Translations under genes and position numbers: made by a program
Notes under the pieces: generated by a model
Seen by the model: only the letters and a program-made list of their open reading frames with translations
The model's database searches: none
Told to the model about the DNA's origin: nothing
Assembly (NCBI GenBank): GCA_027492035.1
Contig: JAOZFT010000004.1
Coordinates: 558,001 to 622,000, forward strand
Length of the DNA: 64,000 nucleotides
Source of the DNA: Thermoproteota archaeon
GTDB taxonomy: Archaea > Korarchaeota > JAOZGF01 > JAOZFZ01
Reading direction: 5' to 3'
Part shown: positions 1 through 64,000 of the stretch, piece after piece
How the letters are laid out: the number at the start of each line of letters is the position of its first letter
How positions within the stretch are numbered: the stretch's first letter is position 1

Positions 1-1402
1 TTGGGCTGAACAGAAACCAGAAGATTGGTGGAAAACAATAATTGGAACCACAAGGGAACTGTTGAAGGAATCAAAAATTAACCCCTCCCAAATTAAGAGT
101 TTAAGTTTCAGTACACACATGGTTGGGGTTTTACCTGTGGATAAAAACATTAAGCCTCTTCGTCATGCTATTATTTGGCTTGATTCAAGGGCTGAAGAGG
201 AAGCTGATGAAATACTTGGCAAATTTGGTGTTGAAAACTTACTTAACTTGGTTGGAGGCTTACCTGGAGGAAAAGATGCGGTGTCAAAGATCTTGTGGCT
301 GAAGAAAAATGAACCTGAAACCTACAGGAAAACCTACAAAATTTTGGATGTTAAAGACTACCTAATTTACCTTTTAACTGGGAAGATAGTTACAGACTAC
401 TCATGCGCCTCTGTACGTGGAACTTTCAACATGGGGAAGAGAGTTTGGAGTGAAGAAATAGCTGAAGCAATAGGTGTACCTGTTTCTAAATATCCTGAAA
501 TAAAAGAGTCAACAGAGACCGTAGGGACTTTAACACGTGAAGCAGCTGAAAAACTGGGCTTGAAAGAAGGTACCGTAGTGGTTAATGGAACAGGAGATGT
601 TACAGCTGCCTGTGTAGGTTCAGGGGCTGTTGAACGAAACCGGTCGCACCTCTACCTTGGCTCATCTGGGTGGGTGGGAGTAATTTTAGGCAATAGATTA
701 ATGTATGCAGACAGAGGGATGGGAACGATTTGTTCAGCTGATCCTGAAAACTGGTTACTGGTTGCTGAAACAGAAAGTGCAGGGGCGTGTCTAAAATGGT
801 TTATTGAACAGTTTGGGTTAGAGGAAAGAGTTGAGGCTGAGAAAAGGGGCGTAAGTGTTTACAAAGTTTTTGATGAAAAGGCAGCTAAAACAATGCCAGG
901 TTCAGGGAAAGTAATTTTTCTACCTTGGCTTTACGGTGAAAGGTCCCCTATCCCTGACATTTATGCAAGAGGGGGGTTTTTGAACATAAGTTTAAGCAAT
1001 AGAAAAGAGGAGTTGATGCGTTCCATACTTGAAGGGGTTGCTTTCAACTTTAAATGGATAATTGAAGGGTTAAGTGAAGTAAACATTGAACCTAAGGAAT
1101 TAAACGCGGTAGGTGGGGGGGCGTTAAGTGACTTATGGCTTCAAATAATTGCAGATGTTACAGGTAAGGAAATAAAGAAAATGGTTGACCCGCAGCAAGC
1201 AAGTTCAAGAGGGGCGGCTTTAATAGCAGCTATGGGTATAAATGCCATTAAGGGATTCAATGAAGTTGCGAAAATAGTGAAAACAGAAAAGATTTTCAAA
1301 CCAAGGGAGGAGTACATAGAAACTTATGAAAACCTTTATGAAAACTTTAAAGAATCTTATGAAGGATTAAGTGAAATATTTACGGCATTGAATTCTGAAT
1401 AA
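1..1402 (+). CDS. FGGY-family carbohydrate kinase, 5' end cut by the window
   Basis: ATP-dependent sugar or polyol kinase of the FGGY family, probably xylulokinase-like; the exact substrate cannot be read. The frame is open from base 2 (WAEQKPEDWW, a typical N-terminal FGGY stretch), so the real start lies left of the window and the TTG at 62 is internal. Visible are NGTGDVTAACVGSG (start of the second actin-like ATPase domain), PWLYGERSPIPDIYARG (family signature near the sugar site) and AVGGGALSDLWLQIIADVTG (C-terminal signature). About 466 codons remain of the usual ~500. The adjacent sugar genes would be outside the window. Confidence 0.88.
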   Translation, partial: WAEQKPEDWWKTIIGTTRELLKESKINPSQIKSLSFSTHMVGVLPVDKNIKPLRHAIIWLDSRAEEEADEILGKFGVENLLNLVGGLPGGKDAVSKILWLKKNEPETYRKTYKILDVKDYLIYLLTGKIVTDYSCASVRGTFNMGKRVWSEEIAEAIGVPVSKYPEIKESTETVGTLTREAAEKLGLKEGTVVVNGTGDVTAACVGSGAVERNRSHLYLGSSGWVGVILGNRLMYADRGMGTICSADPENWLLVAETESAGACLKWFIEQFGLEERVEAEKRGVSVYKVFDEKAAKTMPGSGKVIFLPWLYGERSPIPDIYARGGFLNISLSNRKEELMRSILEGVAFNFKWIIEGLSEVNIEPKELNAVGGGALSDLWLQIIADVTGKEIKKMVDPQQASSRGAALIAAMGINAIKGFNEVAKIVKTEKIFKPREEYIETYENLYENFKESYEGLSEIFTALNSE

Positions 1403-1665
1403 TTAGCTTCCTCCTTCCCTTTTTATCTTGGGCAGCAAGAGTGAAAAACATGTTTTGATAAATGGATCTTGGGAAATGTGGGGGCATTTACTTTTGGAAG
1501 TTCAGAAAAACGATAAATCAGTTTTTAACAAAGAAGGAAGAATATGTTAGCTTTGTCAAGGTTAAAATTTTTAACAGTTTTCTCATTCCTTCAACAACAA
1601 GCTCTTCCCTAAAGAAGGAAAGTGAAGATTTTAAATTAATTGTTTAGTGGGAAGAAGAATCCTTC

Positions 1666-4326
1666 CTATGTTTGCTGTAGTTCTCCATATTTATATTTCA
1701 TTTCAGCATGGGCAGCTGCTAACCTAGCTACAGGTATCCGGTAAGGGGATGCACTAACATAATTTAACCCTAGCCTGTGGCAGAACTCTATAGATTTAGG
1801 GTCTCCTCCATGTTCTCCACAAATCCCTATTTCCAGTTTCTTGTTTGCTTTCCTCCCTTTCGTTACAGCTATTCTCATTACTTCACCGACCCCTTTCTCG
1901 TCAAGGGTTTGAAACGGGTTATGTGGCAGAATTCCCTTCTCTAAATAAATGTTCAGGAATCTCCTTTCAGCGTCATCCCTGCTCATGCCCATCACTGTTT
2001 GTGTTAAATCGTTTGTTCCAAAAGAAAAGAAATCTGTTACTTTAGCTATTTCATCAGCCGTTATTGCTGCTCTAGGCATCTCAATCATTGTTCCGTAGGT
2101 GTAATCAACCTCTACCCCCTCTCTCTTAAAAGTTTCCTCAGCTACTCTCTCAACCAGTTTCTTTAGTTCAACTAATTCGTTCTTGTGGATTGTTCCAGGA
2201 ATCATTATGGCAGGTCTAGGGTCTAAACCTTCTTTTTTAAGTTCAGTAGCTGCTTCAAGTATAGCTCTTACTTGTGTCTCATAAATTTCAGGATAAACAA
2301 TTCCCAACCTGCAAACTCTGAAACCCAACATTGGATTAAACTCATACAGGTCCTGAACTTTCTGTAAAAGTTTTCTTTTCTCTTCGAACTTTTTTCCCTT
2401 CCTTCCTTCAGCTTCCATTTTTGTTATTTCAACTAGAAGCTCAGTTAATTCCGGGAGAAATTCATGTAAAGGAGGGTCTAGGAGCCTAATTATTGTCTTC
2501 TTTCCATTAGTTATTCTGAGTATTTCTTTGAAATCTTCCTTCTGTCTAGGTAAAAGCTCGTTCATTAAAACTTTTCTTCTTTTGCTTTCGTTATCTGCAA
2601 GGATTGTTCTTTGGAATATGGGAAGTCTGTCAGCCAAAAACATATGTTCAGTTCTAGCTAAGCCTATTCCTTCAGCTCCTAACTCAACAGCTTTAGCTAT
2701 GTCTTTTGGTAAATCAGCATTAGCATACACTCCTAAAACCCTGATTTCGTCGGCCCATTTAAGGATAATGCCAAGTTCACCTGTTGTTTTAGGTTCAACT
2801 AAAGGAAGCCTACCCAGCATAACTTCCCCTGTTGAACCGTCTAGTGTTAACCAGTCCCCCTTTTTCACAATTAAGCCTCCTACTTGGAAAAGGTTTTGCT
2901 CCGTGTCTATTTTTATTTCTCCGCAACCTACTATACAGGGTTTACCCATTCCTCTAGCTACGACTGCAGCATGACTTGTCATTCCTCCTCTGGCTGTAAG
3001 AACTCCTTGAGCAGCAGCCATACCTCCAACATCTTCAGGAGCTGTTTCAGGTCTTACAAGTATCACAGGCATTTCCTTTCCAAGTTCTTCTGCTTCATCG
3101 GAATCAAAAATCACCTTGCCCACAGCTGCACCTGGAGAAGCGGCTAACCCTTTAGCTATAACTTTTCTTTCAGCTTTTGGGTCTATTTGTTTATGTAAAA
3201 GTTTTTCTATGTCTTCAGGCTTAATTCTAGCTACTGCCTCCTCTTTAGTTATTAGTCCCTCATTAACCATATCTACAGCTATTTTAACAGCTGCCTGGGC
3301 TGTTCTTTTACCTGTCCTGGTCTGCAAAACCCATAATTTCCCGTTTTCAACTGTGAACTCAATATCCTGCATGTCTCTGAAGTGGTTCTCCAATTTTTTA
3401 CATGTTTCAATTACTTCTCTGTACAGTTTAGGCTGTTCCTTTTTCAAGTCCTCTAACTGCAAAGGTGTTCTGATGCCTGCTACCACATCTTCACCTTGAG
3501 CATTAGGCAAGTATTCCCCATAAACTCTGTTTTCTCCTGTTGCAGGATTCCTTGTAAAGGCGACTCCTGTGCCTGAATTCCAACCAATATTCCCAAAAAC
3601 CATTGTAACTATGTTGACAGCTGTACCTAAGTCGTCAGGTATGCCATGTATCCTCCTATACTTTATAGCTCTTTTCCCATTCCAAGACTTGAAAACTGCT
3701 TCAACAGACATCCTTATTTGCTTATAAGGGTTTTGAGGAAATTCAGCACCTGCCTTCTCCTTGATAAGCTGCTTATATTCTTTAATTAATTCTTTTAATG
3801 CTTCAACAGGAAGCTCTGCATCCGTCTTCACTTTGTACTTTTCCTTCTTTTCCTCCAGCAACTTTTCAAATTCCCCTCTCGGCACACCCATTACTATACT
3901 TCCGAACATGGAGAGGAGTCTTCTGTAACTGTCCAAGGCGAATCTTTCATTGGAAAGCTGAGCTAGCCCCTTAACGGTTTCATCATTTAAACCAACATTT
4001 AAGACAGTATCCATCATTCCCGGCATGGAAATTTTAGCTCCCGACCTTACTGAAACCAGCAAAGGGTTGTTTTTGTCCCCAAACCTTTTTCCTGTCTTCT
4101 TTTCCAATTTCCTTATGTGTTCAATTATTACCTGCCAGATTTTGTCAATGAAAGCAGGCCCCTCCCTCATATATCTTACACAAGCTTTAGTAGTTATTGT
4201 GAAGCCTGGAGGAATGGGTAACCCTATCCTCGTCATTTCAGCTAACCCTGCCCCCTTTCCTCCCAATAAATCCTTTAATTTAATGTTTCCCTCTTCAAAA
4301 TCGTAAATGTACTTTCCATCAGTCAT
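1666..4326 (-). CDS. ppdK: Pyruvate, phosphate dikinase
   Basis: Interconverts pyruvate + ATP + Pi and PEP + AMP + PPi in the cytoplasm. At 886 residues it has the full family length: an N-terminal ATP-grasp region, a swivelling phosphohistidine domain with GGMTSHAAVVARGMGKPC (catalytic His452), and a C-terminal PEP/pyruvate TIM barrel with SFGTNDLTQ and ICGEHGG (catalytic Cys836). The ATG start has a purine-rich GGGG element just upstream. It is monocistronic, convergent with the sugar kinase and divergent from the V4R gene. In anaerobic archaea PPDK often replaces pyruvate kinase in glycolysis or acts in gluconeogenesis; the malic enzyme at 39397 could feed the same node (inference). Confidence 0.97.
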   Translation of the reverse strand: MTDGKYIYDFEEGNIKLKDLLGGKGAGLAEMTRIGLPIPPGFTITTKACVRYMREGPAFIDKIWQVIIEHIRKLEKKTGKRFGDKNNPLLVSVRSGAKISMPGMMDTVLNVGLNDETVKGLAQLSNERFALDSYRRLLSMFGSIVMGVPRGEFEKLLEEKKEKYKVKTDAELPVEALKELIKEYKQLIKEKAGAEFPQNPYKQIRMSVEAVFKSWNGKRAIKYRRIHGIPDDLGTAVNIVTMVFGNIGWNSGTGVAFTRNPATGENRVYGEYLPNAQGEDVVAGIRTPLQLEDLKKEQPKLYREVIETCKKLENHFRDMQDIEFTVENGKLWVLQTRTGKRTAQAAVKIAVDMVNEGLITKEEAVARIKPEDIEKLLHKQIDPKAERKVIAKGLAASPGAAVGKVIFDSDEAEELGKEMPVILVRPETAPEDVGGMAAAQGVLTARGGMTSHAAVVARGMGKPCIVGCGEIKIDTEQNLFQVGGLIVKKGDWLTLDGSTGEVMLGRLPLVEPKTTGELGIILKWADEIRVLGVYANADLPKDIAKAVELGAEGIGLARTEHMFLADRLPIFQRTILADNESKRRKVLMNELLPRQKEDFKEILRITNGKKTIIRLLDPPLHEFLPELTELLVEITKMEAEGRKGKKFEEKRKLLQKVQDLYEFNPMLGFRVCRLGIVYPEIYETQVRAILEAATELKKEGLDPRPAIMIPGTIHKNELVELKKLVERVAEETFKREGVEVDYTYGTMIEMPRAAITADEIAKVTDFFSFGTNDLTQTVMGMSRDDAERRFLNIYLEKGILPHNPFQTLDEKGVGEVMRIAVTKGRKANKKLEIGICGEHGGDPKSIEFCHRLGLNYVSASPYRIPVARLAAAHAEMKYKYGELQQT

Positions 4327-4754
4327 AGAAACCCCTTTACCCTTTTTCTAAAAAACTTTTCTTTAAATTTTTAAGTGAGATATGGATTCTCCATATAGAG
4401 TTAATCTCTTTTTAAACAATTCCCTACACTTTTCTGAAAAACAATTTCTTCCCTAATCCCCCACCAGTTAAAACTTCTAATCTAAAGGATTTTAAACTAA
4501 ACCCCTTTCATTTCTAAATTTAATAAATCCATTCTAGCCCCATCCTAAAGCCTTTTTTAAACCTGCACAGTTTCCCCTGTAACCCTTTGTTTTTCTAGGA
4601 ATCTTTGATTTTTAATGAAAGATTTTTAATAAAAATATTAAAAAATAATTTTTTTTAAAAAAGGAACAGGAGTAAATTTATATTTTCATTTCCCTAAATA
4701 AATTAAATAAGTAAAATTCTTTTGAAGAATTCCTCAAGTTTTGTAACTTAATTT
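4327..4754. other. Intergenic region between divergent genes
   Basis: 428 bp of very A+T-rich sequence separating ppdK (leftward) from the V4R gene (rightward). It should hold both promoters. The only convincing element is the TATA-like box at 4677-4686. No ORF with protein-like composition and no RNA gene was seen. Confidence 0.6.
4677..4686 (+). promoter_or_regulatory. Putative archaeal TATA box of the V4R gene
   Basis: TTTATATTTT lies about 75 bp before the V4R start, preceded by a purine-rich stretch (GGAACAGGAGTAAA) that could act as BRE. Transcription would begin near 4708-4712. Because the region is strongly A+T rich, the match is only suggestive. Confidence 0.4.
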
Positions 4755-5840
4755 TTGTTGGTGAGAAATGAGGTGTGGATTCCTCGAGAAATTATTGAGC
4801 GAACATGGATACAGAAAATAGCTGCATCAGCTGTACTCTCCAAATTTTACAATGTCCTAGGTGAAGAAAAGTTTTCAGCTGTCCTTTATGTTACAGGCAG
4901 AGACTGGGGACTTAAACTTTTTAAAGAAAACTTTTTGTCCCCAAACAATTTATCTGAATGGAAAATCCCAATCCCCACCAACGGTTACGAAATAATGAAT
5001 CTCGTCGCTGCCTTTTTACGTAGTACATTCCCAAAGGCTGAAATCTCAATTGAAACAATTGACACACGGAAAATATCTATAATTATTGGAAAAAGTCCTC
5101 TAAGACCCCTTTTAAGAACCCCCCATGCAATCTGTTACCACGTCGCAGGCTTACTTGAATTTATCTTCTCCCAAATACTGGCGAAAACCGGTGTGAAGGC
5201 AAATGTTAAGGTAGATCTAGAATACGTAGCCGCGGAAGGTGGAGAGCCTAAAGCTACCAAATTTATAGTGGAGATTGAAAACCCCTCTAAAGAAATATCT
5301 CTTGAAACTAAGCCTCCTCATGCTGCACGTTCCCCTTTCGCTACTTCTTACAAATTAAAAAAAATTATGTTGTTCGATGAAGCAGTTTTTCTCCTTAATT
5401 CCTTCCTTGAGAAAACAAAAAACATATTGGGTGAAGAGAAATCTTATGAACTCCTTTACTTAGCAGGCCGTTCAGAAGGTAAAAGAACCTTTAAAATTTT
5501 CAGTGAAAAATATGACAGGGAAAAAATTAAACCTTTTGATAACTGGAGGAACGCAGATGAGTTTTTAGAGTCTTTGCTAAGGTACAGATTCGCACCTAAC
5601 TCAATTCCTGCCTCTTACAGAGTTAATGATAAAACTTTTGTTTTAAAACTTCTTATGAACCCCTTCACTCAAGGTGTTAAAACGAAGAAACCTTTTTGCG
5701 GCTTCTTGAAGGGAGCTTTAGAGTCGATGGTTAGCTTAACAGTTGCAAAATATGGCATAGGTAAAGGGGTGTCAGTAGAAGAGATAAAATGTAAAGCCTC
5801 CGGAGACGACCATTGTGAGTTTCAAGTTACGCTTTTGTAA
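4755..5840 (+). CDS. Tandem V4R (4-vinyl reductase-like) domain protein
   Basis: Predicted soluble ligand-binding protein, 361 aa, built from two similar halves (about residues 20-195 and 205-361). The second ends with the V4R hallmark CKASGDDHCEF (Cys346, Cys354); the first has the equivalent helix and strand but lacks the Cys pair. V4R domains bind small hydrophobic or heme-like ligands and serve as sensors or assembly factors. There is no HTH or transmembrane segment. Adjacent in-frame starts exist (TTG 4755, TTG 4758, GTG 4761); the GTG is equally plausible. It sits directly upstream of the pilus operon on the same strand, but a promoter separates them. Ligand and role are unknown. Confidence 0.75.
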   Translation: MLVRNEVWIPREIIERTWIQKIAASAVLSKFYNVLGEEKFSAVLYVTGRDWGLKLFKENFLSPNNLSEWKIPIPTNGYEIMNLVAAFLRSTFPKAEISIETIDTRKISIIIGKSPLRPLLRTPHAICYHVAGLLEFIFSQILAKTGVKANVKVDLEYVAAEGGEPKATKFIVEIENPSKEISLETKPPHAARSPFATSYKLKKIMLFDEAVFLLNSFLEKTKNILGEEKSYELLYLAGRSEGKRTFKIFSEKYDREKIKPFDNWRNADEFLESLLRYRFAPNSIPASYRVNDKTFVLKLLMNPFTQGVKTKKPFCGFLKGALESMVSLTVAKYGIGKGVSVEEIKCKASGDDHCEFQVTLL

Positions 5841-5926
5841 ATTTTGTAAATTGTGTCTTGTAGTGTTAGGAAAACACTTAAAGGAAACCTCCTAGAAAAC
5901 TTTTTATGTAAGGAAAAAAATGGAAC

Positions 5927-5935
5927 TTTTAAATA
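5927..5935 (+). promoter_or_regulatory. Putative TATA box of the pilus operon
   Basis: TTTTAAATA, preceded by TGGAAC as a possible BRE, about 110 bp upstream of the ATPase ATG. The predicted transcription start near 5960 falls on the AAAAGTAAGTAC word at 5955-5966, leaving a leader of about 85 nt. Confidence 0.45.
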
Positions 5936-5954
5936 CACTGAAATCAAATATAAC

Positions 5955-5966
5955 AAAAGTAAGTAC
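5955..5966 (+). promoter_or_regulatory. AAAAGTAAGTAC word shared with a pilin promoter
   Basis: This exact 12-mer also occurs upstream of the pilin gene at 28139 (28081-28092). In both places it lies just downstream of a TATA-like box and is followed closely by ATAG. Here it runs into the 8-bp palindrome AAGTACTT. It could be an operator for a regulator of surface-filament genes; this is inference from two sites in A+T-rich DNA. Confidence 0.35.
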
Positions 5967-6045
5967 TTATAGTAATTAATTACTTCTCGGAGAGAAATCT
6001 TTTTTAAAAGAAAAACCCTTTTTTATAAGTTTTAAAGGGGTAAGA

Positions 6046-8298
6046 ATGAAACTTTTAATCGGTAAAAAGAAAGATAAAAAGGAAGATAAGGGTATCACTA
6101 AAAAAGCAAAAGAAAGAAAGGAAGGCCTTTCATTAAAGAAACCAGAAAAAACAATCAAAAAGAGAAAACAAATAAAGAAAGGAAGGGAAGAAGGAAAGGA
6201 GAAGAAAAAAGGGTTTCTTAACATTTTTAAAAAGAAGGAAAAAAGGGAGAAACCTAAACCATTGACAGTAAGTTACCCTCCGTCAAATTGGGTAGAAATT
6301 GAAAGACACGTAGTTGACCCCCCTGCTGAAGTAGCTATTTACCTTGACCCAGAAACACAGGAAAAAAAATACTTTGTCCTAGAACCTAAAATGACTCCGC
6401 AAGAAGAAGAAGTCTGCGAATTATTGGCAGATATCTTAAAAAAAGAAATAAAACCTCCGGAGGAAGTTGAAGACAAGAAAAAATACATTTACAGTGAAAC
6501 AGAGCGTTTAATGAAGAAATATAAACTGCATAAAAGGAAAACTGTAAGGAAAGAAATTGTTCAGTACTACATTTTCAGGGACTTGGTAAGTTTCGGGCCT
6601 TTACATGCAATAATGAAAGATGACCAAATCGAGGACATAAGCTGTAACGGGGTGGGAATACCTATTTTTGTTTGGCACAGGAGGCATGAAAGCATGGAAA
6701 CTAACATCACTTTCACAGATGAAAAATACTTGGATGATTACACCATGAAACTTGTACACATGGCTGGTAAACACGTTTCTACAGCTAGACCTGTTGTAGA
6801 TGGAATGCTGGAAGGTAAACATAGAGTTGCAGTGGGTTATAAAAAGGAAGTAACAATGAAAGGGTCAGCCTTCACAATAAGAAAATTCAGGGAAGTTCCT
6901 TTCACTATAACAGACTTGCTGGAACTTGGGACTCTTGATGAATGGATAGCAGCCTATGTTTGGCTTGCATTAGATAACAGAATGCCTCTTTTCGTGGTAG
7001 GCGCCACAGCTGCAGGTAAAACAACTCTACTAAACTGTTTAGCAACCCTTATTAAGCCCTCCTTCAAAATAGTAACAGTTGAAGAAACACCTGAAATAAA
7101 CCTGTTCCATAAAAATTGGCTTCAATTCGCTGTAAGAGAAAAATATGGGGTAAGTGAAGAAAGCGTAGGCGAAGTTTCGCTTTTCGACCTTGTAAAAGCA
7201 ACCTTAAGGCATAGACCTGATTTCTTAATCGTTGGAGAAGTTAGAGGTGAAGAAGCGAGTGTAATGGTTCAAGCAATAGCTACAGGGCACTCTGGCTTAA
7301 CAACTTTCCACGCTGAAGATGTTGACAGTGCAGTTAAACGTTTAACTCAAAGACCCCTGAACATAGCTCCAGCCTACATCCCTCTACTTAAGGTTTTTCT
7401 GATGTTAAGGAGAGTTACTTTACCTGGTACGGACAAGACTGTGAGGAGAATAGTTGAAGTTCATGAGGTTTTAGGTTACGAAGGGGATAAACTTCAAACA
7501 TTCATAGTTTCTAAATGGGATCCTGTCACCGACACATTCAAGCATTCCTTTGAGAAAAGCTACAACCTAAGGAAGATCTCTGAAGAAACAGGGGTGCCTT
7601 TTGCAGCTGTCCTTAAAGAACTTGAAAATAGGGCGTCCTTCCTTCTAATGCTGAAAAAGAAGGGAGTAAAAACCTTTGCCGGTTTAGAGGAAGAGTTAAC
7701 AAAGTATTACGCCGGAAAAATCAAAATTGAAGTTGAGGAGATCAAAGGAATCGAAACAATTGAACCTCAGCCTCCAGAAACAAAGGAAAAATTAGTTAAA
7801 GATTTAGTTACTCCTATAAAGAAAGAAGTATCTAGAAAGATCCCAGAAATAGTTTTCTCGAAACCTAAAGAAACCTTTTTTGATGAAATAACTATTCCAA
7901 AAATTCAGTATCCTCTTAGGGAAGTGGAAGAAGGTACCAAAGAAAAAATCAGTGGAGGACCAGAACAAAGGGGAAGAGTTACTCCACCTTCATCAATAGA
8001 GACAGAACCTAAAGTAAAACTTGAAATGGAAACTGTCCAGAAGCCTGAAGGTAAACTAGAAATAAAAGAAAGTGAAGAACACCTAATACGTAAGAAAATA
8101 CTGGATATTTTAGTTTTAAACAGAGGAAAAGTAACAGTTGAAGAACTAGTTAAACGCTGCGGAGAAAAAAATATTTTCTACGTTCTTGACAAAATGAAGG
8201 ATGAAGGGTTAGTTTCGACTGATGTAGCTATTGTTTCAGGAACCCCTATTTTCTACTACATCCTAACCTTAAAAGGAAGAAAAGCTGCTTTCGAGTGA
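6046..8298 (+). CDS. Type IV pilus assembly ATPase (TadA/VirB11/FlaI-type)
   Basis: Cytoplasmic hexameric secretion ATPase that powers assembly of the filament encoded downstream. Its 750 residues comprise: residues 1-72, an extremely basic tail (about 40 percent Lys); an N-terminal domain to about 300; a RecA-like core with Walker A GATAAGKTT (about 319-327), a Walker B region FLIVGEVRGEE (near 395) and the His-box segment ATGHSGLTTFHAE; then a linker and a C-terminal winged-helix domain (last 70 residues). The core resembles archaeal TadA/FlaI. The Lys tail and winged helix are extensions. ATG start with AAAGGGGT in front. It is first in an operon, 18 bp before its platform partner. Confidence 0.93.
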   Translation: MKLLIGKKKDKKEDKGITKKAKERKEGLSLKKPEKTIKKRKQIKKGREEGKEKKKGFLNIFKKKEKREKPKPLTVSYPPSNWVEIERHVVDPPAEVAIYLDPETQEKKYFVLEPKMTPQEEEVCELLADILKKEIKPPEEVEDKKKYIYSETERLMKKYKLHKRKTVRKEIVQYYIFRDLVSFGPLHAIMKDDQIEDISCNGVGIPIFVWHRRHESMETNITFTDEKYLDDYTMKLVHMAGKHVSTARPVVDGMLEGKHRVAVGYKKEVTMKGSAFTIRKFREVPFTITDLLELGTLDEWIAAYVWLALDNRMPLFVVGATAAGKTTLLNCLATLIKPSFKIVTVEETPEINLFHKNWLQFAVREKYGVSEESVGEVSLFDLVKATLRHRPDFLIVGEVRGEEASVMVQAIATGHSGLTTFHAEDVDSAVKRLTQRPLNIAPAYIPLLKVFLMLRRVTLPGTDKTVRRIVEVHEVLGYEGDKLQTFIVSKWDPVTDTFKHSFEKSYNLRKISEETGVPFAAVLKELENRASFLLMLKKKGVKTFAGLEEELTKYYAGKIKIEVEEIKGIETIEPQPPETKEKLVKDLVTPIKKEVSRKIPEIVFSKPKETFFDEITIPKIQYPLREVEEGTKEKISGGPEQRGRVTPPSSIETEPKVKLEMETVQKPEGKLEIKESEEHLIRKKILDILVLNRGKVTVEELVKRCGEKNIFYVLDKMKDEGLVSTDVAIVSGTPIFYYILTLKGRKAAFE

Positions 8299-8316
8299 AG
8301 AAGGTGCGGAAAGAAG

Positions 8317-10236
8317 GTGAAAAGGGGAATTCAATCCACTCAAACAATAAAACTTAGTTTTTTTGATAAATTGATTTCCTTTTCATTCTCTAACTTTGAA
8401 AAAATTGGTTTTTACCTATACAAAATCTTTAAACCTGTAGGGGAAAAAATGGAACTGGCGCAAATAAAAATATACCCCCCAGCCTATTTCTCATTTAGTT
8501 TTTTTGTATGTTTAGTTCTTTTCCTTGTTCTTCTGGCTTTCTCCACAATTCTGAATCTTGAAATTTACCATGTTCTCAATTTCCCCTTCTTCCATTTAAT
8601 TTTTAATTTCTTAGGTAAACCTGTATCAACCTACCAGTTTGTTGTCGTTTTCAGAGATAACCCTATCCTAAACCTGCTTTTCCTTAAACTTTTTTTCATC
8701 TTCCCTCTTCTGCTTTTCGTTATTTTCTTGGTTATTCCTGACATAAGACTTTCTATGTGGACTGAAGGATTAGAAACTGAAACTCCTTTCATTGGAACCT
8801 TTGTTTCTGTTATGGCTACTGGCGGAATAAGTCCCTATCACGCAATAAAGGCATTTGCTACAAATAAGATCCTTCCAACATTCTCCTTAATTGCCCAAAG
8901 AATAATAACTCTTGTTTCTGTTTTTGGAAAAGACCCTTTAACGGCTATCGAGGAGACAAGTAGGTACATTCCCTCAAGGGATCTGAAAGAATTGTTGACA
9001 GGTTATGTAACCTCTGTGAGGACAGGTGGAGATTTTGTACATTTCCTTTTTGTGAAAACTGAAACATTGTTCAGAGACCGGATAGTTAAGATGAGGCAAA
9101 TAGGGGAAAAAATGGGCATGTTAATGGAAGTCTTCATAGCCTTAACCATCCTTTTATCACTAGGATTATACGCAATATATATTGTGAACACAGCTTTACC
9201 TGAAACCTCGACCCCTTTCATGTCAGGAACCTCTTTCTTTGTCTTTGCATTCCTTTTCACTCCCTTCTTGTCAATGGTTTTTATTTACCTTATAGACCTC
9301 TTTGTGCCAAAGTACCCACATCCAGACTGGTCAATTTTAAAAGTTGGGATTATTTCGTTCATTATCTCCTCAATAATTTTCTTCACCTTCTTTATTGTTC
9401 CAGCTTTAAATCCATTACTCCTTTCAATCCCCTTCATAGGAAAAATCAATTCTATGTTTGACAAATTTATTTTCTCTTTGGGTTTCAGTTCTGGAGCTAG
9501 AACTCCGCTAATACTGGCTTTCTGGATAATTTTAGGCTCAGTTCCACCTGCAATTTTGGAAATTAAAAGAAGCAGAGAAGAAAGGGATGTAGAAGATAAT
9601 TTAGCCCTATTTCTAAGGGACTTGGTGGAAGCTAGAAAGGCAGGATTATCCCCTGAAAAATGCATAATTCAGTTAAAAGATAGAGATTATGGCTTCTTTT
9701 CGAAAAGGTTAAAGGTAATAGCTAATCAGTTGTCTTGGGGTGTCCCCCTACGAGAAATTTATCGTTACTTTGCTTCCACCACACGAACATGGCTCTCAAA
9801 AATGTTAGTGTTTCTACTTGTTGAAGCAATAGATTACGGGGGAGGATCAGTGAAAACCCTTGAAAGCTTGGCTATGTACAGTGAAATGATGAAAAGCGTC
9901 CAAAAAGAGAAAGAAGGAAACTTAAAACCTTTATTGATAGTTGTTTACTTAGGAACACTAATACTTGTTGTTGCAGTTATTCTTCTGCTCAGTTTCGTAA
10001 ATGTTTCATTGAAAATAGCAGGTTCAGGAGTTGCTTATGAATCCTTCCTTTCAAAGTTTGTTTCACCAATAATTATAAACGTTGCACTTTCAGGTTTAAT
10101 TGCAGGCAAAATTTCTTCAGGTTCAGTATCCACAGGGTTTAAACACATAGTTGCCTTGACTACGATTACCGTATTGGCACTGTGGTTAACTCCAATGATA
10201 TCCTCCATATTGGCTGCTTCATCAATCCCCCACTAA
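8317..10236 (+). CDS. Type IV pilus platform membrane protein (TadC/FlaJ-type)
   Basis: Polytopic inner platform on which the ATPase acts. Its 639 residues hold two T2SSF-type cytoplasmic domains (around residues 150-265, including GTFVSVMATGGISPYHAI, and around 430-535, including FLRDLVEARKAGLSPE), each flanked by hydrophobic helices, for about nine transmembrane segments. This doubled architecture is that of archaeal TadC/FlaJ proteins. The GTG start follows GGAAAGAAG and lies 18 bp after the ATPase stop, so the two are co-transcribed. Archaeal ATPase/TadC pairs of this sort drive archaella, adhesive pili or uptake pseudopili; no FlaC-H genes are nearby, so a pilus is more likely than an archaellum. 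Confidence 0.9.
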   Translation: MKRGIQSTQTIKLSFFDKLISFSFSNFEKIGFYLYKIFKPVGEKMELAQIKIYPPAYFSFSFFVCLVLFLVLLAFSTILNLEIYHVLNFPFFHLIFNFLGKPVSTYQFVVVFRDNPILNLLFLKLFFIFPLLLFVIFLVIPDIRLSMWTEGLETETPFIGTFVSVMATGGISPYHAIKAFATNKILPTFSLIAQRIITLVSVFGKDPLTAIEETSRYIPSRDLKELLTGYVTSVRTGGDFVHFLFVKTETLFRDRIVKMRQIGEKMGMLMEVFIALTILLSLGLYAIYIVNTALPETSTPFMSGTSFFVFAFLFTPFLSMVFIYLIDLFVPKYPHPDWSILKVGIISFIISSIIFFTFFIVPALNPLLLSIPFIGKINSMFDKFIFSLGFSSGARTPLILAFWIILGSVPPAILEIKRSREERDVEDNLALFLRDLVEARKAGLSPEKCIIQLKDRDYGFFSKRLKVIANQLSWGVPLREIYRYFASTTRTWLSKMLVFLLVEAIDYGGGSVKTLESLAMYSEMMKSVQKEKEGNLKPLLIVVYLGTLILVVAVILLLSFVNVSLKIAGSGVAYESFLSKFVSPIIINVALSGLIAGKISSGSVSTGFKHIVALTTITVLALWLTPMISSILAASSIPH

Positions 10237-10267
10237 AAAAATTGTTTTAAAATAAGGTGTAAAAATT

Positions 10268-11185
10268 TTGGTTCGGTTGAAAGATTTTTTAAGGGTGAAC
10301 AGAAAGGAAGGAATGAAGGGAATATCACCAGTCATATCAATAGCAATCATAACCTTCTTTATACTTGGAGCCATTCTTATGGCTTACTACTTCATAAACA
10401 ACCTTGTACTCCTTAATGAAGGAGAGAAAGAGTTTAAGTTAGCGGAAGCCTCCATGATAAACTTTGCAAGAGACGTTGAAAGTGTAGCGTGGAACCTACA
10501 CTCCACCCAAAGTTCACAGTTCATACCGAAATATGGGTATCTACAGGTTTTAACTAATATATACAAGTTCAAGGTATTTGTTAATTACTCTTCAAGCCCT
10601 GACGAAATAGTAACTGATGCTGCACTTTTCCGCATGCCTGTTAGAAAATACACTAGGGGAAACAATTACCTCCAAAACCTCTATCCAGCAGCAAGTAAAC
10701 CGGAACCCATAAACTTCACAACTGAAAACATAAACGATCCCTTCATGAGGGTTTTCTCAGTTGAGAAACTACAGTACACAGACACAATAGATACAGTAAC
10801 TGTCCCAAGGGTTAAAATAATTAAGGAAGTATTTAAGTCACAAAACAGAAACATTACAAGGATTTGGGTGAAAATAATTAAACTTAAAAAATCCAGTTAC
10901 CCGGGAAAACCTCAACCAAACTACTTAGTTGCAACTTGCATAAACACTTCAGCTAAAGTTTATTCTTACCAAGTTAACTTGACGCAACTTCAAGCACTAA
11001 ACCTAAGAATCGAAATTGAACCACTGAACTTGCCCAACGACTATTTACAATTTAGAACCACTCCCTACAGTTTAAACATAAGAGACTTCCTGTTTAACGA
11101 ATTTTGTGGGGGTTATGCCTGCAGCGCCTGTACAGATGTTGAAATAATTATCGATGTAGCTGAAGTGGAGGTTAGGGTGTTTTAG
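10268..11185 (+). CDS. Pilin-like secreted subunit with KGISPV N-terminus
   Basis: 305 aa. The N-terminus carries a charged leader followed by KGISPVISIAII and a hydrophobic helix (about residues 17-42), the arrangement recognised by archaeal prepilin peptidases; cleavage after the Gly is expected. The rest is a beta-rich extracellular domain with N-x-S/T sequons and a C-terminal cysteine group FCGGYACSACTD, suggesting disulfides or metal binding outside the cell. The TTG start is 31 bp after the platform gene. No family name recognised for the globular part. As the most canonical pilin in the operon it may be a major or tip subunit. Confidence 0.75.
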   Translation: MVRLKDFLRVNRKEGMKGISPVISIAIITFFILGAILMAYYFINNLVLLNEGEKEFKLAEASMINFARDVESVAWNLHSTQSSQFIPKYGYLQVLTNIYKFKVFVNYSSSPDEIVTDAALFRMPVRKYTRGNNYLQNLYPAASKPEPINFTTENINDPFMRVFSVEKLQYTDTIDTVTVPRVKIIKEVFKSQNRNITRIWVKIIKLKKSSYPGKPQPNYLVATCINTSAKVYSYQVNLTQLQALNLRIEIEPLNLPNDYLQFRTTPYSLNIRDFLFNEFCGGYACSACTDVEIIIDVAEVEVRVF

Positions 11186-11204
11186 ATGAAGGTGTTTTTA
11201 AGAA

Positions 11205-11699
11205 ATGCCAGCAGTAACTATTAGTCGTGTAATATTGTTTGCTGCAATGATAGCCTTAACTCTTTTCATGTTTTACAGAGCCCTGGTTTACCAAGGTTAC
11301 TATAGAGCCCAGACGTTCAGGGAATCAGCTAAAACAGTAGCGTATTTGATAGCTAACCAAATACAGCAGCTTTACGTTCTAGCTCAAAGCCCTGAAATAG
11401 AGAATGAAACAACTATACAGAAAATTTTAGATAAGCCAAACTCAATAGGTCTAAAACCATACAATTTATCTTTCATTTTAGAGGAGTATGTTAAAGGGGG
11501 AGAAACCCATAAAATAATAGAGGTTAAAGTTGTTTCTGGAAGAAACGCTACTGCATTGGTTCCTGTTGGAGATGATGTTGAACTACAACCCTCTTCGGTA
11601 ACTCTTCCCGGGTATAGACCAGTGACAGCTAATTGTTACAAAGAATTATTTGTTAACGGCTCAACAAATTATGTCTTTTCATTTACTGGGGGTGGTTGA
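11205..11699 (+). CDS. Small membrane-anchored pilus-operon subunit
   Basis: 164 aa, with one N-terminal hydrophobic helix (about residues 8-28) starting almost at the initiator Met, then an extracellular domain with sequons (NET, NLS, NAT, NGS) and a Gly-rich C-terminal end. No typical class III leader is visible, so it may be a simple signal-anchored minor pseudopilin. ATG start, with AAGGTG about 10 bp upstream. The stop codon overlaps the possible TTG start of the next gene, showing translational coupling. Function is inferred only from the operon. Confidence 0.6.
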   Translation: MPAVTISRVILFAAMIALTLFMFYRALVYQGYYRAQTFRESAKTVAYLIANQIQQLYVLAQSPEIENETTIQKILDKPNSIGLKPYNLSFILEEYVKGGETHKIIEVKVVSGRNATALVPVGDDVELQPSSVTLPGYRPVTANCYKELFVNGSTNYVFSFTGGG

Positions 11700-12907
11700 A
11701 AGAAATGCCTTTTTCAGCAAGTATAGATTACGTTTTAGCAACTGTTATTTTGATGCTGATTATTTACCCCTTCCTAATGATTTCAATGGATAATGTAATG
11801 ATGCGTACAGTTAAAGTGAACAGTAAAGTTTCACTTTACCAAGAAGCAAACATTTTCCTTGATAACATGCTCCTATCCTACGGTTCACCAATAAACTGGT
11901 ACTTAAGCCAGAATCACAGCTTCAGTTACCCTATAGCTTTCGGTTTAGCTAAAACAAATGCTTCAAGCTACATATTAAGCCCTTTCAAAACAATGAGAAT
12001 AACACCTACTCAGCAAGTTGACTTAACAGGTCAACCAAGCGGTTTAGGAGTTGTTGAAGCCCTTTTTTACGACCCAACCACAAATTTTACATGTGTAGCC
12101 CCCACTTACTACTATGTACCGTACAGCTTTGTTTTAAACAATACAGGACTTGAAAATGCAGGTTTCAAGCTTGTTTTCACTCCTTTATTAGAAGTTTATA
12201 TGTTAACGCCTCAAGTAAGTGGAGGAAACATAATTTTCCCCCTTAAAATCACTAATGATAACGAACCGGTTCCAGAAGCCTCAATTAAAGGTTTCCTTTT
12301 CTATTTAAAAGACGAAAATGCTTCAATTTACCATAAATTTAACACCTCCCAAACAAATTATAAAGGGGAAGCATTCCTCACCTTCAACTATTTGCCACCT
12401 AAAGAATACCTCCTCCTAGTTGCGGTTTTAAGCGGTGATGAAGCAAACTACTGGTACTATTACCAAAGAGATTCCAACCTTTCATTTATTCAAACAGAAA
12501 TAGAAACCAGTAACCAAATCAAAGTTGTTAACAACAGAGGCCAAAACCTCAACTTCACAGTAATGCAGGTTTTGATTTCTAAAGATTCCCCTAAAGCATT
12601 TGTCCCCAGTACAATCGTTGAAAATGAGGAATTGGTAAGTGGGGATGGAGAAACAGTGAATTTAACTATTTCACAATCATATCTCTTATTAGCTGCAAAG
12701 GAGCTCAGTGGAGAAAAGGAAGGACACATTTACCTCCTCCCTTTTGGGCTGTTTGCAGGCGAAATCAAGCAGACACCACAAAGAACAGAATACCCCTATG
12801 GTGGAAACATATTACAGAGCCTAGAAACAATTACAGCCCAAAGAAACATAAGGGTGGGCGATATATCCTATAGAGTGAATTTTTACTTTTGGCCCCTAAG
12901 CAGGTGA
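11696..12907 (+). CDS. Pilus-operon extracellular protein with Ig-like segment
   Basis: 403 aa, with an N-terminal transmembrane anchor (about residues 11-30, IDYVLATVILMLIIYPF) and a long extracellular region. Residues about 170-255 (NGNEPVPEAS-type segment, YKGEAFLTFNYLPPKEY) resemble a beta-sandwich of the Big/CarboxypepD_reg type found in adhesins. Many N-glycosylation sequons. Two starts are possible: TTG 11696, which overlaps the preceding stop, or ATG 11705. It could be a minor pilin or adhesive subunit; no specific family recognised. Confidence 0.65.
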   Translation: MKEMPFSASIDYVLATVILMLIIYPFLMISMDNVMMRTVKVNSKVSLYQEANIFLDNMLLSYGSPINWYLSQNHSFSYPIAFGLAKTNASSYILSPFKTMRITPTQQVDLTGQPSGLGVVEALFYDPTTNFTCVAPTYYYVPYSFVLNNTGLENAGFKLVFTPLLEVYMLTPQVSGGNIIFPLKITNDNEPVPEASIKGFLFYLKDENASIYHKFNTSQTNYKGEAFLTFNYLPPKEYLLLVAVLSGDEANYWYYYQRDSNLSFIQTEIETSNQIKVVNNRGQNLNFTVMQVLISKDSPKAFVPSTIVENEELVSGDGETVNLTISQSYLLLAAKELSGEKEGHIYLLPFGLFAGEIKQTPQRTEYPYGGNILQSLETITAQRNIRVGDISYRVNFYFWPLSR

Positions 12908-12916
12908 AGGAGAGAA

Positions 12917-14296
12917 ATGAAGAAAAACTTCAAGGAAATTTTCAAGAAAAGGAAAGGATGGCTTAGAACATTTGAACTCATATTGGCAGTGCCTATTGTA
13001 GCCTTTATAGTCTTATTTGCCGCCTACCTGGCACCAACCCCTTCACCTCAACAATACACTACGGTTCAACTTAAAGGGTTCGCCCTCAGCACACTTTCAA
13101 AATTAAACCAAAGAGGATACTTAACCCACGCAGTATATAATGAAGATTGGTTAGGATTAAAAAAGGAACTAGACACCTCCTTCCCTCCAAACATAATATA
13201 TAACTTCACAGTTTACAGGTACCAAGAAATAAATAAAACAGTGAGGCTTGGAGAAAAAATTAAAGAAGTGAGACTTGTAAAGGTAGGGCAAATCACCAAC
13301 TTTAAGGGTGTAAATAAACCTAAATGGGCTGAATCAGTGAATTACCATGTGTCAACCGCCCAAGTCACCTTCACGGTTGAGACGCAGAAATTAAACAAAA
13401 CAATTTATTTACTAGGTTGCACAGATGCTCCAGGATGGTGGATAACCGGTTATACTCCACACTCTTTAGCAATCCTAATGAAAAATTACTTAGACCCCTA
13501 CTTCACAAACGTGACAATAATAAATGACACAGATCAACTTGAAAACCTGTTTTTAAACCCACCAAACGGAACAATAATTATTAACTGCCACGGAGTAGCT
13601 GTGCCAATTCCTTCAAACTATGTTTCAGGAAATCTTCCAAACTGGCAAAGCTATATGCAAGATATTCGTGCAGGGATCATAAACCATAATTGGACATGGA
13701 TGAACATAGTAGGTTACCCATTCACCTATGTTTCAAACAGAAACTATGATAACTGTAACGACTGGGTTTGTGTCTGGGGGTGGATTGTTCAGCTTCTTAC
13801 AGGAGGAGATATTAGTGGTGAATGGGACTGTCAGTGCTGGACTTGGTGGGGAGTAACCGGGTTGTACGGTATAGGTCCCCCAGGATTAAGTATAGTAGTG
13901 ACCGGTTCATCCTCAACAGATAGCAGAATAAGTGACATAGGGGTTGTTAATGCAACCCAACTTGGTTTAGAGACAATGAACACTTACGGTATCCAGTACT
14001 CTCCTAACCAGTCCTTTTCAAGAGCTCTTGACCGTTCATGGATGGAAAGCAATGGTTGGCAGGTTCAACTTGAAACCTTTGAAGAAAGAAACGGTTATTG
14101 TTCAGCTGCGGTTTTCAACAGAAGCAACAGCAGCGGAAAACTAATAAACATCGGGTTATCAAGGCCTCCAGAACCAAGGGTTCCAGTTGTTACATTGCTT
14201 GCTTTAACCCATCCTAAACTTGAGCAAAGGATAGCTTCCATTGAGCAAGATTTAAGAGTTATTGTTTTGCAACTTACATATATTAGTGGTGGTTAA
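12917..14296 (+). CDS. Large pilus-operon surface protein, Trp/Cys-rich
   Basis: 459 aa. A basic N-terminus (KKNFKEIFKKRKGW) precedes a hydrophobic anchor (about residues 21-41) and a large extracellular domain. The middle contains IIINCHGVAVPIP and then a stretch of about 35 residues with four Cys and many Trp (13751-13849). The first part of that domain could have a Rossmann-like or GATase-like fold, but this is a guess. The gene is 9 bp after the previous stop and 6 bp before the next gene, so it is certainly in the operon. Probable minor filament subunit or cell-surface adhesin. Confidence 0.65.
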   Translation: MKKNFKEIFKKRKGWLRTFELILAVPIVAFIVLFAAYLAPTPSPQQYTTVQLKGFALSTLSKLNQRGYLTHAVYNEDWLGLKKELDTSFPPNIIYNFTVYRYQEINKTVRLGEKIKEVRLVKVGQITNFKGVNKPKWAESVNYHVSTAQVTFTVETQKLNKTIYLLGCTDAPGWWITGYTPHSLAILMKNYLDPYFTNVTIINDTDQLENLFLNPPNGTIIINCHGVAVPIPSNYVSGNLPNWQSYMQDIRAGIINHNWTWMNIVGYPFTYVSNRNYDNCNDWVCVWGWIVQLLTGGDISGEWDCQCWTWWGVTGLYGIGPPGLSIVVTGSSSTDSRISDIGVVNATQLGLETMNTYGIQYSPNQSFSRALDRSWMESNGWQVQLETFEERNGYCSAAVFNRSNSSGKLINIGLSRPPEPRVPVVTLLALTHPKLEQRIASIEQDLRVIVLQLTYISGG

Positions 14297-14302
14297 AGGA
14301 AT

Positions 14303-16444
14303 ATGTTAAAGAAAAAATCTGTGCTAAAAAATGTAAAAAGGCTGCAGCATAAAATATTCAGTAGGAAAGCGCAAGTTTACATGTTAGGAATAATTCTTAT
14401 GGCATTGTTCCTCTTATCGACAGCTTTATTCCTTTATGTTAACACTTTAAGCCAAAGAGAAAGCTACTACGTCTACAGCGAAAATTTTGCTTCGTTAACC
14501 CAGTCAGTTAAAGAAGCTATTGAGAAAGTTGTTGCAGGAGCACTGGCGACGTACACAACCATTTTAGATGTTTCAGGGAACTCTTCCTTTGCAAGAATAA
14601 AGGCTGAAGAAGTTTTAAATGCGGGAATAAGGGTGCTCACGTCTTCCTTCTCCAATTACGGTCTTGAATTAAAGTATGAACCAGTAAACTGCTCTTTAGC
14701 AGATGAGGAACATCCTTACAGAAAAATAACCAGTGACGAAGTTTTTAAGGCCTACTGGTTCTACCCTGACAGTATTTCAGGTGTAGGAATAAGGTTTAGT
14801 TTTAATCTAACTGAAGTAGGGCTGTATAATTACAAAGTTTCAGGCCACGGCTCAGCATATTTTTCATTAAAAGTTAAGGTTCTGGAATCGAAAAGAAACA
14901 TTGTAAAAATATCGGTTACTGGAGAGGGGAATGTACCGGTTCTTAACCTGGATGAAACCATGATAAAATTATTTATCTATAACGGCTCAGTAAGAGAATG
15001 GGTGGAGGAAACACCGGAAATAGTTACAATTTTCCAAAACGGAACTTACATTCTTAACCATACAATACCTCCAAACTTCCATTTACCAACTATAAGTGGC
15101 GGGGTTGTACCAATAGCTTTAAAGGTTAGAGATCACAGGGGAGTAATAGTTAACGCTTTCGCTGTTCCAAGTTACACATACTCCCTTAGCATTAACCAGC
15201 CATACAATGGAAGAGACCCAAGTAAGGCTGTTTATGAAGTAGAGGTGCAAAATGATGGTGTGTGGCGTTTCTTGGGTCAAGAACTTGAATCCAGTAACTG
15301 CGACTACGGCCCAGTTCCGCCCTTGCCTGTGAGGTTGTTAAGAGTAAACGCCTCAAATGAAGTTATTCCTTTCCAAGTTGAGGACTGGAACAGCAACTTA
15401 ACAATTCCTTTAGGGTTATCTAACCCACATACTCATTTCCAAAAATCTAATAAGTTAGTGTTTCTCCTCAATTCAACTTTCAACACCGTAAAAATTTGGT
15501 GGAGTGACGACATGGACGCTGAACAAATAATAAACAAAACAGACCTGCAATATGACCCTGCAACGCGTTGGCACAGCAACACCTACTACAAAGGAAGAAT
15601 GGAAAAGTTGACAGTGCTTGGTTTTGATTTCCCAATTCCTCAATTAGCTCTTCAACATGCAGGGCATGAAGATGAATACATATTTGGAACTATAAACTCT
15701 CTCCCTCCATTCGGCTGGGCATCTTATTCAGACCCTGTCACTAACTGCCAAGCAAGGAACATGCTTTCGGTAGAAATGGAGTATCAATGGCAAACTTTAT
15801 TCTCATCTACACCTGATACATATGTTTTACTCATTGTTACTTTTCCAGCGCATGCAAAATACGCAACTTTCACGCTTCACTTAATAACTGATCGAGTGAC
15901 AGCTAAATCCATTTCTAACTTTGAAGTTTTGCGGTCATATAGAACATTTGCCCATTTCGCGGTTCAAGCGCATGATGATAACCAGTTCCAAGGATGTGGC
16001 TGTCTCCTTTGCCCTCCTCCCTACAAATTCTGTAATGATACTTCATGCAATATACACTGCTGTTGCCTCTGGTTTATAAGGTGCCTAGAATGGTGTGACT
16101 ACAATCAAGACAATGGTGAACATCATTGGTTAGCTCGATGGAATGACGATTTTGGTACAGGTTTAATGCTTACAACTAAAAATCTTGAACAACTCTATAA
16201 CTTCAGTTCAAGGGGGGGCATAATAATTGGTTTACTTAACGCATTATACTTAAAACCTGTCGACAATACTTTACTTTCCTCCTGCACTACAGGAAATTGG
16301 GTTTTAAGTGCTAATGGAAAATACGAAGTTTACACTTGGCAAGGGTTAATATGGATTTATGGAGGGGGCAGTTACCAAGAAATAGAGGATTACAGTGTAA
16401 TGGTGAGGGAGCCGCCAGAAATCTTAAGCATTTCTTCAACCTAA
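14303..16444 (+). CDS. Large pilus-operon surface protein with ten-Cys knot
   Basis: 713 aa, the last gene of the operon. N-terminal basic segment, then SRKAQVYMLGII and a hydrophobic helix (about residues 28-52), like a pseudopilin anchor; the remainder is an extracellular beta-rich region with many sequons. Near residues 565-600 ten Cys occur within about 35 residues, including a CCC triplet, an arrangement suited to a disulfide-rich knot or metal site. The C-terminal part follows it. Size and position suggest a tip adhesin or a specialised binding subunit. No database family recognised. Confidence 0.65.
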   Translation: MLKKKSVLKNVKRLQHKIFSRKAQVYMLGIILMALFLLSTALFLYVNTLSQRESYYVYSENFASLTQSVKEAIEKVVAGALATYTTILDVSGNSSFARIKAEEVLNAGIRVLTSSFSNYGLELKYEPVNCSLADEEHPYRKITSDEVFKAYWFYPDSISGVGIRFSFNLTEVGLYNYKVSGHGSAYFSLKVKVLESKRNIVKISVTGEGNVPVLNLDETMIKLFIYNGSVREWVEETPEIVTIFQNGTYILNHTIPPNFHLPTISGGVVPIALKVRDHRGVIVNAFAVPSYTYSLSINQPYNGRDPSKAVYEVEVQNDGVWRFLGQELESSNCDYGPVPPLPVRLLRVNASNEVIPFQVEDWNSNLTIPLGLSNPHTHFQKSNKLVFLLNSTFNTVKIWWSDDMDAEQIINKTDLQYDPATRWHSNTYYKGRMEKLTVLGFDFPIPQLALQHAGHEDEYIFGTINSLPPFGWASYSDPVTNCQARNMLSVEMEYQWQTLFSSTPDTYVLLIVTFPAHAKYATFTLHLITDRVTAKSISNFEVLRSYRTFAHFAVQAHDDNQFQGCGCLLCPPPYKFCNDTSCNIHCCCLWFIRCLEWCDYNQDNGEHHWLARWNDDFGTGLMLTTKNLEQLYNFSSRGGIIIGLLNALYLKPVDNTLLSSCTTGNWVLSANGKYEVYTWQGLIWIYGGGSYQEIEDYSVMVREPPEILSISST

Positions 16445-16916
16445 AATTTTCAAATTCTTCCCATTAGCTTTCTTTTCTCACTACATCCTCTGCAAAAATG
16501 TTGAAGTGGAGGATTCTTTTTGTTTAAAAATAAAAGAAGTTTATTTATTGAGAAAACCCATTTATTTTTTATAGTTTAAGATTTTTTGTTGAAATTCCTG
16601 CATCTTCCAGTTTTTTAAACAAAGTTTAATAATTAAAACATCCTTTTTTTAGGAATTTAAACTGTTACTTTGTTCCTTTATGTTTCCAGATATTACCTTT
16701 ACTTTTCAAAGTTAAGTTTGGAAACGGAGAATTCAGGTAGATTCCTTTTAGCTGCGTTGTTCTTGAAATTGTGAAGATGGAAATTGCTGAGAAGTAAAAT
16801 GGTGAAGGTAAAGTTAAATGAAAGAGTTGAATTTTTAATAGGATATAGAAAGGTTGAAAAACTTATTTTTTTAGGATTCGTTTCATTTCTCTTCTTTTCT
16901 GTCTTTAAAGGGTGCT
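16445..16916. other. Intergenic region after the pilus operon
   Basis: 472 bp, A+T rich with several T-tracts just after the operon end (16535-16580) that could terminate transcription. A 45-codon ORF (16799-16936, MVKVKLNERVEF start, one hydrophobic stretch) runs into the next gene; I do not regard it as supported. No RNA gene seen. Confidence 0.5.
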
Positions 16917-17906
16917 ATGTACATGAAAAACTTTGAAAAGTTAAGGGTATTATTTAGTTATTTATCTGCTAAAATCTATGGGAGAAAAGTTTGTGCTTCT
17001 CACGTTAAGGATGTTGACGGAATAGTTAGTGCCTCCATTCTTTACTCTAAATTTAAAAACCCAATTATTTTCCTTTTAGAAACTTATGAAGTTGGGGACC
17101 GGTTTCTTAACTTGTTGAAATGGGACGTAGTTGTTGATTTGCCTCCTTTTAAAAAAATGAAGTTTTACGTTGATCATCATGCCTCCAATTCCCTTTTCAA
17201 AGCTGAAAAATCAGTTTATAACCCTTCAGCTAAATGTGCAGCTGAACTTTTGTTTGAGGCATTGAAGCCTCTGTCTCATGAAGAAATATTGAGGGAAGCT
17301 GTTGAATTAGCTAAGAGAACTGACAGTGCAAGTTACTTGTCAGATCCGCCATTAATTGACACTGTTAATGATTACGATGAAGCGTGGGATTTAAACGATG
17401 CAGTGAAGGGTTTAAACAAAGAAGAAAGGCTTGATTTAGCTAAAAAAATTGTCTCTGAAGGATTAAAAGCTTTAAATGATGAAAAAATTCAGGAAGCAAT
17501 AAGGAAAGTTAGAAAAGTGAGAACTAGAACTTACAGCTTCGCTGAACAAATTCCTTCCTCGGAATTCCTTATCTTAACCTCTAAAAACACCTTTTCCGAA
17601 GAAAAAATCTCTTTTTCAGCAATTCCCTTCATCCTTTTCAAGAAAGGGGTTAAAGTTGTTCTTATTTGTAGTCTCAATAAAGGAAACGGGAAAGTTAAGT
17701 GTTCAATCAATAGGCAACCCTGTTTTAAAGGGGTTTCAGTTAGAGGTTTCGCTGAAAAACATGGGGGAGGTGGACATGACGCTGCAAGCGGTTTCATGAC
17801 TTCTCTTCCACTAGAAAAAATAATTGAAGATGCTTTTAAATGGGCTGAACAGAAAAAACTAAAAACTAAACATGTAAATTTAAACACGCTTTATCCTAAA
17901 AATTAA
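16917..17906 (+). CDS. DHH/DHHA1 family phosphoesterase
   Basis: 329 aa predicted nuclease or cyclic-nucleotide/nanoRNA phosphodiesterase of the DHH superfamily. Visible are HVKDVDGIVSA (motif I), VVVDLPP (motif II Asp), FYVDHHASN (the DHH motif), and the C-terminal DHHA1 substrate motif RGFAEKHGGGGHDAASGF. These residues coordinate Mn2+. Length and order fit archaeal NrnA/RecJ-like single-subunit proteins. ATG at 16917 or 16923. It lies 36 bp upstream of tldD and may be co-transcribed. The substrate (short RNA, pAp, ssDNA) cannot be told from sequence. Confidence 0.9.
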   Translation: MYMKNFEKLRVLFSYLSAKIYGRKVCASHVKDVDGIVSASILYSKFKNPIIFLLETYEVGDRFLNLLKWDVVVDLPPFKKMKFYVDHHASNSLFKAEKSVYNPSAKCAAELLFEALKPLSHEEILREAVELAKRTDSASYLSDPPLIDTVNDYDEAWDLNDAVKGLNKEERLDLAKKIVSEGLKALNDEKIQEAIRKVRKVRTRTYSFAEQIPSSEFLILTSKNTFSEEKISFSAIPFILFKKGVKVVLICSLNKGNGKVKCSINRQPCFKGVSVRGFAEKHGGGGHDAASGFMTSLPLEKIIEDAFKWAEQKKLKTKHVNLNTLYPKN

Positions 17907-17942
17907 ACATGGTTTTTAGGCAAATTCTTTTTCTTTTTGTAG

Positions 17943-19373
17943 GTGGCGAGAAATATGGAAGATTTAGCCTCAAAAATTATTGAACTAGGTTTAGAGAAAG
18001 GTGCAAGTTACGTTGATGTCAGAATTGAAAAAGGAAACAATGGAAAAATAACTGTAAGTAATGGGAAACTGGAGAAAACAAGTTTCGGTTTTGAGTCAGG
18101 AGTAGGAATAACTGTTCTTTTCAATGGAGCATGGGGCTTTTCCTCTACTTCTTCTCTAGAATGGAGTAAATTATCTAAATCTATGGTTTCAGCTTTAAAA
18201 ACAGCTAAAATAATCAGTAAAAAAATTAAGGAAGAAAACAAAGCTTCCTTAGCAGATACGCCAACAATTAAAGGCAAAGATGAATACTTAGGAAGAGAAA
18301 AACTTATAAACATCTCTCTAGAAGAGAAGATCTCCCTCACTTTGGATTTAGACAAAGTTATGGAAAAATTTGATGGAAGAATTAAAAACGCCACTGTAAA
18401 TTATTTGGAAGGCTACGGTGAAAAATTTTTCATGAACAACGAAGGAACAGAAATAAAGGTTTTAGGTTCTCGTTGTTACTTATCTATGCAAGCAGTAGCT
18501 GTTGAAAACGGTAAAGTCCAATCTTACAGGTCAAACGCAGCTAATAAGGGAGGATTTGATGGTTTAAAGGAACACGATCTTGAAAATAAAGCTTTAGAAA
18601 CAGCTGAAAAAGCAATTGTTTTGTTAAAGGCTAAACCAGCCCCTTCAGGGAAATATACAGCCTTAATAGACCCTGAACTCATAGGTGTTTTTGTGCATGA
18701 AGCTTTAGGACATGCTTTAGAGGCAGACTCAATAGTTTCAGGCGAATCCATACTTGCAAATAAATTAAACAAGAAAATATGTGCTGAGGAAGTGAATGTG
18801 GTAGATGACTCCACACTGAACTGGTGGGGGTCAGAAAAATTTGATGATGAAGGAACCCCCACTGAGAAAAGGGTGGTGATAAAAAATGGAGTACTTAAAA
18901 ATTACTTGTTAAACAGGGAAACAGCTTCAAAATTAAACCTGAAACCTAACGGCTCAGCAAGGGCTATGAATTACAGTTACAAACCAATAGTTAGGATGAG
19001 CAACACATACTTAGTTAAAGGAACCTATTCATTAGAGGAAGTATTAAATGAAATAAAAGAGGGAATCTATGTTAAGGGGAGCAGAGGAGGACAAGTTGAC
19101 ACAGCCACTGGAACTTTCCAGTTTAACGCCCAAGAAGCCTACAAAATAGAAAAAGGACAAATAACCACTCCTTTACTTGATGTTTCATTAAGCGGTTTAA
19201 CGCTGGAAACCCTAAATAAAGTAGAGGCAATCTGTAAAGATTTTAAACTGAATGTAGGTTTCTGCGGGAAAAACAGCCAATTAGTTCCTGTAGGGGATGG
19301 AGGACCACACGTAAAAGTAAGTGAAGTAGTGATTGGGGGGCGAAAACAGAAAATAAAGGGGTTTCTAAGGTGA
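17943..19373 (+). CDS. tldD: TldD metalloprotease subunit
   Basis: Catalytic subunit of the TldD/TldE zinc protease, which forms a heterodimer with the next gene product and trims unfolded peptides. The metal-binding signature HEALGHALEAD lies near residue 253, followed by the conserved FDDEGTPTEKR segment and SGESILANKL. 476 aa is normal length. GTG 17943 opens the frame, but the ATG at 17955 has AGGTGG 8 bp upstream and may be the true start. The final codons overlap the tldE start (GTGA). Archaeal homologues occur widely; the physiological substrate here is unknown. Confidence 0.95.
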   Translation: MARNMEDLASKIIELGLEKGASYVDVRIEKGNNGKITVSNGKLEKTSFGFESGVGITVLFNGAWGFSSTSSLEWSKLSKSMVSALKTAKIISKKIKEENKASLADTPTIKGKDEYLGREKLINISLEEKISLTLDLDKVMEKFDGRIKNATVNYLEGYGEKFFMNNEGTEIKVLGSRCYLSMQAVAVENGKVQSYRSNAANKGGFDGLKEHDLENKALETAEKAIVLLKAKPAPSGKYTALIDPELIGVFVHEALGHALEADSIVSGESILANKLNKKICAEEVNVVDDSTLNWWGSEKFDDEGTPTEKRVVIKNGVLKNYLLNRETASKLNLKPNGSARAMNYSYKPIVRMSNTYLVKGTYSLEEVLNEIKEGIYVKGSRGGQVDTATGTFQFNAQEAYKIEKGQITTPLLDVSLSGLTLETLNKVEAICKDFKLNVGFCGKNSQLVPVGDGGPHVKVSEVVIGGRKQKIKGFLR

Positions 19374-20704
19374 ATACCTTTGATTTTTTAGAGTTAGCTG
19401 TTAAAGAAGCTGAAAAAATGGGAGCTTCTGAAGCTGAAGCTTTTCGCGAGGAAGTGGATAGCTTAGAAGTAAAATTTGAAAAATTAACAATTAAAGAAAC
19501 AAAAAGAAGTTTTGTTGCAGGTTTAGGTTTAAGAGTAACTGTTGATAAACACATAGGGTTTGCTTACACTTCCCAGTTATCAAAGAAGAAAATCCTTGAA
19601 ACAGTTGATAAAGCCTTGAAAATAGCTAAACTTAAACCCAAAGATCCTAACTGGATTTCGTTACCTCAACCTAAAAAATACAGGAAAGTGAAGGATGTGT
19701 TTGATGCTGAAATAAACAATATGGAGCTTGAACAGTTAATTGATCCAACACTAACTTTGATTCAGAGCATGAAAATTAACAAGAAAATAGTTTCTGGAAG
19801 CGGCGGAATTTCTGTTAGTAAATGGGAAAAACTTATCTTAAACAGTTATGGGCTTCAAGGAAACGATAAAGGAACATCTATATTTGCTTCAGCCTTTTCC
19901 ATTTCTTCTGACAATGAAGAAACAGGTACAGGGATGGATTTCGCAACTTCAACCCGTTTCAAAAACATTAATTTTGAAGAAATCGGGAAAAATTCTTCAG
20001 AAACAGCTTTGAAACAGCTTGGTAAAAAGAAAATTGAAACCTTTGTGGGAGATATAGTTTTCCATCCGTTTGCTTTCGCAGACCTTCTTCAACAAATACT
20101 TGCGCCTGAACTTTACGGCGACAACGTCTTCAAAAAGAAAACACCATTTTATTCAAAGTTAAACCAAAAAATTTCAACTAAGAATTTTACATTGATAGAT
20201 AACGGCTTATACCCCGCAGGTTTAGGAAGTTCAAGCTTCGACGATGAAGGAACACCTACACAGGAAACAGTTCTTCTTGAAAAAGGGGTTCTGAAAGGGT
20301 TTCTTTACGATAATTACTGGGCTGGAAGGGAAAAGGTTGAAAGCACCGGAAATGCTTCAAGAAGTTATTCAGGTGAACCTTCAATTTCTTTTTCGAACTT
20401 AATCGTTAAACCTGGAAACAAAAATTTAACCGGGATATTAAGCGAAATAGAGGAGGGAATTTACGTTATTTCTTTAATAGGAACTCATACAGCTAACATT
20501 CCTTCAGGTAACTTTTCAGTAGCATCCTACATGCCTTTCAAGATAGAGGAAGGAGAAATAATGTACCCAATTAAACAGGCAATGATTTCAAGTGACACAT
20601 CAACTTTATTGAGTAAAATAGATGAAGTAGGTAAAGATTTAAAGGTGGTAGGGGGAGTTGTTACTCCACCAATTAAAGTGAAAAATGTGGCTGTTTCAGC
20701 TTAA
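19370..20704 (+). CDS. tldE: TldE/PmbA subunit
   Basis: Partner of TldD, 444 aa, same fold but without the HExxxH metal site, as expected for TldE. Conserved SSFDDEGTPTQETVLLEKGVLKGFLYDNYWA and GNASRSYSGEPSISFSN segments are present. GTG start inside the tldD stop (4-bp GTGA overlap) indicates coupled translation and equal stoichiometry. Its 3' end overlaps the end of the convergent AbiEii gene by 9 bp. Confidence 0.93.
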   Translation: MNTFDFLELAVKEAEKMGASEAEAFREEVDSLEVKFEKLTIKETKRSFVAGLGLRVTVDKHIGFAYTSQLSKKKILETVDKALKIAKLKPKDPNWISLPQPKKYRKVKDVFDAEINNMELEQLIDPTLTLIQSMKINKKIVSGSGGISVSKWEKLILNSYGLQGNDKGTSIFASAFSISSDNEETGTGMDFATSTRFKNINFEEIGKNSSETALKQLGKKKIETFVGDIVFHPFAFADLLQQILAPELYGDNVFKKKTPFYSKLNQKISTKNFTLIDNGLYPAGLGSSSFDDEGTPTQETVLLEKGVLKGFLYDNYWAGREKVESTGNASRSYSGEPSISFSNLIVKPGNKNLTGILSEIEEGIYVISLIGTHTANIPSGNFSVASYMPFKIEEGEIMYPIKQAMISSDTSTLLSKIDEVGKDLKVVGGVVTPPIKVKNVAVSA

Positions 20705-21712
20705 CTTTATTATTTCCCTTATTTCCTCCCTAACCCTCCCAACATATTCTTTCCATTCATACTTTCTAGATGGAAGAATAAATTCTCTTCTTGTTTCAAA
20801 TAATTTCCCATACTTAGTAAGTACTGAAATGTTTCTTTCAACTTGTTCAAACAGTTTTCTTGGTAAAACTGCACGTCTAGCCCTGTACAAGTAATCAATT
20901 CTTTTCTTGAAAAGGGAGATGTCAAGTTTTAATTTTAACAACTGGCCTAAATCGTAAAGGTCACAAAGGTGATCTCTTAAACTTAACTCTAAAGGTTTCC
21001 CAAGCCTAGATATTTTTTCAGCTATACAGTACTCAGGAGGAAAAACAAGTCCTTTAGCTTTCAAAACAGGTTTTTCGATTTTCTCTAAAATTGAAGGTAT
21101 CACTTTAGACTTAAAACTTTCAATAGGTTCTTTTTCATTAATTGAAACAGTTAACCTAACATAATCTAGTGAAGGAAGGAAGCCTAGTTCCTTTTTCATT
21201 CTCAGGAAATACATTGTTAACTTGTCTATTTCTTCCCCCCTTCTCAAAACATACCTTGGCAAGGAAACACCTACTGAATAAGTTGACATGAGTCTCCTGA
21301 GAGATAATAAATCAATAAAAACGTTTTTTTCAGCATCTATTTCGAAAAAGCCTAAATTAACTTTCACTTCATTACAAACCAGCTCATATGTTCCCCCCAA
21401 CTGTTCAATACACTTATTCAGTTTATCTAAACTATATCCCTTCTTACTTGAAAGGTTTGAAACTAAGTCTATGTCCCAACTGAACCTTGGAATTTCAGAA
21501 TACAAACGAGAAATCAATGTGCCACCCTTTAAACAAACAGGCACAGGTGAACACCTTAGTATTTGCGTTAAGGTGTCGTAAAAAATTATTTCTCGTTCAA
21601 CAACGCTTCTTGGAAGTTTCAGTTTCACCGCTAGTTGATCTATTTCTTCCAACCTAAGAATTTTTTTTCTCCAGGATTTAACTGCCCAATACATGCTGAA
21701 CAGCTTCTTCAA
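20696..21712 (-). CDS. AbiEii-type nucleotidyltransferase toxin
   Basis: Predicted toxin of an AbiE (type IV) toxin-antitoxin/abortive-infection pair. Characteristic AbiEii residues are LKGGTLISRLY (Lys62-Gly-Gly-Thr) followed by RFSWDIDLV (Ser78, Asp80, Asp82), the polymerase-beta-like catalytic site; PEYCIAEKISRL and RDHLCDLYDLGQLL match later conserved blocks. 338 aa is typical. Homologues use NTPs to modify tRNA or other targets. The frame opens with TTG 21712, overlapping the antitoxin gene by 35 bp; ATG 21694 would reduce the overlap to 17 bp. Convergent with tldE. Activity is not proven. Confidence 0.82.
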   Translation of the reverse strand: MKKLFSMYWAVKSWRKKILRLEEIDQLAVKLKLPRSVVEREIIFYDTLTQILRCSPVPVCLKGGTLISRLYSEIPRFSWDIDLVSNLSSKKGYSLDKLNKCIEQLGGTYELVCNEVKVNLGFFEIDAEKNVFIDLLSLRRLMSTYSVGVSLPRYVLRRGEEIDKLTMYFLRMKKELGFLPSLDYVRLTVSINEKEPIESFKSKVIPSILEKIEKPVLKAKGLVFPPEYCIAEKISRLGKPLELSLRDHLCDLYDLGQLLKLKLDISLFKKRIDYLYRARRAVLPRKLFEQVERNISVLTKYGKLFETRREFILPSRKYEWKEYVGRVREEIREIIKLS

Positions 21713-22478
21713 TCATCAACAAAACTTTTCTAGGCAACTTAACTTTTCCCTTCCCCTCAACAACCCCTGCTGTAGTCAATATAGCATTAAGAATATTTAA
21801 TGTATTCTTTGCTGAATATCTCTCCTTAGCAATTTTTAACACATCCTTTATTTCCACTATGGGGGAAAGCAGCAACTCAACAACGTCATCCAGTTTATCA
21901 ACCAAGTCTACCCTTCTCAAGACATCAATTATGGCTTTTTCAACAGTTGCAACTGGGGCTTGTCCACTCCACCCTCTAAAACTGACTTCTATTTCGTCGT
22001 AATCTTCAGGAAAAATTTTTTCTTCTTCAATAATAACTTTTACTGGTGAATAGGCGGATAAAGGGCCTCTTACCTTCACTATTCCCCTGTCCCCAATTAA
22101 ATGAAGCATATTCGGCTCCATAGTGAGATCTCTAGTTAACCCTCTAACTATAATTGCTGTTTCTCCTGTTAAATAATACTGGCCGAAACTTGAAAGAACA
22201 CTGAATATGTCCTTGAGTACCATAGTTTTCCTTTCAGTATTGAAAAGGTTCTCCAACACTTTAAAGTATGGGCTTAATAAATTTATTCCAATGGTCCTAG
22301 CTGCAGGGTTGTAAACAACAACTCCTTTCATTTCCGTTATTTGGGCATAGACTGTTGAAGGGGAACAGCCTGCCCTTTTAGCTAGTTCAGTGACCGTGAA
22401 ACTTTTTTCAGGGTTTAAAGCCAAAATCCTCAATACAGAAATTTTACAGCTTGACCCTAAAAATGTTTCAAGAAACAT
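21678..22478 (-). CDS. AbiEi-like winged-helix antitoxin/regulator
   Basis: 266 aa. Residues about 1-65 form a winged helix (FTVTELAKRAGCSPSTVYAQI as the recognition part). The remainder resembles the AbiEi/nucleotidyltransferase-like C-terminal domain (ATVEKAIIDVLRRVDL). Being directly upstream of and overlapping the AbiEii gene, it is best read as the cognate antitoxin and autorepressor. ATG start at 22478 lies inside a 9-bp-arm palindrome (22461-22480), with two further palindromic sites just upstream. Sequence similarity to bacterial AbiEi is weak, so an archaeal variant is likely. Confidence 0.72.
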   Translation of the reverse strand: MFLETFLGSSCKISVLRILALNPEKSFTVTELAKRAGCSPSTVYAQITEMKGVVVYNPAARTIGINLLSPYFKVLENLFNTERKTMVLKDIFSVLSSFGQYYLTGETAIIVRGLTRDLTMEPNMLHLIGDRGIVKVRGPLSAYSPVKVIIEEEKIFPEDYDEIEVSFRGWSGQAPVATVEKAIIDVLRRVDLVDKLDDVVELLLSPIVEIKDVLKIAKERYSAKNTLNILNAILTTAGVVEGKGKVKLPRKVLLMIEEAVQHVLGS

Positions 22479-22480
22479 TT
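22461..22480 (-). promoter_or_regulatory. Inverted repeat over the abiEi start codon
   Basis: AAATGTTTC and GAAACATTT arms separated by 2 bp; the initiation ATG is within the 5' arm. In the mRNA this gives an 8-bp stem with a CUUG tetraloop that would bury the start codon; in DNA it could be an operator. Part of the match is within coding sequence (MFLETF), so selection on protein could contribute. Confidence 0.45.
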
Positions 22481-22487
22481 CTATCCC

Positions 22488-22527
22488 TTTTCGAAAAACT
22501 AAATAATTCTATTCGAAAAAACGAATA
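22488..22527. promoter_or_regulatory. Putative AbiEi operator palindromes
   Basis: Two palindromes lie 10-50 bp upstream of the antitoxin ATG: TTTTCGAAAA (22488-22497) and TATTCG-A6-CGAATA (22510-22527, perfect 6-bp arms). The word TTCGAAAAA is repeated at 22490 and 22512, 22 bp apart, about two helical turns, as expected for cooperative binding on one DNA face. AbiEi proteins are known to bind inverted repeats in their own promoters. Confidence 0.5.
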
Positions 22528-22674
22528 AAAACTTACCTTTTTCAAAAACAATTTTACTCTTCAACCTTTTAAAACTGTGTAGGAAAAATATATAGAAGAA
22601 AAGGAAGAAGTGACAGGAATTTAAGTAATGGATTTAACACTTTGTTTCGCGGATTCCCTGAATTACAATAGTTT

Positions 22675-23238
22675 TTAACCTACTGCTTTCTTCTCTAAAA
22701 TTTCTAATCCTTCTTTGAATCCACTTGCAACTATTAAGTTTCCTTCCTCTATCTTTTCTTTACCGGAAGGGTTGTATATCCATCTTTTACCCTTCTTAAC
22801 AGCTATAATATGAACCCCTATCCTATCTTCTAGTTTCAATTCATTTATTGTTTTACCTACTAAAGTACTTCTTTTATTGATAGGGGTCAATGTAATAGAG
22901 TCTTCAGCTTCTTCAACAGCCATTTTAATTACTGGATGTGAAGCTATTCCTTTATCCACTACTTCAGCTATAGATGCTGCAGCATCTGACAATTTTTCAG
23001 CTAAAAAACCAAGTCTAAGTAAACCTACAATTTCTTTCTCTTCCCCCCTTTTGTTTTTCATTGAAATTACTTGTTGTTCAAATCTTGTCCTTAATTCGTC
23101 CATGTCTTCTTCAAGAATTAAAACTTCTTCAGCTATGTCTTTATTTCCGTAAATTAAGGCTGTGTAAGCTAAATCCATCATAACTCTTGAGGTGTCAATT
23201 AATTTAACAAGTAACTTTTTCACTTCTCCATTACTCAT
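22675..23238 (-). CDS. PhoU-TrkA_C domain protein (second copy)
   Basis: 187 aa: N-terminal PhoU-like helical domain (about residues 1-95), then a TrkA_C/RCK_C ligand-sensing domain (about 100-187; ITLTPINKRSTLVGKTINELKL, IGVHIIAVKKGKRWIYNPSG). Such COG3273-type proteins are encoded beside COG1824 Mg2+/cation permeases in archaea and are thought to gate them from the cytoplasm. The ATG start overlaps the stop of its paralogue (ATGA), so both are made together. Together with the paralogue and two half-permeases it forms a four-gene cation-transport set. Confidence 0.88.
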   Translation of the reverse strand: MSNGEVKKLLVKLIDTSRVMMDLAYTALIYGNKDIAEEVLILEEDMDELRTRFEQQVISMKNKRGEEKEIVGLLRLGFLAEKLSDAAASIAEVVDKGIASHPVIKMAVEEAEDSITLTPINKRSTLVGKTINELKLEDRIGVHIIAVKKGKRWIYNPSGKEKIEEGNLIVASGFKEGLEILEKKAVG

Positions 23239-23852
23239 TTTGTTGCAGGCACCTCTTGAATGACGCCCGTAGCTAGTTTCGAAAAAGTTTCAATTCCCCC
23301 TTTTGAACCCTTAAAAACAATTAAATCTCCAGTGTAAAGGGTTTCATCATTTGAAGGGTCAAATATCCATTTATGTTTCCTTCTTATAGCTATTATGTCA
23401 ACCCCAATTTTTATGTCCAGTTTAAGTTCCCCTATTTTCTTGCCTGAAAGCACAGAGTTACTGGAAACCTTTACTCCAGAATATTTCTCCTTTACTTCAT
23501 TTAGTGCCTCTCTAGCTAAAGGATGCCCACCCATGTTTTCCCATACAATATGGGCGAAATCAGGTGCTACACTTGCTATTTCATCCACTGCTGAACCAAC
23601 TTTTATTACGCCCACTATTCTTTCAGCGTCTTCAGCATCCCTTGCAGCCAAAGTGGCTTGCATCCATAACTGGTAAACTAAATCATCAATTTCATCCCTG
23701 ATTTCAATAAGTTCATCAGCTAAATCTTTGTCGTTAAAGAGAACAGCTGTGAAACCAAGGTCAACGAGGTATTCACTTAAGTCCTTCATTCTTCTTAAGG
23801 AGTCAAGGATTGAAATAGGTTTATAATAAATTTTTTCCTCTTCTTGCGTCAA
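23235..23852 (-). CDS. PhoU-TrkA_C domain protein (first copy)
   Basis: Paralogue of the next gene with the same order: PhoU helices, then TrkA_C (VKVSSNSVLSGKKIGELKL, IGVDIIAIRRKHKWIFDPSND). The frame is open to TTG 23873, but the TTG at 23852 has GGAGGGG 9 bp upstream and I prefer it, giving 205 aa. Likely forms a heterodimer with its overlapping neighbour, one for each half-permease (inference). It lies about 100 bp downstream of the permease genes on the same strand. Confidence 0.87.
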   Translation of the reverse strand: MTQEEEKIYYKPISILDSLRRMKDLSEYLVDLGFTAVLFNDKDLADELIEIRDEIDDLVYQLWMQATLAARDAEDAERIVGVIKVGSAVDEIASVAPDFAHIVWENMGGHPLAREALNEVKEKYSGVKVSSNSVLSGKKIGELKLDIKIGVDIIAIRRKHKWIFDPSNDETLYTGDLIVFKGSKGGIETFSKLATGVIQEVPATK

Positions 23853-23959
23853 AGGGTGAAATCCCCTCCACAATAAATTATTTTCTTCCTTTCTCCTCTT
23901 TTAAAATTTTTCGTTCACTCTTCTCAATGAAACATTTCAGAAACCTTCCCTTTAAAAAC

Positions 23960-24523
23960 TCAATAAGCCAAAGTTAAGGAAAGAGAATACAGAAGTATAG
24001 ATGTACTTATTAAGTCCCCAACGGTGGTTGTAACTGGGGGAGTGAAGTTGTCAGGGTCAATTCCCCTACTGAAAACCAAGTAAGAAATAACTAAACCAAC
24101 AGCAATCATTAAAAAAGTGGATAGAACCCCTGAAAACAATATTGAAAAAAAAAGTCTTAAGAAGTTGAAAGAAGTTGAAGCAAAAAAGGTGAAAGCTACA
24201 GTTACTCCAGAAATAAAACTGAAACCTATAAATGAAACACTTAAAACAGCGAAAATATTTGTAACCCATAAAGTTAAGGGCCTAAAGTTCATGCTTAATT
24301 GTCCAGTATGTAACAAACTTGTAATTTTGCTACAAAAAACATCAGCTAAATCCCCGGCCATGTTCATGAAAGCAGGCAAAACAATAAACAAACTGGGAAC
24401 CCTCAAAAAAATATCTCTCCCAACAACCTCCAAACGGCTCCCAGTTAATAAACTGAAAACTAAAACTGATAATAAAACGGGTAAACTCTCCCTAACAATC
24501 CTTCCTTTACTGTAAATAGGCAT
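23960..24523 (-). CDS. MgtE/COG1824-like half permease
   Basis: 187 aa integral membrane protein with about five hydrophobic segments. FIVLPAFMNMAGDLADVFCSKI and RGIDPDNFTPPVTTTVGDLIS match the conserved pore segments of MgtE/SLC41 Mg2+ channels (the PDN and PP..T..GD elements). Bacterial MgtE has an N-terminal cytosolic N/CBS region; this protein has only the membrane domain, as in archaeal COG1824. A strong GGGAGGAG ribosome site precedes ATG 24523. It follows its paralogue by 22 bp; the two would make a heterodimeric pore. Confidence 0.88.
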   Translation of the reverse strand: MPIYSKGRIVRESLPVLLSVLVFSLLTGSRLEVVGRDIFLRVPSLFIVLPAFMNMAGDLADVFCSKITSLLHTGQLSMNFRPLTLWVTNIFAVLSVSFIGFSFISGVTVAFTFFASTSFNFLRLFFSILFSGVLSTFLMIAVGLVISYLVFSRGIDPDNFTPPVTTTVGDLISTSILLYSLSLTLAY

Positions 24524-24545
24524 TTTCTAACTCCTCCCACATCCA

Positions 24546-25121
24546 CTAAACCAAAAAATTAATGGTTAAACTCGAAACCAAAATTAAGTAAAAAACAGTT
24601 AACAAATCCCCAATTGTTGCAACAATCGGTATAGTGACATTATCAGGGTCAAACCCCTTGTAAGAGAAGTAAAGAGAAATAGTAACTGTCAAAAAAATCT
24701 GTGTTAAACAGGAAAGAATGGTAGTGGCTAAAGAAATAATTAAAAGCCAAAAAAGTCCAATGTTTACGATGCGGAAGAAAAACATAAACCCGTAACAAAG
24801 GAAAACATAAACAGAATTAACCATTAGACTTAAAAAAAAAGTAGCGTAAATATTTTCCCTCAATTCCTCATTTACTTTATCTTCCCAGCTAATAAGCCCC
24901 AGATGAATAGCTGAACCTAATCTTTGAGCAAGACTGGTGGAAATATTTCCTCTGCTCTCCATTAAACCTGGAAGCAGGAACAAAATCCCAGGCAAAAAAG
25001 AAAGGGTTCTGTTCATACTCACAAGAATGTTCCCAGCTGCAAGCTCAGCTAAAGCAGTAAAAATTATGAAGGGGGTAGCCTCAAAAACTGTTCTCTTAAA
25101 ACTCCCCAAGTAACCCTTCAT
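24546..25121 (-). CDS. MgtE/COG1824-like half permease
   Basis: 191 aa membrane protein, paralogous to the gene just downstream: FLLPGLMESRGNISTSLAQRLGSA and KGFDPDNVTIPIVATIGDLLT are the pore motifs. About five transmembrane helices. Transports Mg2+ or another divalent cation (family knowledge). First gene of the leftward four-gene set, divergent from an Lrp-type regulator 170 bp away. Regulation could be through that regulator or via the PhoU-TrkA_C partners. Confidence 0.88.
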   Translation of the reverse strand: MKGYLGSFKRTVFEATPFIIFTALAELAAGNILVSMNRTLSFLPGILFLLPGLMESRGNISTSLAQRLGSAIHLGLISWEDKVNEELRENIYATFFLSLMVNSVYVFLCYGFMFFFRIVNIGLFWLLIISLATTILSCLTQIFLTVTISLYFSYKGFDPDNVTIPIVATIGDLLTVFYLILVSSLTINFLV

Positions 25122-25291
25122 CCCCGTTCACCTTCCACTGAACCTAAAAATTAAAAAAAGTAATGAGGTATTATTTTAAAAATTTTTCAATGTCCACGTA
25201 AAAAGGAACCTTTTTGAATAAAGCTTTTTACCTTTCTCTTTAAGAGATCCTCAACAACCCCTCCTTTCAAGAAAAAAGGGTTGATGTAGGT

Positions 25292-25777
25292 TTGGATGAA
25301 TTAGATAAAAAAATACTGCATGAAATGAATAAAAATGCCAGGGTGCCCGTAGCTGCGCTAGCTAAAAAACTGAAAAAACCAAGAACAACCATTGCCAACC
25401 GAATCCTAAGCCTAGAAAAACAAAAAATAATAAAGGGGTACAAACTAAACCTAGATTTCAACAAATTAGGCTACAACTTCACAGCATACATTCTAATGAG
25501 AGTTAAAAGAAGAAAACCTGAAGAAGGAATCTCAAACCAAGTTATTTTGGCAAGAAAAATACTGAAAGACACTTCCCAAAACAATCAACTCCCCCTGATT
25601 GAAGACGCAAAAATCATCACAGGACCATACGACATATTACTAAAAATAAGGGTTAGGAAATGGGAGGATTTAACAAACTTCCTAATAGTATATCTACCAA
25701 AACATGGAGAAATAGAGCACACAGAAACCATGATGGTGCTTTTCGACGTGGCAGATAGGAACCAAATAAAAATTTAG
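25292..25777 (+). CDS. Lrp/AsnC family transcriptional regulator
   Basis: 161 aa. N-terminal winged helix (LDELDKKILHEMNKNARVPVAALAKKL) and a C-terminal RAM/effector domain containing ITGPYDILLKIRV and a final HTETMMVLF strand. Between the domains is an insertion of about 25 residues (RRKPEEGISNQVILAR...) compared with typical Lrp. TTG start (MDELDKKIL is the usual family start). Divergently placed to the Mg2+ transport set, it may regulate it or act globally; the effector is unknown. Confidence 0.9.
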   Translation: MDELDKKILHEMNKNARVPVAALAKKLKKPRTTIANRILSLEKQKIIKGYKLNLDFNKLGYNFTAYILMRVKRRKPEEGISNQVILARKILKDTSQNNQLPLIEDAKIITGPYDILLKIRVRKWEDLTNFLIVYLPKHGEIEHTETMMVLFDVADRNQIKI

Positions 25778-25832
25778 AAGGAATCCCTTTCCCAAAACTT
25801 AAAAAATCTGAAAAAAAAGGGGAAGAAAAGCA

Positions 25833-26663
25833 ATGTGGCAAATAATTGAATGGTTATCTTCAGCGAGAATATCCGTTACACTTCTCCTACTTCTCACCGC
25901 CTCACTTCAAGACGTAAAAGAAAGAGAAGTTTCAGATAAAATCTGGGTCTCTGGAATACTTGCAGGCTTAATCATTGATGTAATAGATTTTATTTCCTTC
26001 CCAGACATAACTCTTTTAACAACAATTACCCTTTCATTCTCCGCAATGTTCCTACTCTCCCTTTTAACTTTTTATTTAGGCTTCTTCGGCGGAGCAGATT
26101 CAAAAGCACTAATAACCATTGCTTTATTGAACCCATACCACCCAATTCCGTCGCTGCAAAACAAAACATTACCAATTTTCACTTTATCAGTTTTCTTAAA
26201 CAGTTTACTTGTTTCAATGACAGTCCCCCTTGCACTTTTCCTCAAAAACTTCACAGAAATAGTTAAAGGGAAAAAATTATTTGAAAATTTAGAAAAAACA
26301 AAACTATACACGTTAAAAAAAACCCTTCTAATGTTTACAGGCTACAAAACGAAAATCACAGAATTAAACAGCAAAAAATTCGTCTTTCCACTTGAAGAAA
26401 TCAAAATAAAAAGCTCCATAAACCAAGAAGGAATAGAGAAAAAAGAGGTGGAAAGAAAAATTAAATTTCTCCCGGAAATGAACAAAGAAAACCAAGAAGA
26501 AAACTATTTAAACCTTAAAAAAATGGTTAAAGAAGGGGAGATAAAAAATCAAATATGGGTTTCTCCAGGTTTACCCTTCATCCTCTTCCTATTGACAGGT
26601 TACATACTAACTCTAGTCTTAGGTGACATACTAACAAAAACAATATTGTCACTAAACACTTAA
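25833..26663 (+). CDS. Archaeal prepilin peptidase (FlaK/PibD-type, A24)
   Basis: Membrane aspartic protease that removes class III leaders from pilins and archaellins. 276 aa. The two catalytic aspartates are Asp27 in SLQDVKEREVSD and Asp89 in GGADSKALI, the A24 GxGD-type motif. About six hydrophobic segments. Between about residues 140 and 240 there is a long Lys/Glu-rich cytoplasmic stretch, then a final helix. ATG start with GGGGAAG upstream. It is located next to pilin genes and 9 kb from the pilus operon whose products it probably processes. Confidence 0.88.
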   Translation: MWQIIEWLSSARISVTLLLLLTASLQDVKEREVSDKIWVSGILAGLIIDVIDFISFPDITLLTTITLSFSAMFLLSLLTFYLGFFGGADSKALITIALLNPYHPIPSLQNKTLPIFTLSVFLNSLLVSMTVPLALFLKNFTEIVKGKKLFENLEKTKLYTLKKTLLMFTGYKTKITELNSKKFVFPLEEIKIKSSINQEGIEKKEVERKIKFLPEMNKENQEENYLNLKKMVKEGEIKNQIWVSPGLPFILFLLTGYILTLVLGDILTKTILSLNT

Positions 26664-26866
26664 CATTTCCACTTAGCATTCCTCACCTAAGCTGCGTAGA
26701 CACAAAAAAATATTTAGAACATTAAATAAAAACATAACCTTAACTTCCAAAATAAAAAGATAAATTTAAAAACTTTAAATTTATCATCCAAAACATTTTT
26801 TTCAAAAAAAGGTTCTCAACTAAAATCCCCCTTCTCATAAAAAGGAGGAAAACGGAGGACGGTTCT

Positions 26867-27349
26867 TTGCTGCATCTCTTCAACTACAAAAAAAAATTTA
26901 GAAAAGAGAAGGCAACCTCAACCCCGGTTACAACAATCATTCTAGTGGTGATAGGGATAAGTTTAGCTTTAACGTTGGCGTTAATAGCCTCAAACATTTT
27001 CACTACAAACTCGCAAATAGAGAAAGTTCAGGTAACAAATTTAGGATGTTACGAAAACCAAAAAAACCTAACAATAAAGTTTGAAATCTCCAATAAAGGA
27101 AGCGCAGCAGCCACAATAACCTCCATACTAGTAAATGGAAAACCAGCTGAAAACTTCTTCGACTACTTCAACAAAACAACCCAGAAAAAATTCAAAAAAA
27201 TACACTTAAACCCAGGAGAAACAAAAAAATATACTCTAATAGATAGCTTCCTCAACTCAACTGAAAGAAAAATAAAAAGAGGAGTAACTTATCAAATAAT
27301 TTTTCAAACAGCTAAAGGAAACAGTTACATTGAACAAGTAACTACTTAA
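26867..27349 (+). CDS. Small pilin-like membrane-anchored protein
   Basis: 160 aa. Charged leader, then STPVTTIILVVIGISLALTL (positions about 18-38), like the archaeal pilin N-domain with the SPV core as TPV, and a short extracellular beta domain (VTNLGCYENQKNLTIKFEI) with four or more sequons. TTG start preceded by GGAGGAC. Similar in organisation to the pilin at 28139 (NGKPA, then a VTYQI..QTAKG ending resembling VTYEITLHTASG). Likely processed by the peptidase just upstream. Confidence 0.75.
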   Translation: MLHLFNYKKKFRKEKATSTPVTTIILVVIGISLALTLALIASNIFTTNSQIEKVQVTNLGCYENQKNLTIKFEISNKGSAAATITSILVNGKPAENFFDYFNKTTQKKFKKIHLNPGETKKYTLIDSFLNSTERKIKRGVTYQIIFQTAKGNSYIEQVTT

Positions 27350-27384
27350 TTGCAGAAACAAGTCCTGCCGAGAAAGATAAAAAA

Positions 27385-27969
27385 CTAAAGCAAATGGATA
27401 TCTCTCTTAATCTTCAAGGAGTAAATTATTAAAGCAGCCCCGCATGCAATAAAAACCTCCAAGAAACCAGCTTTAAGAAGTTCAAAAACGCTACGGGTCA
27501 AATCAAACCAATAAATCAAAGAAAGAATCACAGTTAAAGAAAAAATAAAAGTACCCACAAAAAGTAAAACATTTGAAAACCTATCCCTCTTCCTTCTATA
27601 CTCAGGATCCGCCTTAAACAAATTACAAGCCTTAACCTTAACCCTTTCAGGCACCTTAACATTTTCAATTTCCTTAACGGCTTCAGAAACAAAAGAAACA
27701 GCTTTAAAAGCCTCCTCCCTAGAAGGAAAAAAATCTTTATGAAGACAGGAATTCCTCAATTTACGAAGTCCATGCAACTGCCTCCAATGAGGAATCCTAA
27801 CACCATGGTCCTTTGCAAAATAAAGAATATCAACTAAACCAGCCCTGTGAAAATCAGGGATGCCGAACACAACCCTAAGCCTTAACTCCAAAGCCTTAAC
27901 AGCATAAATAATTGCAGCTTCATAAAAACCAGAATCCAAAGCCTTCCAAGCCTTAATTAATAAATCCAA
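27385..27969 (-). CDS. HEPN-domain protein with two transmembrane helices
   Basis: 194 aa. Residues 1-115 form an all-helical HEPN-like domain with the RX4H motif, Arg72-Asn-Ser-Cys-Leu-His77, which in many HEPN proteins is an RNase site. A linker and two hydrophobic helices (about 131-153 and 164-185) follow, so the HEPN domain faces the cytoplasm at the membrane. No MNT antitoxin gene is adjacent. It is divergent from the pilin at 28139 with 169 bp between them. Could be a membrane-tethered RNase or a non-catalytic HEPN scaffold. Confidence 0.7.
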   Translation of the reverse strand: MDLLIKAWKALDSGFYEAAIIYAVKALELRLRVVFGIPDFHRAGLVDILYFAKDHGVRIPHWRQLHGLRKLRNSCLHKDFFPSREEAFKAVSFVSEAVKEIENVKVPERVKVKACNLFKADPEYRRKRDRFSNVLLFVGTFIFSLTVILSLIYWFDLTRSVFELLKAGFLEVFIACGAALIIYSLKIKRDIHLL

Positions 27970-28080
27970 AACCCAAACTCACCTTCCCCTAAAAAGAAAA
28001 ACTTAAATAGTGAATAAAAAAGGGGTACTTCATCCATAAAAAAAATCTTTTGAAAAATTTTTGAAAAAGAAAAATTTAAA

Positions 28081-28092
28081 AAAAGTAAGTAC
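28081..28092 (+). promoter_or_regulatory. AAAAGTAAGTAC word at pilin promoter
   Basis: Exact copy of the 12-mer at 5955-5966, here directly following a TATA-like ATTTAAAAA (28074-28082) and about 47 bp before the pilin GTG. Candidate binding site of a filament-gene regulator; evidence is limited to these sites and weaker AGTAC-containing words upstream of the second pilin (49934-49941, 50000-50007). Confidence 0.35.
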
Positions 28093-28138
28093 CATAGATA
28101 AGTATTTTTGGTGAATATTTAAAAGTTTTTAAGAAAAG

Positions 28139-28573
28139 GTGAAAAAATTGGTTAAGAAACTTTTAAAAAATAAGAAAGGGATATCACCAGTAATAGCGAC
28201 AGTCATAATCGTGGCAGTAGCAATAGCTATAGCCATAGCAGTGGCGTTATGGGCAACAGGACTAGTAGGAACTTTCACAAGGTACGAAAAACTAGAAGTA
28301 TCTGCAGCATGGGCGAACAGTACTGGAGTTTATCTGATTGCGAATAACACAGGCTCCTCCACGGTAACTGTTAGTAGTGTCTTTGTAAATGGGGAACCTG
28401 CTAGTGCGTTTGGTGCTACTGTTTCTAGTCCTAGTTTACCATGCACTATTAGCCCTGGCAATGGACAATTATTTAAGATAACTTCCAGCAACTTTAAGTC
28501 AGGCGTAACATACGAAATTACACTTCACACTGCTTCTGGTAAAGATTATCCTAAATCGGTAACTGTGCCTTGA
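28139..28573 (+). CDS. Archaeal type IV pilin
   Basis: 144 aa. N-terminus KKLVKKLLKNKKG then ISPVIATVIIVAVAIAIAIAVALW, the archaeal Pilin_N signature; the prepilin peptidase should cut after Gly14. The short beta-rich head contains several Asn-Thr/Ser sequons and ends with TASGKDYPKSV. GTG start. A paralogue on the other strand at 49355 shares the helix almost exactly. A T-rich stretch at 28595-28605 can serve as terminator. Probably a major filament subunit assembled by the 6046 operon machinery (inference). Confidence 0.9.
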   Translation: MKKLVKKLLKNKKGISPVIATVIIVAVAIAIAIAVALWATGLVGTFTRYEKLEVSAAWANSTGVYLIANNTGSSTVTVSSVFVNGEPASAFGATVSSPSLPCTISPGNGQLFKITSSNFKSGVTYEITLHTASGKDYPKSVTVP

Positions 28574-28594
28574 AACTTTGCACATTACCCCCCC

Positions 28595-28605
28595 TTTTTC
28601 TTTTT
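28595..28605 (+). terminator. T-rich terminator after the pilin gene
   Basis: A run of C7 followed by TTTTTCTTTTT about 22 bp past the pilin stop. Archaeal RNA polymerase terminates on such T-tracts without a hairpin. Only moderately distinctive in this genome. Confidence 0.4.
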
Positions 28606-29125
28606 AAGAAAGCTGAATTTTTGCTATAGAAATCCTAAACAGTTATTCTCTTCCTATATTTTATTTAAACTTACGCTTAAGGTTCCTATTTTGCAGATTC
28701 CCTAAAATTTTTCTTTTAGAATTTGGGGGCTAAATAGTAACTTTTATGGAATAAAATTTTGCAAAACAAAAGATGTAACGATATACGATATCACAGCAAT
28801 TGCTGGAACCAAAAACTAGGCTAGTGTTCAGGAATTTATTCAACTAATAACGGAGCTGGTATGTAAAACCGAAATTCTGTTGAAATGAAAGAGAAAAATA
28901 TAGAAATAAGGAAAAAAGAAGGCTAAAAAATGTAACAAAGAAGAAAAGACCATAAAAAGGGATCATAATTTTTCTTGAAGGCATAGGAAAAATTAAAAAG
29001 TAAAGACTTATCTTCCTATAAGAGACTCCTCTTCTCATTTAATTTATGTCTTATATGCCTGTTAAGAACTTTGTTAATAAGTTGTTTAAAGAAATTGTTT
29101 GAAGAATGTTTTGGGGGTTTGGGAA
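28606..29125. other. Intergenic region before etfB
   Basis: About 520 bp without a supported gene. It contains a cluster of small palindromes at 28779-28805 (CGATATACGATATC followed by the perfect 12-bp CAGCAATTGCTG). The only ORFs are low-complexity, Phe/Leu-rich and not convincing. Confidence 0.5.
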
Positions 29126-29923
29126 ATGGATGTTGTTGTTTGTGTGAAATCTGTCCCTTTAAGTGAACAAGAAATCGTTATTAATGAGGAAGAAACCGGT
29201 GTTGTTAAGGAGAATTTTAAGTATGAAATGAATGAATGGGACTCCTATGCTTTAGAGGAAGCTGTTCAGTTGAAAGAGAAACTTGGCGGAAAAGTTACAG
29301 TAGTGACTGCTGGAGCTCCTAACTGGAACTTAGACTTTGTTTTGCGGGAGTGCTATGCCAAAGGTGCAGATGAAGCAGTTAAAGTTGTTGATGAAGCTTT
29401 TGAGCAACTTGACCCCCTCACCACTGCCAAAGTTTTGGCTGAAGTAATTAAGAAATTAAATTATGACTTGGTTTTGACAGGGGTTCAGGCTTCTGATGAC
29501 AACTACACTCAAACAGGGGTTACTTTAGCCAAATTGCTTGGTTTACCTCATGTTTCAGTTGTAACCAAGGTTGGGGTTTCGCAGGATCAAAAATTTTTAA
29601 CTGTGAATCAGGAATTGGAAGGGGGATATGAACAAATTATCCAAGTTTCTTTACCTGCTTTGTTAACTATACAGACAGGAATAAATCAACCAAGGTATGC
29701 TTCTTTAATGAAGATAAGGGCAGCTATGAAGAAGGAAATTAAAACCTTAAAACTTGAAGATTTAGGGTTTACCAGAGACAAATTACTTGGAATGGTTCCT
29801 GTTAAAGTTGAAAGAGTTTTTACACCTAAAGTTGAGAAAGCTGTAAAATTCTTGAAAGGTTCTCCTGAAGAAATTGCTCAACAAATAGTTGAAATACTGA
29901 AGGATAAAGGATTGATTGGGTGA
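29126..29923 (+). CDS. etfB: Electron transfer flavoprotein beta subunit
   Basis: Small subunit of ETF, carrying electrons between acyl-CoA dehydrogenases and a quinone, ferredoxin or other acceptor. The frame opens at TTG 29099, but the family start is MDVVVCVKSVP at ATG 29126. Conserved DEAVKV and TGVQASDDNYTQTGVTLAKLLG (AMP/FAD-binding loop) are present; 265 aa is usual. etfA overlaps or follows immediately. With an acyl-CoA dehydrogenase and a crotonase in the convergent pair beyond, it forms an acyl-CoA oxidation module. Whether it bifurcates electrons is undecided. Confidence 0.95.
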   Translation: MDVVVCVKSVPLSEQEIVINEEETGVVKENFKYEMNEWDSYALEEAVQLKEKLGGKVTVVTAGAPNWNLDFVLRECYAKGADEAVKVVDEAFEQLDPLTTAKVLAEVIKKLNYDLVLTGVQASDDNYTQTGVTLAKLLGLPHVSVVTKVGVSQDQKFLTVNQELEGGYEQIIQVSLPALLTIQTGINQPRYASLMKIRAAMKKEIKTLKLEDLGFTRDKLLGMVPVKVERVFTPKVEKAVKFLKGSPEEIAQQIVEILKDKGLIG

Positions 29924-29930
29924 GGCTGAG

Positions 29931-30914
29931 GTGTCTGAAGTAATTGTAGTTGCTGAACAAAGAGAGGGGAAATTTAGAGACGTAACTTTTGAATTAATAA
30001 GTAAAGCTAAAGAATTGAGTAAAAGTAGCGGTTTCAAAATTACAGGGGTTATCTTAGGCTATGGAACCAACGAACTAGCGCAGGAACTGTCCCTTTATGG
30101 TTTAGACGAAGTTGTTTCTATTGAACATGAAATTTTAAAAAATTACAGCTGTGAAGGGTACGTGAAGGCGCTTTCAAGTTTCTTAAGGGAAAGAGAACCT
30201 GTTTTAACAATGATAGGTCACACTGTTTATGGTTTAGACTACGCTCCAGCTTTAGCTGCAGAGTTAAATTTTCCGTTAGTGACTGATTGCATAAATTTGT
30301 CGATGGAGAACAGGAAACTAAAGGTTACGCGGCAGATGTACAGTGGGAAAATAAATGTTGAATTCAGTTTCCCCAGGGCAGAAAAATACATGGTTACTGT
30401 TAGGCCTACAGTGTTTAAACCAGCTGAAAAAACAGGGAAAAAATCTAGAGTAGTTAAAGTTAAGGCTGAAATACCGGTTAAGGAACTGAAAACAAAATTT
30501 ATTGAATTAATCAAGCCTTCAGCTGAAGAAGTAGATATTTCGCAAGCAGACGTAATTGTTTCTGTTGGGAGGGGAATAGGTGATAAAGATAACTTGCCCA
30601 TTGTTGAATCTTTAGCTGAAGCAATAGGTGCAGCTTTAGGGGCTTCAAGACCTGTTGTTGACAATGGCTGGCTTCCTAAAAGTAGGCAGGTGGGACAGTC
30701 AGGGAAAACAGTTAAGCCAAAGGTTTACTTAGCAGTAGGGATTTCAGGTGCTATGCAGCATGTTATGGGTATGAAGGGAAGCGAAACAGTTATAGCAATA
30801 AATAAAGACCCTAATGCACCAATATTTGATGTTTCTGACTATGGTGTTGTAGCTAACTTATTTGACATAGTTCCAACTTTAACGGAAACTATAAAGAAAA
30901 TAAGGGGAACTTAA
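29931..30914 (+). CDS. etfA: Electron transfer flavoprotein alpha subunit
   Basis: Large ETF subunit, about 327 aa. C-terminal FAD domain is clear: VSVGRGIGDKDNLPIVESLA, SRPVVDNGWLPKSRQVGQSG and KVYLAVGISGAMQHVMGM. The GTG at 29931 has GGGTGAGG 5 bp upstream and follows the etfB stop by 7 bp; the TTG at 29916 is possible and would overlap etfB. No extra ferredoxin domain is present. Forms a heterodimer with EtfB. Confidence 0.95.
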   Translation: MSEVIVVAEQREGKFRDVTFELISKAKELSKSSGFKITGVILGYGTNELAQELSLYGLDEVVSIEHEILKNYSCEGYVKALSSFLREREPVLTMIGHTVYGLDYAPALAAELNFPLVTDCINLSMENRKLKVTRQMYSGKINVEFSFPRAEKYMVTVRPTVFKPAEKTGKKSRVVKVKAEIPVKELKTKFIELIKPSAEEVDISQADVIVSVGRGIGDKDNLPIVESLAEAIGAALGASRPVVDNGWLPKSRQVGQSGKTVKPKVYLAVGISGAMQHVMGMKGSETVIAINKDPNAPIFDVSDYGVVANLFDIVPTLTETIKKIRGT

Positions 30915-31289
30915 GTATTACTTCCCCCTTTTTCAAAACATTATTCAAGTTTTCAACAAAGTCCTTTAAAGAATAGCTTATAAGAGCCCTCCTTTCCTAC
31001 TGGCTTCATAGAACCCCTTTGCTCCTTATTTTTCATGAGTCAGTTTACACTTCGCCTTTCAACTTCCCTTTTTTTACTTTGGACAATAAATTATTTACAC
31101 GTGCTTTTTGTCCTGTATATTAGCCTTTCATGGTTAAATGATCCTTGTTAAGTCGCTGGCGTTAACAGCCTCATTTCTTAAACACATTTTTTTACTTTCT
31201 TTCTAGGTTTTATTTCTAAGTGGTCCGGGAGTCCTGTAAAAAAGGAAAGTTGGTTACAGAAACTAAAAATTTTTTTAAACTTAATATTT
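30915..31289. other. Convergent intergenic region
   Basis: 375 bp between the etfA end and the acyl-CoA dehydrogenase end, both genes pointing inward. It contains T-rich tracts on both strands consistent with termination. No ORF or RNA gene supported. Confidence 0.5.
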
Positions 31290-32453
31290 TTAGAAGTTTT
31301 TGAGTACCCTTCTCGCTATAACTATCCTTTGTATTTCGTTTGTTCCTTCATATATTTCAGTTATTTTGGCGTCTCTGAAGTATCTTTCAACAGGGTAATC
31401 CTTTGTGTACCCGTATCCTCCATGTATCTGGATTGCTTTAATTGTTGTTTTCATTGCTACTTCTGAAGCGTAAAGTTTAGCCATTGAAGAAAGCTTAATG
31501 TACTCTTCCTTTTCTCCTTTATCTTTCAGGTATGCTGCTTTTAAAATTAAAAGTCTTGCTGCTTCAATTTCTGTGGCCATGTCTGCAAGCATCCATTGAA
31601 TAGCTTGGAAATTACTTATTGGTTTCTGAAACTGAACTCTTTCTTTCGAGTACTTTACACTTGCTTCAAAAGCTGCTTGGGCAATTCCTAAAGCTTGGGC
31701 ACCTATCCCTATCCTTCCACCATCCAATGTAAACATAGCTATTTTAAACCCTTCATTTTCAGTTCCTAAAAGGTTTTCCTTTGGCACTGTACAATTGTTA
31801 AATATTAATTCAGTGGTTGAACTTCCTCTAATTCCAAGCTTCTTTTCTTCTTTTCCAACTTTGAAGCCCTTAAAGCCTTTCTCAACAATGAAGGCACTTA
31901 TTCCTCTATGTCTCTGCTCCTTTGTACCTGTCCTTGCAAAAACAATGAAGATTTTAGCTTCTTTACCGTTTGTGATGAACTGTTTGTTCCCATTTAGAAT
32001 ATAAAAATCTCCTTCTTTAACAGCTTTACATTCTATTCCTGCAGCATCTGAGCCATAATTAGGTTCTGTTAAGGCAAAAGCACCGAGTTTTTGGCCACTA
32101 GCTAAAGGTTTCAGGTATTTACTTCTTTGTTCATTGTTTCCAAACTTATAAAGAGGGTCACAGACTAGGGAGTTGTTGACAGACATTATTACACCAACAG
32201 ATGCACTGGCCTTAGAAATTTCTTCTTCAGCTAAAGCGTAACTTACAGTGTCCAAACCTGCTCCTCCATACTCTTCAGGAATAAATACACCCATTAAACC
32301 AAGTTCACCCATTTTTTTAATTACTTTTTCTGGGAAAACCTCTTTCTCATCTATTTCTGCAGCAATCGGCTCTATTTCTTTTTCAGCAAATTCTTTAGCC
32401 ATTTTTCTAGTCATTTCTTGTTCAGGTGTAAACTTGAAATCCAACAGCTTCAC
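31290..32453 (-). CDS. Acyl-CoA dehydrogenase (short-chain/butyryl type)
   Basis: FAD enzyme that oxidises acyl-CoA to 2-enoyl-CoA and passes electrons to ETF. 387 aa, typical. FALTEPNYGSDAAGIECKA is the substrate/FAD signature, and the C-terminal YPVERYFRDAKITEIYEGTNEIQRIVIAR contains the catalytic-Glu segment characteristic of short-chain dehydrogenases. GTG start (MKLLDFKFTPEQ). It follows the crotonase gene by 8 bp, so they are an operon. Chain-length specificity is inferred. Confidence 0.95.
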   Translation of the reverse strand: MKLLDFKFTPEQEMTRKMAKEFAEKEIEPIAAEIDEKEVFPEKVIKKMGELGLMGVFIPEEYGGAGLDTVSYALAEEEISKASASVGVIMSVNNSLVCDPLYKFGNNEQRSKYLKPLASGQKLGAFALTEPNYGSDAAGIECKAVKEGDFYILNGNKQFITNGKEAKIFIVFARTGTKEQRHRGISAFIVEKGFKGFKVGKEEKKLGIRGSSTTELIFNNCTVPKENLLGTENEGFKIAMFTLDGGRIGIGAQALGIAQAAFEASVKYSKERVQFQKPISNFQAIQWMLADMATEIEAARLLILKAAYLKDKGEKEEYIKLSSMAKLYASEVAMKTTIKAIQIHGGYGYTKDYPVERYFRDAKITEIYEGTNEIQRIVIARRVLKNF

Positions 32454-32461
32454 CTACTTTT

Positions 32462-33244
32462 TCACTTCCCCTTAAACTCAGGTTTCCTTTTTTCAAGAAA
32501 AGCTTCCATCCCTTCCTTATGATCTTCTGTTGAAAAGCATAAAGAGAAAAGTTCAGTTTCTAATTCGCACCCCCTATTTAAATCCATGTTAAATCCTTCA
32601 TTCAACGCCTTTTTAACGAATGACAAAATTAAGCTGCTTTTGTTTGTTATCTCTTTAGCTAACTCCATAACTTTACTCATTAACTCCTCTTTTTTAACTA
32701 CTAAATCCACTAACCCAATTTCTAATGCTTCTTCAGCATTTAAAACTTTCCCTGTGTAAATAAGCATTTTAGCCTTGCTTAAACCCACTAATCTACTTAA
32801 CCTTTGAGTTCCTCCCCAGCCCGGAATTATTCCAAGGTTTATTTCTGGCTGTCCAATTCTGACATTTTCAGAAGCAACCCTTAAATCACAGGCTAAAGCT
32901 AGTTCGCAGCCTCCACCTAAAGCATAACCGTTTATAGCAGCTATGACGGGTTTGTTTAGGTTTTCAATTTTCTTCGTCACTTCATGCCCTAAAATAGAAA
33001 AAACTCTGGCCTCTTGAAAACTCATTTTCTCCATTTTCTTTATGTCAGCTCCTGCGGAGAAAGCCTTTTCACCAGCACCAGTTAAAACTACAGTTTTAAC
33101 AGTGTCATCTCTTTCCAAAACAGTGAAAACTTCAAGTAGCTCCCTTAATCCTTCAAGGTTTAAAGTGTTTAATTTTTCGGGTCTATTCAACTTGACAACT
33201 GCAATTTCTTCTTCTTTATTTACTTCAACATACTTGAAATCCAT
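32462..33244 (-). CDS. Enoyl-CoA hydratase/crotonase family
   Basis: 260 aa crotonase-fold hydratase: AFSAGADIKKM (oxyanion hole), NGYALGGGCELALACDLRVAS, and GQPEINLGIIPGWGGTQRLSR with the catalytic Glu positions of true hydratases. Adds water to enoyl-CoA produced by the adjacent dehydrogenase. ATG start; first gene of the two-gene operon. Other crotonase activities are not excluded. Confidence 0.93.
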   Translation of the reverse strand: MDFKYVEVNKEEEIAVVKLNRPEKLNTLNLEGLRELLEVFTVLERDDTVKTVVLTGAGEKAFSAGADIKKMEKMSFQEARVFSILGHEVTKKIENLNKPVIAAINGYALGGGCELALACDLRVASENVRIGQPEINLGIIPGWGGTQRLSRLVGLSKAKMLIYTGKVLNAEEALEIGLVDLVVKKEELMSKVMELAKEITNKSSLILSFVKKALNEGFNMDLNRGCELETELFSLCFSTEDHKEGMEAFLEKRKPEFKGK

Positions 33245-33413
33245 TTCTTAACTCTCCCCCCTTCAGAAAACAAGAAAATTATTTTCCTATCTTCTTGTGT
33301 TTTTACTGTAATTTCTACTGTATTTTTTAAAAAGGTTCTTTTTATTTTTTAATTGCTGTTCTCTTTTTTCTTTAAAGGAAGGGAGTTAGAAAATGTTAAG
33401 GAAGGTGTGAATA

Positions 33414-35099
33414 ATGAAAAATAAGGAAATACATATTCTCTTGTTAACAATACTTTTCATAGGTTCCCTTCTTATGTTCACTTATCAAGTTACTGGACAA
33501 GGTTTGGAATGGGAAATTTTGAAAGAATTTTACAACCTAGAAATAAATAGGGATGGTTCAGTAAATCTTTACCTCTACTTGAAATTCCACCTTTTAAGAG
33601 GTCAAATTCAAAAATGTGTTTCAATTCCCCTTCCGAACAAGTACTTCTCAAATGTGCAAGTCTCAACTAACGACAGCAGAAACTGGATAAATTACTACAG
33701 GGAAGAGAAAAATAACTGGAATGGTTTAACAGTTTATGTGGCGCGAACCCTTAATTCAGGGGAAGAATTCACAATTGAAGTTACCGCTAAAATAAACAAA
33801 ATAATTTACAGCGACGAAACAAATAAAGGGAATGTGGGGGTAATGTTCATTCCAGCTTGGTGGGAAAGTCCACCTGCAGAAATAAAAAAGTTAAGGATAC
33901 GTATAGTCCTGCCTGAGGGAGTTAAAATAGAAGATGTGAAAACCACCCAAAACTACTGGATGAACAGTGGATTAACTAAGGACGGAAGGACATGGGTGTA
34001 TTGGGAAAAACAGAACCTACCGCCAACCACGAAGTACATAGTTGGAGTTTCCTTTCCTAAACAATACGTACAAACCGGTAAAGAAAAGCCTTTTTCAGTA
34101 ACAGAAAACCCTTCCCCTACTGAACCCTTAAACTTTTTCTTCAACCTGTTCCCTTTCCTACTTTTCACTGGGTTCATATTCTACACTTTAATTAGAAGAC
34201 CAATTATAAGGAATGAGTATAAAGATCCAGAGTTCGAAATAGAGTTTATGGGCCCAAGAAAAGACTTGGATCCTGTTGAAGCAGCTGTTTTGTTGAAAAC
34301 ACATCCAGGAAAAATAATATCTATGATCCTTTTCTCTTTAGCTATGAAAGGAGCCATAAAAATACTAAGTTACACCCCTTTAAAAATAGGAAAAGAAGAA
34401 CCGCTCTTAAAACTGAAAAGATACGAAAGTATGGTTTTGAAATGCATAATAAATAATGTTCTTGAAGAGAAATGCCTAATAAATACTTTAAGGTATATAA
34501 GGAAAAGAGTTGATTATAAGGTGAGGTATTTTTGCAGAAAAGAAACAGAGGAATATTATCAAAAACTTGTTGAAAAGAAATGGAACCGGATAAAACACAC
34601 AAAACTAGCAAGTGAAGCATTTAAACAATACCAAAGACAACTACTTTGGCTATTCATAGATAAAGACTTTAAAAAGAAAACAGAGGAAGAAATGCAAAGA
34701 AAAAAACAGACGGAGCCTATTCCAGTACCTGAAATCTATATTTATTACTTCCCAGTTCCAACTTACACTTCACCAACAAAAGAAATTCCCTCAACAACGC
34801 AAAAACCAGGAATAAAAACTCCAACTGCTACACTGCCAACATCAACTTCACAGCCGGTACCAGTAATCACATCAATAGAAAAATTTGCTAATCAAGTGGC
34901 ATCTGCAATTGAACAAACATCAAACCAGGTAATCAAGAACATAGAGGAAGCAGCGAAAGTGCTTACAACACCTCACGAGCAAACTCAACAAACCTCTCAC
35001 GTATCTAGCAGGTCCTGTGTCTGTGCATGTGTATCCTGCGCCTGTGCCTGCGCCTGCGTAAGTTGCGCTTGCGCCTGTGCTGGAGGAGGAGCAGGATAA
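33414..35099 (+). CDS. DUF2207-like membrane protein with Cys-Ala tail
   Basis: 561 aa. A hydrophobic N-terminal signal (about 8-29), an extracellular beta domain (about 35-225), one transmembrane helix (about 238-262), then a cytoplasmic part with the block DLDPVEAAVLLKTHPGKIISMILFSLAMKG, as in DUF2207 proteins. A Pro/Thr-rich linker leads to a C-terminus with ten Cys alternating with Ala (about residues 534-556) and a Gly-rich end. Family function is unknown. Tail topology would be cytoplasmic, suggesting metal binding or lipid attachment rather than disulfides. ATG start; monocistronic. Confidence 0.72.
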   Translation: MKNKEIHILLLTILFIGSLLMFTYQVTGQGLEWEILKEFYNLEINRDGSVNLYLYLKFHLLRGQIQKCVSIPLPNKYFSNVQVSTNDSRNWINYYREEKNNWNGLTVYVARTLNSGEEFTIEVTAKINKIIYSDETNKGNVGVMFIPAWWESPPAEIKKLRIRIVLPEGVKIEDVKTTQNYWMNSGLTKDGRTWVYWEKQNLPPTTKYIVGVSFPKQYVQTGKEKPFSVTENPSPTEPLNFFFNLFPFLLFTGFIFYTLIRRPIIRNEYKDPEFEIEFMGPRKDLDPVEAAVLLKTHPGKIISMILFSLAMKGAIKILSYTPLKIGKEEPLLKLKRYESMVLKCIINNVLEEKCLINTLRYIRKRVDYKVRYFCRKETEEYYQKLVEKKWNRIKHTKLASEAFKQYQRQLLWLFIDKDFKKKTEEEMQRKKQTEPIPVPEIYIYYFPVPTYTSPTKEIPSTTQKPGIKTPTATLPTSTSQPVPVITSIEKFANQVASAIEQTSNQVIKNIEEAAKVLTTPHEQTQQTSHVSSRSCVCACVSCACACACVSCACACAGGGAG

Positions 35100-35270
35100 T
35101 TACAAAATTAACTTTATAACCTATTAACTTTTCTAGTTCACTTACAACTTCAATGGACTTATTCTTTACAATTAAAAACTGAAAATCAATTTTCCGTTCA
35201 AATTTTCCTCTATGATGCACACTTCACTTCCTATCCTTCCAGCTTCCTCAACTCTTTTAATACTAAAATA

Positions 35271-35522
35271 TTACTTCCTCAACTGCGGGTAAGTTTCTTT
35301 AATTTTAAAATTGCCAGGATTATCAACTTTAAATTCTTTATTGTTCAATTTATCAATCAGGATACTTCCTTTCGGTAGAAAGGATAAATTAAGGTAAGAA
35401 GTTGTGTTTTTCTCTTGAAAATTCACTGTAAGAACTTTCGCTAAGTTTTCTAGAATAAACTGCTTAGCCTCAGCTTCTCTAACGGTTCCTTCACCAGTTA
35501 CATTTTCATTTTTAATTTTCAA
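35271..35522 (-). CDS. Small hypothetical protein or gene fragment
   Basis: 83 codons from a TTG (MKIKNENVTGEGTVREAEAKQF). Codon usage resembles real genes here, without frequent rare residues. No motif recognised and no clear ribosome site. It may be the end of a larger decayed gene. Low certainty. Confidence 0.3.
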   Translation of the reverse strand: MKIKNENVTGEGTVREAEAKQFILENLAKVLTVNFQEKNTTSYLNLSFLPKGSILIDKLNNKEFKVDNPGNFKIKETYPQLRK

Positions 35523-35670
35523 TCTTTAAACCTAAAACTTACCTTCTTGGTCTTTTAAACATTTTCTGTTCTGGAAAGAATCAGTTTCAGTTTGTGACTC
35601 CAAGGGGGTTCGTATTGGGAAAAGGGTGAAAAGAAAAATAGTGTCCTCCACTTAGATTTACTTAGATTAA

Positions 35671-35871
35671 GAGTTAGTTATAATAGTTGAATCTTGGCTC
35701 TCAATTATTGAAGAACATAGAAGTTCTGGGTATCCAAAAAAGGAGGTGGCTCAAGCAGAATTTGAACTTGCACCAGCAGCTGAAAATGGGGTGGATAAAG
35801 AAATAATAAAAACTTTAAACATTCTCTTCAACGAAGGAAGTGAATCCTTAAATTCAACAAGTTTACGATAA
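35671..35871 (+). pseudogene. Possible 3' remnant of an unknown gene
   Basis: Open frame of 66 sense codons bounded by stops, with no ATG/GTG/TTG in the first 25 codons, encoding EEHRSSGYPKKEVAQAEFEL and NGVDKEIIKTLNILFNEG-like sequence. It looks like the C-terminal part of a helical protein that has lost its front. Family not recognised. Confidence 0.3.
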
Positions 35872-35912
35872 AAACATATAACTTTATTTTTCTATGAAAA
35901 ACTTTATTTTTT

Positions 35913-36713
35913 ATGGCTGTAGTCTATGTGGGGAGAGTGAAGGATAGAGTTGATTTCGTCACTAAAATATTAGAAATTTACCAAGAAGAAATTTCAAGAG
36001 TTAAGATGATATTTATAAAGCCGAACATTGTGTCTTATGAAAGTTACCCAACTACAACGCACCCTGAAGTTTTAAACGCTTTACTTTCTAAACTTGGAAA
36101 TAAAAAGGTTGTGGTTGGGGATGGACCTGCCTTTGATGCAGGGGATTCAAGGAAAATTATTGAAGAACACCCGTTGAAAAGGGTTTGCGATAAGTTTAAT
36201 GTTCCCTTAATTGATTTAAACAGCAGCGAAATGGTGAAGGTTAGGAGTGGCAGAGGTTATGGTTTAAAAGTTTCTGTGATTCCTTTCAAGTTCGAATATT
36301 TTATTTCTCTCCCTGTTTTAAAGGTTCATAAAGTTTGCGGTTTAACTGGGGCTTTAAAAAACCAGTTTGGACTGGTTTCAAAATGGGACAGGATCAAGAT
36401 GCATGCAAAGATTAAAGACATCCATAAAGGAATAGCTGAACTGAACTCTGTAATTAACCCAGACTTATTGATTATGGACGCTGTAGAAACCCTTTTAAAT
36501 GCTCAAGAAGTAAGACACGGAGGAAAAAAAGCAAAGTTAGGGTACATGCTTGCCGGAAAAGACCCTGTGGCTTTGGACACTGTAGGGCTTCAATTACTGT
36601 CAAGAATTGAACCTAAACTTAAAGGAAAGAAACCTGAAGATATAAAGTCCATAAGTTACGCTGCACAAATAGGGGTGGGAGACAGTGAATTCACACTGGA
36701 AAATGTAAATTAG
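35913..36713 (+). CDS. DUF362 domain protein
   Basis: 266 aa protein of the DUF362 family: IFIKPNIVSYESYPTTTHPEVL, VVGDGPAF and LPVLKVHKVCGLTGALKNQFGL are the recognisable blocks, and MDAVETLLNAQ..HGG plus LAGKDPVALDTVGLQLL follow. Some relatives carry 2[4Fe-4S] ferredoxin domains; this one has none. Function unknown, possibly a redox or cofactor-related enzyme. ATG start. Stands alone. Confidence 0.85.
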   Translation: MAVVYVGRVKDRVDFVTKILEIYQEEISRVKMIFIKPNIVSYESYPTTTHPEVLNALLSKLGNKKVVVGDGPAFDAGDSRKIIEEHPLKRVCDKFNVPLIDLNSSEMVKVRSGRGYGLKVSVIPFKFEYFISLPVLKVHKVCGLTGALKNQFGLVSKWDRIKMHAKIKDIHKGIAELNSVINPDLLIMDAVETLLNAQEVRHGGKKAKLGYMLAGKDPVALDTVGLQLLSRIEPKLKGKKPEDIKSISYAAQIGVGDSEFTLENVN

Positions 36714-37006
36714 AGCTTAATTAGTTTCTATTCTAGAATTTATTTAAAGAATAGTTTATGAACATTTAGGAAAACACGGAAAATTTATTGTTAAGTATTT
36801 GTTAAATGGAAACAACTTTTCGCTTTGCTCAATACTTATTTCAGACGTTTTCCTTCACATATCATTAAAGTTTCCTTTGCAGAGTCCTTAAAAACAACAC
36901 TTTCTTAATTGAAAGCTGGATTGCATGGAAGAGCTGGAAAAAAATAAGAAAGAACTGTTTTTGTATTGTGAAGCAGTAACAGCGGCAGTAAATATGTGTC
37001 AGAGGA

Positions 37007-37699
37007 TCAAGTAATTGAAGGCAACACCTTGATTCTGTACTGGTAAGATATACATCTTTTTAAGACTGGATCAATCATTTCAATTTGGAAACTTTCTGGA
37101 AATTGAAGTTTCCCTGTAACTGTTGGAATTGTCCCTGAAAAAATAATTAATCCTTTTTTACTTAGTTTGTCTCTATCGACTATCTCAAGAAATTTTTTCG
37201 GTGGAAGTAAAGTTTTGAGTGCAGATTTTTGGTAAAGTATTTTTTCACCGTTAAGTTTAATTATGCTTTTAAGTATTATTTTATCCCAATGGCCTTCAAC
37301 GTCTTTGTAACGCCAAACTATTGGAGCTATAATTTTAGGATATGCTTGTTTAGCTTTTTCCACACTTAATTTTTCAAGGCTTCTATCTGTGTGGTCGCTT
37401 CCTACTGTGACATACTTTATGTTTTCATCTACAAAAAGTACATATTCAACTTCTCCATTGGTGAATTTATGTTGAACCTCAACTTCATCGAGAGTATTTA
37501 TTAAATATGTACTGACAGGGAAGACAATAGGTGTTTTCTTAGGCTTAGGCACTCCTGTTTTAGCAAGTTCCTCAATGTGTTTCTTAACTTCAGTTTGATT
37601 TCTTCCACTCCACCCACCTAAGAGAAGAAGGTTAATTTTAAAGTTGACAGGTTTCAAGTGACAGTTACCATCTAAAACATAGATTCTCAATGTTCTCAA
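37007..37699 (-). CDS. DUF2848 family protein (FAH-like)
   Basis: 230 aa. LLLGGWSGRNQTEVKKHIEELAKTGVP-type N-terminus, VTVGSDHTDRSLEKLSVEKAKQ and EGHWDKIILKS match DUF2848, a family with similarity to fumarylacetoacetate hydrolase-like proteins. The conserved Asp/His set could bind metal. Function unknown. Leftward, 88 bp after the methyltransferase gene, possibly co-transcribed. Confidence 0.8.
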   Translation of the reverse strand: MRTLRIYVLDGNCHLKPVNFKINLLLLGGWSGRNQTEVKKHIEELAKTGVPKPKKTPIVFPVSTYLINTLDEVEVQHKFTNGEVEYVLFVDENIKYVTVGSDHTDRSLEKLSVEKAKQAYPKIIAPIVWRYKDVEGHWDKIILKSIIKLNGEKILYQKSALKTLLPPKKFLEIVDRDKLSKKGLIIFSGTIPTVTGKLQFPESFQIEMIDPVLKRCISYQYRIKVLPSIT

Positions 37700-37787
37700 A
37701 ATTCAAAACCTCCCTTTAAACCTGTTTAAAGGATTTTGTTGAAGGGAATAAATTATGAAAGACCAAGGTTAAACTAAATAGAAGAAT

Positions 37788-38489
37788 TCAATGCTTTGAA
37801 AGAGTTACTTCCATTTCCGGCTTACCCGTGATAAGATAAAGTGTTTCAAAGAAAAATTTTTTCTCTCTCAAGACTTTACATTTAATTCCAACTTTCTTGC
37901 AGATTTCAAGTGTTTTTTCTAAATTGTTCAGACTTGAATGAACAAAAACAATTTTTCCCTTTTTTCTTAAATAACTAGGGGCTTTTTCAAGGAATGTATC
38001 AATAATTTCTCTTCCCCCACACCCTCCCGACCAAGCTAGTGAGAGATAATCTCCTTTATTTGGTTTAATTGGTAAATATGGCGGATTAAACGTTATCAGG
38101 TCAAATTTTTCTTTTTTAACAGGTTCGAAAAGGTTTCCAAGTTTAAATGTTATTTTTCGTGCCACTTTATTAATTGAAGCGTTTAGTTTTAAACAATTTC
38201 CGCTTTTAGGATTTATATCTGTAGCGGTAACCGTAAACCCTTTCTTTGCCAATAAAACAGCAATTACTCCTGTTCCTGTACCCAAATCTAAAGCTTTTCT
38301 TTGTTCATTTTTTAGGGAGGGTTTTAAGGAGGAGAGGTAGTCAAAAATTAAGAAAGTGTCATCTGAAGGTTTATAGACTTGTTTACACGGCAATATTTTC
38401 AAATCACCGATTTTTATCAATTTTTCATTTTCACTTTGGCTACTTTGCTTAACTTCTCGATCTTGACCGAAAAGTTTTTTAGATTGCAA
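37788..38489 (-). CDS. HemK/PrmC-like class I methyltransferase
   Basis: 233 aa SAM-dependent methyltransferase: VYKPSDDTFLIFDYL, ALDLGTGTGVIAVLLAKKG (SAM site) and FDLITFNPPYLPIKP (the NPPY motif of N-methyltransferases acting on Gln or amino groups). Closest to archaeal/eukaryotic HemK2/Mtq2, which methylate the GGQ Gln of aRF1 with Trm112. The first about 25 residues are variable, and a later start (ATTs and TTGs) is possible. Confidence 0.85.
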   Translation of the reverse strand: MQSKKLFGQDREVKQSSQSENEKLIKIGDLKILPCKQVYKPSDDTFLIFDYLSSLKPSLKNEQRKALDLGTGTGVIAVLLAKKGFTVTATDINPKSGNCLKLNASINKVARKITFKLGNLFEPVKKEKFDLITFNPPYLPIKPNKGDYLSLAWSGGCGGREIIDTFLEKAPSYLRKKGKIVFVHSSLNNLEKTLEICKKVGIKCKVLREKKFFFETLYLITGKPEMEVTLSKH

Positions 38490-39396
38490 GGTGTTTTCCT
38501 CCCAGTTCCAAGGAAAGTGGAATTTTACAGGTTAGAAATAGCTCTTTTGCTTTAAATGAAAAATAGAACAACCCTTTGTTACTCTTTTATTATGCAGGCG
38601 TTTTATTTTTAATTCATGATTTTTTATAATTTAAGTAAATAGGAAAGGTAAGGATATTTACTTAAGAAGATTTAGTTAGTTTTTATAGGTTTTTGAGTAG
38701 TAACCCTTTAAGGATGAAACCTTTACCCTTTAAAGTAAAGGTAGAGACTCTAGTTAATAATTACTTGTTTAGTTAAAAGGGAAGGAACTGAGAAATTAAG
38801 CTGTTATGGTTCGGAAATTTGAGCAAAGGTAAGGGAGACAAGCAAAACATAGAAAGGAACAAATGTTTCGTTTAGTATAGAGAGTTTCCCAGAAGACCCG
38901 TTGAAAAGATGTTTAGAAGATGTATAGCCGCTTTAGTTAAGTTGTTGCTAAAATTCTCTTCCTCCTTTCGGTTCAAGGATATTGACTTTTGTCTCTTCAA
39001 CAGGTAACAGCTTATGTTGAGTAGTTAACCAGTTAACTTCTTCCTTCTTAACTGTTTCGTTAACTGCTTCCTCAATGTTTAACCATTCAATTAACTATGT
39101 TATCAATATTAAACCAGAATTATCCACGTAACCTGATATAGCTTCCCTCCCTCCTTGAAGAGATTATTCTAGAACCTAATCACATTAATTTAAAGGTTGT
39201 TCTATTTTTTCTCTTTAAGGTTTTCGGAGCACGTAGAAACTATCATAATTCTTCTTGCTTAAAACTAGAAATTTACATAAGTTTTTACGTATTAATAAAC
39301 TTTTTAAGAGAAGGGTTTTTCTTGTTAAACAAAAAAATGTAAAAAATAAATAGGTTTTAAATTACTCTTCTCGCTTAAAAATTGAGGAAGGTGTAA
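38490..39396. other. Long gene-poor stretch
   Basis: 907 bp without a supported gene. It includes a perfect 8-bp-arm inverted repeat at 38719-38742 and a leftward open fragment (38948-39094: EEAVNETVKKEEVNWLTTQ, ending LEPKGGREF) that lacks a start codon. The right end must hold the malic enzyme promoter. No tRNA-like fold recognised. Confidence 0.5.
38719..38742. repeat. Inverted repeat ACCTTTAC-N8-GTAAAGGT
   Basis: Perfect 8-bp arms around an A/T-rich 8-nt loop (CCTTTAAA). Could be a hairpin in a short transcript or a protein site. It stands in non-coding DNA 230 bp from the methyltransferase start and 650 bp from the malic enzyme. Confidence 0.4.
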
Positions 39397-40779
39397 ATGG
39401 TAATGAGTAAGAAGGTATCGGTTGAAGAGCTTCTTAAAAAGGCTGAAAAACCAAGTAAGTTAGCTTTAGCTTACCACCCCTTCTATGAAGGGAAGCTTCA
39501 AGTGATGCCTAAATGCGCCATAAGGAGCGCCTACGACTTTGCAATTTGGTATACTCCTGGAGTTGCAGCACCATGTAAAGAAATAAAGAAAAACAAGGAT
39601 TTAGTTTTCGAACATACAAACAGGTGGAACTATGTAGCAGTGGTTAGTGACGGGACAAGGGTCCTAGGTTTGGGTGACATTGGTGCAGAAGCCGGTTTAC
39701 CGGTCATGGAAGGTAAAGCAATACTTTTCAAGTACTTAGGGGGAGTGGATGCTTTTCCTATTATGTTAGGGACAAAAGACCCGGATGAAATAATTACAGC
39801 CCTCCAATGGCTTGAACCCACCTTTGGAGGGGTAAACCTAGAGGATATATCAAAACCTAAGTGTTTCTACATCCTTGAAAAAGCTAGGGAAAAACTTGAA
39901 ATCCCTGTTTGGCATGATGATCAGCAAGGAACAGCCACTATTGTGTATGCAGGATTAATCAATGCCTTAAAAATTGTGGGGAAAAAACTTCCAGAAGTTG
40001 AAATAGCAATTGTGGGTGTAGGTGCTGCTAACACAAGAACAGCCATAATTTTAGAAAAAGCAGGCGCAAACCCTAAAAACATGATCATGGTTGACAGCAA
40101 AGGTATTCTTCACTCAGGAAGGAAAGATCTTGAAGCTGAAAAAGATAAGAACCCTTGGAAATGGGATTTCTGTTTAAAAACAAATTCTGAAGGAAGAACG
40201 GGTGGTTTACCTGAAGCTTTGAAAGGGGTTGACGTAGTTATCGCTGCTTCTAAACCAGGACCTGGAACAATCAAAAAGGAGTGGGTTGCTGAAATGGCTG
40301 ACGACGCAATTGTCTTTGCATGTGCAAACCCTATACCTGAAATTTGGCCTTGGGAAGCAAAGGAAGCAGGTGCAAAAATAATAGCTACTGGAAGAAGTGA
40401 CTTTCCAAATCAAATAAACAACTCTTTAGGTTTTCCTGGAATATTCAGGGGGGTTCTGGATGTTAAAGCGAAAACAGTTACAGATGAAATGTGCATTGCA
40501 GCCGGTAATGAATTAGCTAAGTTTGCTGAGGAGAAAGGAATTCACGAAGACTATATTGTACCCACAATGCAGGAGTGGGAAGTTTATCCTAGGGAGGCTG
40601 TAGCTTGTGCATTAAAATCAATTGAAGACGGTGTAGCCAGGGTTAAACTTAGTCGTCAGGAGCTTTACGACAGAGCCTTTGCAATAATTAAAAACGCTAG
40701 GGAATCAACTAAAGTTTTAATGAGGGAAGGATTAATTAAACCGCCTCCTCCAGAAGAAGAGATTTTAAAGAAGCATTAA
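39397..40779 (+). CDS. Malic enzyme (NAD(P)-dependent, oxaloacetate-decarboxylating)
   Basis: 460 aa. Converts malate to pyruvate + CO2. IWYTPGVAAPCKEI, VVSDGTRVLGLGDIGAEAGLPVMEGKA and VWHDDQQGTATIVYAGL carry the metal and substrate residues; VGVGAANTRTAIIL is the nucleotide-binding loop. ATG start with GAGGAAGG 6 bp upstream; a second ATG lies two codons later. Length fits the short prokaryotic form. May work with PPDK at the other end of the window for C4-C3 interconversion (inference). Confidence 0.95.
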   Translation: MVMSKKVSVEELLKKAEKPSKLALAYHPFYEGKLQVMPKCAIRSAYDFAIWYTPGVAAPCKEIKKNKDLVFEHTNRWNYVAVVSDGTRVLGLGDIGAEAGLPVMEGKAILFKYLGGVDAFPIMLGTKDPDEIITALQWLEPTFGGVNLEDISKPKCFYILEKAREKLEIPVWHDDQQGTATIVYAGLINALKIVGKKLPEVEIAIVGVGAANTRTAIILEKAGANPKNMIMVDSKGILHSGRKDLEAEKDKNPWKWDFCLKTNSEGRTGGLPEALKGVDVVIAASKPGPGTIKKEWVAEMADDAIVFACANPIPEIWPWEAKEAGAKIIATGRSDFPNQINNSLGFPGIFRGVLDVKAKTVTDEMCIAAGNELAKFAEEKGIHEDYIVPTMQEWEVYPREAVACALKSIEDGVARVKLSRQELYDRAFAIIKNARESTKVLMREGLIKPPPPEEEILKKH

Positions 40780-40846
40780 ACCCCCCTTTCCTCTTTTAAA
40801 CATAAAAGAAAGTAATTCTTTAATTTTTTTAAGGGAGAGTCCTGGT

Positions 40847-41596
40847 TTGGAAGATGTTAACATCGTTTTCTTCGACTTAGATGAAACCCTTTACAATTAC
40901 GGTGCAGTTAGGCTCAAAGCCACTTTGCAAGTAGCTGAGCATGTTGAGGAACTAGGTTTGGTGGAAGCTGGAAAATTCATTTCAGTTCATCAAAAAATTT
41001 GGAAGGAAATTTACAGGAAATACAAAGGTAAATGTGAAATGTTTAATAGGGAAATACGTTTCAGAGAAGTTTTTAGGGAATTAAAGGTTCCAGTAAAAAC
41101 TAAACTTATTAAGGAACTTGCTAATTTGTTTTGGAGCAAGGTTTATGAGGAAATGAAGCCTTACCGGGATGTGAAACCGTGTCTTGAGGCTTTAAAAAGA
41201 GAAGGGGTTAAAATAGGTTTAATTTCAGATGGTTACGTAAAAATTCAGGCGAAAAAACTCGAAGCTTTAAAGATAAGGAAGTATTTCGACGTTGAAACGT
41301 ATTCAGAGGAAGTTGGCGAAAATAAACCCTCCAAAAAAATTTTCCTTTTAGCTTTAAAGAAAGCAGGTTTACCGGCTGAGGAAGCGGTAATGGTTGGAGA
41401 TAACTTAAAAACGGATATCCTAGGGGCTAAAAAAACAGGTTTAAAAACTATCCTTGTTAAAAGAGGAATATTTAAAGATTTAAAACCTGAAAATGAATGG
41501 GAAGAGCCTGACTTCATAATTAACGAATTAACGGAAACCCCAAAAATCATAAAAGGAATGAAAAGTTTTAGGAAATCCTTAAAACTTGGCCGTTAA
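40847..41596 (+). CDS. HAD superfamily hydrolase (subfamily IA)
   Basis: 249 aa predicted phosphatase. FFDLDETLYNY (nucleophile Asp), ISDGY (motif II), a Lys in ENKPSKKIF (motif III) and MVGDNLKTDILGAKKTG (motif IV). Helical cap between motifs I and II. Resembles archaeal TIGR02253-type phosphatases of unknown substrate. TTG start with GGGAGAG in front; no ATG fits. Follows malic enzyme by 67 bp on the same strand. Confidence 0.88.
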   Translation: MEDVNIVFFDLDETLYNYGAVRLKATLQVAEHVEELGLVEAGKFISVHQKIWKEIYRKYKGKCEMFNREIRFREVFRELKVPVKTKLIKELANLFWSKVYEEMKPYRDVKPCLEALKREGVKIGLISDGYVKIQAKKLEALKIRKYFDVETYSEEVGENKPSKKIFLLALKKAGLPAEEAVMVGDNLKTDILGAKKTGLKTILVKRGIFKDLKPENEWEEPDFIINELTETPKIIKGMKSFRKSLKLGR

Positions 41597-41691
41597 ATAA
41601 GATATAAAAGAGAAACTTAAGTTAGTGATCAAAAAAGGTTTAGGAATGCTAGAAAAGTAAAAAGGGAATGGTTAAAGGTAATAAAAGGGTT

Positions 41692-42360
41692 TCACTTCTC
41701 TTTCTCTAGAATCACTACTTCGCAAATGTTTGAAGCCTTAGAACGGAAAGTTTCAGCGTCAGTTTTTTCCCCTACAATTGCTCCGTAATGCATTGGAATC
41801 GCTACCTTCGGTTTTATCCTTTTAACTGCTTCAACAGCTTCATCTGGGGTCATTACATATGTTCCGCTCACCGGCAGCAAAGCTACGTCTATTTCCCCAA
41901 GGTTACTCATTTCACTTATTAGGTCTGTGTCCCCTGCATGGTAAATTTTTATGTTTCCGATTTTCAAAATAAACCCTACCCCGTTATATTCTTTCGGATG
42001 GAAAACTTGCCCTGGGGCACGGAACTTGTTTACATTGTAGGCTGGAACAGCCCTTATTTCCACTCCTTTAACCGTTGCCTCCTCTCCAGGTTTTAAATAC
42101 TTTACTTCCTCCACTTTTAAACCCTTAATTTTTCCTTTACAGTTTATTGAAGCTATAATTACAGTGTCCTCCTTAACCACTTTTTTTATGTCTTCTAAAC
42201 TTAAGTGGTCAAAGTGTTCATGGCCCACAGTAACAACGTCAGCTTTTTCTTCCTGAGAAGGAATCCTGAACGGGTCTGTGTAAATTGTTTTATCATCAGT
42301 AATTCTGAAACAATCGTGCTCTAAATAGAAAAACTTTACACCTTTATATTCAAACACCAC
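41692..42360 (-). CDS. UPF0173-type metal-dependent hydrolase
   Basis: Beta-lactamase-fold hydrolase of about 222 aa: GHEHFDHLS (metal ligands), YHAGDTDLISEM and PMHYGAIVG are the conserved blocks. I place the start at GTG 42360 because AGAGGTGG is 5 bp upstream; the frame remains open to 42384. Physiological substrate unknown. Divergent from the Mut7-C gene. Confidence 0.88.
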   Translation of the reverse strand: MVFEYKGVKFFYLEHDCFRITDDKTIYTDPFRIPSQEEKADVVTVGHEHFDHLSLEDIKKVVKEDTVIIASINCKGKIKGLKVEEVKYLKPGEEATVKGVEIRAVPAYNVNKFRAPGQVFHPKEYNGVGFILKIGNIKIYHAGDTDLISEMSNLGEIDVALLPVSGTYVMTPDEAVEAVKRIKPKVAIPMHYGAIVGEKTDAETFRSKASNICEVVILEKEK

Positions 42361-42500
42361 GTTTCCACCTCTACGGAAAAACAAAAACTTTTTCTACATT
42401 TTTCTTTATTTTTTTAAGTTAACTTTTTAGCTGATTTCCTTCTTTAATTTTTCTAGTTTTAAAAACGAGTTTTTAAAAAATGTTATGGTCGTGTTGGTTT

Positions 42501-43007
42501 ATGGTTACTTTCATTGCTGACGGTATGCTTGGTAGAATAGCTAAGTTTTTGAGATTAGCAGGTTACGACACATTGTTTGCAGGGGAAAACCTTAAGGATA
42601 AGGAAGTAATTAAAGTTGCGTTTAAGGATGAAAGAATTCTTTTAACAAAGGATAAAAAACTTTATTTAGAAGCTATAAAAAATGGGGTTGACGCATTTCT
42701 TGTTTCTGAAAAGGGCTTCTTTTCATCTATAGCTGAAATAGCTGTGAATTATGGTTTAAACTTAAATTTTAAACCTGACACTTCAAGATGCCCAAAATGT
42801 AATCACCCTGTAAGGAAAACAGAACCTTGGGAAGTTAAAGGGAGAGTTCCGGAAAAGACTTTTTTGAAGCAGAAAGTTTACTGGGTATGCGATAACTGCG
42901 GCCAAATTTACTGGCTTGGATCTCACTGGATAAACATTAAAAAGGAGGAAAAAGAAATTCAAAAAAGAATTGAAAGGCTAAAGAGTCAGAGAAGAATAAA
43001 TCATTAA
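42501..43007 (+). CDS. Mut7-C RNase domain protein with zinc ribbon
   Basis: 168 aa. MVTFIADGMLGRIAKFLRLAGYDT is the typical N-terminus of the Mut7-C (PIN-like) family, with an acidic residue at DGMLG and DKKLY. The C-terminal half has a zinc ribbon, RCPKCNHPV and VCDNCGQIYW. Start set at ATG 42501; the frame opens upstream at 42480 with non-family residues. Proposed RNA-binding or nuclease function from family knowledge. Confidence 0.87.
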   Translation: MVTFIADGMLGRIAKFLRLAGYDTLFAGENLKDKEVIKVAFKDERILLTKDKKLYLEAIKNGVDAFLVSEKGFFSSIAEIAVNYGLNLNFKPDTSRCPKCNHPVRKTEPWEVKGRVPEKTFLKQKVYWVCDNCGQIYWLGSHWINIKKEEKEIQKRIERLKSQRRINH

Positions 43008-43236
43008 CTAAAAATTTTTTAGGTCCACAGTAGAAAAGTGTTTGACTTAAAACTTTCAGGTGTTCAAAAGGTTTCAGGAATTAAATTTGTTGTCAAGGGA
43101 AGTAGATGAAAATTTAGTCAATTCATGCTTATTTAAGGTGGGGAAGTAATTTTATTTTTGGAAAAATGTAAGATGCATGAAGGAAACTAGAAAATAAAGT
43201 CAAGACTGTTCTTTAATAAGGCTTTTTTAAAGAGGA

Positions 43237-44937
43237 TTGGGAAACTTGACTCTCTTTATTTCATTAACTGAAACCTGTCAAAAAATAGCTTCTACTTCAA
43301 GTAGACTTGAAAAAATGAGGATTCTTAATGACTTTCTTCGAAAATTAAGCAGGGAAGAAATTAAACCAGCTATAAACCTGATTTTAGGAAGAATAGCGGG
43401 GAAGGGTGAGATAAAGACAGGAATAAGTTCAGGCATTATTTTATCTGCTTTAAAAAAGGTTTTAGGTGATAATTTTAAGTTTAGAGACAAATGTAAAGAA
43501 TCAGCTGATTTAGGTGAATACGTTGAATGTCTCCTTAAAAGTTTTAAACCTGTAAAGCAGCAGGTTTTTCTAGAAACAACTTATAGCTTAAAGGGCATCT
43601 ACGAAGTCTTGAGGAAAGCCTTTCTTTTGAAAGGGAAGAAATCCAAGGAGAAAAAGGAGGAAATCGTTGCTTCCCTCTTAACGAACTTGACACCTTCAGA
43701 ATCTAAGTACTTGGTAAACATTATTTTAGGCGATTTAAGAATAGGGTTGGAGGAAGGAACTGTAGAGCAGGCTTTGGCTAAGCTTTTAAACTTAAACATT
43801 GAAACTGTAAAGAGGGCTAACATGTTGCTTGGAGATATAAGTGAAACTGTTTATTTAGGGTTAACCGACAAGAAATCTCTACTGACTGCAAAAATACAGC
43901 TCTTCAAACCAATAAAACCAATGTTGGCTGAAACCGCTGAAAATCTAAAAGAAATATTTGATGAAATGCATGGTCCTGTGTCTCTTGAACCTAAACTAGA
44001 TGGTGCGAGGGTTCAAATTCACCATTCTAAGGGAAAAACAAAAATATTTACTAGAAGACTTTCAGAAGTAACTAATAGCTTACCTGAAATAATCACCTTA
44101 ACGAAACAAGAATTCACTTCTGCCGATTACATCGTGGAGGGGGAGGTTGTTGCTGTTTCAAGAAAGGGAGAAATTCTTCCATTTAATTACTTGATGCGGA
44201 GGTTTAGAAGAACAAAGGAAATAACAGAAATATCTGAAAAAATTAAACTTAAACTTTTTCTCTTCGACATTCTTTACTACCAAGGGAAGCAACTCATAGA
44301 CGCTCCGTATGAACAACGCAGAGAAAAACTTGTTGGAGAATTTGGGAGAGAGAACGTGGTTCCTGCTTTATTAACCAAAAACGACAAAAAAGCTGAAGAG
44401 TTCTTTTTAAACTGTGTCAAGGAGGGACATGAAGGAGTAATGGCTAAAAACCCTAAATCAATTTATGAACCGGGTAAAAGAGGAAAAAACTGGCTTAAAT
44501 TAAAGAAAACACTTACTTTAGACTTAGTTATAGTGGGAGCCCAATGGGGTTACGGTAGAAGGAGGAAATGGTTAAGTGACTATTTCTTAGCTGTGTGGAA
44601 CGAAAGTAAAACAGACCTACTGATTGTGGGAAAAACATTTAAGGGGTTGACCGACCAAGAATTCGAATGGATAACCAAGAAACTCCTAGAAAAAAAGTTA
44701 AGGGAAAAGGGGTACGTTGTCTGGGTTAAACCTGAAATAGTGGTTGAAACGGCTTTTAATGAAATCCAGAAATCTAAACTTTACCCTTCAGGCTACGTCT
44801 TAAGGTTTGCAAGAATAAAAAATATAAGGTTTGATAAAGAATTGAAAGAAGCTGACACAATAAAGGAAGTGAAGAAAATATTTGAAACGCAGAAAAAGAG
44901 AAACCTTGAAAAAATATGGAGGAGCTTCTCAGCTTAA
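43237..44937 (+). CDS. lig: ATP-dependent DNA ligase
   Basis: Seals nicks in replication and repair. 566 aa, as in archaeal LigI. N-terminal helical DNA-binding domain (1-230), then the nucleotidyltransferase core with EPKLDGARVQIH (AMP-accepting Lys in KLDGAR), EGEVVAV, LFLFDILYY, EGVMAKNPKSIYEPGKRGKNWLKLK, and the OB-fold. Starts TTG 43237 or 43246; GAGGATTGGG overlaps both. 36 to 57 bp from the prenyltransferase gene; may be co-transcribed. Confidence 0.96.
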   Translation: MGNLTLFISLTETCQKIASTSSRLEKMRILNDFLRKLSREEIKPAINLILGRIAGKGEIKTGISSGIILSALKKVLGDNFKFRDKCKESADLGEYVECLLKSFKPVKQQVFLETTYSLKGIYEVLRKAFLLKGKKSKEKKEEIVASLLTNLTPSESKYLVNIILGDLRIGLEEGTVEQALAKLLNLNIETVKRANMLLGDISETVYLGLTDKKSLLTAKIQLFKPIKPMLAETAENLKEIFDEMHGPVSLEPKLDGARVQIHHSKGKTKIFTRRLSEVTNSLPEIITLTKQEFTSADYIVEGEVVAVSRKGEILPFNYLMRRFRRTKEITEISEKIKLKLFLFDILYYQGKQLIDAPYEQRREKLVGEFGRENVVPALLTKNDKKAEEFFLNCVKEGHEGVMAKNPKSIYEPGKRGKNWLKLKKTLTLDLVIVGAQWGYGRRRKWLSDYFLAVWNESKTDLLIVGKTFKGLTDQEFEWITKKLLEKKLREKGYVVWVKPEIVVETAFNEIQKSKLYPSGYVLRFARIKNIRFDKELKEADTIKEVKKIFETQKKRNLEKIWRSFSA

Positions 44938-44994
44938 ACCTTTAAAACCCATGAATTAAAACTTTCTCTATAGGTGTTCTCCATAGGTGGGTGG

Positions 44995-45870
44995 ATGTTT
45001 TCTTTCAGAAAAAAGGTAAAAACCTACTGGGATTTATTTAGGTTTGAACATGGGTTAATGATGGGTTTAGGTGTACTCATAGGTTACTTTGCTTCTTCAC
45101 CTGCAAAGGTCGAGTTCCTTACTTTATCCAAAGGGTTTTTTGTGGCTCTATTTCTTGAAATGGCAGGTTTCGCCTTAAACGATTATTTTGACTACTTAGT
45201 TGATTTGGAAAATAAAAGATTTGACAGGCCTCTTATTAGAGGGGAGATCAGAAAGGAACAAATAATTCCTATTTCGATTTTCCTTTTTTCCCTTGGGTTA
45301 AGCGTTTCACTTACTATCAACTTCCTAGCTTTCATTTTCTCTTTAATACTAGCTATACTGGCTATACTGTACGATTGGAAAGTTAAAAAAAGGAAATATC
45401 TAGGAAACCAATACATAGCAGTAACAATGGCTGCCCCCTTCCTTTTTGGAAGCTTAATTTCGACAGGTAGGTTTGTGTCTGTTACAATAATTTTGGCCTC
45501 TATGGCTTATTTAGTAGGTGTTGGGAGAGAAATAATGAAGGATGTTGTAGATTTAGATGGTGACGTGAAACAGGGAATAACGTCTCTGCCTTCAGTTCTA
45601 GGTGTAAAAAATTCTTTAAAGATTGCTTCTGTTTTGTTGTTCAGCAGCACTCTCCTAAGCCCTGTCCCTTTAACACTTACCGACACTGCCTACTACATGA
45701 ACCCTCTATACGCTGTTCCTGTTTCAATAACTGATTTAGGTTTAATCTATACAAGTTTTGAGACATGGAGGTACATAGAGAAAAGGAAACTGAACGATTT
45801 AAGGAAAGAAACCTTAATTATTCTAATTATAGGCTTAATAGGTTTCTTTTTAGGAGCCTTTAGACTTTAA
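44995..45870 (+). CDS. UbiA-family prenyltransferase (possible DGGGP synthase)
   Basis: 292 aa polytopic membrane enzyme with about eight hydrophobic helices. NDYFDYLVDLENKRFDRPLIRG supplies the first Asp-rich motif, and DVVDLDGDVKQGITSLPSVLG the second. In archaea this family includes digeranylgeranylglyceryl phosphate synthase of the ether-lipid pathway, the most probable role. Start placed at ATG 44995; the frame opens at GTG 44974. Convergent with cysS. Confidence 0.87.
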   Translation: MFSFRKKVKTYWDLFRFEHGLMMGLGVLIGYFASSPAKVEFLTLSKGFFVALFLEMAGFALNDYFDYLVDLENKRFDRPLIRGEIRKEQIIPISIFLFSLGLSVSLTINFLAFIFSLILAILAILYDWKVKKRKYLGNQYIAVTMAAPFLFGSLISTGRFVSVTIILASMAYLVGVGREIMKDVVDLDGDVKQGITSLPSVLGVKNSLKIASVLLFSSTLLSPVPLTLTDTAYYMNPLYAVPVSITDLGLIYTSFETWRYIEKRKLNDLRKETLIILIIGLIGFFLGAFRL

Positions 45871-45883
45871 AAACTTTCATTAT

Positions 45884-47299
45884 TTAATGTTGAAACCTCC
45901 AACGGGTACCCTGCTTTGTGTCTTCCACAACTACCCCTAATTCCTTCAATTTCTTCCTTATTTCGTCTGAGAGAGCGAAAAGTTTCTGCCTCCTTAATTC
46001 ATCCCTAACCACAATCACTAATTCTATCAACTCCCTAACAATTTCTTCTTTAATTTCTCTTTCCTTTTGTAGAACTCCGAAGACGCTACTGAAATCTTTG
46101 AAGAATGAATCGATTTCACGATATAATGCCTCGTTTATTTCGTTCTTGTTCTTTATGAACCTGTTGATTTCTTTTACTAAATTAAATACTGAAGCTAAGG
46201 CCTTAGGTGTGTTGAAGTCGTCATCCATTGCTTGCACAAATTCCTTTTTTGCGTTCTTGACCTTTTCTTTCAACTCGATTTCAGCTTCACTTAACACCCC
46301 TTTACTCTTTCTCAGCAGCTTCAGCAGATCCAACAAATTATAAATTCTCTCTAGACTTTCTCTTGTTTGCTCCAAATGTTCTTCACGGAAATCTATAGGA
46401 CTCCTGTAATGTTTCGAAACAAAAAACAACCTTAAAACTTCAGGACCCCACTTTTTTAAGGCTTCCCGTATAGGGATTATATTACCTAAACTCTTACTCA
46501 TTTTTTCCCCTTTAATGTTTAAGAAACCGGTATGTAACCAATACTTCACCCAAGGTTTCTTCCCGGATGCAGCTTCACTTTGAGCTATTTCGTTTTCATG
46601 ATGAGGAAAAATTAAATCGCTTCCGCCGCCATGTATATCAAACTGTTCACCTAAATACTTCGAACTCATAACTGAACACTCTATATGCCATCCCGGCCTT
46701 CCATTCCCCCACGGACTAGGCCAGTTTGGCTCTCTAGGTTTTTTAAATTTCCACAATGCAAAATCTCCTGGGTTACGTTTATTTGGGTTAGGTTCAATGC
46801 GGTGCTTAACCAACTCCTCCCTTTTCTGCTTCGAAAGTTTTCCGTAATCCTTAAACTTGTCAACATCGAAATAAACTCCATCTTTAATCACGTAAGCGTA
46901 ATCCTTTTCAACAAGTTTCTTTATAACCTCTAACATCTCTGATATGTGACCTGTGGCAAAACAGTAAATGTCAGGATGTATGTCAAGAATATACATATCC
47001 CTAAAAAATTCTTGACTAAACCTTGTAACCAACTCTGTAGTAGTTACTCCCTCCTCCTGAGCCTTTTTTATTATTTTGTCATCTACGTCTGTAATGTTCA
47101 TAACCCACTTAACTTTAAACCCTCTCTTTTCAAGCCAACGGTGAATCACATCGAAAGCTGTGTAGGTTCTTGCATGGCCTACATGGCTGTAATCGTAGGG
47201 GGTAGGTCCACAAACATACATCCTCACCTCTCCCCTTCTTAGCGGCCTAAAAACTTCCTTTTTCCCGCTTAAAGTGTTAAACAATTTAATTTCCATCAT
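45884..47299 (-). CDS. cysS: Cysteinyl-tRNA synthetase
   Basis: 471 aa class I synthetase. MYVCGPTPYDYSHVGHARTY carries the HIGH-type motif and a zinc Cys; GWHIECSVMSSKYLG and FPHHENEIAQSEA hold other zinc ligands; EKMSKSLGN is the KMSKS loop. Catalyses Cys-tRNA(Cys) formation, so the organism does not need to rely on SepRS/SepCysS. Starts TTG 47302, ATG 47299, ATG 47296; GGTTGGTTG is upstream. Confidence 0.97.
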   Translation of the reverse strand: MMEIKLFNTLSGKKEVFRPLRRGEVRMYVCGPTPYDYSHVGHARTYTAFDVIHRWLEKRGFKVKWVMNITDVDDKIIKKAQEEGVTTTELVTRFSQEFFRDMYILDIHPDIYCFATGHISEMLEVIKKLVEKDYAYVIKDGVYFDVDKFKDYGKLSKQKREELVKHRIEPNPNKRNPGDFALWKFKKPREPNWPSPWGNGRPGWHIECSVMSSKYLGEQFDIHGGGSDLIFPHHENEIAQSEAASGKKPWVKYWLHTGFLNIKGEKMSKSLGNIIPIREALKKWGPEVLRLFFVSKHYRSPIDFREEHLEQTRESLERIYNLLDLLKLLRKSKGVLSEAEIELKEKVKNAKKEFVQAMDDDFNTPKALASVFNLVKEINRFIKNKNEINEALYREIDSFFKDFSSVFGVLQKEREIKEEIVRELIELVIVVRDELRRQKLFALSDEIRKKLKELGVVVEDTKQGTRWRFQH

Positions 47300-47454
47300 C
47301 AACCAACCTGCAACAAATACATCAGCTTAAGTTCACAAATGTTTCCCTTTCAAACCTTTAAGGGGGCTTTCGAAAAGTTAACCTTCTCTTATATTTATTT
47401 TTCATGAAAGAAGAGGAGGTTTTCTTTCACAGAAAAAAATTTCAGAAATAAATG

Positions 47455-47760
47455 CTACAACAGCCTCGTTAAGGGTGTAATGATTGCGAGTATCTTAAAA
47501 CTTGTTCCAACCATCCATTGCAAACGCTCTAAACATTTATCTACATAATGTACCAGCTCTTCTCTTAATTTGTTTATTTCTTCTTTTGTTTCTTTTCTCA
47601 GTTTGTTTGCATCCTCTTTGGTGGCGATACTCTCTAAAGCTGTTTTGGTCATAACTGATTGCATTTCAGGGTCCTTCGCTATTTCAACAGCTAAACTTTT
47701 TAAAGTCCATTTATCCCTCTTAATTCCTTCAACTATCTCTTCAGCAGATAAATTAGACAA
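47455..47760 (-). CDS. Small coiled-coil protein with C-terminal membrane helix
   Basis: 101 aa. Residues about 45-85 form a charged heptad-like coil (EDANKLRKETKEEINKLREEL), followed by a hydrophobic tail (WMVGTSFKILAIITPL). This layout is common among small archaeal/bacterial coiled-coil membrane proteins. ATG start. Not in an operon: cysS is 152 bp away. Function unknown. Confidence 0.55.
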   Translation of the reverse strand: MSNLSAEEIVEGIKRDKWTLKSLAVEIAKDPEMQSVMTKTALESIATKEDANKLRKETKEEINKLREELVHYVDKCLERLQWMVGTSFKILAIITPLTRLL

Positions 47761-48133
47761 ATTAAGCCGCCGAAACTTTTAAAGAAAACATTTTCACTTA
47801 AACACCCAACTCATTTTTTAAAAATTTTTACTTATTTCTATGTTAAGAATCAAGGGTTTAACTGGTGTCATCTGCTGAATCAGAATCGAAAATGATACTT
47901 TCTTTTATCTTGCTAAGCCTATTCGTTTACTGTCCTTGTTTCTTTCTCACATATCTATCTCCAGCTCTTATGAAAATAAAAAACAATCAATGGCCCTGTG
48001 CAGTGTTTAGTGGAAATTAAATAAATGCTTTTTGTACAAGTTATTCCTTAAAACTTTTCTTCTCCTCTGAAGTTAAGAAAATGTGTTTTTCCTTGTTTAT
48101 TTTGTCTTTTAAGTGCTCTAAAAGAGTTTGCTT
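47761..48133. other. Intergenic region
   Basis: 373 bp between the small coiled-coil gene (divergent side) and the end of the prephenate dehydrogenase. A+T-rich tracts only; no ORF or RNA gene supported. Confidence 0.5.
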
Positions 48134-49003
48134 CTATGAAATTATATTTAGGGCTTTGTACATGTTTCTATAGCTTTTCTTCAATTCTTCATTGCTCATT
48201 TTGTTTTTCACTTTATTTATTTCCTTTATTGCTTTTCCTTGGTTAAAAACCAGTTTTTTCACCAGATTTATTTTGTTTTCTATTTCCTCAATGTACTCTG
48301 TTAAATTTTTGTTTTCTGTTTGTAAAGTTAGGATTAGTGAAGGATTTTGGCTCAGTATTGCTTTCATCCAGAGGAGTAGAACTTTGAAGGTAGGCCCTGA
48401 AACCCCCTCTATTTCTTTTAAGTTTCTGTTTTCCAACATAAATGCCAAAACAAGACTTAAAAAATAGTTTAATGAAATGGTTAAACCCATTAATTCTTCA
48501 TGTTTTCTTAAATCCAAAGTAATGAATTTACATTCATTAAATATCTCTTTTGCTTTGTCAAGTTCCTTTTCCTTGTCTTTCACAGGTACTAAAACAATTT
48601 TTTCCTGGTTTATTTCCTTTACTCCTGGCCCGAAAAGCGGATGAAGAGAAATAACTTGCACGTTCCTTTTTCCAATTTTTTCCAGTGCTTGGAAAACTTT
48701 TTCCTTCAACGAAGTTATCTCTACTATTGTCTTTATTTTTCCAGTCTTTAAGGTGGTTTCGTTAAAAATTTTGTTCAGTATTTTTGGGGTTTCTGGTATT
48801 GGTAGAGAAAGGAAAACAATATCAGCGTTTTCTACTGCTTTCTTAAATGATTCTTCAAACTCTACTCCAAGCATTGAAGCTACTTTCTTTCCTTTCTCTT
48901 TATTTATATCATTAATCAAAACTTGGAACTTTTTATTTTTGAAATATTGGGTAAAAACTTGACCCATTGACCCCGCTCCACCTATAACTGCGATCTTAAC
49001 CAT
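48134..49003 (-). CDS. tyrA: Prephenate (or arogenate) dehydrogenase
   Basis: 289 aa NAD(P)-dependent TyrA-type enzyme: IAVIGGAGSMGQVFTQYF (nucleotide loop), ADIVFLSLPIPET, VISLHPLFGPGV (catalytic His) and RKHEELMGLTISLNYF. The C-terminal helical dimerisation domain is Lys-rich. Converts prephenate to hydroxyphenylpyruvate, or arogenate to tyrosine. It is on the same strand as the aro operon, 1 kb downstream of the chorismate mutase-aminotransferase fusion but separated by a pilin gene. ATG/GTG start at 49003. Confidence 0.9.
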   Translation of the reverse strand: MVKIAVIGGAGSMGQVFTQYFKNKKFQVLINDINKEKGKKVASMLGVEFEESFKKAVENADIVFLSLPIPETPKILNKIFNETTLKTGKIKTIVEITSLKEKVFQALEKIGKRNVQVISLHPLFGPGVKEINQEKIVLVPVKDKEKELDKAKEIFNECKFITLDLRKHEELMGLTISLNYFLSLVLAFMLENRNLKEIEGVSGPTFKVLLLWMKAILSQNPSLILTLQTENKNLTEYIEEIENKINLVKKLVFNQGKAIKEINKVKNKMSNEELKKSYRNMYKALNIIS

Positions 49004-49354
49004 TTTTTACACATCCTTAAACTCTACCTGGCCTCCCCTCAGTTTTTAATGCCCCCTTTCAACAACAGTTCATGAAAAACAGTTTATTTCTGTTGCATTT
49101 AATTATTAACCATTTTATAAAGAAGGAGGTCCTTTTTCAATTTTTTAAGGGTTAGAACGGTTATAACCCTTTCTTCTTCACTAAAAATTAAGTAATAAGT
49201 AAATTTGCTTAAAACCTTGAAAAAAGTGTTGAGTCCTTTGGAGTTGCAGCATTATCTCACATGCAGTTTCACTTACAGTTAAGGGCTTTAAATTGATTTT
49301 TAGGAGCCTGGGAGACTTAAAATCTTTTGAACTAAATGTAGAACCTCTTTACTT
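49004..49354. other. Intergenic region
   Basis: 351 bp between tyrA (start side) and the pilin end. It should contain the tyrA promoter. A+T rich; no ORF with protein-like composition and no RNA gene recognised. Confidence 0.5.
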
Positions 49355-49798
49355 TTAAGGTATAACTACTGATTTAGGATAGTCTTTCCCTGAAGCAGTG
49401 TGAACAGTTACTTCATATGTTATCCCTGACTGCCAGCTTCCGGATGTAATGCTGGAAGGAGGACCAGATATTGTTATTTGCTGCCCACCACCAACAGCAA
49501 CTGTGAAAGGAAGAGTAGGAGATGACACTTTACTATTATCTGGTATACCATTCACGAAAACATCAGTAATTGTTACATCTGTTGAACCTGTGTTATTAAC
49601 AATAACCTGTACATCAGTGCCGTCATAATATATAGCAGTTATTTCTAACTTTTCATACCTGGTAAATGTCCCAACCAAACCTGTTGCCCATAACGCCACT
49701 GCTATGGCTATAGCTATTGATACAGCGACGATTATAACTGTTGCTACAACAGGATGAATGCCTTCCCTATCTCCTATAAATAAAAGTTTCCTTCTCAT
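49355..49798 (-). CDS. Archaeal type IV pilin, second copy
   Basis: 147 aa. REGIHPVVATVIIVAVSIAIAIAVALW is the pilin leader and helix (His replaces Ser in the SPV core). The head is short and beta-rich with NNT and similar sequons and ends TASGKDYPKSV, as in the 28139 pilin. 40 bp of the helix are identical at DNA level between the two genes (28221-28260 and 49680-49719). ATG start. It lies between tyrA and the aro operon without metabolic connection. Probable alternate major pilin. Confidence 0.88.
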   Translation of the reverse strand: MRRKLLFIGDREGIHPVVATVIIVAVSIAIAIAVALWATGLVGTFTRYEKLEITAIYYDGTDVQVIVNNTGSTDVTITDVFVNGIPDNSKVSSPTLPFTVAVGGGQQITISGPPSSITSGSWQSGITYEVTVHTASGKDYPKSVVIP

Positions 49799-49933
49799 TT
49801 TTCAATTCTCCACTTTCCCATCTTACTCTTTAAATACGCATTTCTTCTATTAAAAAGGTTTTGTTTGTGTTAAGGAGCAAGGGGTTTTAAGGGGCATTTC
49901 TTTCCTCAAAAATGAAGTAGGAAAGGAATAATG

Positions 49934-49949
49934 AAAGTACTATATAAAG
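49934..49949 (-). promoter_or_regulatory. Putative promoter of the second pilin gene
   Basis: On the minus strand TTTATATAG is followed by AGTACTTT. The TATA-like box is about 140 bp before the pilin ATG. A further AAGTACTT palindrome is at 50000-50007. AGTAC-containing words also mark the other filament promoters. Confidence 0.35.
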
Positions 49950-50038
49950 AATTTTTTGGATCTACTAAAAAAGGAAAGACATGGATTATTAACTAAGTAA
50001 AGTACTTCTTTGTCTTTATACACGGAATTTTTTCTCCT

Positions 50039-51478
50039 TTAATTGGTTATGGAGTTCAAAGCTTCACAGAATTCTTTTAAACCTAGAAATAAATCTTCCT
50101 TTCTAGTTGAAACGTTGATTCTTATGAATTCGGTGTATTTTTGGCCGAACGCTGTACCAGGGGCGACGGCAACTCTCTTCTTTTCAAGTAACTTTTCAGC
50201 GAAATCTAAACTATTAAACTTGTCTTTTAAAACTTTAATGAAGAAGTAAAGCCCGCCTTCAGGCTTCATGTACTTCACTGGTTGATTCTTCAATAATTTA
50301 TCAGTTAATGAAACATTTCCTTTCATGAACTCCTTGTATTTCTTTTCCTTTTCTGTTTCCAAAACAGCTAAACCTGCTTTTTGGATAAATGGAGGTACAC
50401 AAGTTACTGTTAAGGAAATAAGCGAAGAAATTTTGTCAATGATCTCCTTCTTTCCAATGGCGTAACCTAATCTAAAACCGGTCATTCCATAAGTTTTAGA
50501 GAAGGAGTCAACATAAATTGTGTTTTCGTAATTGTATTCCAAAACTGTTTTGAAAGGTTTAAAAGTTAATTTTGAGTATGTTTCATCAGCTAAAACCAGT
50601 AACTTTTTCTCTTCAGCTAACTGAACTATTTCCTCAAGTTCTTTTTCCCCATAAATTTTCCCTGTAGGGTTGCAAGGGTTATTAATAATTATCATTTTGG
50701 TGTTTTCATCGATTTCTTCTTTAAGTTTCTCCGAATCTATCCTCCATCCTTTCTCAAGCTCTGTATTTATTTCCCCAATTAATCCTTTTGCTTTCATTGT
50801 TAAGCTTCCATAAACAGGCCATGAAGGATTAAAGATTATTACCTTCTCCCCAGGTTTAATGTTGGTTGTTATTGATGCATAAATACCAAATTTGCCTCCA
50901 GGAGTTAAAACTATATTTTCATTTGCGAAGTCTAAACTGTTTTCCTCATTCACTTTCTCAATTATTGCTTTCTTAACTTCTTCTAAACCCGTAGGTGAGG
51001 AATAACTCATGTTTTTTTTGGTTAATGAGTCTTTTAAGGCATTAATTGCTTCTTCAGGTGGGCCGTAACAGGGTTCACCTACTTCTAGATGCACAACTTT
51101 TTTTCCAAGTGTTTCAAGCTCTTTAGCCTTTATGAATAAATTATAAAAAGCCTTACTTCTTTCTTCTGCCTTAAACCCTTGAATTCTCCTTGATTCATTA
51201 ATTACTATACCTAATACTGTTAAAATATACTCTTTCTCTTTCCTGCTCATTTCTAACTTTTCAAGAACTCCCTTTATTAATTCATTTTCCCTTTTAACAT
51301 CTAAAACAGGTAAGTTTCTTTCCTTTTTTAGTTTCCCCACTTCCTCAACCAACTTTAGCCTCTTCAGTAAAAGAGCTGCTGTACTTAAGGTAACGTCATC
51401 TATTTCCTGTCTCCTTTTCTTTATTTCTGCATAGCTTCTGTTCAGGTTCAATTTTTCTCCTTTGGTTTTAGAGGACAT
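50039..51478 (-). CDS. Chorismate mutase-aminotransferase fusion
   Basis: 479 aa. Residues about 15-100 form an AroQ chorismate mutase (RRQEIDDVTLSTAALLLKRL, then EEVGKLKKERNLPVLD). Residues about 105-479 form a class I/II PLP aminotransferase with NNPCNPTGKIYGEKEL, LADETYSKL and VDSFSKTYGMTGFRLGY (PLP Lys). The two act near each other: chorismate to prephenate, and transamination of an aromatic keto acid or prephenate. ATG start overlaps aroC's end by 11 bp; last gene of the operon. Fusion of these two activities is unusual; AroQ is more often joined to TyrA, PheA or DAHP synthase. Confidence 0.9.
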   Translation of the reverse strand: MSSKTKGEKLNLNRSYAEIKKRRQEIDDVTLSTAALLLKRLKLVEEVGKLKKERNLPVLDVKRENELIKGVLEKLEMSRKEKEYILTVLGIVINESRRIQGFKAEERSKAFYNLFIKAKELETLGKKVVHLEVGEPCYGPPEEAINALKDSLTKKNMSYSSPTGLEEVKKAIIEKVNEENSLDFANENIVLTPGGKFGIYASITTNIKPGEKVIIFNPSWPVYGSLTMKAKGLIGEINTELEKGWRIDSEKLKEEIDENTKMIIINNPCNPTGKIYGEKELEEIVQLAEEKKLLVLADETYSKLTFKPFKTVLEYNYENTIYVDSFSKTYGMTGFRLGYAIGKKEIIDKISSLISLTVTCVPPFIQKAGLAVLETEKEKKYKEFMKGNVSLTDKLLKNQPVKYMKPEGGLYFFIKVLKDKFNSLDFAEKLLEKKRVAVAPGTAFGQKYTEFIRINVSTRKEDLFLGLKEFCEALNSITN

Positions 51479-52562
51479 TTTTTAAGACCCCTGCCTTCAA
51501 ACAATTATCTACTATAACCAAGTTTGTTATGCTTTCAACTACAGGTACAGCTCTAGGGACTATGCAAGGATCATGTCTTCCCCTCAGAACCATTATTTCC
51601 TCCTTCATCTCCTTTAAATTAACTGTATTTTGGGGTTTGCTTATTGAGGGGGTGGGTTTAAAGAATACCTTAAATGTTAAAGGCATTCCTGTACTTAAAC
51701 CTCCAAGGACGCCTCCTGCATTATTTGTCAAAGTAACTATTTTTCCCTTTCTCAAAACGTATTGGTCATTATTTTCTGAACCCTTCATTTCTGAAACTTT
51801 AAATCCTGCTCCAAACTCTACAGCTTTAACTGCAGGTATGGAAAAGAATCCCTTACTAAGTTCAGACTCTAAAGATTGGAAAACAGGTTCACCTAATCCC
51901 ACAGGTAAACCGTAAACGATTCCAGCCACAACTCCTCCCAGGCTGTCTCCCTCTTTCTTTGCTTCAATAATTGCCCTTTTCATTTTTTCAGCTGTTTCGG
52001 ATTCTGGGCATCTAACAGGGTTTGAGTACCTTTTTTCACTTATTTCTTCTCTGCTTAACTTCTTAACCCTTATTTTTCCTACTTGGTAAGTGTAGGTTAA
52101 GGTCTCTATTCCTAGTTCCTCCTTAAGTATTTTTTTAGCTATTGCTCCAGCCATGACGAAAGAAGCTGTAATTCTTCCTGAAAACCTTCCTCCCCCCCTG
52201 TAATCATTGTATCCTCGATATTTCACTCTTGCAGGGTAGTCTGCATGTCCAGGCCGTGGTAAATCTTTTATTTCCATGTAGGGCCTAGAGTCCATCTTTC
52301 TGTTTTTTATAATCATTGCAATAGGCGCCCCGGTTGTGTAACCTCTGAAAACGCCTGAAAGGATTTCCACTTTATCTTTTTCAAACCTTGTAGTGGTTAT
52401 TTCTGGATAAAACGGCTTTCTTAAGTCTAACTCCTTCTGAATATCCTTTTCATTTAGTTTCAAACCTGCTGGGCACCCATCAATCACAACCCCAACTACT
52501 TTGCCATGGCTTTCTCCAAAACTTAAGATTTTAAATCTGTCCCCGAAAATGTTTCCAGTCAA
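51468..52562 (-). CDS. aroC: Chorismate synthase
   Basis: 364 aa. Makes chorismate from EPSP using reduced flavin. Conserved SFGESHGKVVGVVIDGCPAG, RPGHADYPARVKY, DYRGGGRFSGRITA and RGRHDPCIVPRAVPV. TTG start (MTGNIFGDRF) 22 bp after aroA; it overlaps the downstream fusion gene. Archaeal forms need an independent flavin reductase; none is beside it. Confidence 0.96.
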   Translation of the reverse strand: MTGNIFGDRFKILSFGESHGKVVGVVIDGCPAGLKLNEKDIQKELDLRKPFYPEITTTRFEKDKVEILSGVFRGYTTGAPIAMIIKNRKMDSRPYMEIKDLPRPGHADYPARVKYRGYNDYRGGGRFSGRITASFVMAGAIAKKILKEELGIETLTYTYQVGKIRVKKLSREEISEKRYSNPVRCPESETAEKMKRAIIEAKKEGDSLGGVVAGIVYGLPVGLGEPVFQSLESELSKGFFSIPAVKAVEFGAGFKVSEMKGSENNDQYVLRKGKIVTLTNNAGGVLGGLSTGMPLTFKVFFKPTPSISKPQNTVNLKEMKEEIMVLRGRHDPCIVPRAVPVVESITNLVIVDNCLKAGVLKNVL

Positions 52563-52584
52563 AAATTTAACCTCTCCAAACTTT

Positions 52585-53874
52585 TTAACTGTTTAAATCA
52601 ATTATTTTCGCTCCTAACCTTCTCATTTCATTCAAAAAACCAGGATATGAAACATCAACGCTTTCTTTTCCCTTAATAATGCTTCCACTCTCTAAGCCTA
52701 TAGCTAATGAAGTGAAGGCCATAAACAGTCTGTGGTCGTTGTAGCTCTCAAAGACTCCTCCTTTTAATTTCTCTTTCCCCTTTATTACTAAACCATCTCT
52801 CTTCTCACTTATTTCCACACCTAACTTTGCTAACTCGGTCGCTAAGCAATGTATCCTATCTGACTCTTTTTTTCTGGCGTGTTCAACTCCTTCAATAATT
52901 GTTTCCTTCTTGGTTTTAGTAGCTACAACCGCTAAAACAGGCAGTAAATCCGGCGTGTCTTCTAAATTGAATTTTCCACCTTCTATTTCGCCAGCTTCAA
53001 AAAACAATTCGTTTCTTTTAACCTTTATGTTCTGCCCCATTTCTTTAAGGTACTCAATTATTTTCATGTCGCCTTGTGGCTCTGTGAAACTTAGTTTCCT
53101 CACTACTAAATTCGACTTTGAAACAGCTGCAGCCGCTAAGAAAAAAGAAATTGAACTGAAGTCTCCAGGAATTCTGAATTTTAAACCTTTTATTTCACTT
53201 TTAGGCTCCACCATAAACTCCTTAAATCCTTCATTTTCAACTTTTACACCGTACTTTCCTAAAACATTTAAGGTCATTTCTATGTATGGTTTAGAGACTA
53301 TTCTGTCCTTAACCAATATTCTCGTTTCTTCACTTGCCTTCACTGAAGAAATTAATAAAGCTGAAATAAATTGGGAAGATGTTCCTCCAGTAATTTCTGT
53401 TTCACCACCTGTAATTCCTCCTCCACTGACTATTACCGGTGGGAAACCATTAAGTCTAGTTGACCATGCTTCCACACCTAAATCTTTGAGTGATTTAAGA
53501 AGAGGACCCATGGGTCTCTTTCTTAAACTTTCATCACCTGTTAAGACACTGTATCCCTTTCTCACTAAACCTGAAATAGCTGTTAAGAAACGAATGGTTG
53601 TACCTGAATTTCCAGCATTTATCACATCTTCAGGGGTCTCTGGTAAACCTATCCCCTCCACTACCAACTTCCTTCTTGTTCTTTTAACTTCAGCACCTAA
53701 CTTCTCAACTCCTTCAATTGTTGCTTTAGTATCTTTTGAAAACAAAGGGTTAATTATTGTATTTCTTCCGGTAGTTAACAGCGAAACAACTACTGCTCGG
53801 TGGGTATAACTTTTACTTGGGGGGGCTTCAACTTTTCCCCTTATCTTCGTTGGGTAAACCTTGATTGAAGACAT
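52585..53874 (-). CDS. aroA: EPSP synthase (3-phosphoshikimate 1-carboxyvinyltransferase)
   Basis: 429 aa. Transfers enolpyruvyl from PEP to shikimate-3-phosphate. PSKSYTHRAVV, NAGNSGTTIRFLTAISGL, KRPMGPLLKSL and the late YNDHRLFMAFTSLAIG are family residues at the S3P and PEP sites. ATG start 8 bp after the kinase stop. Confidence 0.97.
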   Translation of the reverse strand: MSSIKVYPTKIRGKVEAPPSKSYTHRAVVVSLLTTGRNTIINPLFSKDTKATIEGVEKLGAEVKRTRRKLVVEGIGLPETPEDVINAGNSGTTIRFLTAISGLVRKGYSVLTGDESLRKRPMGPLLKSLKDLGVEAWSTRLNGFPPVIVSGGGITGGETEITGGTSSQFISALLISSVKASEETRILVKDRIVSKPYIEMTLNVLGKYGVKVENEGFKEFMVEPKSEIKGLKFRIPGDFSSISFFLAAAAVSKSNLVVRKLSFTEPQGDMKIIEYLKEMGQNIKVKRNELFFEAGEIEGGKFNLEDTPDLLPVLAVVATKTKKETIIEGVEHARKKESDRIHCLATELAKLGVEISEKRDGLVIKGKEKLKGGVFESYNDHRLFMAFTSLAIGLESGSIIKGKESVDVSYPGFLNEMRRLGAKIIDLNS

Positions 53875-53882
53875 TTTTTAGT

Positions 53883-54743
53883 TCACCACTTCCCTGCTTT
53901 ATTTTTTGAATTAACTTCTGTAACAATCAATTCCCCTTTGAATTCTCTCCATCTCTCAATAATCTCTCTACAGGTCTCTTTCTCACAAATAGCAAACATG
54001 GAAGGGCCTGTACCTGAAACTCCTGCTGTCAATGCACCTGTTTCTACGGCTTCAATTAAAGGAGCTGTTTCCAAGTTTAACACTGCGGAAATAAGTAATC
54101 CGTTCAAGAAAGAAGCTTCCCAATACTTTCCTTTCAAAGCTAAATTGAAAGCCTCCTCTGACAAGGAACTGAGCTTCTCCATCTTTTTCACGTTCACCTT
54201 AATTGTGTAAACCTTCTTTTTAGGTACTAATATCACAACCTTAAACTCCCTTAACTCCTCTCTCCTAATTAGTTTCTTCTTTAAGTTGTCTGTGAAAACT
54301 ATTCCTCCGAAAAAGGAGGCGGATGCGTCATCTAAAGCCCCTGTAACTGAAACTTTAGCTTTTAAAGATGCCTCAACTCCTAACTTAACAGCTTCCAAGT
54401 CCTTTATTTTCCTTTTTAGGGCGTAAGCTGTAGCCAATACTGTAGCGTTAGCTGCAGCGCTTGAACTTTTCAACCCTCTTGCTATAGGTATTTCTGAAAA
54501 AGTTTTCACGCGGGCCCCATACTCGGTAGCTTTAAAATATCTCAAAGTTGCCTTTACCGCTTCCTTAACCAGTTCAGGGTTTTCTTGTGGATTGTTTAGG
54601 ATTTCAACAATTACTTCCTCCTCTCCTTCAACAAGTTCCACTTCAGCCTTTGTTTCTAGTTTCACACCTATAGCCACTCCCTTCTTGGCAGGTATGGCAT
54701 TCACCACTGTTACAGCTCCAAAAGCTCTGGCTCTACCTTTCAA
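53883..54743 (-). CDS. Archaeal shikimate kinase (GHMP family)
   Basis: About 286 aa. Phosphorylates shikimate; unrelated to bacterial AroK/AroL, a hallmark of archaea. MKGRARAFGAVTVVNAIPAKKG start and IARGLKSSSAAANATVLATAYAL (ATP loop), GALDDASASFFGG and TAGVSGTGPSMFAIC are GHMP motifs. The start is set at TTG 54743 (MKGRARAFG) because archaeal homologues start there; TTG 54755 is also in frame. Overlaps the aroE end by about 11 bp, indicating coupled translation. Confidence 0.92.
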   Translation of the reverse strand: MKGRARAFGAVTVVNAIPAKKGVAIGVKLETKAEVELVEGEEEVIVEILNNPQENPELVKEAVKATLRYFKATEYGARVKTFSEIPIARGLKSSSAAANATVLATAYALKRKIKDLEAVKLGVEASLKAKVSVTGALDDASASFFGGIVFTDNLKKKLIRREELREFKVVILVPKKKVYTIKVNVKKMEKLSSLSEEAFNLALKGKYWEASFLNGLLISAVLNLETAPLIEAVETGALTAGVSGTGPSMFAICEKETCREIIERWREFKGELIVTEVNSKNKAGKW

Positions 54744-55623
54744 ATCCTTTTTCAAGTGTTTTCACCACGGCTTCTTTCATTTTCTTTAAAGGGGGTTTTT
54801 TTCCAGTCCATATTTTGAAAGAAGCTGCACCTTGCCCAACCAACATGTCTAATCCGTTTATTACTTCAGCCCCTTTTTCTTCAGCTAAGTGGAGAGTTTT
54901 AGTCTTTAATGGATTGTATATTACATCGAAAACTGTGTGGTATGGTTGAAAAAGATTTTTCGGGATCAATGATTCTTCAGTGTTTGGGTACATGCCTACA
55001 GGTGTAGCGTTAACAATTAAATCAGATTTAGGGATTGCTTTTTTGAGTGAGTTCATGTTTAGTTTTTCAGCTTCCAAAACAGTTTCTCCCCCTTTTAGTT
55101 TATTGAAGAACTTAATAAGTTCTTTCGCTCTTTCAACTGTTCTGTTAAGCACAATTATTTTTTCAACATTTTCTTTGATCAAGAAATAAATTACTGCTTT
55201 TGCAGCTCCTCCAGCCCCCAAAACAACAGCCCTTTTATTCTTCACTTTAATTTTACGCTTTCTAAAAGTGGCTTCCACGCCTTCAACATCTGTGTTGAAA
55301 CCTATTAACTCACCATTCCTGTTCAGTACAGTGTTCACTGCTTTCATTTGTTGTGCCGATTCATCTAAGTCATCAAGGTAACGCATAATTTCTTCCTTGT
55401 AAGGTATTGTTACGTTAAATCCCCCAACTCCCAACCCCCTTAATCCCTCCACAACCTTTCTAAGCATGATCCTTTCAATATTGAACGCTAAATATACTCT
55501 GTTCATTTTCAACTCTTTGAAAGCTTCATTTTGCATTAGAGGGGAGAGGGAGTGGTTAACAGGTAACCCTATTAAACAATAAAGTGTAGGTGGCCTATTA
55601 CTCTGTTCTACTGGCCAGAACAT
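54733..55623 (-). CDS. aroE: Shikimate 5-dehydrogenase
   Basis: 296 aa NADPH-dependent reductase of 3-dehydroshikimate. GLPVNHSLSPLMQNEAF (substrate), FNVTIPYKEEIM (catalytic Lys), NTDVEGVEATF and VLGAGGAAKAVIYFL (NADP) are visible. ATG start 26 bp inside the dehydratase gene. Standard length and context. Confidence 0.95.
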   Translation of the reverse strand: MFWPVEQSNRPPTLYCLIGLPVNHSLSPLMQNEAFKELKMNRVYLAFNIERIMLRKVVEGLRGLGVGGFNVTIPYKEEIMRYLDDLDESAQQMKAVNTVLNRNGELIGFNTDVEGVEATFRKRKIKVKNKRAVVLGAGGAAKAVIYFLIKENVEKIIVLNRTVERAKELIKFFNKLKGGETVLEAEKLNMNSLKKAIPKSDLIVNATPVGMYPNTEESLIPKNLFQPYHTVFDVIYNPLKTKTLHLAEEKGAEVINGLDMLVGQGAASFKIWTGKKPPLKKMKEAVVKTLEKGFER

Positions 55624-56305
55624 TTAGAAAACCTCTTAACTCATTGATGGAGGGCTGTCCAGGAGCTGCTTTTTCATTCGGTAATGAGCAGTATGTGAAG
55701 GGAGCGCCTAAATAAACACCTAAAACTCTTGAAATTAAACCTAAACTGCCCATGCAGAAAGCTATTAATTTCTTCCTTTTCACCTTGTACAGGTTCAAAA
55801 TTTTCAGGTTGTCGCTTGTTTCTTTGGCAAATGTAACAATTTTCGCAATGTCCCCTTTACTTTCTGCATCTTTTAACTTTTCATTAAGTGATCCTTCTTC
55901 AGGAGTCCCTGTGAAGTCATGGTGTGAAGCAATAACCTCTACTCCTTTTTCATCCATTAAGTCTAGGAGTGAAGGATTATCTTTTATGGTTTCAATTTCT
56001 AAATCGAAGAAGTGAGGGCTAAGCTCCGTTACTTTTCTCACAATTTCTAGCCTTTCCTTTTCCTGTCCCCTAAAATAACCTCCTTCCTCCTTTCTTCTAA
56101 CTGTAAAAATAAACTTTGTCTCTTCTCCAAAATCGTGCAGTGTTTCAGCTATCTCTGAAAAGTTTTTTGATTCTTTAAAATTGAAAATGTCCCACCTAAC
56201 CTCAACGTATTTGACACGGTATTTTCCTGTTTTTGAAAGCAGAAACTTGAGCTGTCCAGTTTTTTCAGGCATTAATGTAACACAAATTTTATCTGTAAGG
56301 TTCAT
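55598..56305 (-). CDS. aroD: Type I 3-dehydroquinate dehydratase
   Basis: 235 aa Schiff-base-forming dehydratase: VEVRWDIF, FIFTVRRKEEGGYF, VIASHHDFTGTP (catalytic His) and KIVTFAKETSDNL (Schiff-base Lys). Type I, not the dodecameric type II. ATG start; 12 bp after DHQ synthase, and 26-bp overlap with aroE. Confidence 0.94.
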   Translation of the reverse strand: MNLTDKICVTLMPEKTGQLKFLLSKTGKYRVKYVEVRWDIFNFKESKNFSEIAETLHDFGEETKFIFTVRRKEEGGYFRGQEKERLEIVRKVTELSPHFFDLEIETIKDNPSLLDLMDEKGVEVIASHHDFTGTPEEGSLNEKLKDAESKGDIAKIVTFAKETSDNLKILNLYKVKRKKLIAFCMGSLGLISRVLGVYLGAPFTYCSLPNEKAAPGQPSINELRGFLNVLASRTE

Positions 56306-56317
56306 TCTTGACTTCCT

Positions 56318-57373
56318 TTATTTTTCAAGAATAAACTCTTCAACTTCCACACCGAAATGTCTAGCTTTTTTCTGAGAAAAATAAACAAGTACTTTGTCTC
56401 CCTTTCTTATTTTCTTGACTGAAACTGGGTTTCCATCTTTATTGACTAAATTTACTGTTTCAGCGTTTTGAAGAAGAATAGAGCCTGTTTCTTCCCCCGT
56501 TTTAGCTTTCAGCATTATTAATGGCCTTTTCTCTATTTTCACCCTTCCGACTACCACCTTCTCTGATTCACCCTTGAAATTAACAGTTAACACTTCATCC
56601 CCGCTTTTTAACTCAGACAGGTACTTTGTCCTGTTTTCATCCACTAAAATGTAGCTATGAATTGGTCCTGCATTAACTCTGAATGGTCTGGTTTCTACAA
56701 AGGGATTTTCAATTGTTTCGCTGTGTACAAGGAAAAGGAAATTCCCTTGGTTACCTACAAGCATTCCTTCTCCCTTGTTTAGCATTGTTACAGTGTCAAC
56801 ACATGCTCTGTCACCTAAACCTGTCTCTTTAACTTCAAAAACTTCTGCCTCCACTAATTTTAATTTTTTAACGCTTTTTATTTGTGAAAACAGGGTTTCA
56901 AGTTCACTTTTGTTTCTAATAGGCACAATCACCCCGTCAACCCCCTTCTCCAGTATAGTTAATAATGTACCTATCTTTTCTTTACCTTTCTCAACATAGA
57001 TTTTTGTTCCTTTTTTCTGTAATTTAGCGATTAAGTTTTCAATTGGAATTATTCTCCAGTTTAGCAGTTCCAGTATCACTGACTCAGCCCCCTCTTCTGC
57101 AGCCTCCACAACTTTTGCTTCCTCTTCCCCCTTCTCTATTTTTAAAGAAACAGAAAATTTCTTAACTTGCGGATCAACTTCTCTTTTGTTTCTGTAAACC
57201 ACTACGTCTGCCTTCTTTGAAGGTGAAATTATTGTGGCTCCCTCTATCCTTCTTTCTCTGATTTCTTCAATGTAGAACTTGTCCACGCCATGTTTCATGG
57301 CCTCTTCAACTATAGGGACTGTTTCCTCAGTTAAACAAGGCAGTTTAATAATTATCTTTCCAAGTTTATTCAT
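56318..57373 (-). CDS. 3-Dehydroquinate synthase II (archaeal ADH pathway)
   Basis: 351 aa. Oxidatively deaminates and cyclises 2-amino-3,7-dideoxy-D-threo-hept-6-ulosonate (ADH) to 3-dehydroquinate with NAD, replacing bacterial Aro[41 protein letters not shown] and [20 protein letters not shown] are typical. Start chosen at ATG 57373, which overlaps the preceding stop by 8 bp; the frame is open to 57409 but residues before it match no family. Confidence 0.94.
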
Positions 57374-58154
57374 TTTTGAAAGCCTCCAAAGCCTCCTTAA
57401 CCGATGCATTTTCTAAAATTATCATTCTTAAACATTTGAGAAGTAAAGTTGGATTTTCAGCTTGGAAAATGTTTCTTCCAAAAGTTATTCCTGCAGCTCC
57501 AGCATCCATGGCTCCTTTAACCATTTTGAAAACATCCTCAACTGTTTCTTGTTTAGGTCCACCTGCAATCACCACAGGAACTAAACTTGATTCAACAACC
57601 TTTTTGAAACTTGCAACAGTTCCTGTATACGTTGTTTTAACTATGTCTGCACCAAGTTCCCCAGCTATCCTTGTTATGTGTGAAACAGTTGAAGGACTGA
57701 ACTTATCTTTTATCTTTTCTCCTCTTGCATACATCATAGCTATCAATGGTAAACCGAACCTGTCACATTCATCAGCAACCCTTCCTAATTTAACAAGCAT
57801 TTCATGTTCATTTTTTGCACCTATGTTTACATGTACAGAAACCGCGTCAGCTCCTAACCTTATAGCTTCCTCTATAGATGAAACTTGAACCTTAAAATTC
57901 GGTTTTAAACTTAAATCCGTGCTTGCTGACAAATGCATTATCAACCCTAGATTTGGCGGTTTTTCTAAGTTTCTTAGAACTCCTTTATGAACAATTATTG
58001 ACGTTGCTCCTCCTTTCTCAATTTTTTCTATGGTTCCATATATCTCCTTCAACCCTTTAATTGGTCCCATACTTACTCCGTGATCCATGGGTACACAGAT
58101 CATTTTTCCGTTCTCAGTTATCCTGCCTAAACGAATTATTTTTCCTATACACAT
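57366..58154 (-). CDS. ADH synthase (2-amino-3,7-dideoxy-D-threo-hept-6-ulosonate synthase)
   Basis: 262 aa class I aldolase of the DhnA family: ICVPMDHGVSMGP, ADAVSVHVNIGAKNEHEML, ADIVKTTYTGTV (Schiff-base Lys) and PVVIAGGPKQETVEDVF. Condenses L-aspartate semialdehyde with 6-deoxy-5-ketofructose 1-phosphate to ADH. Fructose-bisphosphate aldolases of the same family are similar, but the operon (asd before, DHQ synthase II after) fixes the role. ATG start. Confidence 0.94.
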   Translation of the reverse strand: MCIGKIIRLGRITENGKMICVPMDHGVSMGPIKGLKEIYGTIEKIEKGGATSIIVHKGVLRNLEKPPNLGLIMHLSASTDLSLKPNFKVQVSSIEEAIRLGADAVSVHVNIGAKNEHEMLVKLGRVADECDRFGLPLIAMMYARGEKIKDKFSPSTVSHITRIAGELGADIVKTTYTGTVASFKKVVESSLVPVVIAGGPKQETVEDVFKMVKGAMDAGAAGITFGRNIFQAENPTLLLKCLRMIILENASVKEALEAFKNE

Positions 58155-58171
58155 TTCACTGACACTTCCAC

Positions 58172-59242
58172 CTATATGAAGCCTTTAACTTTCATTAACT
58201 CAGCTAAAAGTAGAACACATCCTGCAGCCCCCCTTATTGTATTATGTACAAGTAAAGAGAAGAGTAATGTTTTCTCGTTTTTTCCATACCTTAACCTGCC
58301 GATTGTAACTGACATTCCTGGAACAGAGCCAGCTAACTTGTCAAATCTAGGTTGAGGTCTGTCTTTTTCTTCTCTAATTATTAACGGTTTTTCCGGTGCC
58401 GTAGGTAATTTCAGTTTCTGCGGTTCACCTATGAAATTCCTTATTTCCTCCTTTACTTCATCTAAATCAACTTTTTCCGACAGTTCCAAGTAAACATTTT
58501 CTAAATGTCCATCTTTAACAGGTACTCGGTTACATGAAGCATGTATCTTTACATTGTAATCTTTGAAGGAGTTGTTTTCAAGTCTTCCAAGTATTTTCCT
58601 TGTTTCATTCCCTATCTTTTCCTCTTCTTTTTCTATGTAAGGAATTACATTATCTATTATATCTAGTGAAGAAACTCCTGGGTAACCTGCCCCTGAAACA
58701 GCCTGTAAAGTGTTAACTACAACTTTTTCTACTCTGTACAAGTTTGTTATCGGCTTCAAAGCCAGAGATAAACCAACTGTTGAACAGTTAGGGTCAGTAA
58801 CTATGAAGCCTTCTGTTCCCAGTTCTCTCTTTTGTGCATCAATCACTTCAAGATGTTCAGGGTTAACTTCGGGTATAACTAATGGAACCATTTCATGGAG
58901 CCTGTAGGCGCTTGCGTTGCTTAAAACAGGGAACCCTTCCTTTGCAAACTTAATTTCTACCTCCTTGGCTGCAGAGGATGGTAAGGACGAAAAAACAATG
59001 TCTACATCTAAATCTTTAGTGTTCACAGCCGAAATGTTCTTCTCTTTTATTTCTTCAGGCAATTCGGTTGGTAACAGCCAGTTAACAGCTTCTCCATACC
59101 TTTTGCCGGCTGAACTGTAGCCGAACAATGTTTCTAGTTCAAAATAGGAGTGCTTATTTAACATGTCAACAAATCTTTGGCCAACTGCACCTGTCGCCCC
59201 TAGCAAAGCTACCTTCATCTTTCCCATTTCATCTTTCACCAA
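58172..59242 (-). CDS. asd: Aspartate-semialdehyde dehydrogenase
   Basis: 356 aa archaeal/fungal-type Asd. VALLGATGAVGQRFVDML (NADP), DPNCSTVGLSLAL (active Cys), SGAGYPGVSSLDIIDNV and SCNRVPVKDGHLE (catalytic His). Reduces aspartyl phosphate to the semialdehyde used here by ADH synthase (as well as for lysine/threonine/methionine). The frame begins at TTG 59242, with GTG and ATG soon after; AGGAGAAAG precedes. It overlaps lysC's end. Confidence 0.96.
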   Translation of the reverse strand: MVKDEMGKMKVALLGATGAVGQRFVDMLNKHSYFELETLFGYSSAGKRYGEAVNWLLPTELPEEIKEKNISAVNTKDLDVDIVFSSLPSSAAKEVEIKFAKEGFPVLSNASAYRLHEMVPLVIPEVNPEHLEVIDAQKRELGTEGFIVTDPNCSTVGLSLALKPITNLYRVEKVVVNTLQAVSGAGYPGVSSLDIIDNVIPYIEKEEEKIGNETRKILGRLENNSFKDYNVKIHASCNRVPVKDGHLENVYLELSEKVDLDEVKEEIRNFIGEPQKLKLPTAPEKPLIIREEKDRPQPRFDKLAGSVPGMSVTIGRLRYGKNEKTLLFSLLVHNTIRGAAGCVLLLAELMKVKGFI

Positions 59243-60455
59243 ACTTTCTCCTTAATAAGTTTAAAGCCTCCCTCCTTCTACTCCAAGGTACGAAAAGCCT
59301 GATTGAGGAATGGATTGTAAGTAAACCAAAAACATTTATCTTAGCCTCAGCTAAAGGCGAAACTGCTCTAGCTATAACTCCAGGTGTCGTCTCAAGTTTT
59401 TTACCTTTTAAAGTAACTAGTGCTAAATTCTCTATTGTTGAAATAGCCTTGACAGCATTTTCCCTTCCTCTGTTGTCTATTACTTCATGTAATTTATTCA
59501 AGATTTCACTGGGGTTTCCATCAACATAGAAAATAACTGCCTTCTCCTCTGTTGAAATCGCAAGTATTTTCCCTTTGCTTAACTGAACCTTTTCAGTTAA
59601 AACTTTGAGGGTTTCAGGCTTACTTGCAGCTTTCCCTACCACCGTCACCATGCAAACCGGTTTATTATAGCTTGTTAAACTGAAACTTAAAGCATCTCCC
59701 TCAATTACAGTTCCTCCATTCGTTAAGGATCCGTTGCTGATTCCTACAATCCTTATCTTCATTCCCTTAAGTATATACTTCAAAGCCTTGTTAGCTATAA
59801 CCTTTGCTCCACTTAAAGTTAAATAAGAAGCTTCTTCCACATTTATTTTGTTAAGTAATTTAGCGTTTTTCACTTTAGCCGGATCTGCAGTATAAAAGCC
59901 TTCAACATCCTTGACTAAAACAACTTCTTTCAAACCTAAACAGCTTGCAAGAACAACAGCAGTTAAGTCACTGCCTCCTCTACCCATAGTAGTTATTTCT
60001 CCCTTTTCTGTTTTGCCTAAGAAGCCACAAATTACAATATTATATCCTTTCTCAAGTAAAGGCTTAAACTCGTTTCGAATTTTCAATTTACATTTCTTTA
60101 TTAACGGGTTTGCGTTACCGAAAACATTGTCTGTTATTATTGGCCAAAGTTTAGATGAAGGAGTAATTAATTCTATTTTTACATTCATTGTTTTCAAAGT
60201 GGAGTAAAGCAGTTTAGCAGCTAACTCTTCACCAGAAGACATAACTAAATCCATGTCTCTCTTAGAGACTTCTTTAAAAGATGCTTTTTCAGCTAATTCA
60301 ATGAGGCTGTCGGTCATGTTCTTTAAAGCTGAAACAACAATTACCAGTCTCTTCCCTCCATCAACCTCCCTTTTTACTAGTTCCGCAACTTTCCTTATTG
60401 ATTTCCAGTCGGTTAGCACAGAACCTCCGAACTTAACCACTGATAAGTTCTTCAC
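59229..60455 (-). CDS. lysC: Aspartate kinase
   Basis: 408 aa monofunctional aspartokinase. SVVKFGGSVL (KFGG), RGGSDLTAVVLA, then ACT domains (about 265-408: MVTVVGKAAS, LVTLKGKKLETTPGV) for amino acid feedback. Start set at GTG 60455 because GGAGGAGG lies 5 bp upstream; the frame is open to TTG 60470. First gene of the ten-gene operon, committing aspartate to both aromatic and aspartate-family pathways. Confidence 0.95.
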   Translation of the reverse strand: MKNLSVVKFGGSVLTDWKSIRKVAELVKREVDGGKRLVIVVSALKNMTDSLIELAEKASFKEVSKRDMDLVMSSGEELAAKLLYSTLKTMNVKIELITPSSKLWPIITDNVFGNANPLIKKCKLKIRNEFKPLLEKGYNIVICGFLGKTEKGEITTMGRGGSDLTAVVLASCLGLKEVVLVKDVEGFYTADPAKVKNAKLLNKINVEEASYLTLSGAKVIANKALKYILKGMKIRIVGISNGSLTNGGTVIEGDALSFSLTSYNKPVCMVTVVGKAASKPETLKVLTEKVQLSKGKILAISTEEKAVIFYVDGNPSEILNKLHEVIDNRGRENAVKAISTIENLALVTLKGKKLETTPGVIARAVSPLAEAKINVFGLLTIHSSIRLFVPWSRRREALNLLRRKFGER

Positions 60456-60945
60456 AGAAACCTCCTCCAAAACTATTTATTGTTAAGGAAAAGACTGTGT
60501 TGTAAATGAGAAGTCTAAAAAAAGAAGCAGCATAATCTTGGCCATTTAAGTTGTTCAGAACAATTCCTTTAAGTAATAAACCCTTAAGTCTAGTTCTTCC
60601 TGTTTTTCTTACCAGTAATGAATTAACTCTTTCACAAACAATACGTATCCCCCTTCGAAAGCACTGACTTACTGGGGTTATAAACTTTACCGCCTCTCAT
60701 AAAAACCAAAACCCCTTTTTCCATGTCTCCTTCAAAAATAATGAGAAAGTAGTCGGAAAAATGTTTTTAATTCCTTTATAAATTTTACGTTTTTTGAAGC
60801 AATAAGCACCTTTATTATCATCTATGTACTTTTTAAAACAAAAATCCTTGGCTATACCAACTCTTATGCGAAAACGTTGCAAAGAGGATGTGATAATTAA
60901 ACAACCATTAATAACCCTTAAACCATATTTTTATCAAGCTAAGAA
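60456..60945. other. Upstream region of the aromatic operon
   Basis: 490 bp. Must contain the operon promoter; a TTAAAT-like box is possible near 60545-60560 on the minus strand. A 61-codon ORF here (60697-60882) has atypical composition and is not supported. No attenuator or riboswitch recognised. Confidence 0.4.
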
Positions 60946-61961
60946 CTAAGCAACGCATTTGTTGAAACATGCCTTCTCATAATTTCTTAAATCCTTCTTA
61001 CATAATTTTTTATTTTTTCCATGTCTTACTCTCTCCTTCTCCATCCCAATATTATAAGCACAAATTAAATAATACATTATCCACCCGGAGAATTTACTCC
61101 ATCTTTCCGCAAATTTTCTAACAATATCACCTGATTGAAGTTTTCCACTGAAATAGAAGTGTGAAACTGCTTTTCTAGCTCTTGGATCATCTGGGACGCA
61201 GAGATTCATTCTGCCCAATGTCGTTACCAATACCGTTTCTGCAGTCCACCCTCCAACTCCTTTGAATTTCATCAATTCTTCAATTGCGTCTTCGCCATTC
61301 ATCTTTTTAAGCTTCTCCAAATCATATCCTTCAGTAATTTTTAACGCCAATTCTTTGATATATCTTGATTTTTGAAGAGATAATTTACATTTCCTCAATT
61401 CGTTTTCGTCAACCTTTGCCAATGTTTGGGGTGAGGAGAAATTATAATATGACTCGCCGTTAGTTTCGTCTTCTCCCCAAATATCTTAACTAAGGCTCCA
61501 GTTATTGCATAGGCTGCCCGTAAAGAAATCTGCTGCTGAATTATTACCCTAATTGCTCCCTCGAACATGCTTGCTCCAATTCCAGGTGATCTAAGGCCAT
61601 AAAGTTTATCCTTTACCTCACAAAAGCGTTTCATCTTGGCTCATGAACCTATACTGCTCCTCAAGGTCATCCCTTAATCTGAAAATATCTGTAACCTTCC
61701 CTAATAAATGCTTTTCTCTTCCGCATCTAACTTAGAGAACACATTAATCCTTAATTTTGGTTTTTCCACTGTGCCAATGGAAACAACTATCTCAGTTATT
61801 TTCCCTTTCAATAAATTAATTCTTTCAATTAAGCCTTGTCTCCAATTTACTTCCCGTTCAATACCTTCTTTGTTATTTCGTCCAACTTGTTCCTTATATC
61901 CTCCTTTAAGTACCAGGCTAGCCTTGGAAAGATACTCACCTTCCACTAAAACCTCTTCCAT
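60946..61961 (-). pseudogene. HhH-GPD DNA glycosylase (AlkA/3-methyladenine type), frameshifted
   Basis: A single glycosylase is spread over several frames. MEEVLVEGEYLSKASLVLKGG to LRINVFSKLDAEEKSIY stops at 61701; a shifted frame continues DIFRLRDDLEEQYRFMSQDETLL and stops at 61618; a third reads LYGLRSPGIGASMFEGAIRV and QQQISLRAAYAITGALVKIFGEK; a fourth gives NFSSPQTLAKVDENELRKC, then FKGVGGWTAETVLVTTLGRMN and VPDDPRARKAVSHFY (HhH-GPD with catalytic Asp). At least three frameshifts. The family enzyme excises alkylated bases. Either a young pseudogene or sequence errors; none of the shifts sits on an obvious long homopolymer. Confidence 0.82.
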
Positions 61962-62252
61962 ATCAAAAACTTTTTTTCATAATAACCCCCCTTTATGAAA
62001 AGATAATTGGTTTTAAAAAGAGAAACATGGAAAAGGCAAAGCTTTTTAAGAACCATTAAGTAAGCTCTGAAAACGTTTACTGTAAAAAATAAAACGCTTC
62101 CTTATAAATAAATGGATTGGTAAGGCATTATCCTCACTTTAAAAAGGCCTCTCCAAGAAATTGCTTTGTTACAATTCTCTATTTATTTAAAAAGTTTCAC
62201 GTTTTTACTTTAAACTACCCACTATAAAACTTTTTAAGAACTGGAATCATAA

Positions 62253-62462
62253 CTAATCATAACATTGATGCATAAAAATAAAAAAAGGCTTCGAAGGTTC
62301 ATTGTTAAGTTTACCCTGGATCTTGAAGTAAAAAGGGTTACTTTCGCGGTTTTTGCTTATCTTTCCCATGGATTCAATAAACTGTTGAAGCCTGTTCCTT
62401 TTAAAATATAGTTGCTTTTTCAGAATAAAATTACCTTCACCATTTACTTTTATAGCTTCCAA
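62253..62462 (-). CDS. Small hypothetical protein overlapping the pheA end
   Basis: 69 codons (MEAIKVNGEGNFILKKQLYF start), overlapping the end of the prephenate dehydratase gene by 26 bp on the same strand. Composition is protein-like, but no motif is known. Low certainty; it may be read-through noise or a remnant. Confidence 0.3.
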   Translation of the reverse strand: MEAIKVNGEGNFILKKQLYFKRNRLQQFIESMGKISKNRESNPFYFKIQGKLNNEPSKPFFIFMHQCYD

Positions 62463-63252
62463 TTACTTTAATGAATAAAGTATTTTCACGCAAGTCCTTT
62501 AATGCTTCAGAAATTTTCCTGTCGCGTAAGTTCCCTTCTATATCAACATAGAAAGAATAATTCCACGGCTGATCCTTTATAGGTCTTGACTCTAAATGTA
62601 ACATGTTAATGTTTCTCTTGGCAAATGCCTCTAAGGCTTTGTAAAGAGCTCCAGGCTTATGTTCAGTTATAAAAATAAGTGATGTTTTATCGCTGCCATC
62701 TGAAATAAACAAATCTCTTCTTAAAATAAAGAATTGGGTGTAATTGTTTTCTGAGTCTTGGATGTTCTCCCTTAAAACTTTCATGCCGTAGAGTTCGGCA
62801 GCATATTTGCTGGCTATGGCTGCTGAATTTCTCTTGCCAGAACTTTTTACCTCCATAACACTCCCTGCAGTGTCGAAACTAGGTATTATTTTGAAATTCA
62901 TTTTTTCAAGGAAGTTTTTACATTGAGATAACGCTTCAGGATGAGAATAAACGTATTCTATTTCATTAAGAGAAGATTCCGGGAAACCAATTAATACATG
63001 TTCAATTTTCAATGTAACTTCCCCGATTACATAAGCTTCCTCTTCAAATAAAAGATCCATTACCTCCCTTATTCCTCCAGTTATGGAGTTACGTATGGGT
63101 AACACAGCAAAATCTATCTCCTCATTTTTTAAACCTTCAAATACATCTCGGAAAGTCTTGTATTGCTTGAACTCTATACTCTCCCTAAAAAATATTTTGG
63201 AGGCCTGTTCACTGTAGCAGCCCCTAACTCCTTGGTAACCAATCTTTTTCAT
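62437..63252 (-). CDS. pheA: Prephenate dehydratase
   Basis: 271 aa. Converts prephenate to phenylpyruvate. Catalytic half: GYQGVRGCYSEQAS, NSITGGIREVMDLLF and NNYTQFFIL (in place of the more usual N-x-T-R-F). C-terminal ACT domain with TEHKPGALYKALEAF and HLESRPIKD, the phenylalanine feedback site. Monofunctional; the mutase is in the 50039 fusion. ATG start. Same strand as the aro operon but 2 kb upstream. Confidence 0.93.
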   Translation of the reverse strand: MKKIGYQGVRGCYSEQASKIFFRESIEFKQYKTFRDVFEGLKNEEIDFAVLPIRNSITGGIREVMDLLFEEEAYVIGEVTLKIEHVLIGFPESSLNEIEYVYSHPEALSQCKNFLEKMNFKIIPSFDTAGSVMEVKSSGKRNSAAIASKYAAELYGMKVLRENIQDSENNYTQFFILRRDLFISDGSDKTSLIFITEHKPGALYKALEAFAKRNINMLHLESRPIKDQPWNYSFYVDIEGNLRDRKISEALKDLRENTLFIKVIGSYKSKW

Positions 63253-63316
63253 TTCTGCCTCCTCGTTCTATACTGTAAAGTTTGGAAGCATTAAGGTGAT
63301 GTTTAATTTTTTAAAA

Positions 63317-64000
63317 TCAAACAAAAGCAAGCCATTTCCTGTATTTTTCATCAGCTTCCCTTATCACCCTTAAAAATTCATTTCTCAATTTTTTAGTTAC
63401 TTCTCCCACTTTGCCGTTCCCTACTTTCCTGTGGTCGATTTCAACTATGGGTGTTATTTCAGCAGCTGTTCCCGTAAAGAAAACCTCATCGGCAGTGAAA
63501 AGTTCACTTCTTGTCAAATTCTTCTCCACAACATTAAAACCTAAATTCTCAGCTATTTCAATCACTGAATCCCTTGTTACACCATGTAAAATAGATGCTT
63601 CCAATGGTGGAGTATAAATAACTTCATTCGCCACTACGAATATGTTCTCTCCTGTACCTTCTGAAACCAGGCCCCTACTGTCAAGCATTATAGCTTCTGT
63701 AAACCCTCTTCTGTGAGCTTCCATTGAAGCCAAAATAGAATTAAGGTATTGACCTGATGCTTTTGCTTCCATTGGGAGCATAGCATTACTTATCCTTACC
63801 CACGAAGAAATCGTACACGTAGCCCCTTTTTCAAAAGCTTCCTCTCCAAGGTAAGCTCCCCAAGGCCAAACAGCAACAATTACTTCAGTAGGGTTAGATG
63901 ACGGGTCTAAACTCATTCCTCCTAAACCCTTAAAGGCTAAAGGCCTAATATAGCATTCCTCTAACTCATTCACTCTCACAGTTTCTTTAATAATTTCCAT
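63317..64000 (-). CDS. ilvE: Branched-chain amino acid aminotransferase, 5' end cut
   Basis: Class IV PLP aminotransferase. 227 codons present of about 300; the right border of the window removes the N-terminus. The Met at the border is internal (family N-terminal third is missing). AKASGQYLNSILA contains the PLP Lys; RGLVSEGTGENIFVV and EVFFTGTAAEITPI are signature segments. Transaminates branched-chain keto acids. Follows on the same strand upstream of pheA with 65 bp between. Confidence 0.93.
   Translation of the reverse strand: MEIIKETVRVNELEECYIRPLAFKGLGGMSLDPSSNPTEVIVAVWPWGAYLGEEAFEKGATCTISSWVRISNAMLPMEAKASGQYLNSILASMEAHRRGFTEAIMLDSRGLVSEGTGENIFVVANEVIYTPPLEASILHGVTRDSVIEIAENLGFNVVEKNLTRSELFTADEVFFTGTAAEITPIVEIDHRKVGNGKVGEVTKKLRNEFLRVIREADEKYRKWLAFV

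Follow-up and report, generated by a model that had tools for sequence, protein, structure and literature searches.

Architecture of the operon and its motor genes

Which surface machine is built by an archaeal operon that joins an assembly ATPase and a membrane platform to five proteins matching no family model, and what are these five proteins? The question arose from one stretch of 64,000 nucleotides (hereafter the window; G000:C9:558001-622000) in an archaeal genome of 1.87 Mb and 42 contigs. An earlier note on this stretch had described an ATPase and a TadC/FlaJ-like platform followed, with tight spacing or overlap, by five proteins with a single N-terminal helix each, and our analysis bore out this description. 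Seven co-directional ORFs were present between positions 6046 and 16444, encoding the ATPase, the platform and the five proteins, here called P1-P5 (Table 1). The successive intergenic gaps were 18, 31, 19, −4, 9 and 6 nt, the last five of them covering the stretch from the platform to P5. One membrane helix was predicted for each of the five proteins, with its start at residue 4-28. The ATPase scored 109.8 bits against the Pfam T2SSE model (cut-off 24.9), and the platform scored 72.4 bits against T2SSF in two stretches (cut-off 25.2). The ATPase was 60% identical to its orthologue in G001, the only other genome of the same family that was compared. The profile of the platform matched two neighbouring half-size ORFs in other archaea, that is, a pair of half-size TadC genes. 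Only the ATPase and the platform matched Pfam or NCBIfam models at threshold; the window copies of P1-P5 gave no such match.

The highest-scoring NCBIfam models for the ATPase were FlaI and BasE, both under their cut-offs, and the TadA-family model of the Tad pilus was likewise not reached (166.1 bits, cut-off 373.15). The FlaI model gave the best score of all, 375 bits, as would be expected if the operon encoded a swimming filament (archaellum). This value is, however, below the 550-bit cut-off, no accessory genes of an archaellum were evident among the neighbours, and archaellin (PF01917) was absent genome-wide at E 0.1 in a search whose control was positive in archaellated species. An archaellum is thus highly improbable, in agreement with the earlier argument against motility.

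Table 1. Pilus-related features of the window; positions refer to the 64,000-nucleotide stretch.
Feature	Position	Strand	Evidence
V4R-domain protein adjoining the operon, possible regulator	4755..5840	+	Pfam V4R 1.1e-11
Assembly ATPase, VirB11/FlaI-type secretion ATPase, 750 aa	6046..8298	+	Pfam T2SSE 1.6e-31
TadC/FlaJ-type platform, 639 aa, two T2SSF stretches	8317..10236	+	Pfam T2SSF 4.2e-20
P1, minor pilin of DUF7289 type, 305 aa, site KG/ISP	10268..11185	+	Profile match to distant P1, 98%
P2, minor pilin of DUF7266 type, 164 aa	11205..11699	+	Profile match 89%; weak single-sequence match
P3, minor pilin of DUF7287 type, 403 aa	11696..12907	+	Profile match 53%
P4, minor pilin of DUF7288 type, 459 aa	12917..14296	+	Profile match 98%
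P5, minor pilin, DUF7261-like, 713 aa	14303..16444	+	Profile match 73%
Prepilin peptidase, A24 with Arc_PepC_II C-terminus	25833..26663	+	Peptidase_A24 3.7e-10, Arc_PepC_II 2.3e-23 (Pfam)
Small PilA-like pilin, major-pilin candidate, 160 aa	26867..27349	+	29-32% identity to the 28139 pilin
Small PilA-like pilin, best major-pilin candidate, 144 aa	28139..28573	+	KKGISPVIATVII motif; Pilin_N sub-threshold, 0.015
Third small PilA-like pilin, 147 aa	49355..49798	−	65% identity to the 28139 pilin

A prepilin peptidase and small pilins occur in the same window

The peptidase listed in Table 1 was the sole A24 match in the whole genome, and two small PilA-like pilins (26867-27349 and 28139-28573) are encoded next to it. 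Each of the three small pilins of the window possessed the typical helix, and Pilin_N was matched below threshold only (0.015 for the 28139 pilin). The pilin at 28139 was 45% identical to the pilin encoded immediately after the five-gene set in a distant locus, L124. Stand-alone major pilins encoded apart from the motor genes are normal in archaea (PMC4858521). The view that the subunits are mainly large therefore holds for the operon and fails for the system as a whole, given the small pilins and the peptidase elsewhere in the window. Taken as a set, the genes almost certainly build an archaeal type IV pilus, a hair-like surface fibre.

These findings also bear on a short pseudopilus or surface-complex machine of the T2SS or bindosome kind, in which a stub of P1-P5 would display or move substrate-binding proteins and no long fibre would form. 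Bindosomes and pseudopili are known relatives, which we counted in favour of this reading, as we did the operon's own content of exclusively minor-type, mostly large subunits and the scores that the motor proteins reached against the BasE and BasF models (246.7 and 57 bits). Those scores, however, lie far under the NCBIfam cut-offs of 1000 and 1300 bits, the window contains small PilA-like pilins and the peptidase, such a pilin directly follows the quintet in L124, and no secretin, exoprotein or sugar-binding gene was found within the operon. We consider such a machine unlikely. The earlier proposal of a filament or pseudopilus-like machine with specialised tips is retained for the pilus machine (T2SSE, T2SSF) and its tips, and no positive support was obtained for the pseudopilus or secretion part.

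The operon is conserved and its five-gene set is doubled in a sister genome

Contig 53 of G001 encodes the ATPase, the platform and a quintet of 303, 166, 416, 425 and 659 aa. Straight after it comes another complete quintet, set B, with lengths of 285, 191, 333, 170 and 293 aa (L014 13433-17270). Contig 159 of the same genome, identical to L008 (Thermoproteota archaeon Flange_M5_B4), carries an ATPase, a platform and the start of another quintet of the second type. BLAST comparison of the two kinds of quintet linked in-register pairs for P1 (down to 7e-5), P2 (down to 3.9e-6) and P4 (1.9e-11). According to hhalign, four of the five pairs (P1-P4) were in register, the best partner being the expected one with 69% for P1, 53% for P2, only 5% for P3 (196 columns) and 97% for P4; the P5 proteins of the two quintets had short motifs in common in the alignment and no hhalign match. 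These data suggest that the whole minor-pilin set was tandemly duplicated in G001. In G002, a genome of the same order that is 71% complete, the operon does not come after the ATPase. Gene order is kept in G001, and related arrangements extend far beyond the phylum, so the objection that the operon might not be conserved in relatives, which the earlier note had named as decisive against its reading, falls away.

Both genomes have a V4R-domain protein (36% identity) and a HEPN-like membrane protein (56% identity) that adjoin the operon or lie in the window. The V4R homologue of G001 is located after the double quintet. The HEPN-like protein, 194 aa long with C-terminal membrane segments, is encoded among the small pilins in the window (27385-27969, minus strand) and immediately upstream of the pilus operon in G001 (L014 2190-2774, plus strand); it is a possible pilus-associated factor.

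The five proteins correspond by profile to five minor-pilin types in distant archaea

Profile searches in 297 archaeal genomes detected relatives of P4 in 31 and of P1 in 50, counts that include the window's own genome and G001 as well as many weak matches. Among the neighbourhoods inspected, the order P1-P2-ATPase-TadC-TadC-P3-P4-P5 was found in many small genomes (L106, L107, L118, L119, L122 and L137), and L141 shows it as far as the contig extends. Genomes of the euryarchaeal type (L132-L135 and L140) have the order P3-P4-P5-P2-P1. In L124 the order is platform-P1-P2-P3-P4-P5, followed by the PilA-like pilin; there, P1 alone is supported by sequence and P2-P5 are assigned mainly by position, entirely so for P3-P5, which the profiles failed to match.

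Three sets of profiles were compared, representing the window clade (A), distant loci defined by position (D) and euryarchaeal loci (X). Between A and D, the hhalign values on the diagonal were 98, 89, 53, 98 and 73% for P1 to P5, those of P1 and P4 not being independent, since matches to one or other of these two proteins had led to the D loci, and no off-diagonal value exceeded 17%. The in-register pairing was the best of all 120 permutations in the A-D, A-X and D-X comparisons, matrices that are not fully independent, a combined profile having been used in part to label X; in A-X, the values for P3 and P5 were weak. When single sequences were used, P1 and P4 scored well above the controls, P3 and P5 moderately so (against D) and P2 hardly, with a control set that probably still contains some unlabelled members. 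Among the families of phylum-mates, counterparts were matched for P1 (94%), P2 (81%) and P3 (94%), and weakly for P4 (10%); profile comparison found none for P5 in these families. One phylum-mate family ('iii') had been considered as P5, wrongly, as its profile matches P1. On these profile comparisons, P1-P5 correspond one to one to five minor-pilin types of distant archaea, P2 and P5 being the weakest links of the five-way match.

Family assignment and closest known systems

The correspondence provides family names for the five proteins. In the euryarchaeal quintets, P1 is DUF7289, P2 DUF7266, P3 DUF7287 and P4 DUF7288 according to Pfam, and P5 resembles DUF7261 below the cut-off; whole-genome scans also placed DUF7288 on P4 and DUF7287 on P3 of the euryarchaeal loci. 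Haloferax volcanii and Methanosarcina acetivorans are laboratory archaea with the set, the former having matched DUF7289, DUF7288 and DUF7287 as a control. The sister-genome protein P1b (L008) passes the DUF7289 threshold with 28.3 against 27 bits. The window P1 did not reach the DUF7289 gathering cut-off, and the window P2-P5 had no Pfam match to DUF7266, DUF7287, DUF7288 and DUF7261, their link to these families being made through profile comparison with the euryarchaeal members. The five proteins had been thought to belong to no recognised family. This remains correct for the window copies at threshold and no longer holds once the sister P1b and the euryarchaeal DUF set are taken into account. 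Makarova et al. described arCOG02911 as a signature minor pilin that is variable in length and duplicated (PMC4858521); judging from size, tandem copies and context, it is probably the same family as DUF7289.

The closest known systems are the euryarchaeal type IV pili (Clade 2, PilB4 type, arCOG02911; Makarova et al. 2016, PMC4858521; Pfam DUF7289, DUF7266, DUF7287, DUF7288 and DUF7261). They contain the same five pilin types by profile, together with a prepilin peptidase and PilA-type pilins encoded on their own; their ATPase and TadC genes lie either within the operon or at another site. In contrast to them, the window has copies that score under the Pfam thresholds, far longer P3-P5 proteins, a platform made as a single long chain and the gene order ATPase-platform-P1-P5. 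The pili of small-genome archaea (L106, L107, L118, L119, L122, L137 and L141) likewise combine the five minor-pilin types with the same motor, have P1 ahead of P2 and share the P3-P4-P5 order with the window. They differ in that the motor and two half-size TadC genes stand between P2 and P3, and in that the extra regions of their P4 proteins have no sequence similarity to that of the window P4. The bacterial PilHIJK/GspHIJK proteins and the modular pilins of S. sanguinis are alike in role, a conserved minor-pilin set priming and capping the filament. Bacterial modular minor pilins can also bear grafted adhesive domains (PMC10191384), and the likeness to P1-P5 is one of role only; the archaeal set differs from the bacterial core set in comprising five proteins.

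N-terminal signatures and enlarged outer regions

Prepilin-type sites of the KG or KA kind were recognised by eye on P1, P4 and P5. The N-terminal signature is [KR]G-[IV]S in P1 and KG-Q or KA-Q in P5, and all 17 aligned members of P4 have an acidic residue at +6 from the glycine or alanine of the cleavage site. No obvious cleavage site was seen by eye in the window P2 and P3, relatives of which in other lineages possess one.

P4 consists of a pilin core and an extra domain of about 300 aa, and P5 of an N-terminal pilin part and a long C-terminal region. The 170 aa copy of P4 in set B of G001 has no extra domain, and the 293 aa copy of P5 in the same set is without about 300 C-terminal residues. 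Because the short set has neither, the two stretches of about 300 residues look like grafted domains at the sequence level. The enlarged member varies by lineage: P4 in L107, L118 and L137, P2 in L133 and L140, P5 in L135, P3 in L111, and P3-P5 in the window. This variation fits surface-exposed, fast-changing tips.

Models obtained with AF2 were of low confidence (mean pLDDT 38.6 for P4 and 47.1 for P2), with only the N-terminal helix modelled well, and so gave no confirmation of the beta-rich character described in the earlier note. Searches against PDB sequences gave no match for P1 and no convincing match for the P4 extra domain. A ThuA/amidotransferase-like fold of the P4 extra domain, common to other lineages, was considered and dropped: ThuA-type matches were sub-threshold only and occurred in a distant P4, hhalign detected no similarity between the P4 extra domains of different lineages, and the P4 model was poor. 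Cysteine-rich insertions were also noted in P4 (approximately 13742-13892) and P5 (15990-16100, GCGCLLCPPPYKFCNDTSCNIHCCCLWFIRCLEWC), and the G001 orthologues are without them; they may be disulphide or metal sites special to this genome.

The same genome carries a second pilus-like locus (L011 7119-14758, G000 contig 38), which comprises genes for an ATPase, a CARDB-domain protein, two TadC-type proteins of small size and four small proteins with a single helix each. No similarity between its subunits and P1-P5 was found by hhalign.

With a second ATPase/TadC locus in the genome, P1-P5 could be structural subunits of a heteropolymeric filament with no separate major pilin, the small pilins serving the L011 motor; the possibility that all pilins of this sort belong to the filament was raised by Makarova et al. 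(PMC4858521). Shaft subunits would nevertheless not be expected to reach 713 aa or to vary so strongly in size from lineage to lineage, a PilA-like gene lies immediately after the quintet in L124, and archaea usually have stand-alone major pilins. A heteropolymer of this kind is, in our estimate, distinctly unlikely.

A proposed adhesive pilus with a five-member tip set

We favour a type IV pilus used for adhesion, whose minor pilins, P1-P5, would prime fibre formation and make up the tip, bearing outer domains acquired by grafting, and assign this reading a probability of roughly 0.78. The A24 peptidase would trim the prepilins; P1-P5 would then assemble on the platform into a fibre-priming complex that remains at the tip, in the manner of the bacterial PilHIJK/GspHIJK proteins; and the small pilins (28139-28573 and its paralogues) would be inserted at the base to build the shaft, with the ATPase providing the drive. 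The enlarged outer regions of P3, P4 and P5 could present adhesive or binding surfaces, hence a pilus for attachment rather than swimming, and adhesion would be a likelier use than secretion or swimming. M. maripaludis requires minor pilins for piliation (PMC3875500), and in bacteria conserved minor pilins form tip complexes, some modular members of which bear grafted adhesive domains (PMC10191384). We infer the tip or priming complex of P1-P5 from this analogy and from the behaviour of the set, which duplicates as one cassette and probably also acts as one. The five proteins most likely represent a fixed set of fibre-tip subunits, in the same relative order in distant archaea and with some members enlarged here.

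The system belongs to a known kind of pilus; its underexplored side is that the five-pilin set looks ancient and appears to travel as a cassette. A broader proposal, which we judge to be evenly balanced, is that P1-P5 correspond in archaea to the core minor pilins of bacteria. They would form an ancient five-member priming and tip set that predates the split of small-genome (DPANN-like), euryarchaeal and TACK-like lineages and is passed on and duplicated as one cassette, and each member could acquire large outer domains by grafting. Published work traces the main pilus variants of euryarchaea back to a simple ancestor that had a single minor pilin (PMC4858521). The five-way match, weak as it is for P2 and P5, argues for a richer ancestor, and an ancient five-member set, if true, would replace the published ancestral euryarchaeal-type pilus (PMC4858521).

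Pilus initiation and the make-up of the tip are poorly known in archaea. A fixed five-pilin set would be recognisable by gene order and N-terminal motifs even where Pfam matches are lacking, and many archaeal genes annotated as 'hypothetical' would become testable parts of pilus tips. The 'orphan' subunits of a fast-evolving lineage would find their place in an old, ordered set, and the double quintet of G001 suggests one way in which pilus tips could be changed, by swapping the whole set.

Other loci in the window

Two further observations were made in the window. On the minus strand, a gene for an AbiEii-family nucleotidyltransferase adjoins one for an AbiEi-like winged-helix protein, the latter recognised by eye (20696-22478); the two probably form a type IV toxin-antitoxin pair. 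On the plus strand, positions 33414-35099 encode a predicted membrane protein with a cysteine/glycine tail, SCVCACVSCACACACVSCACACAGGGAG.
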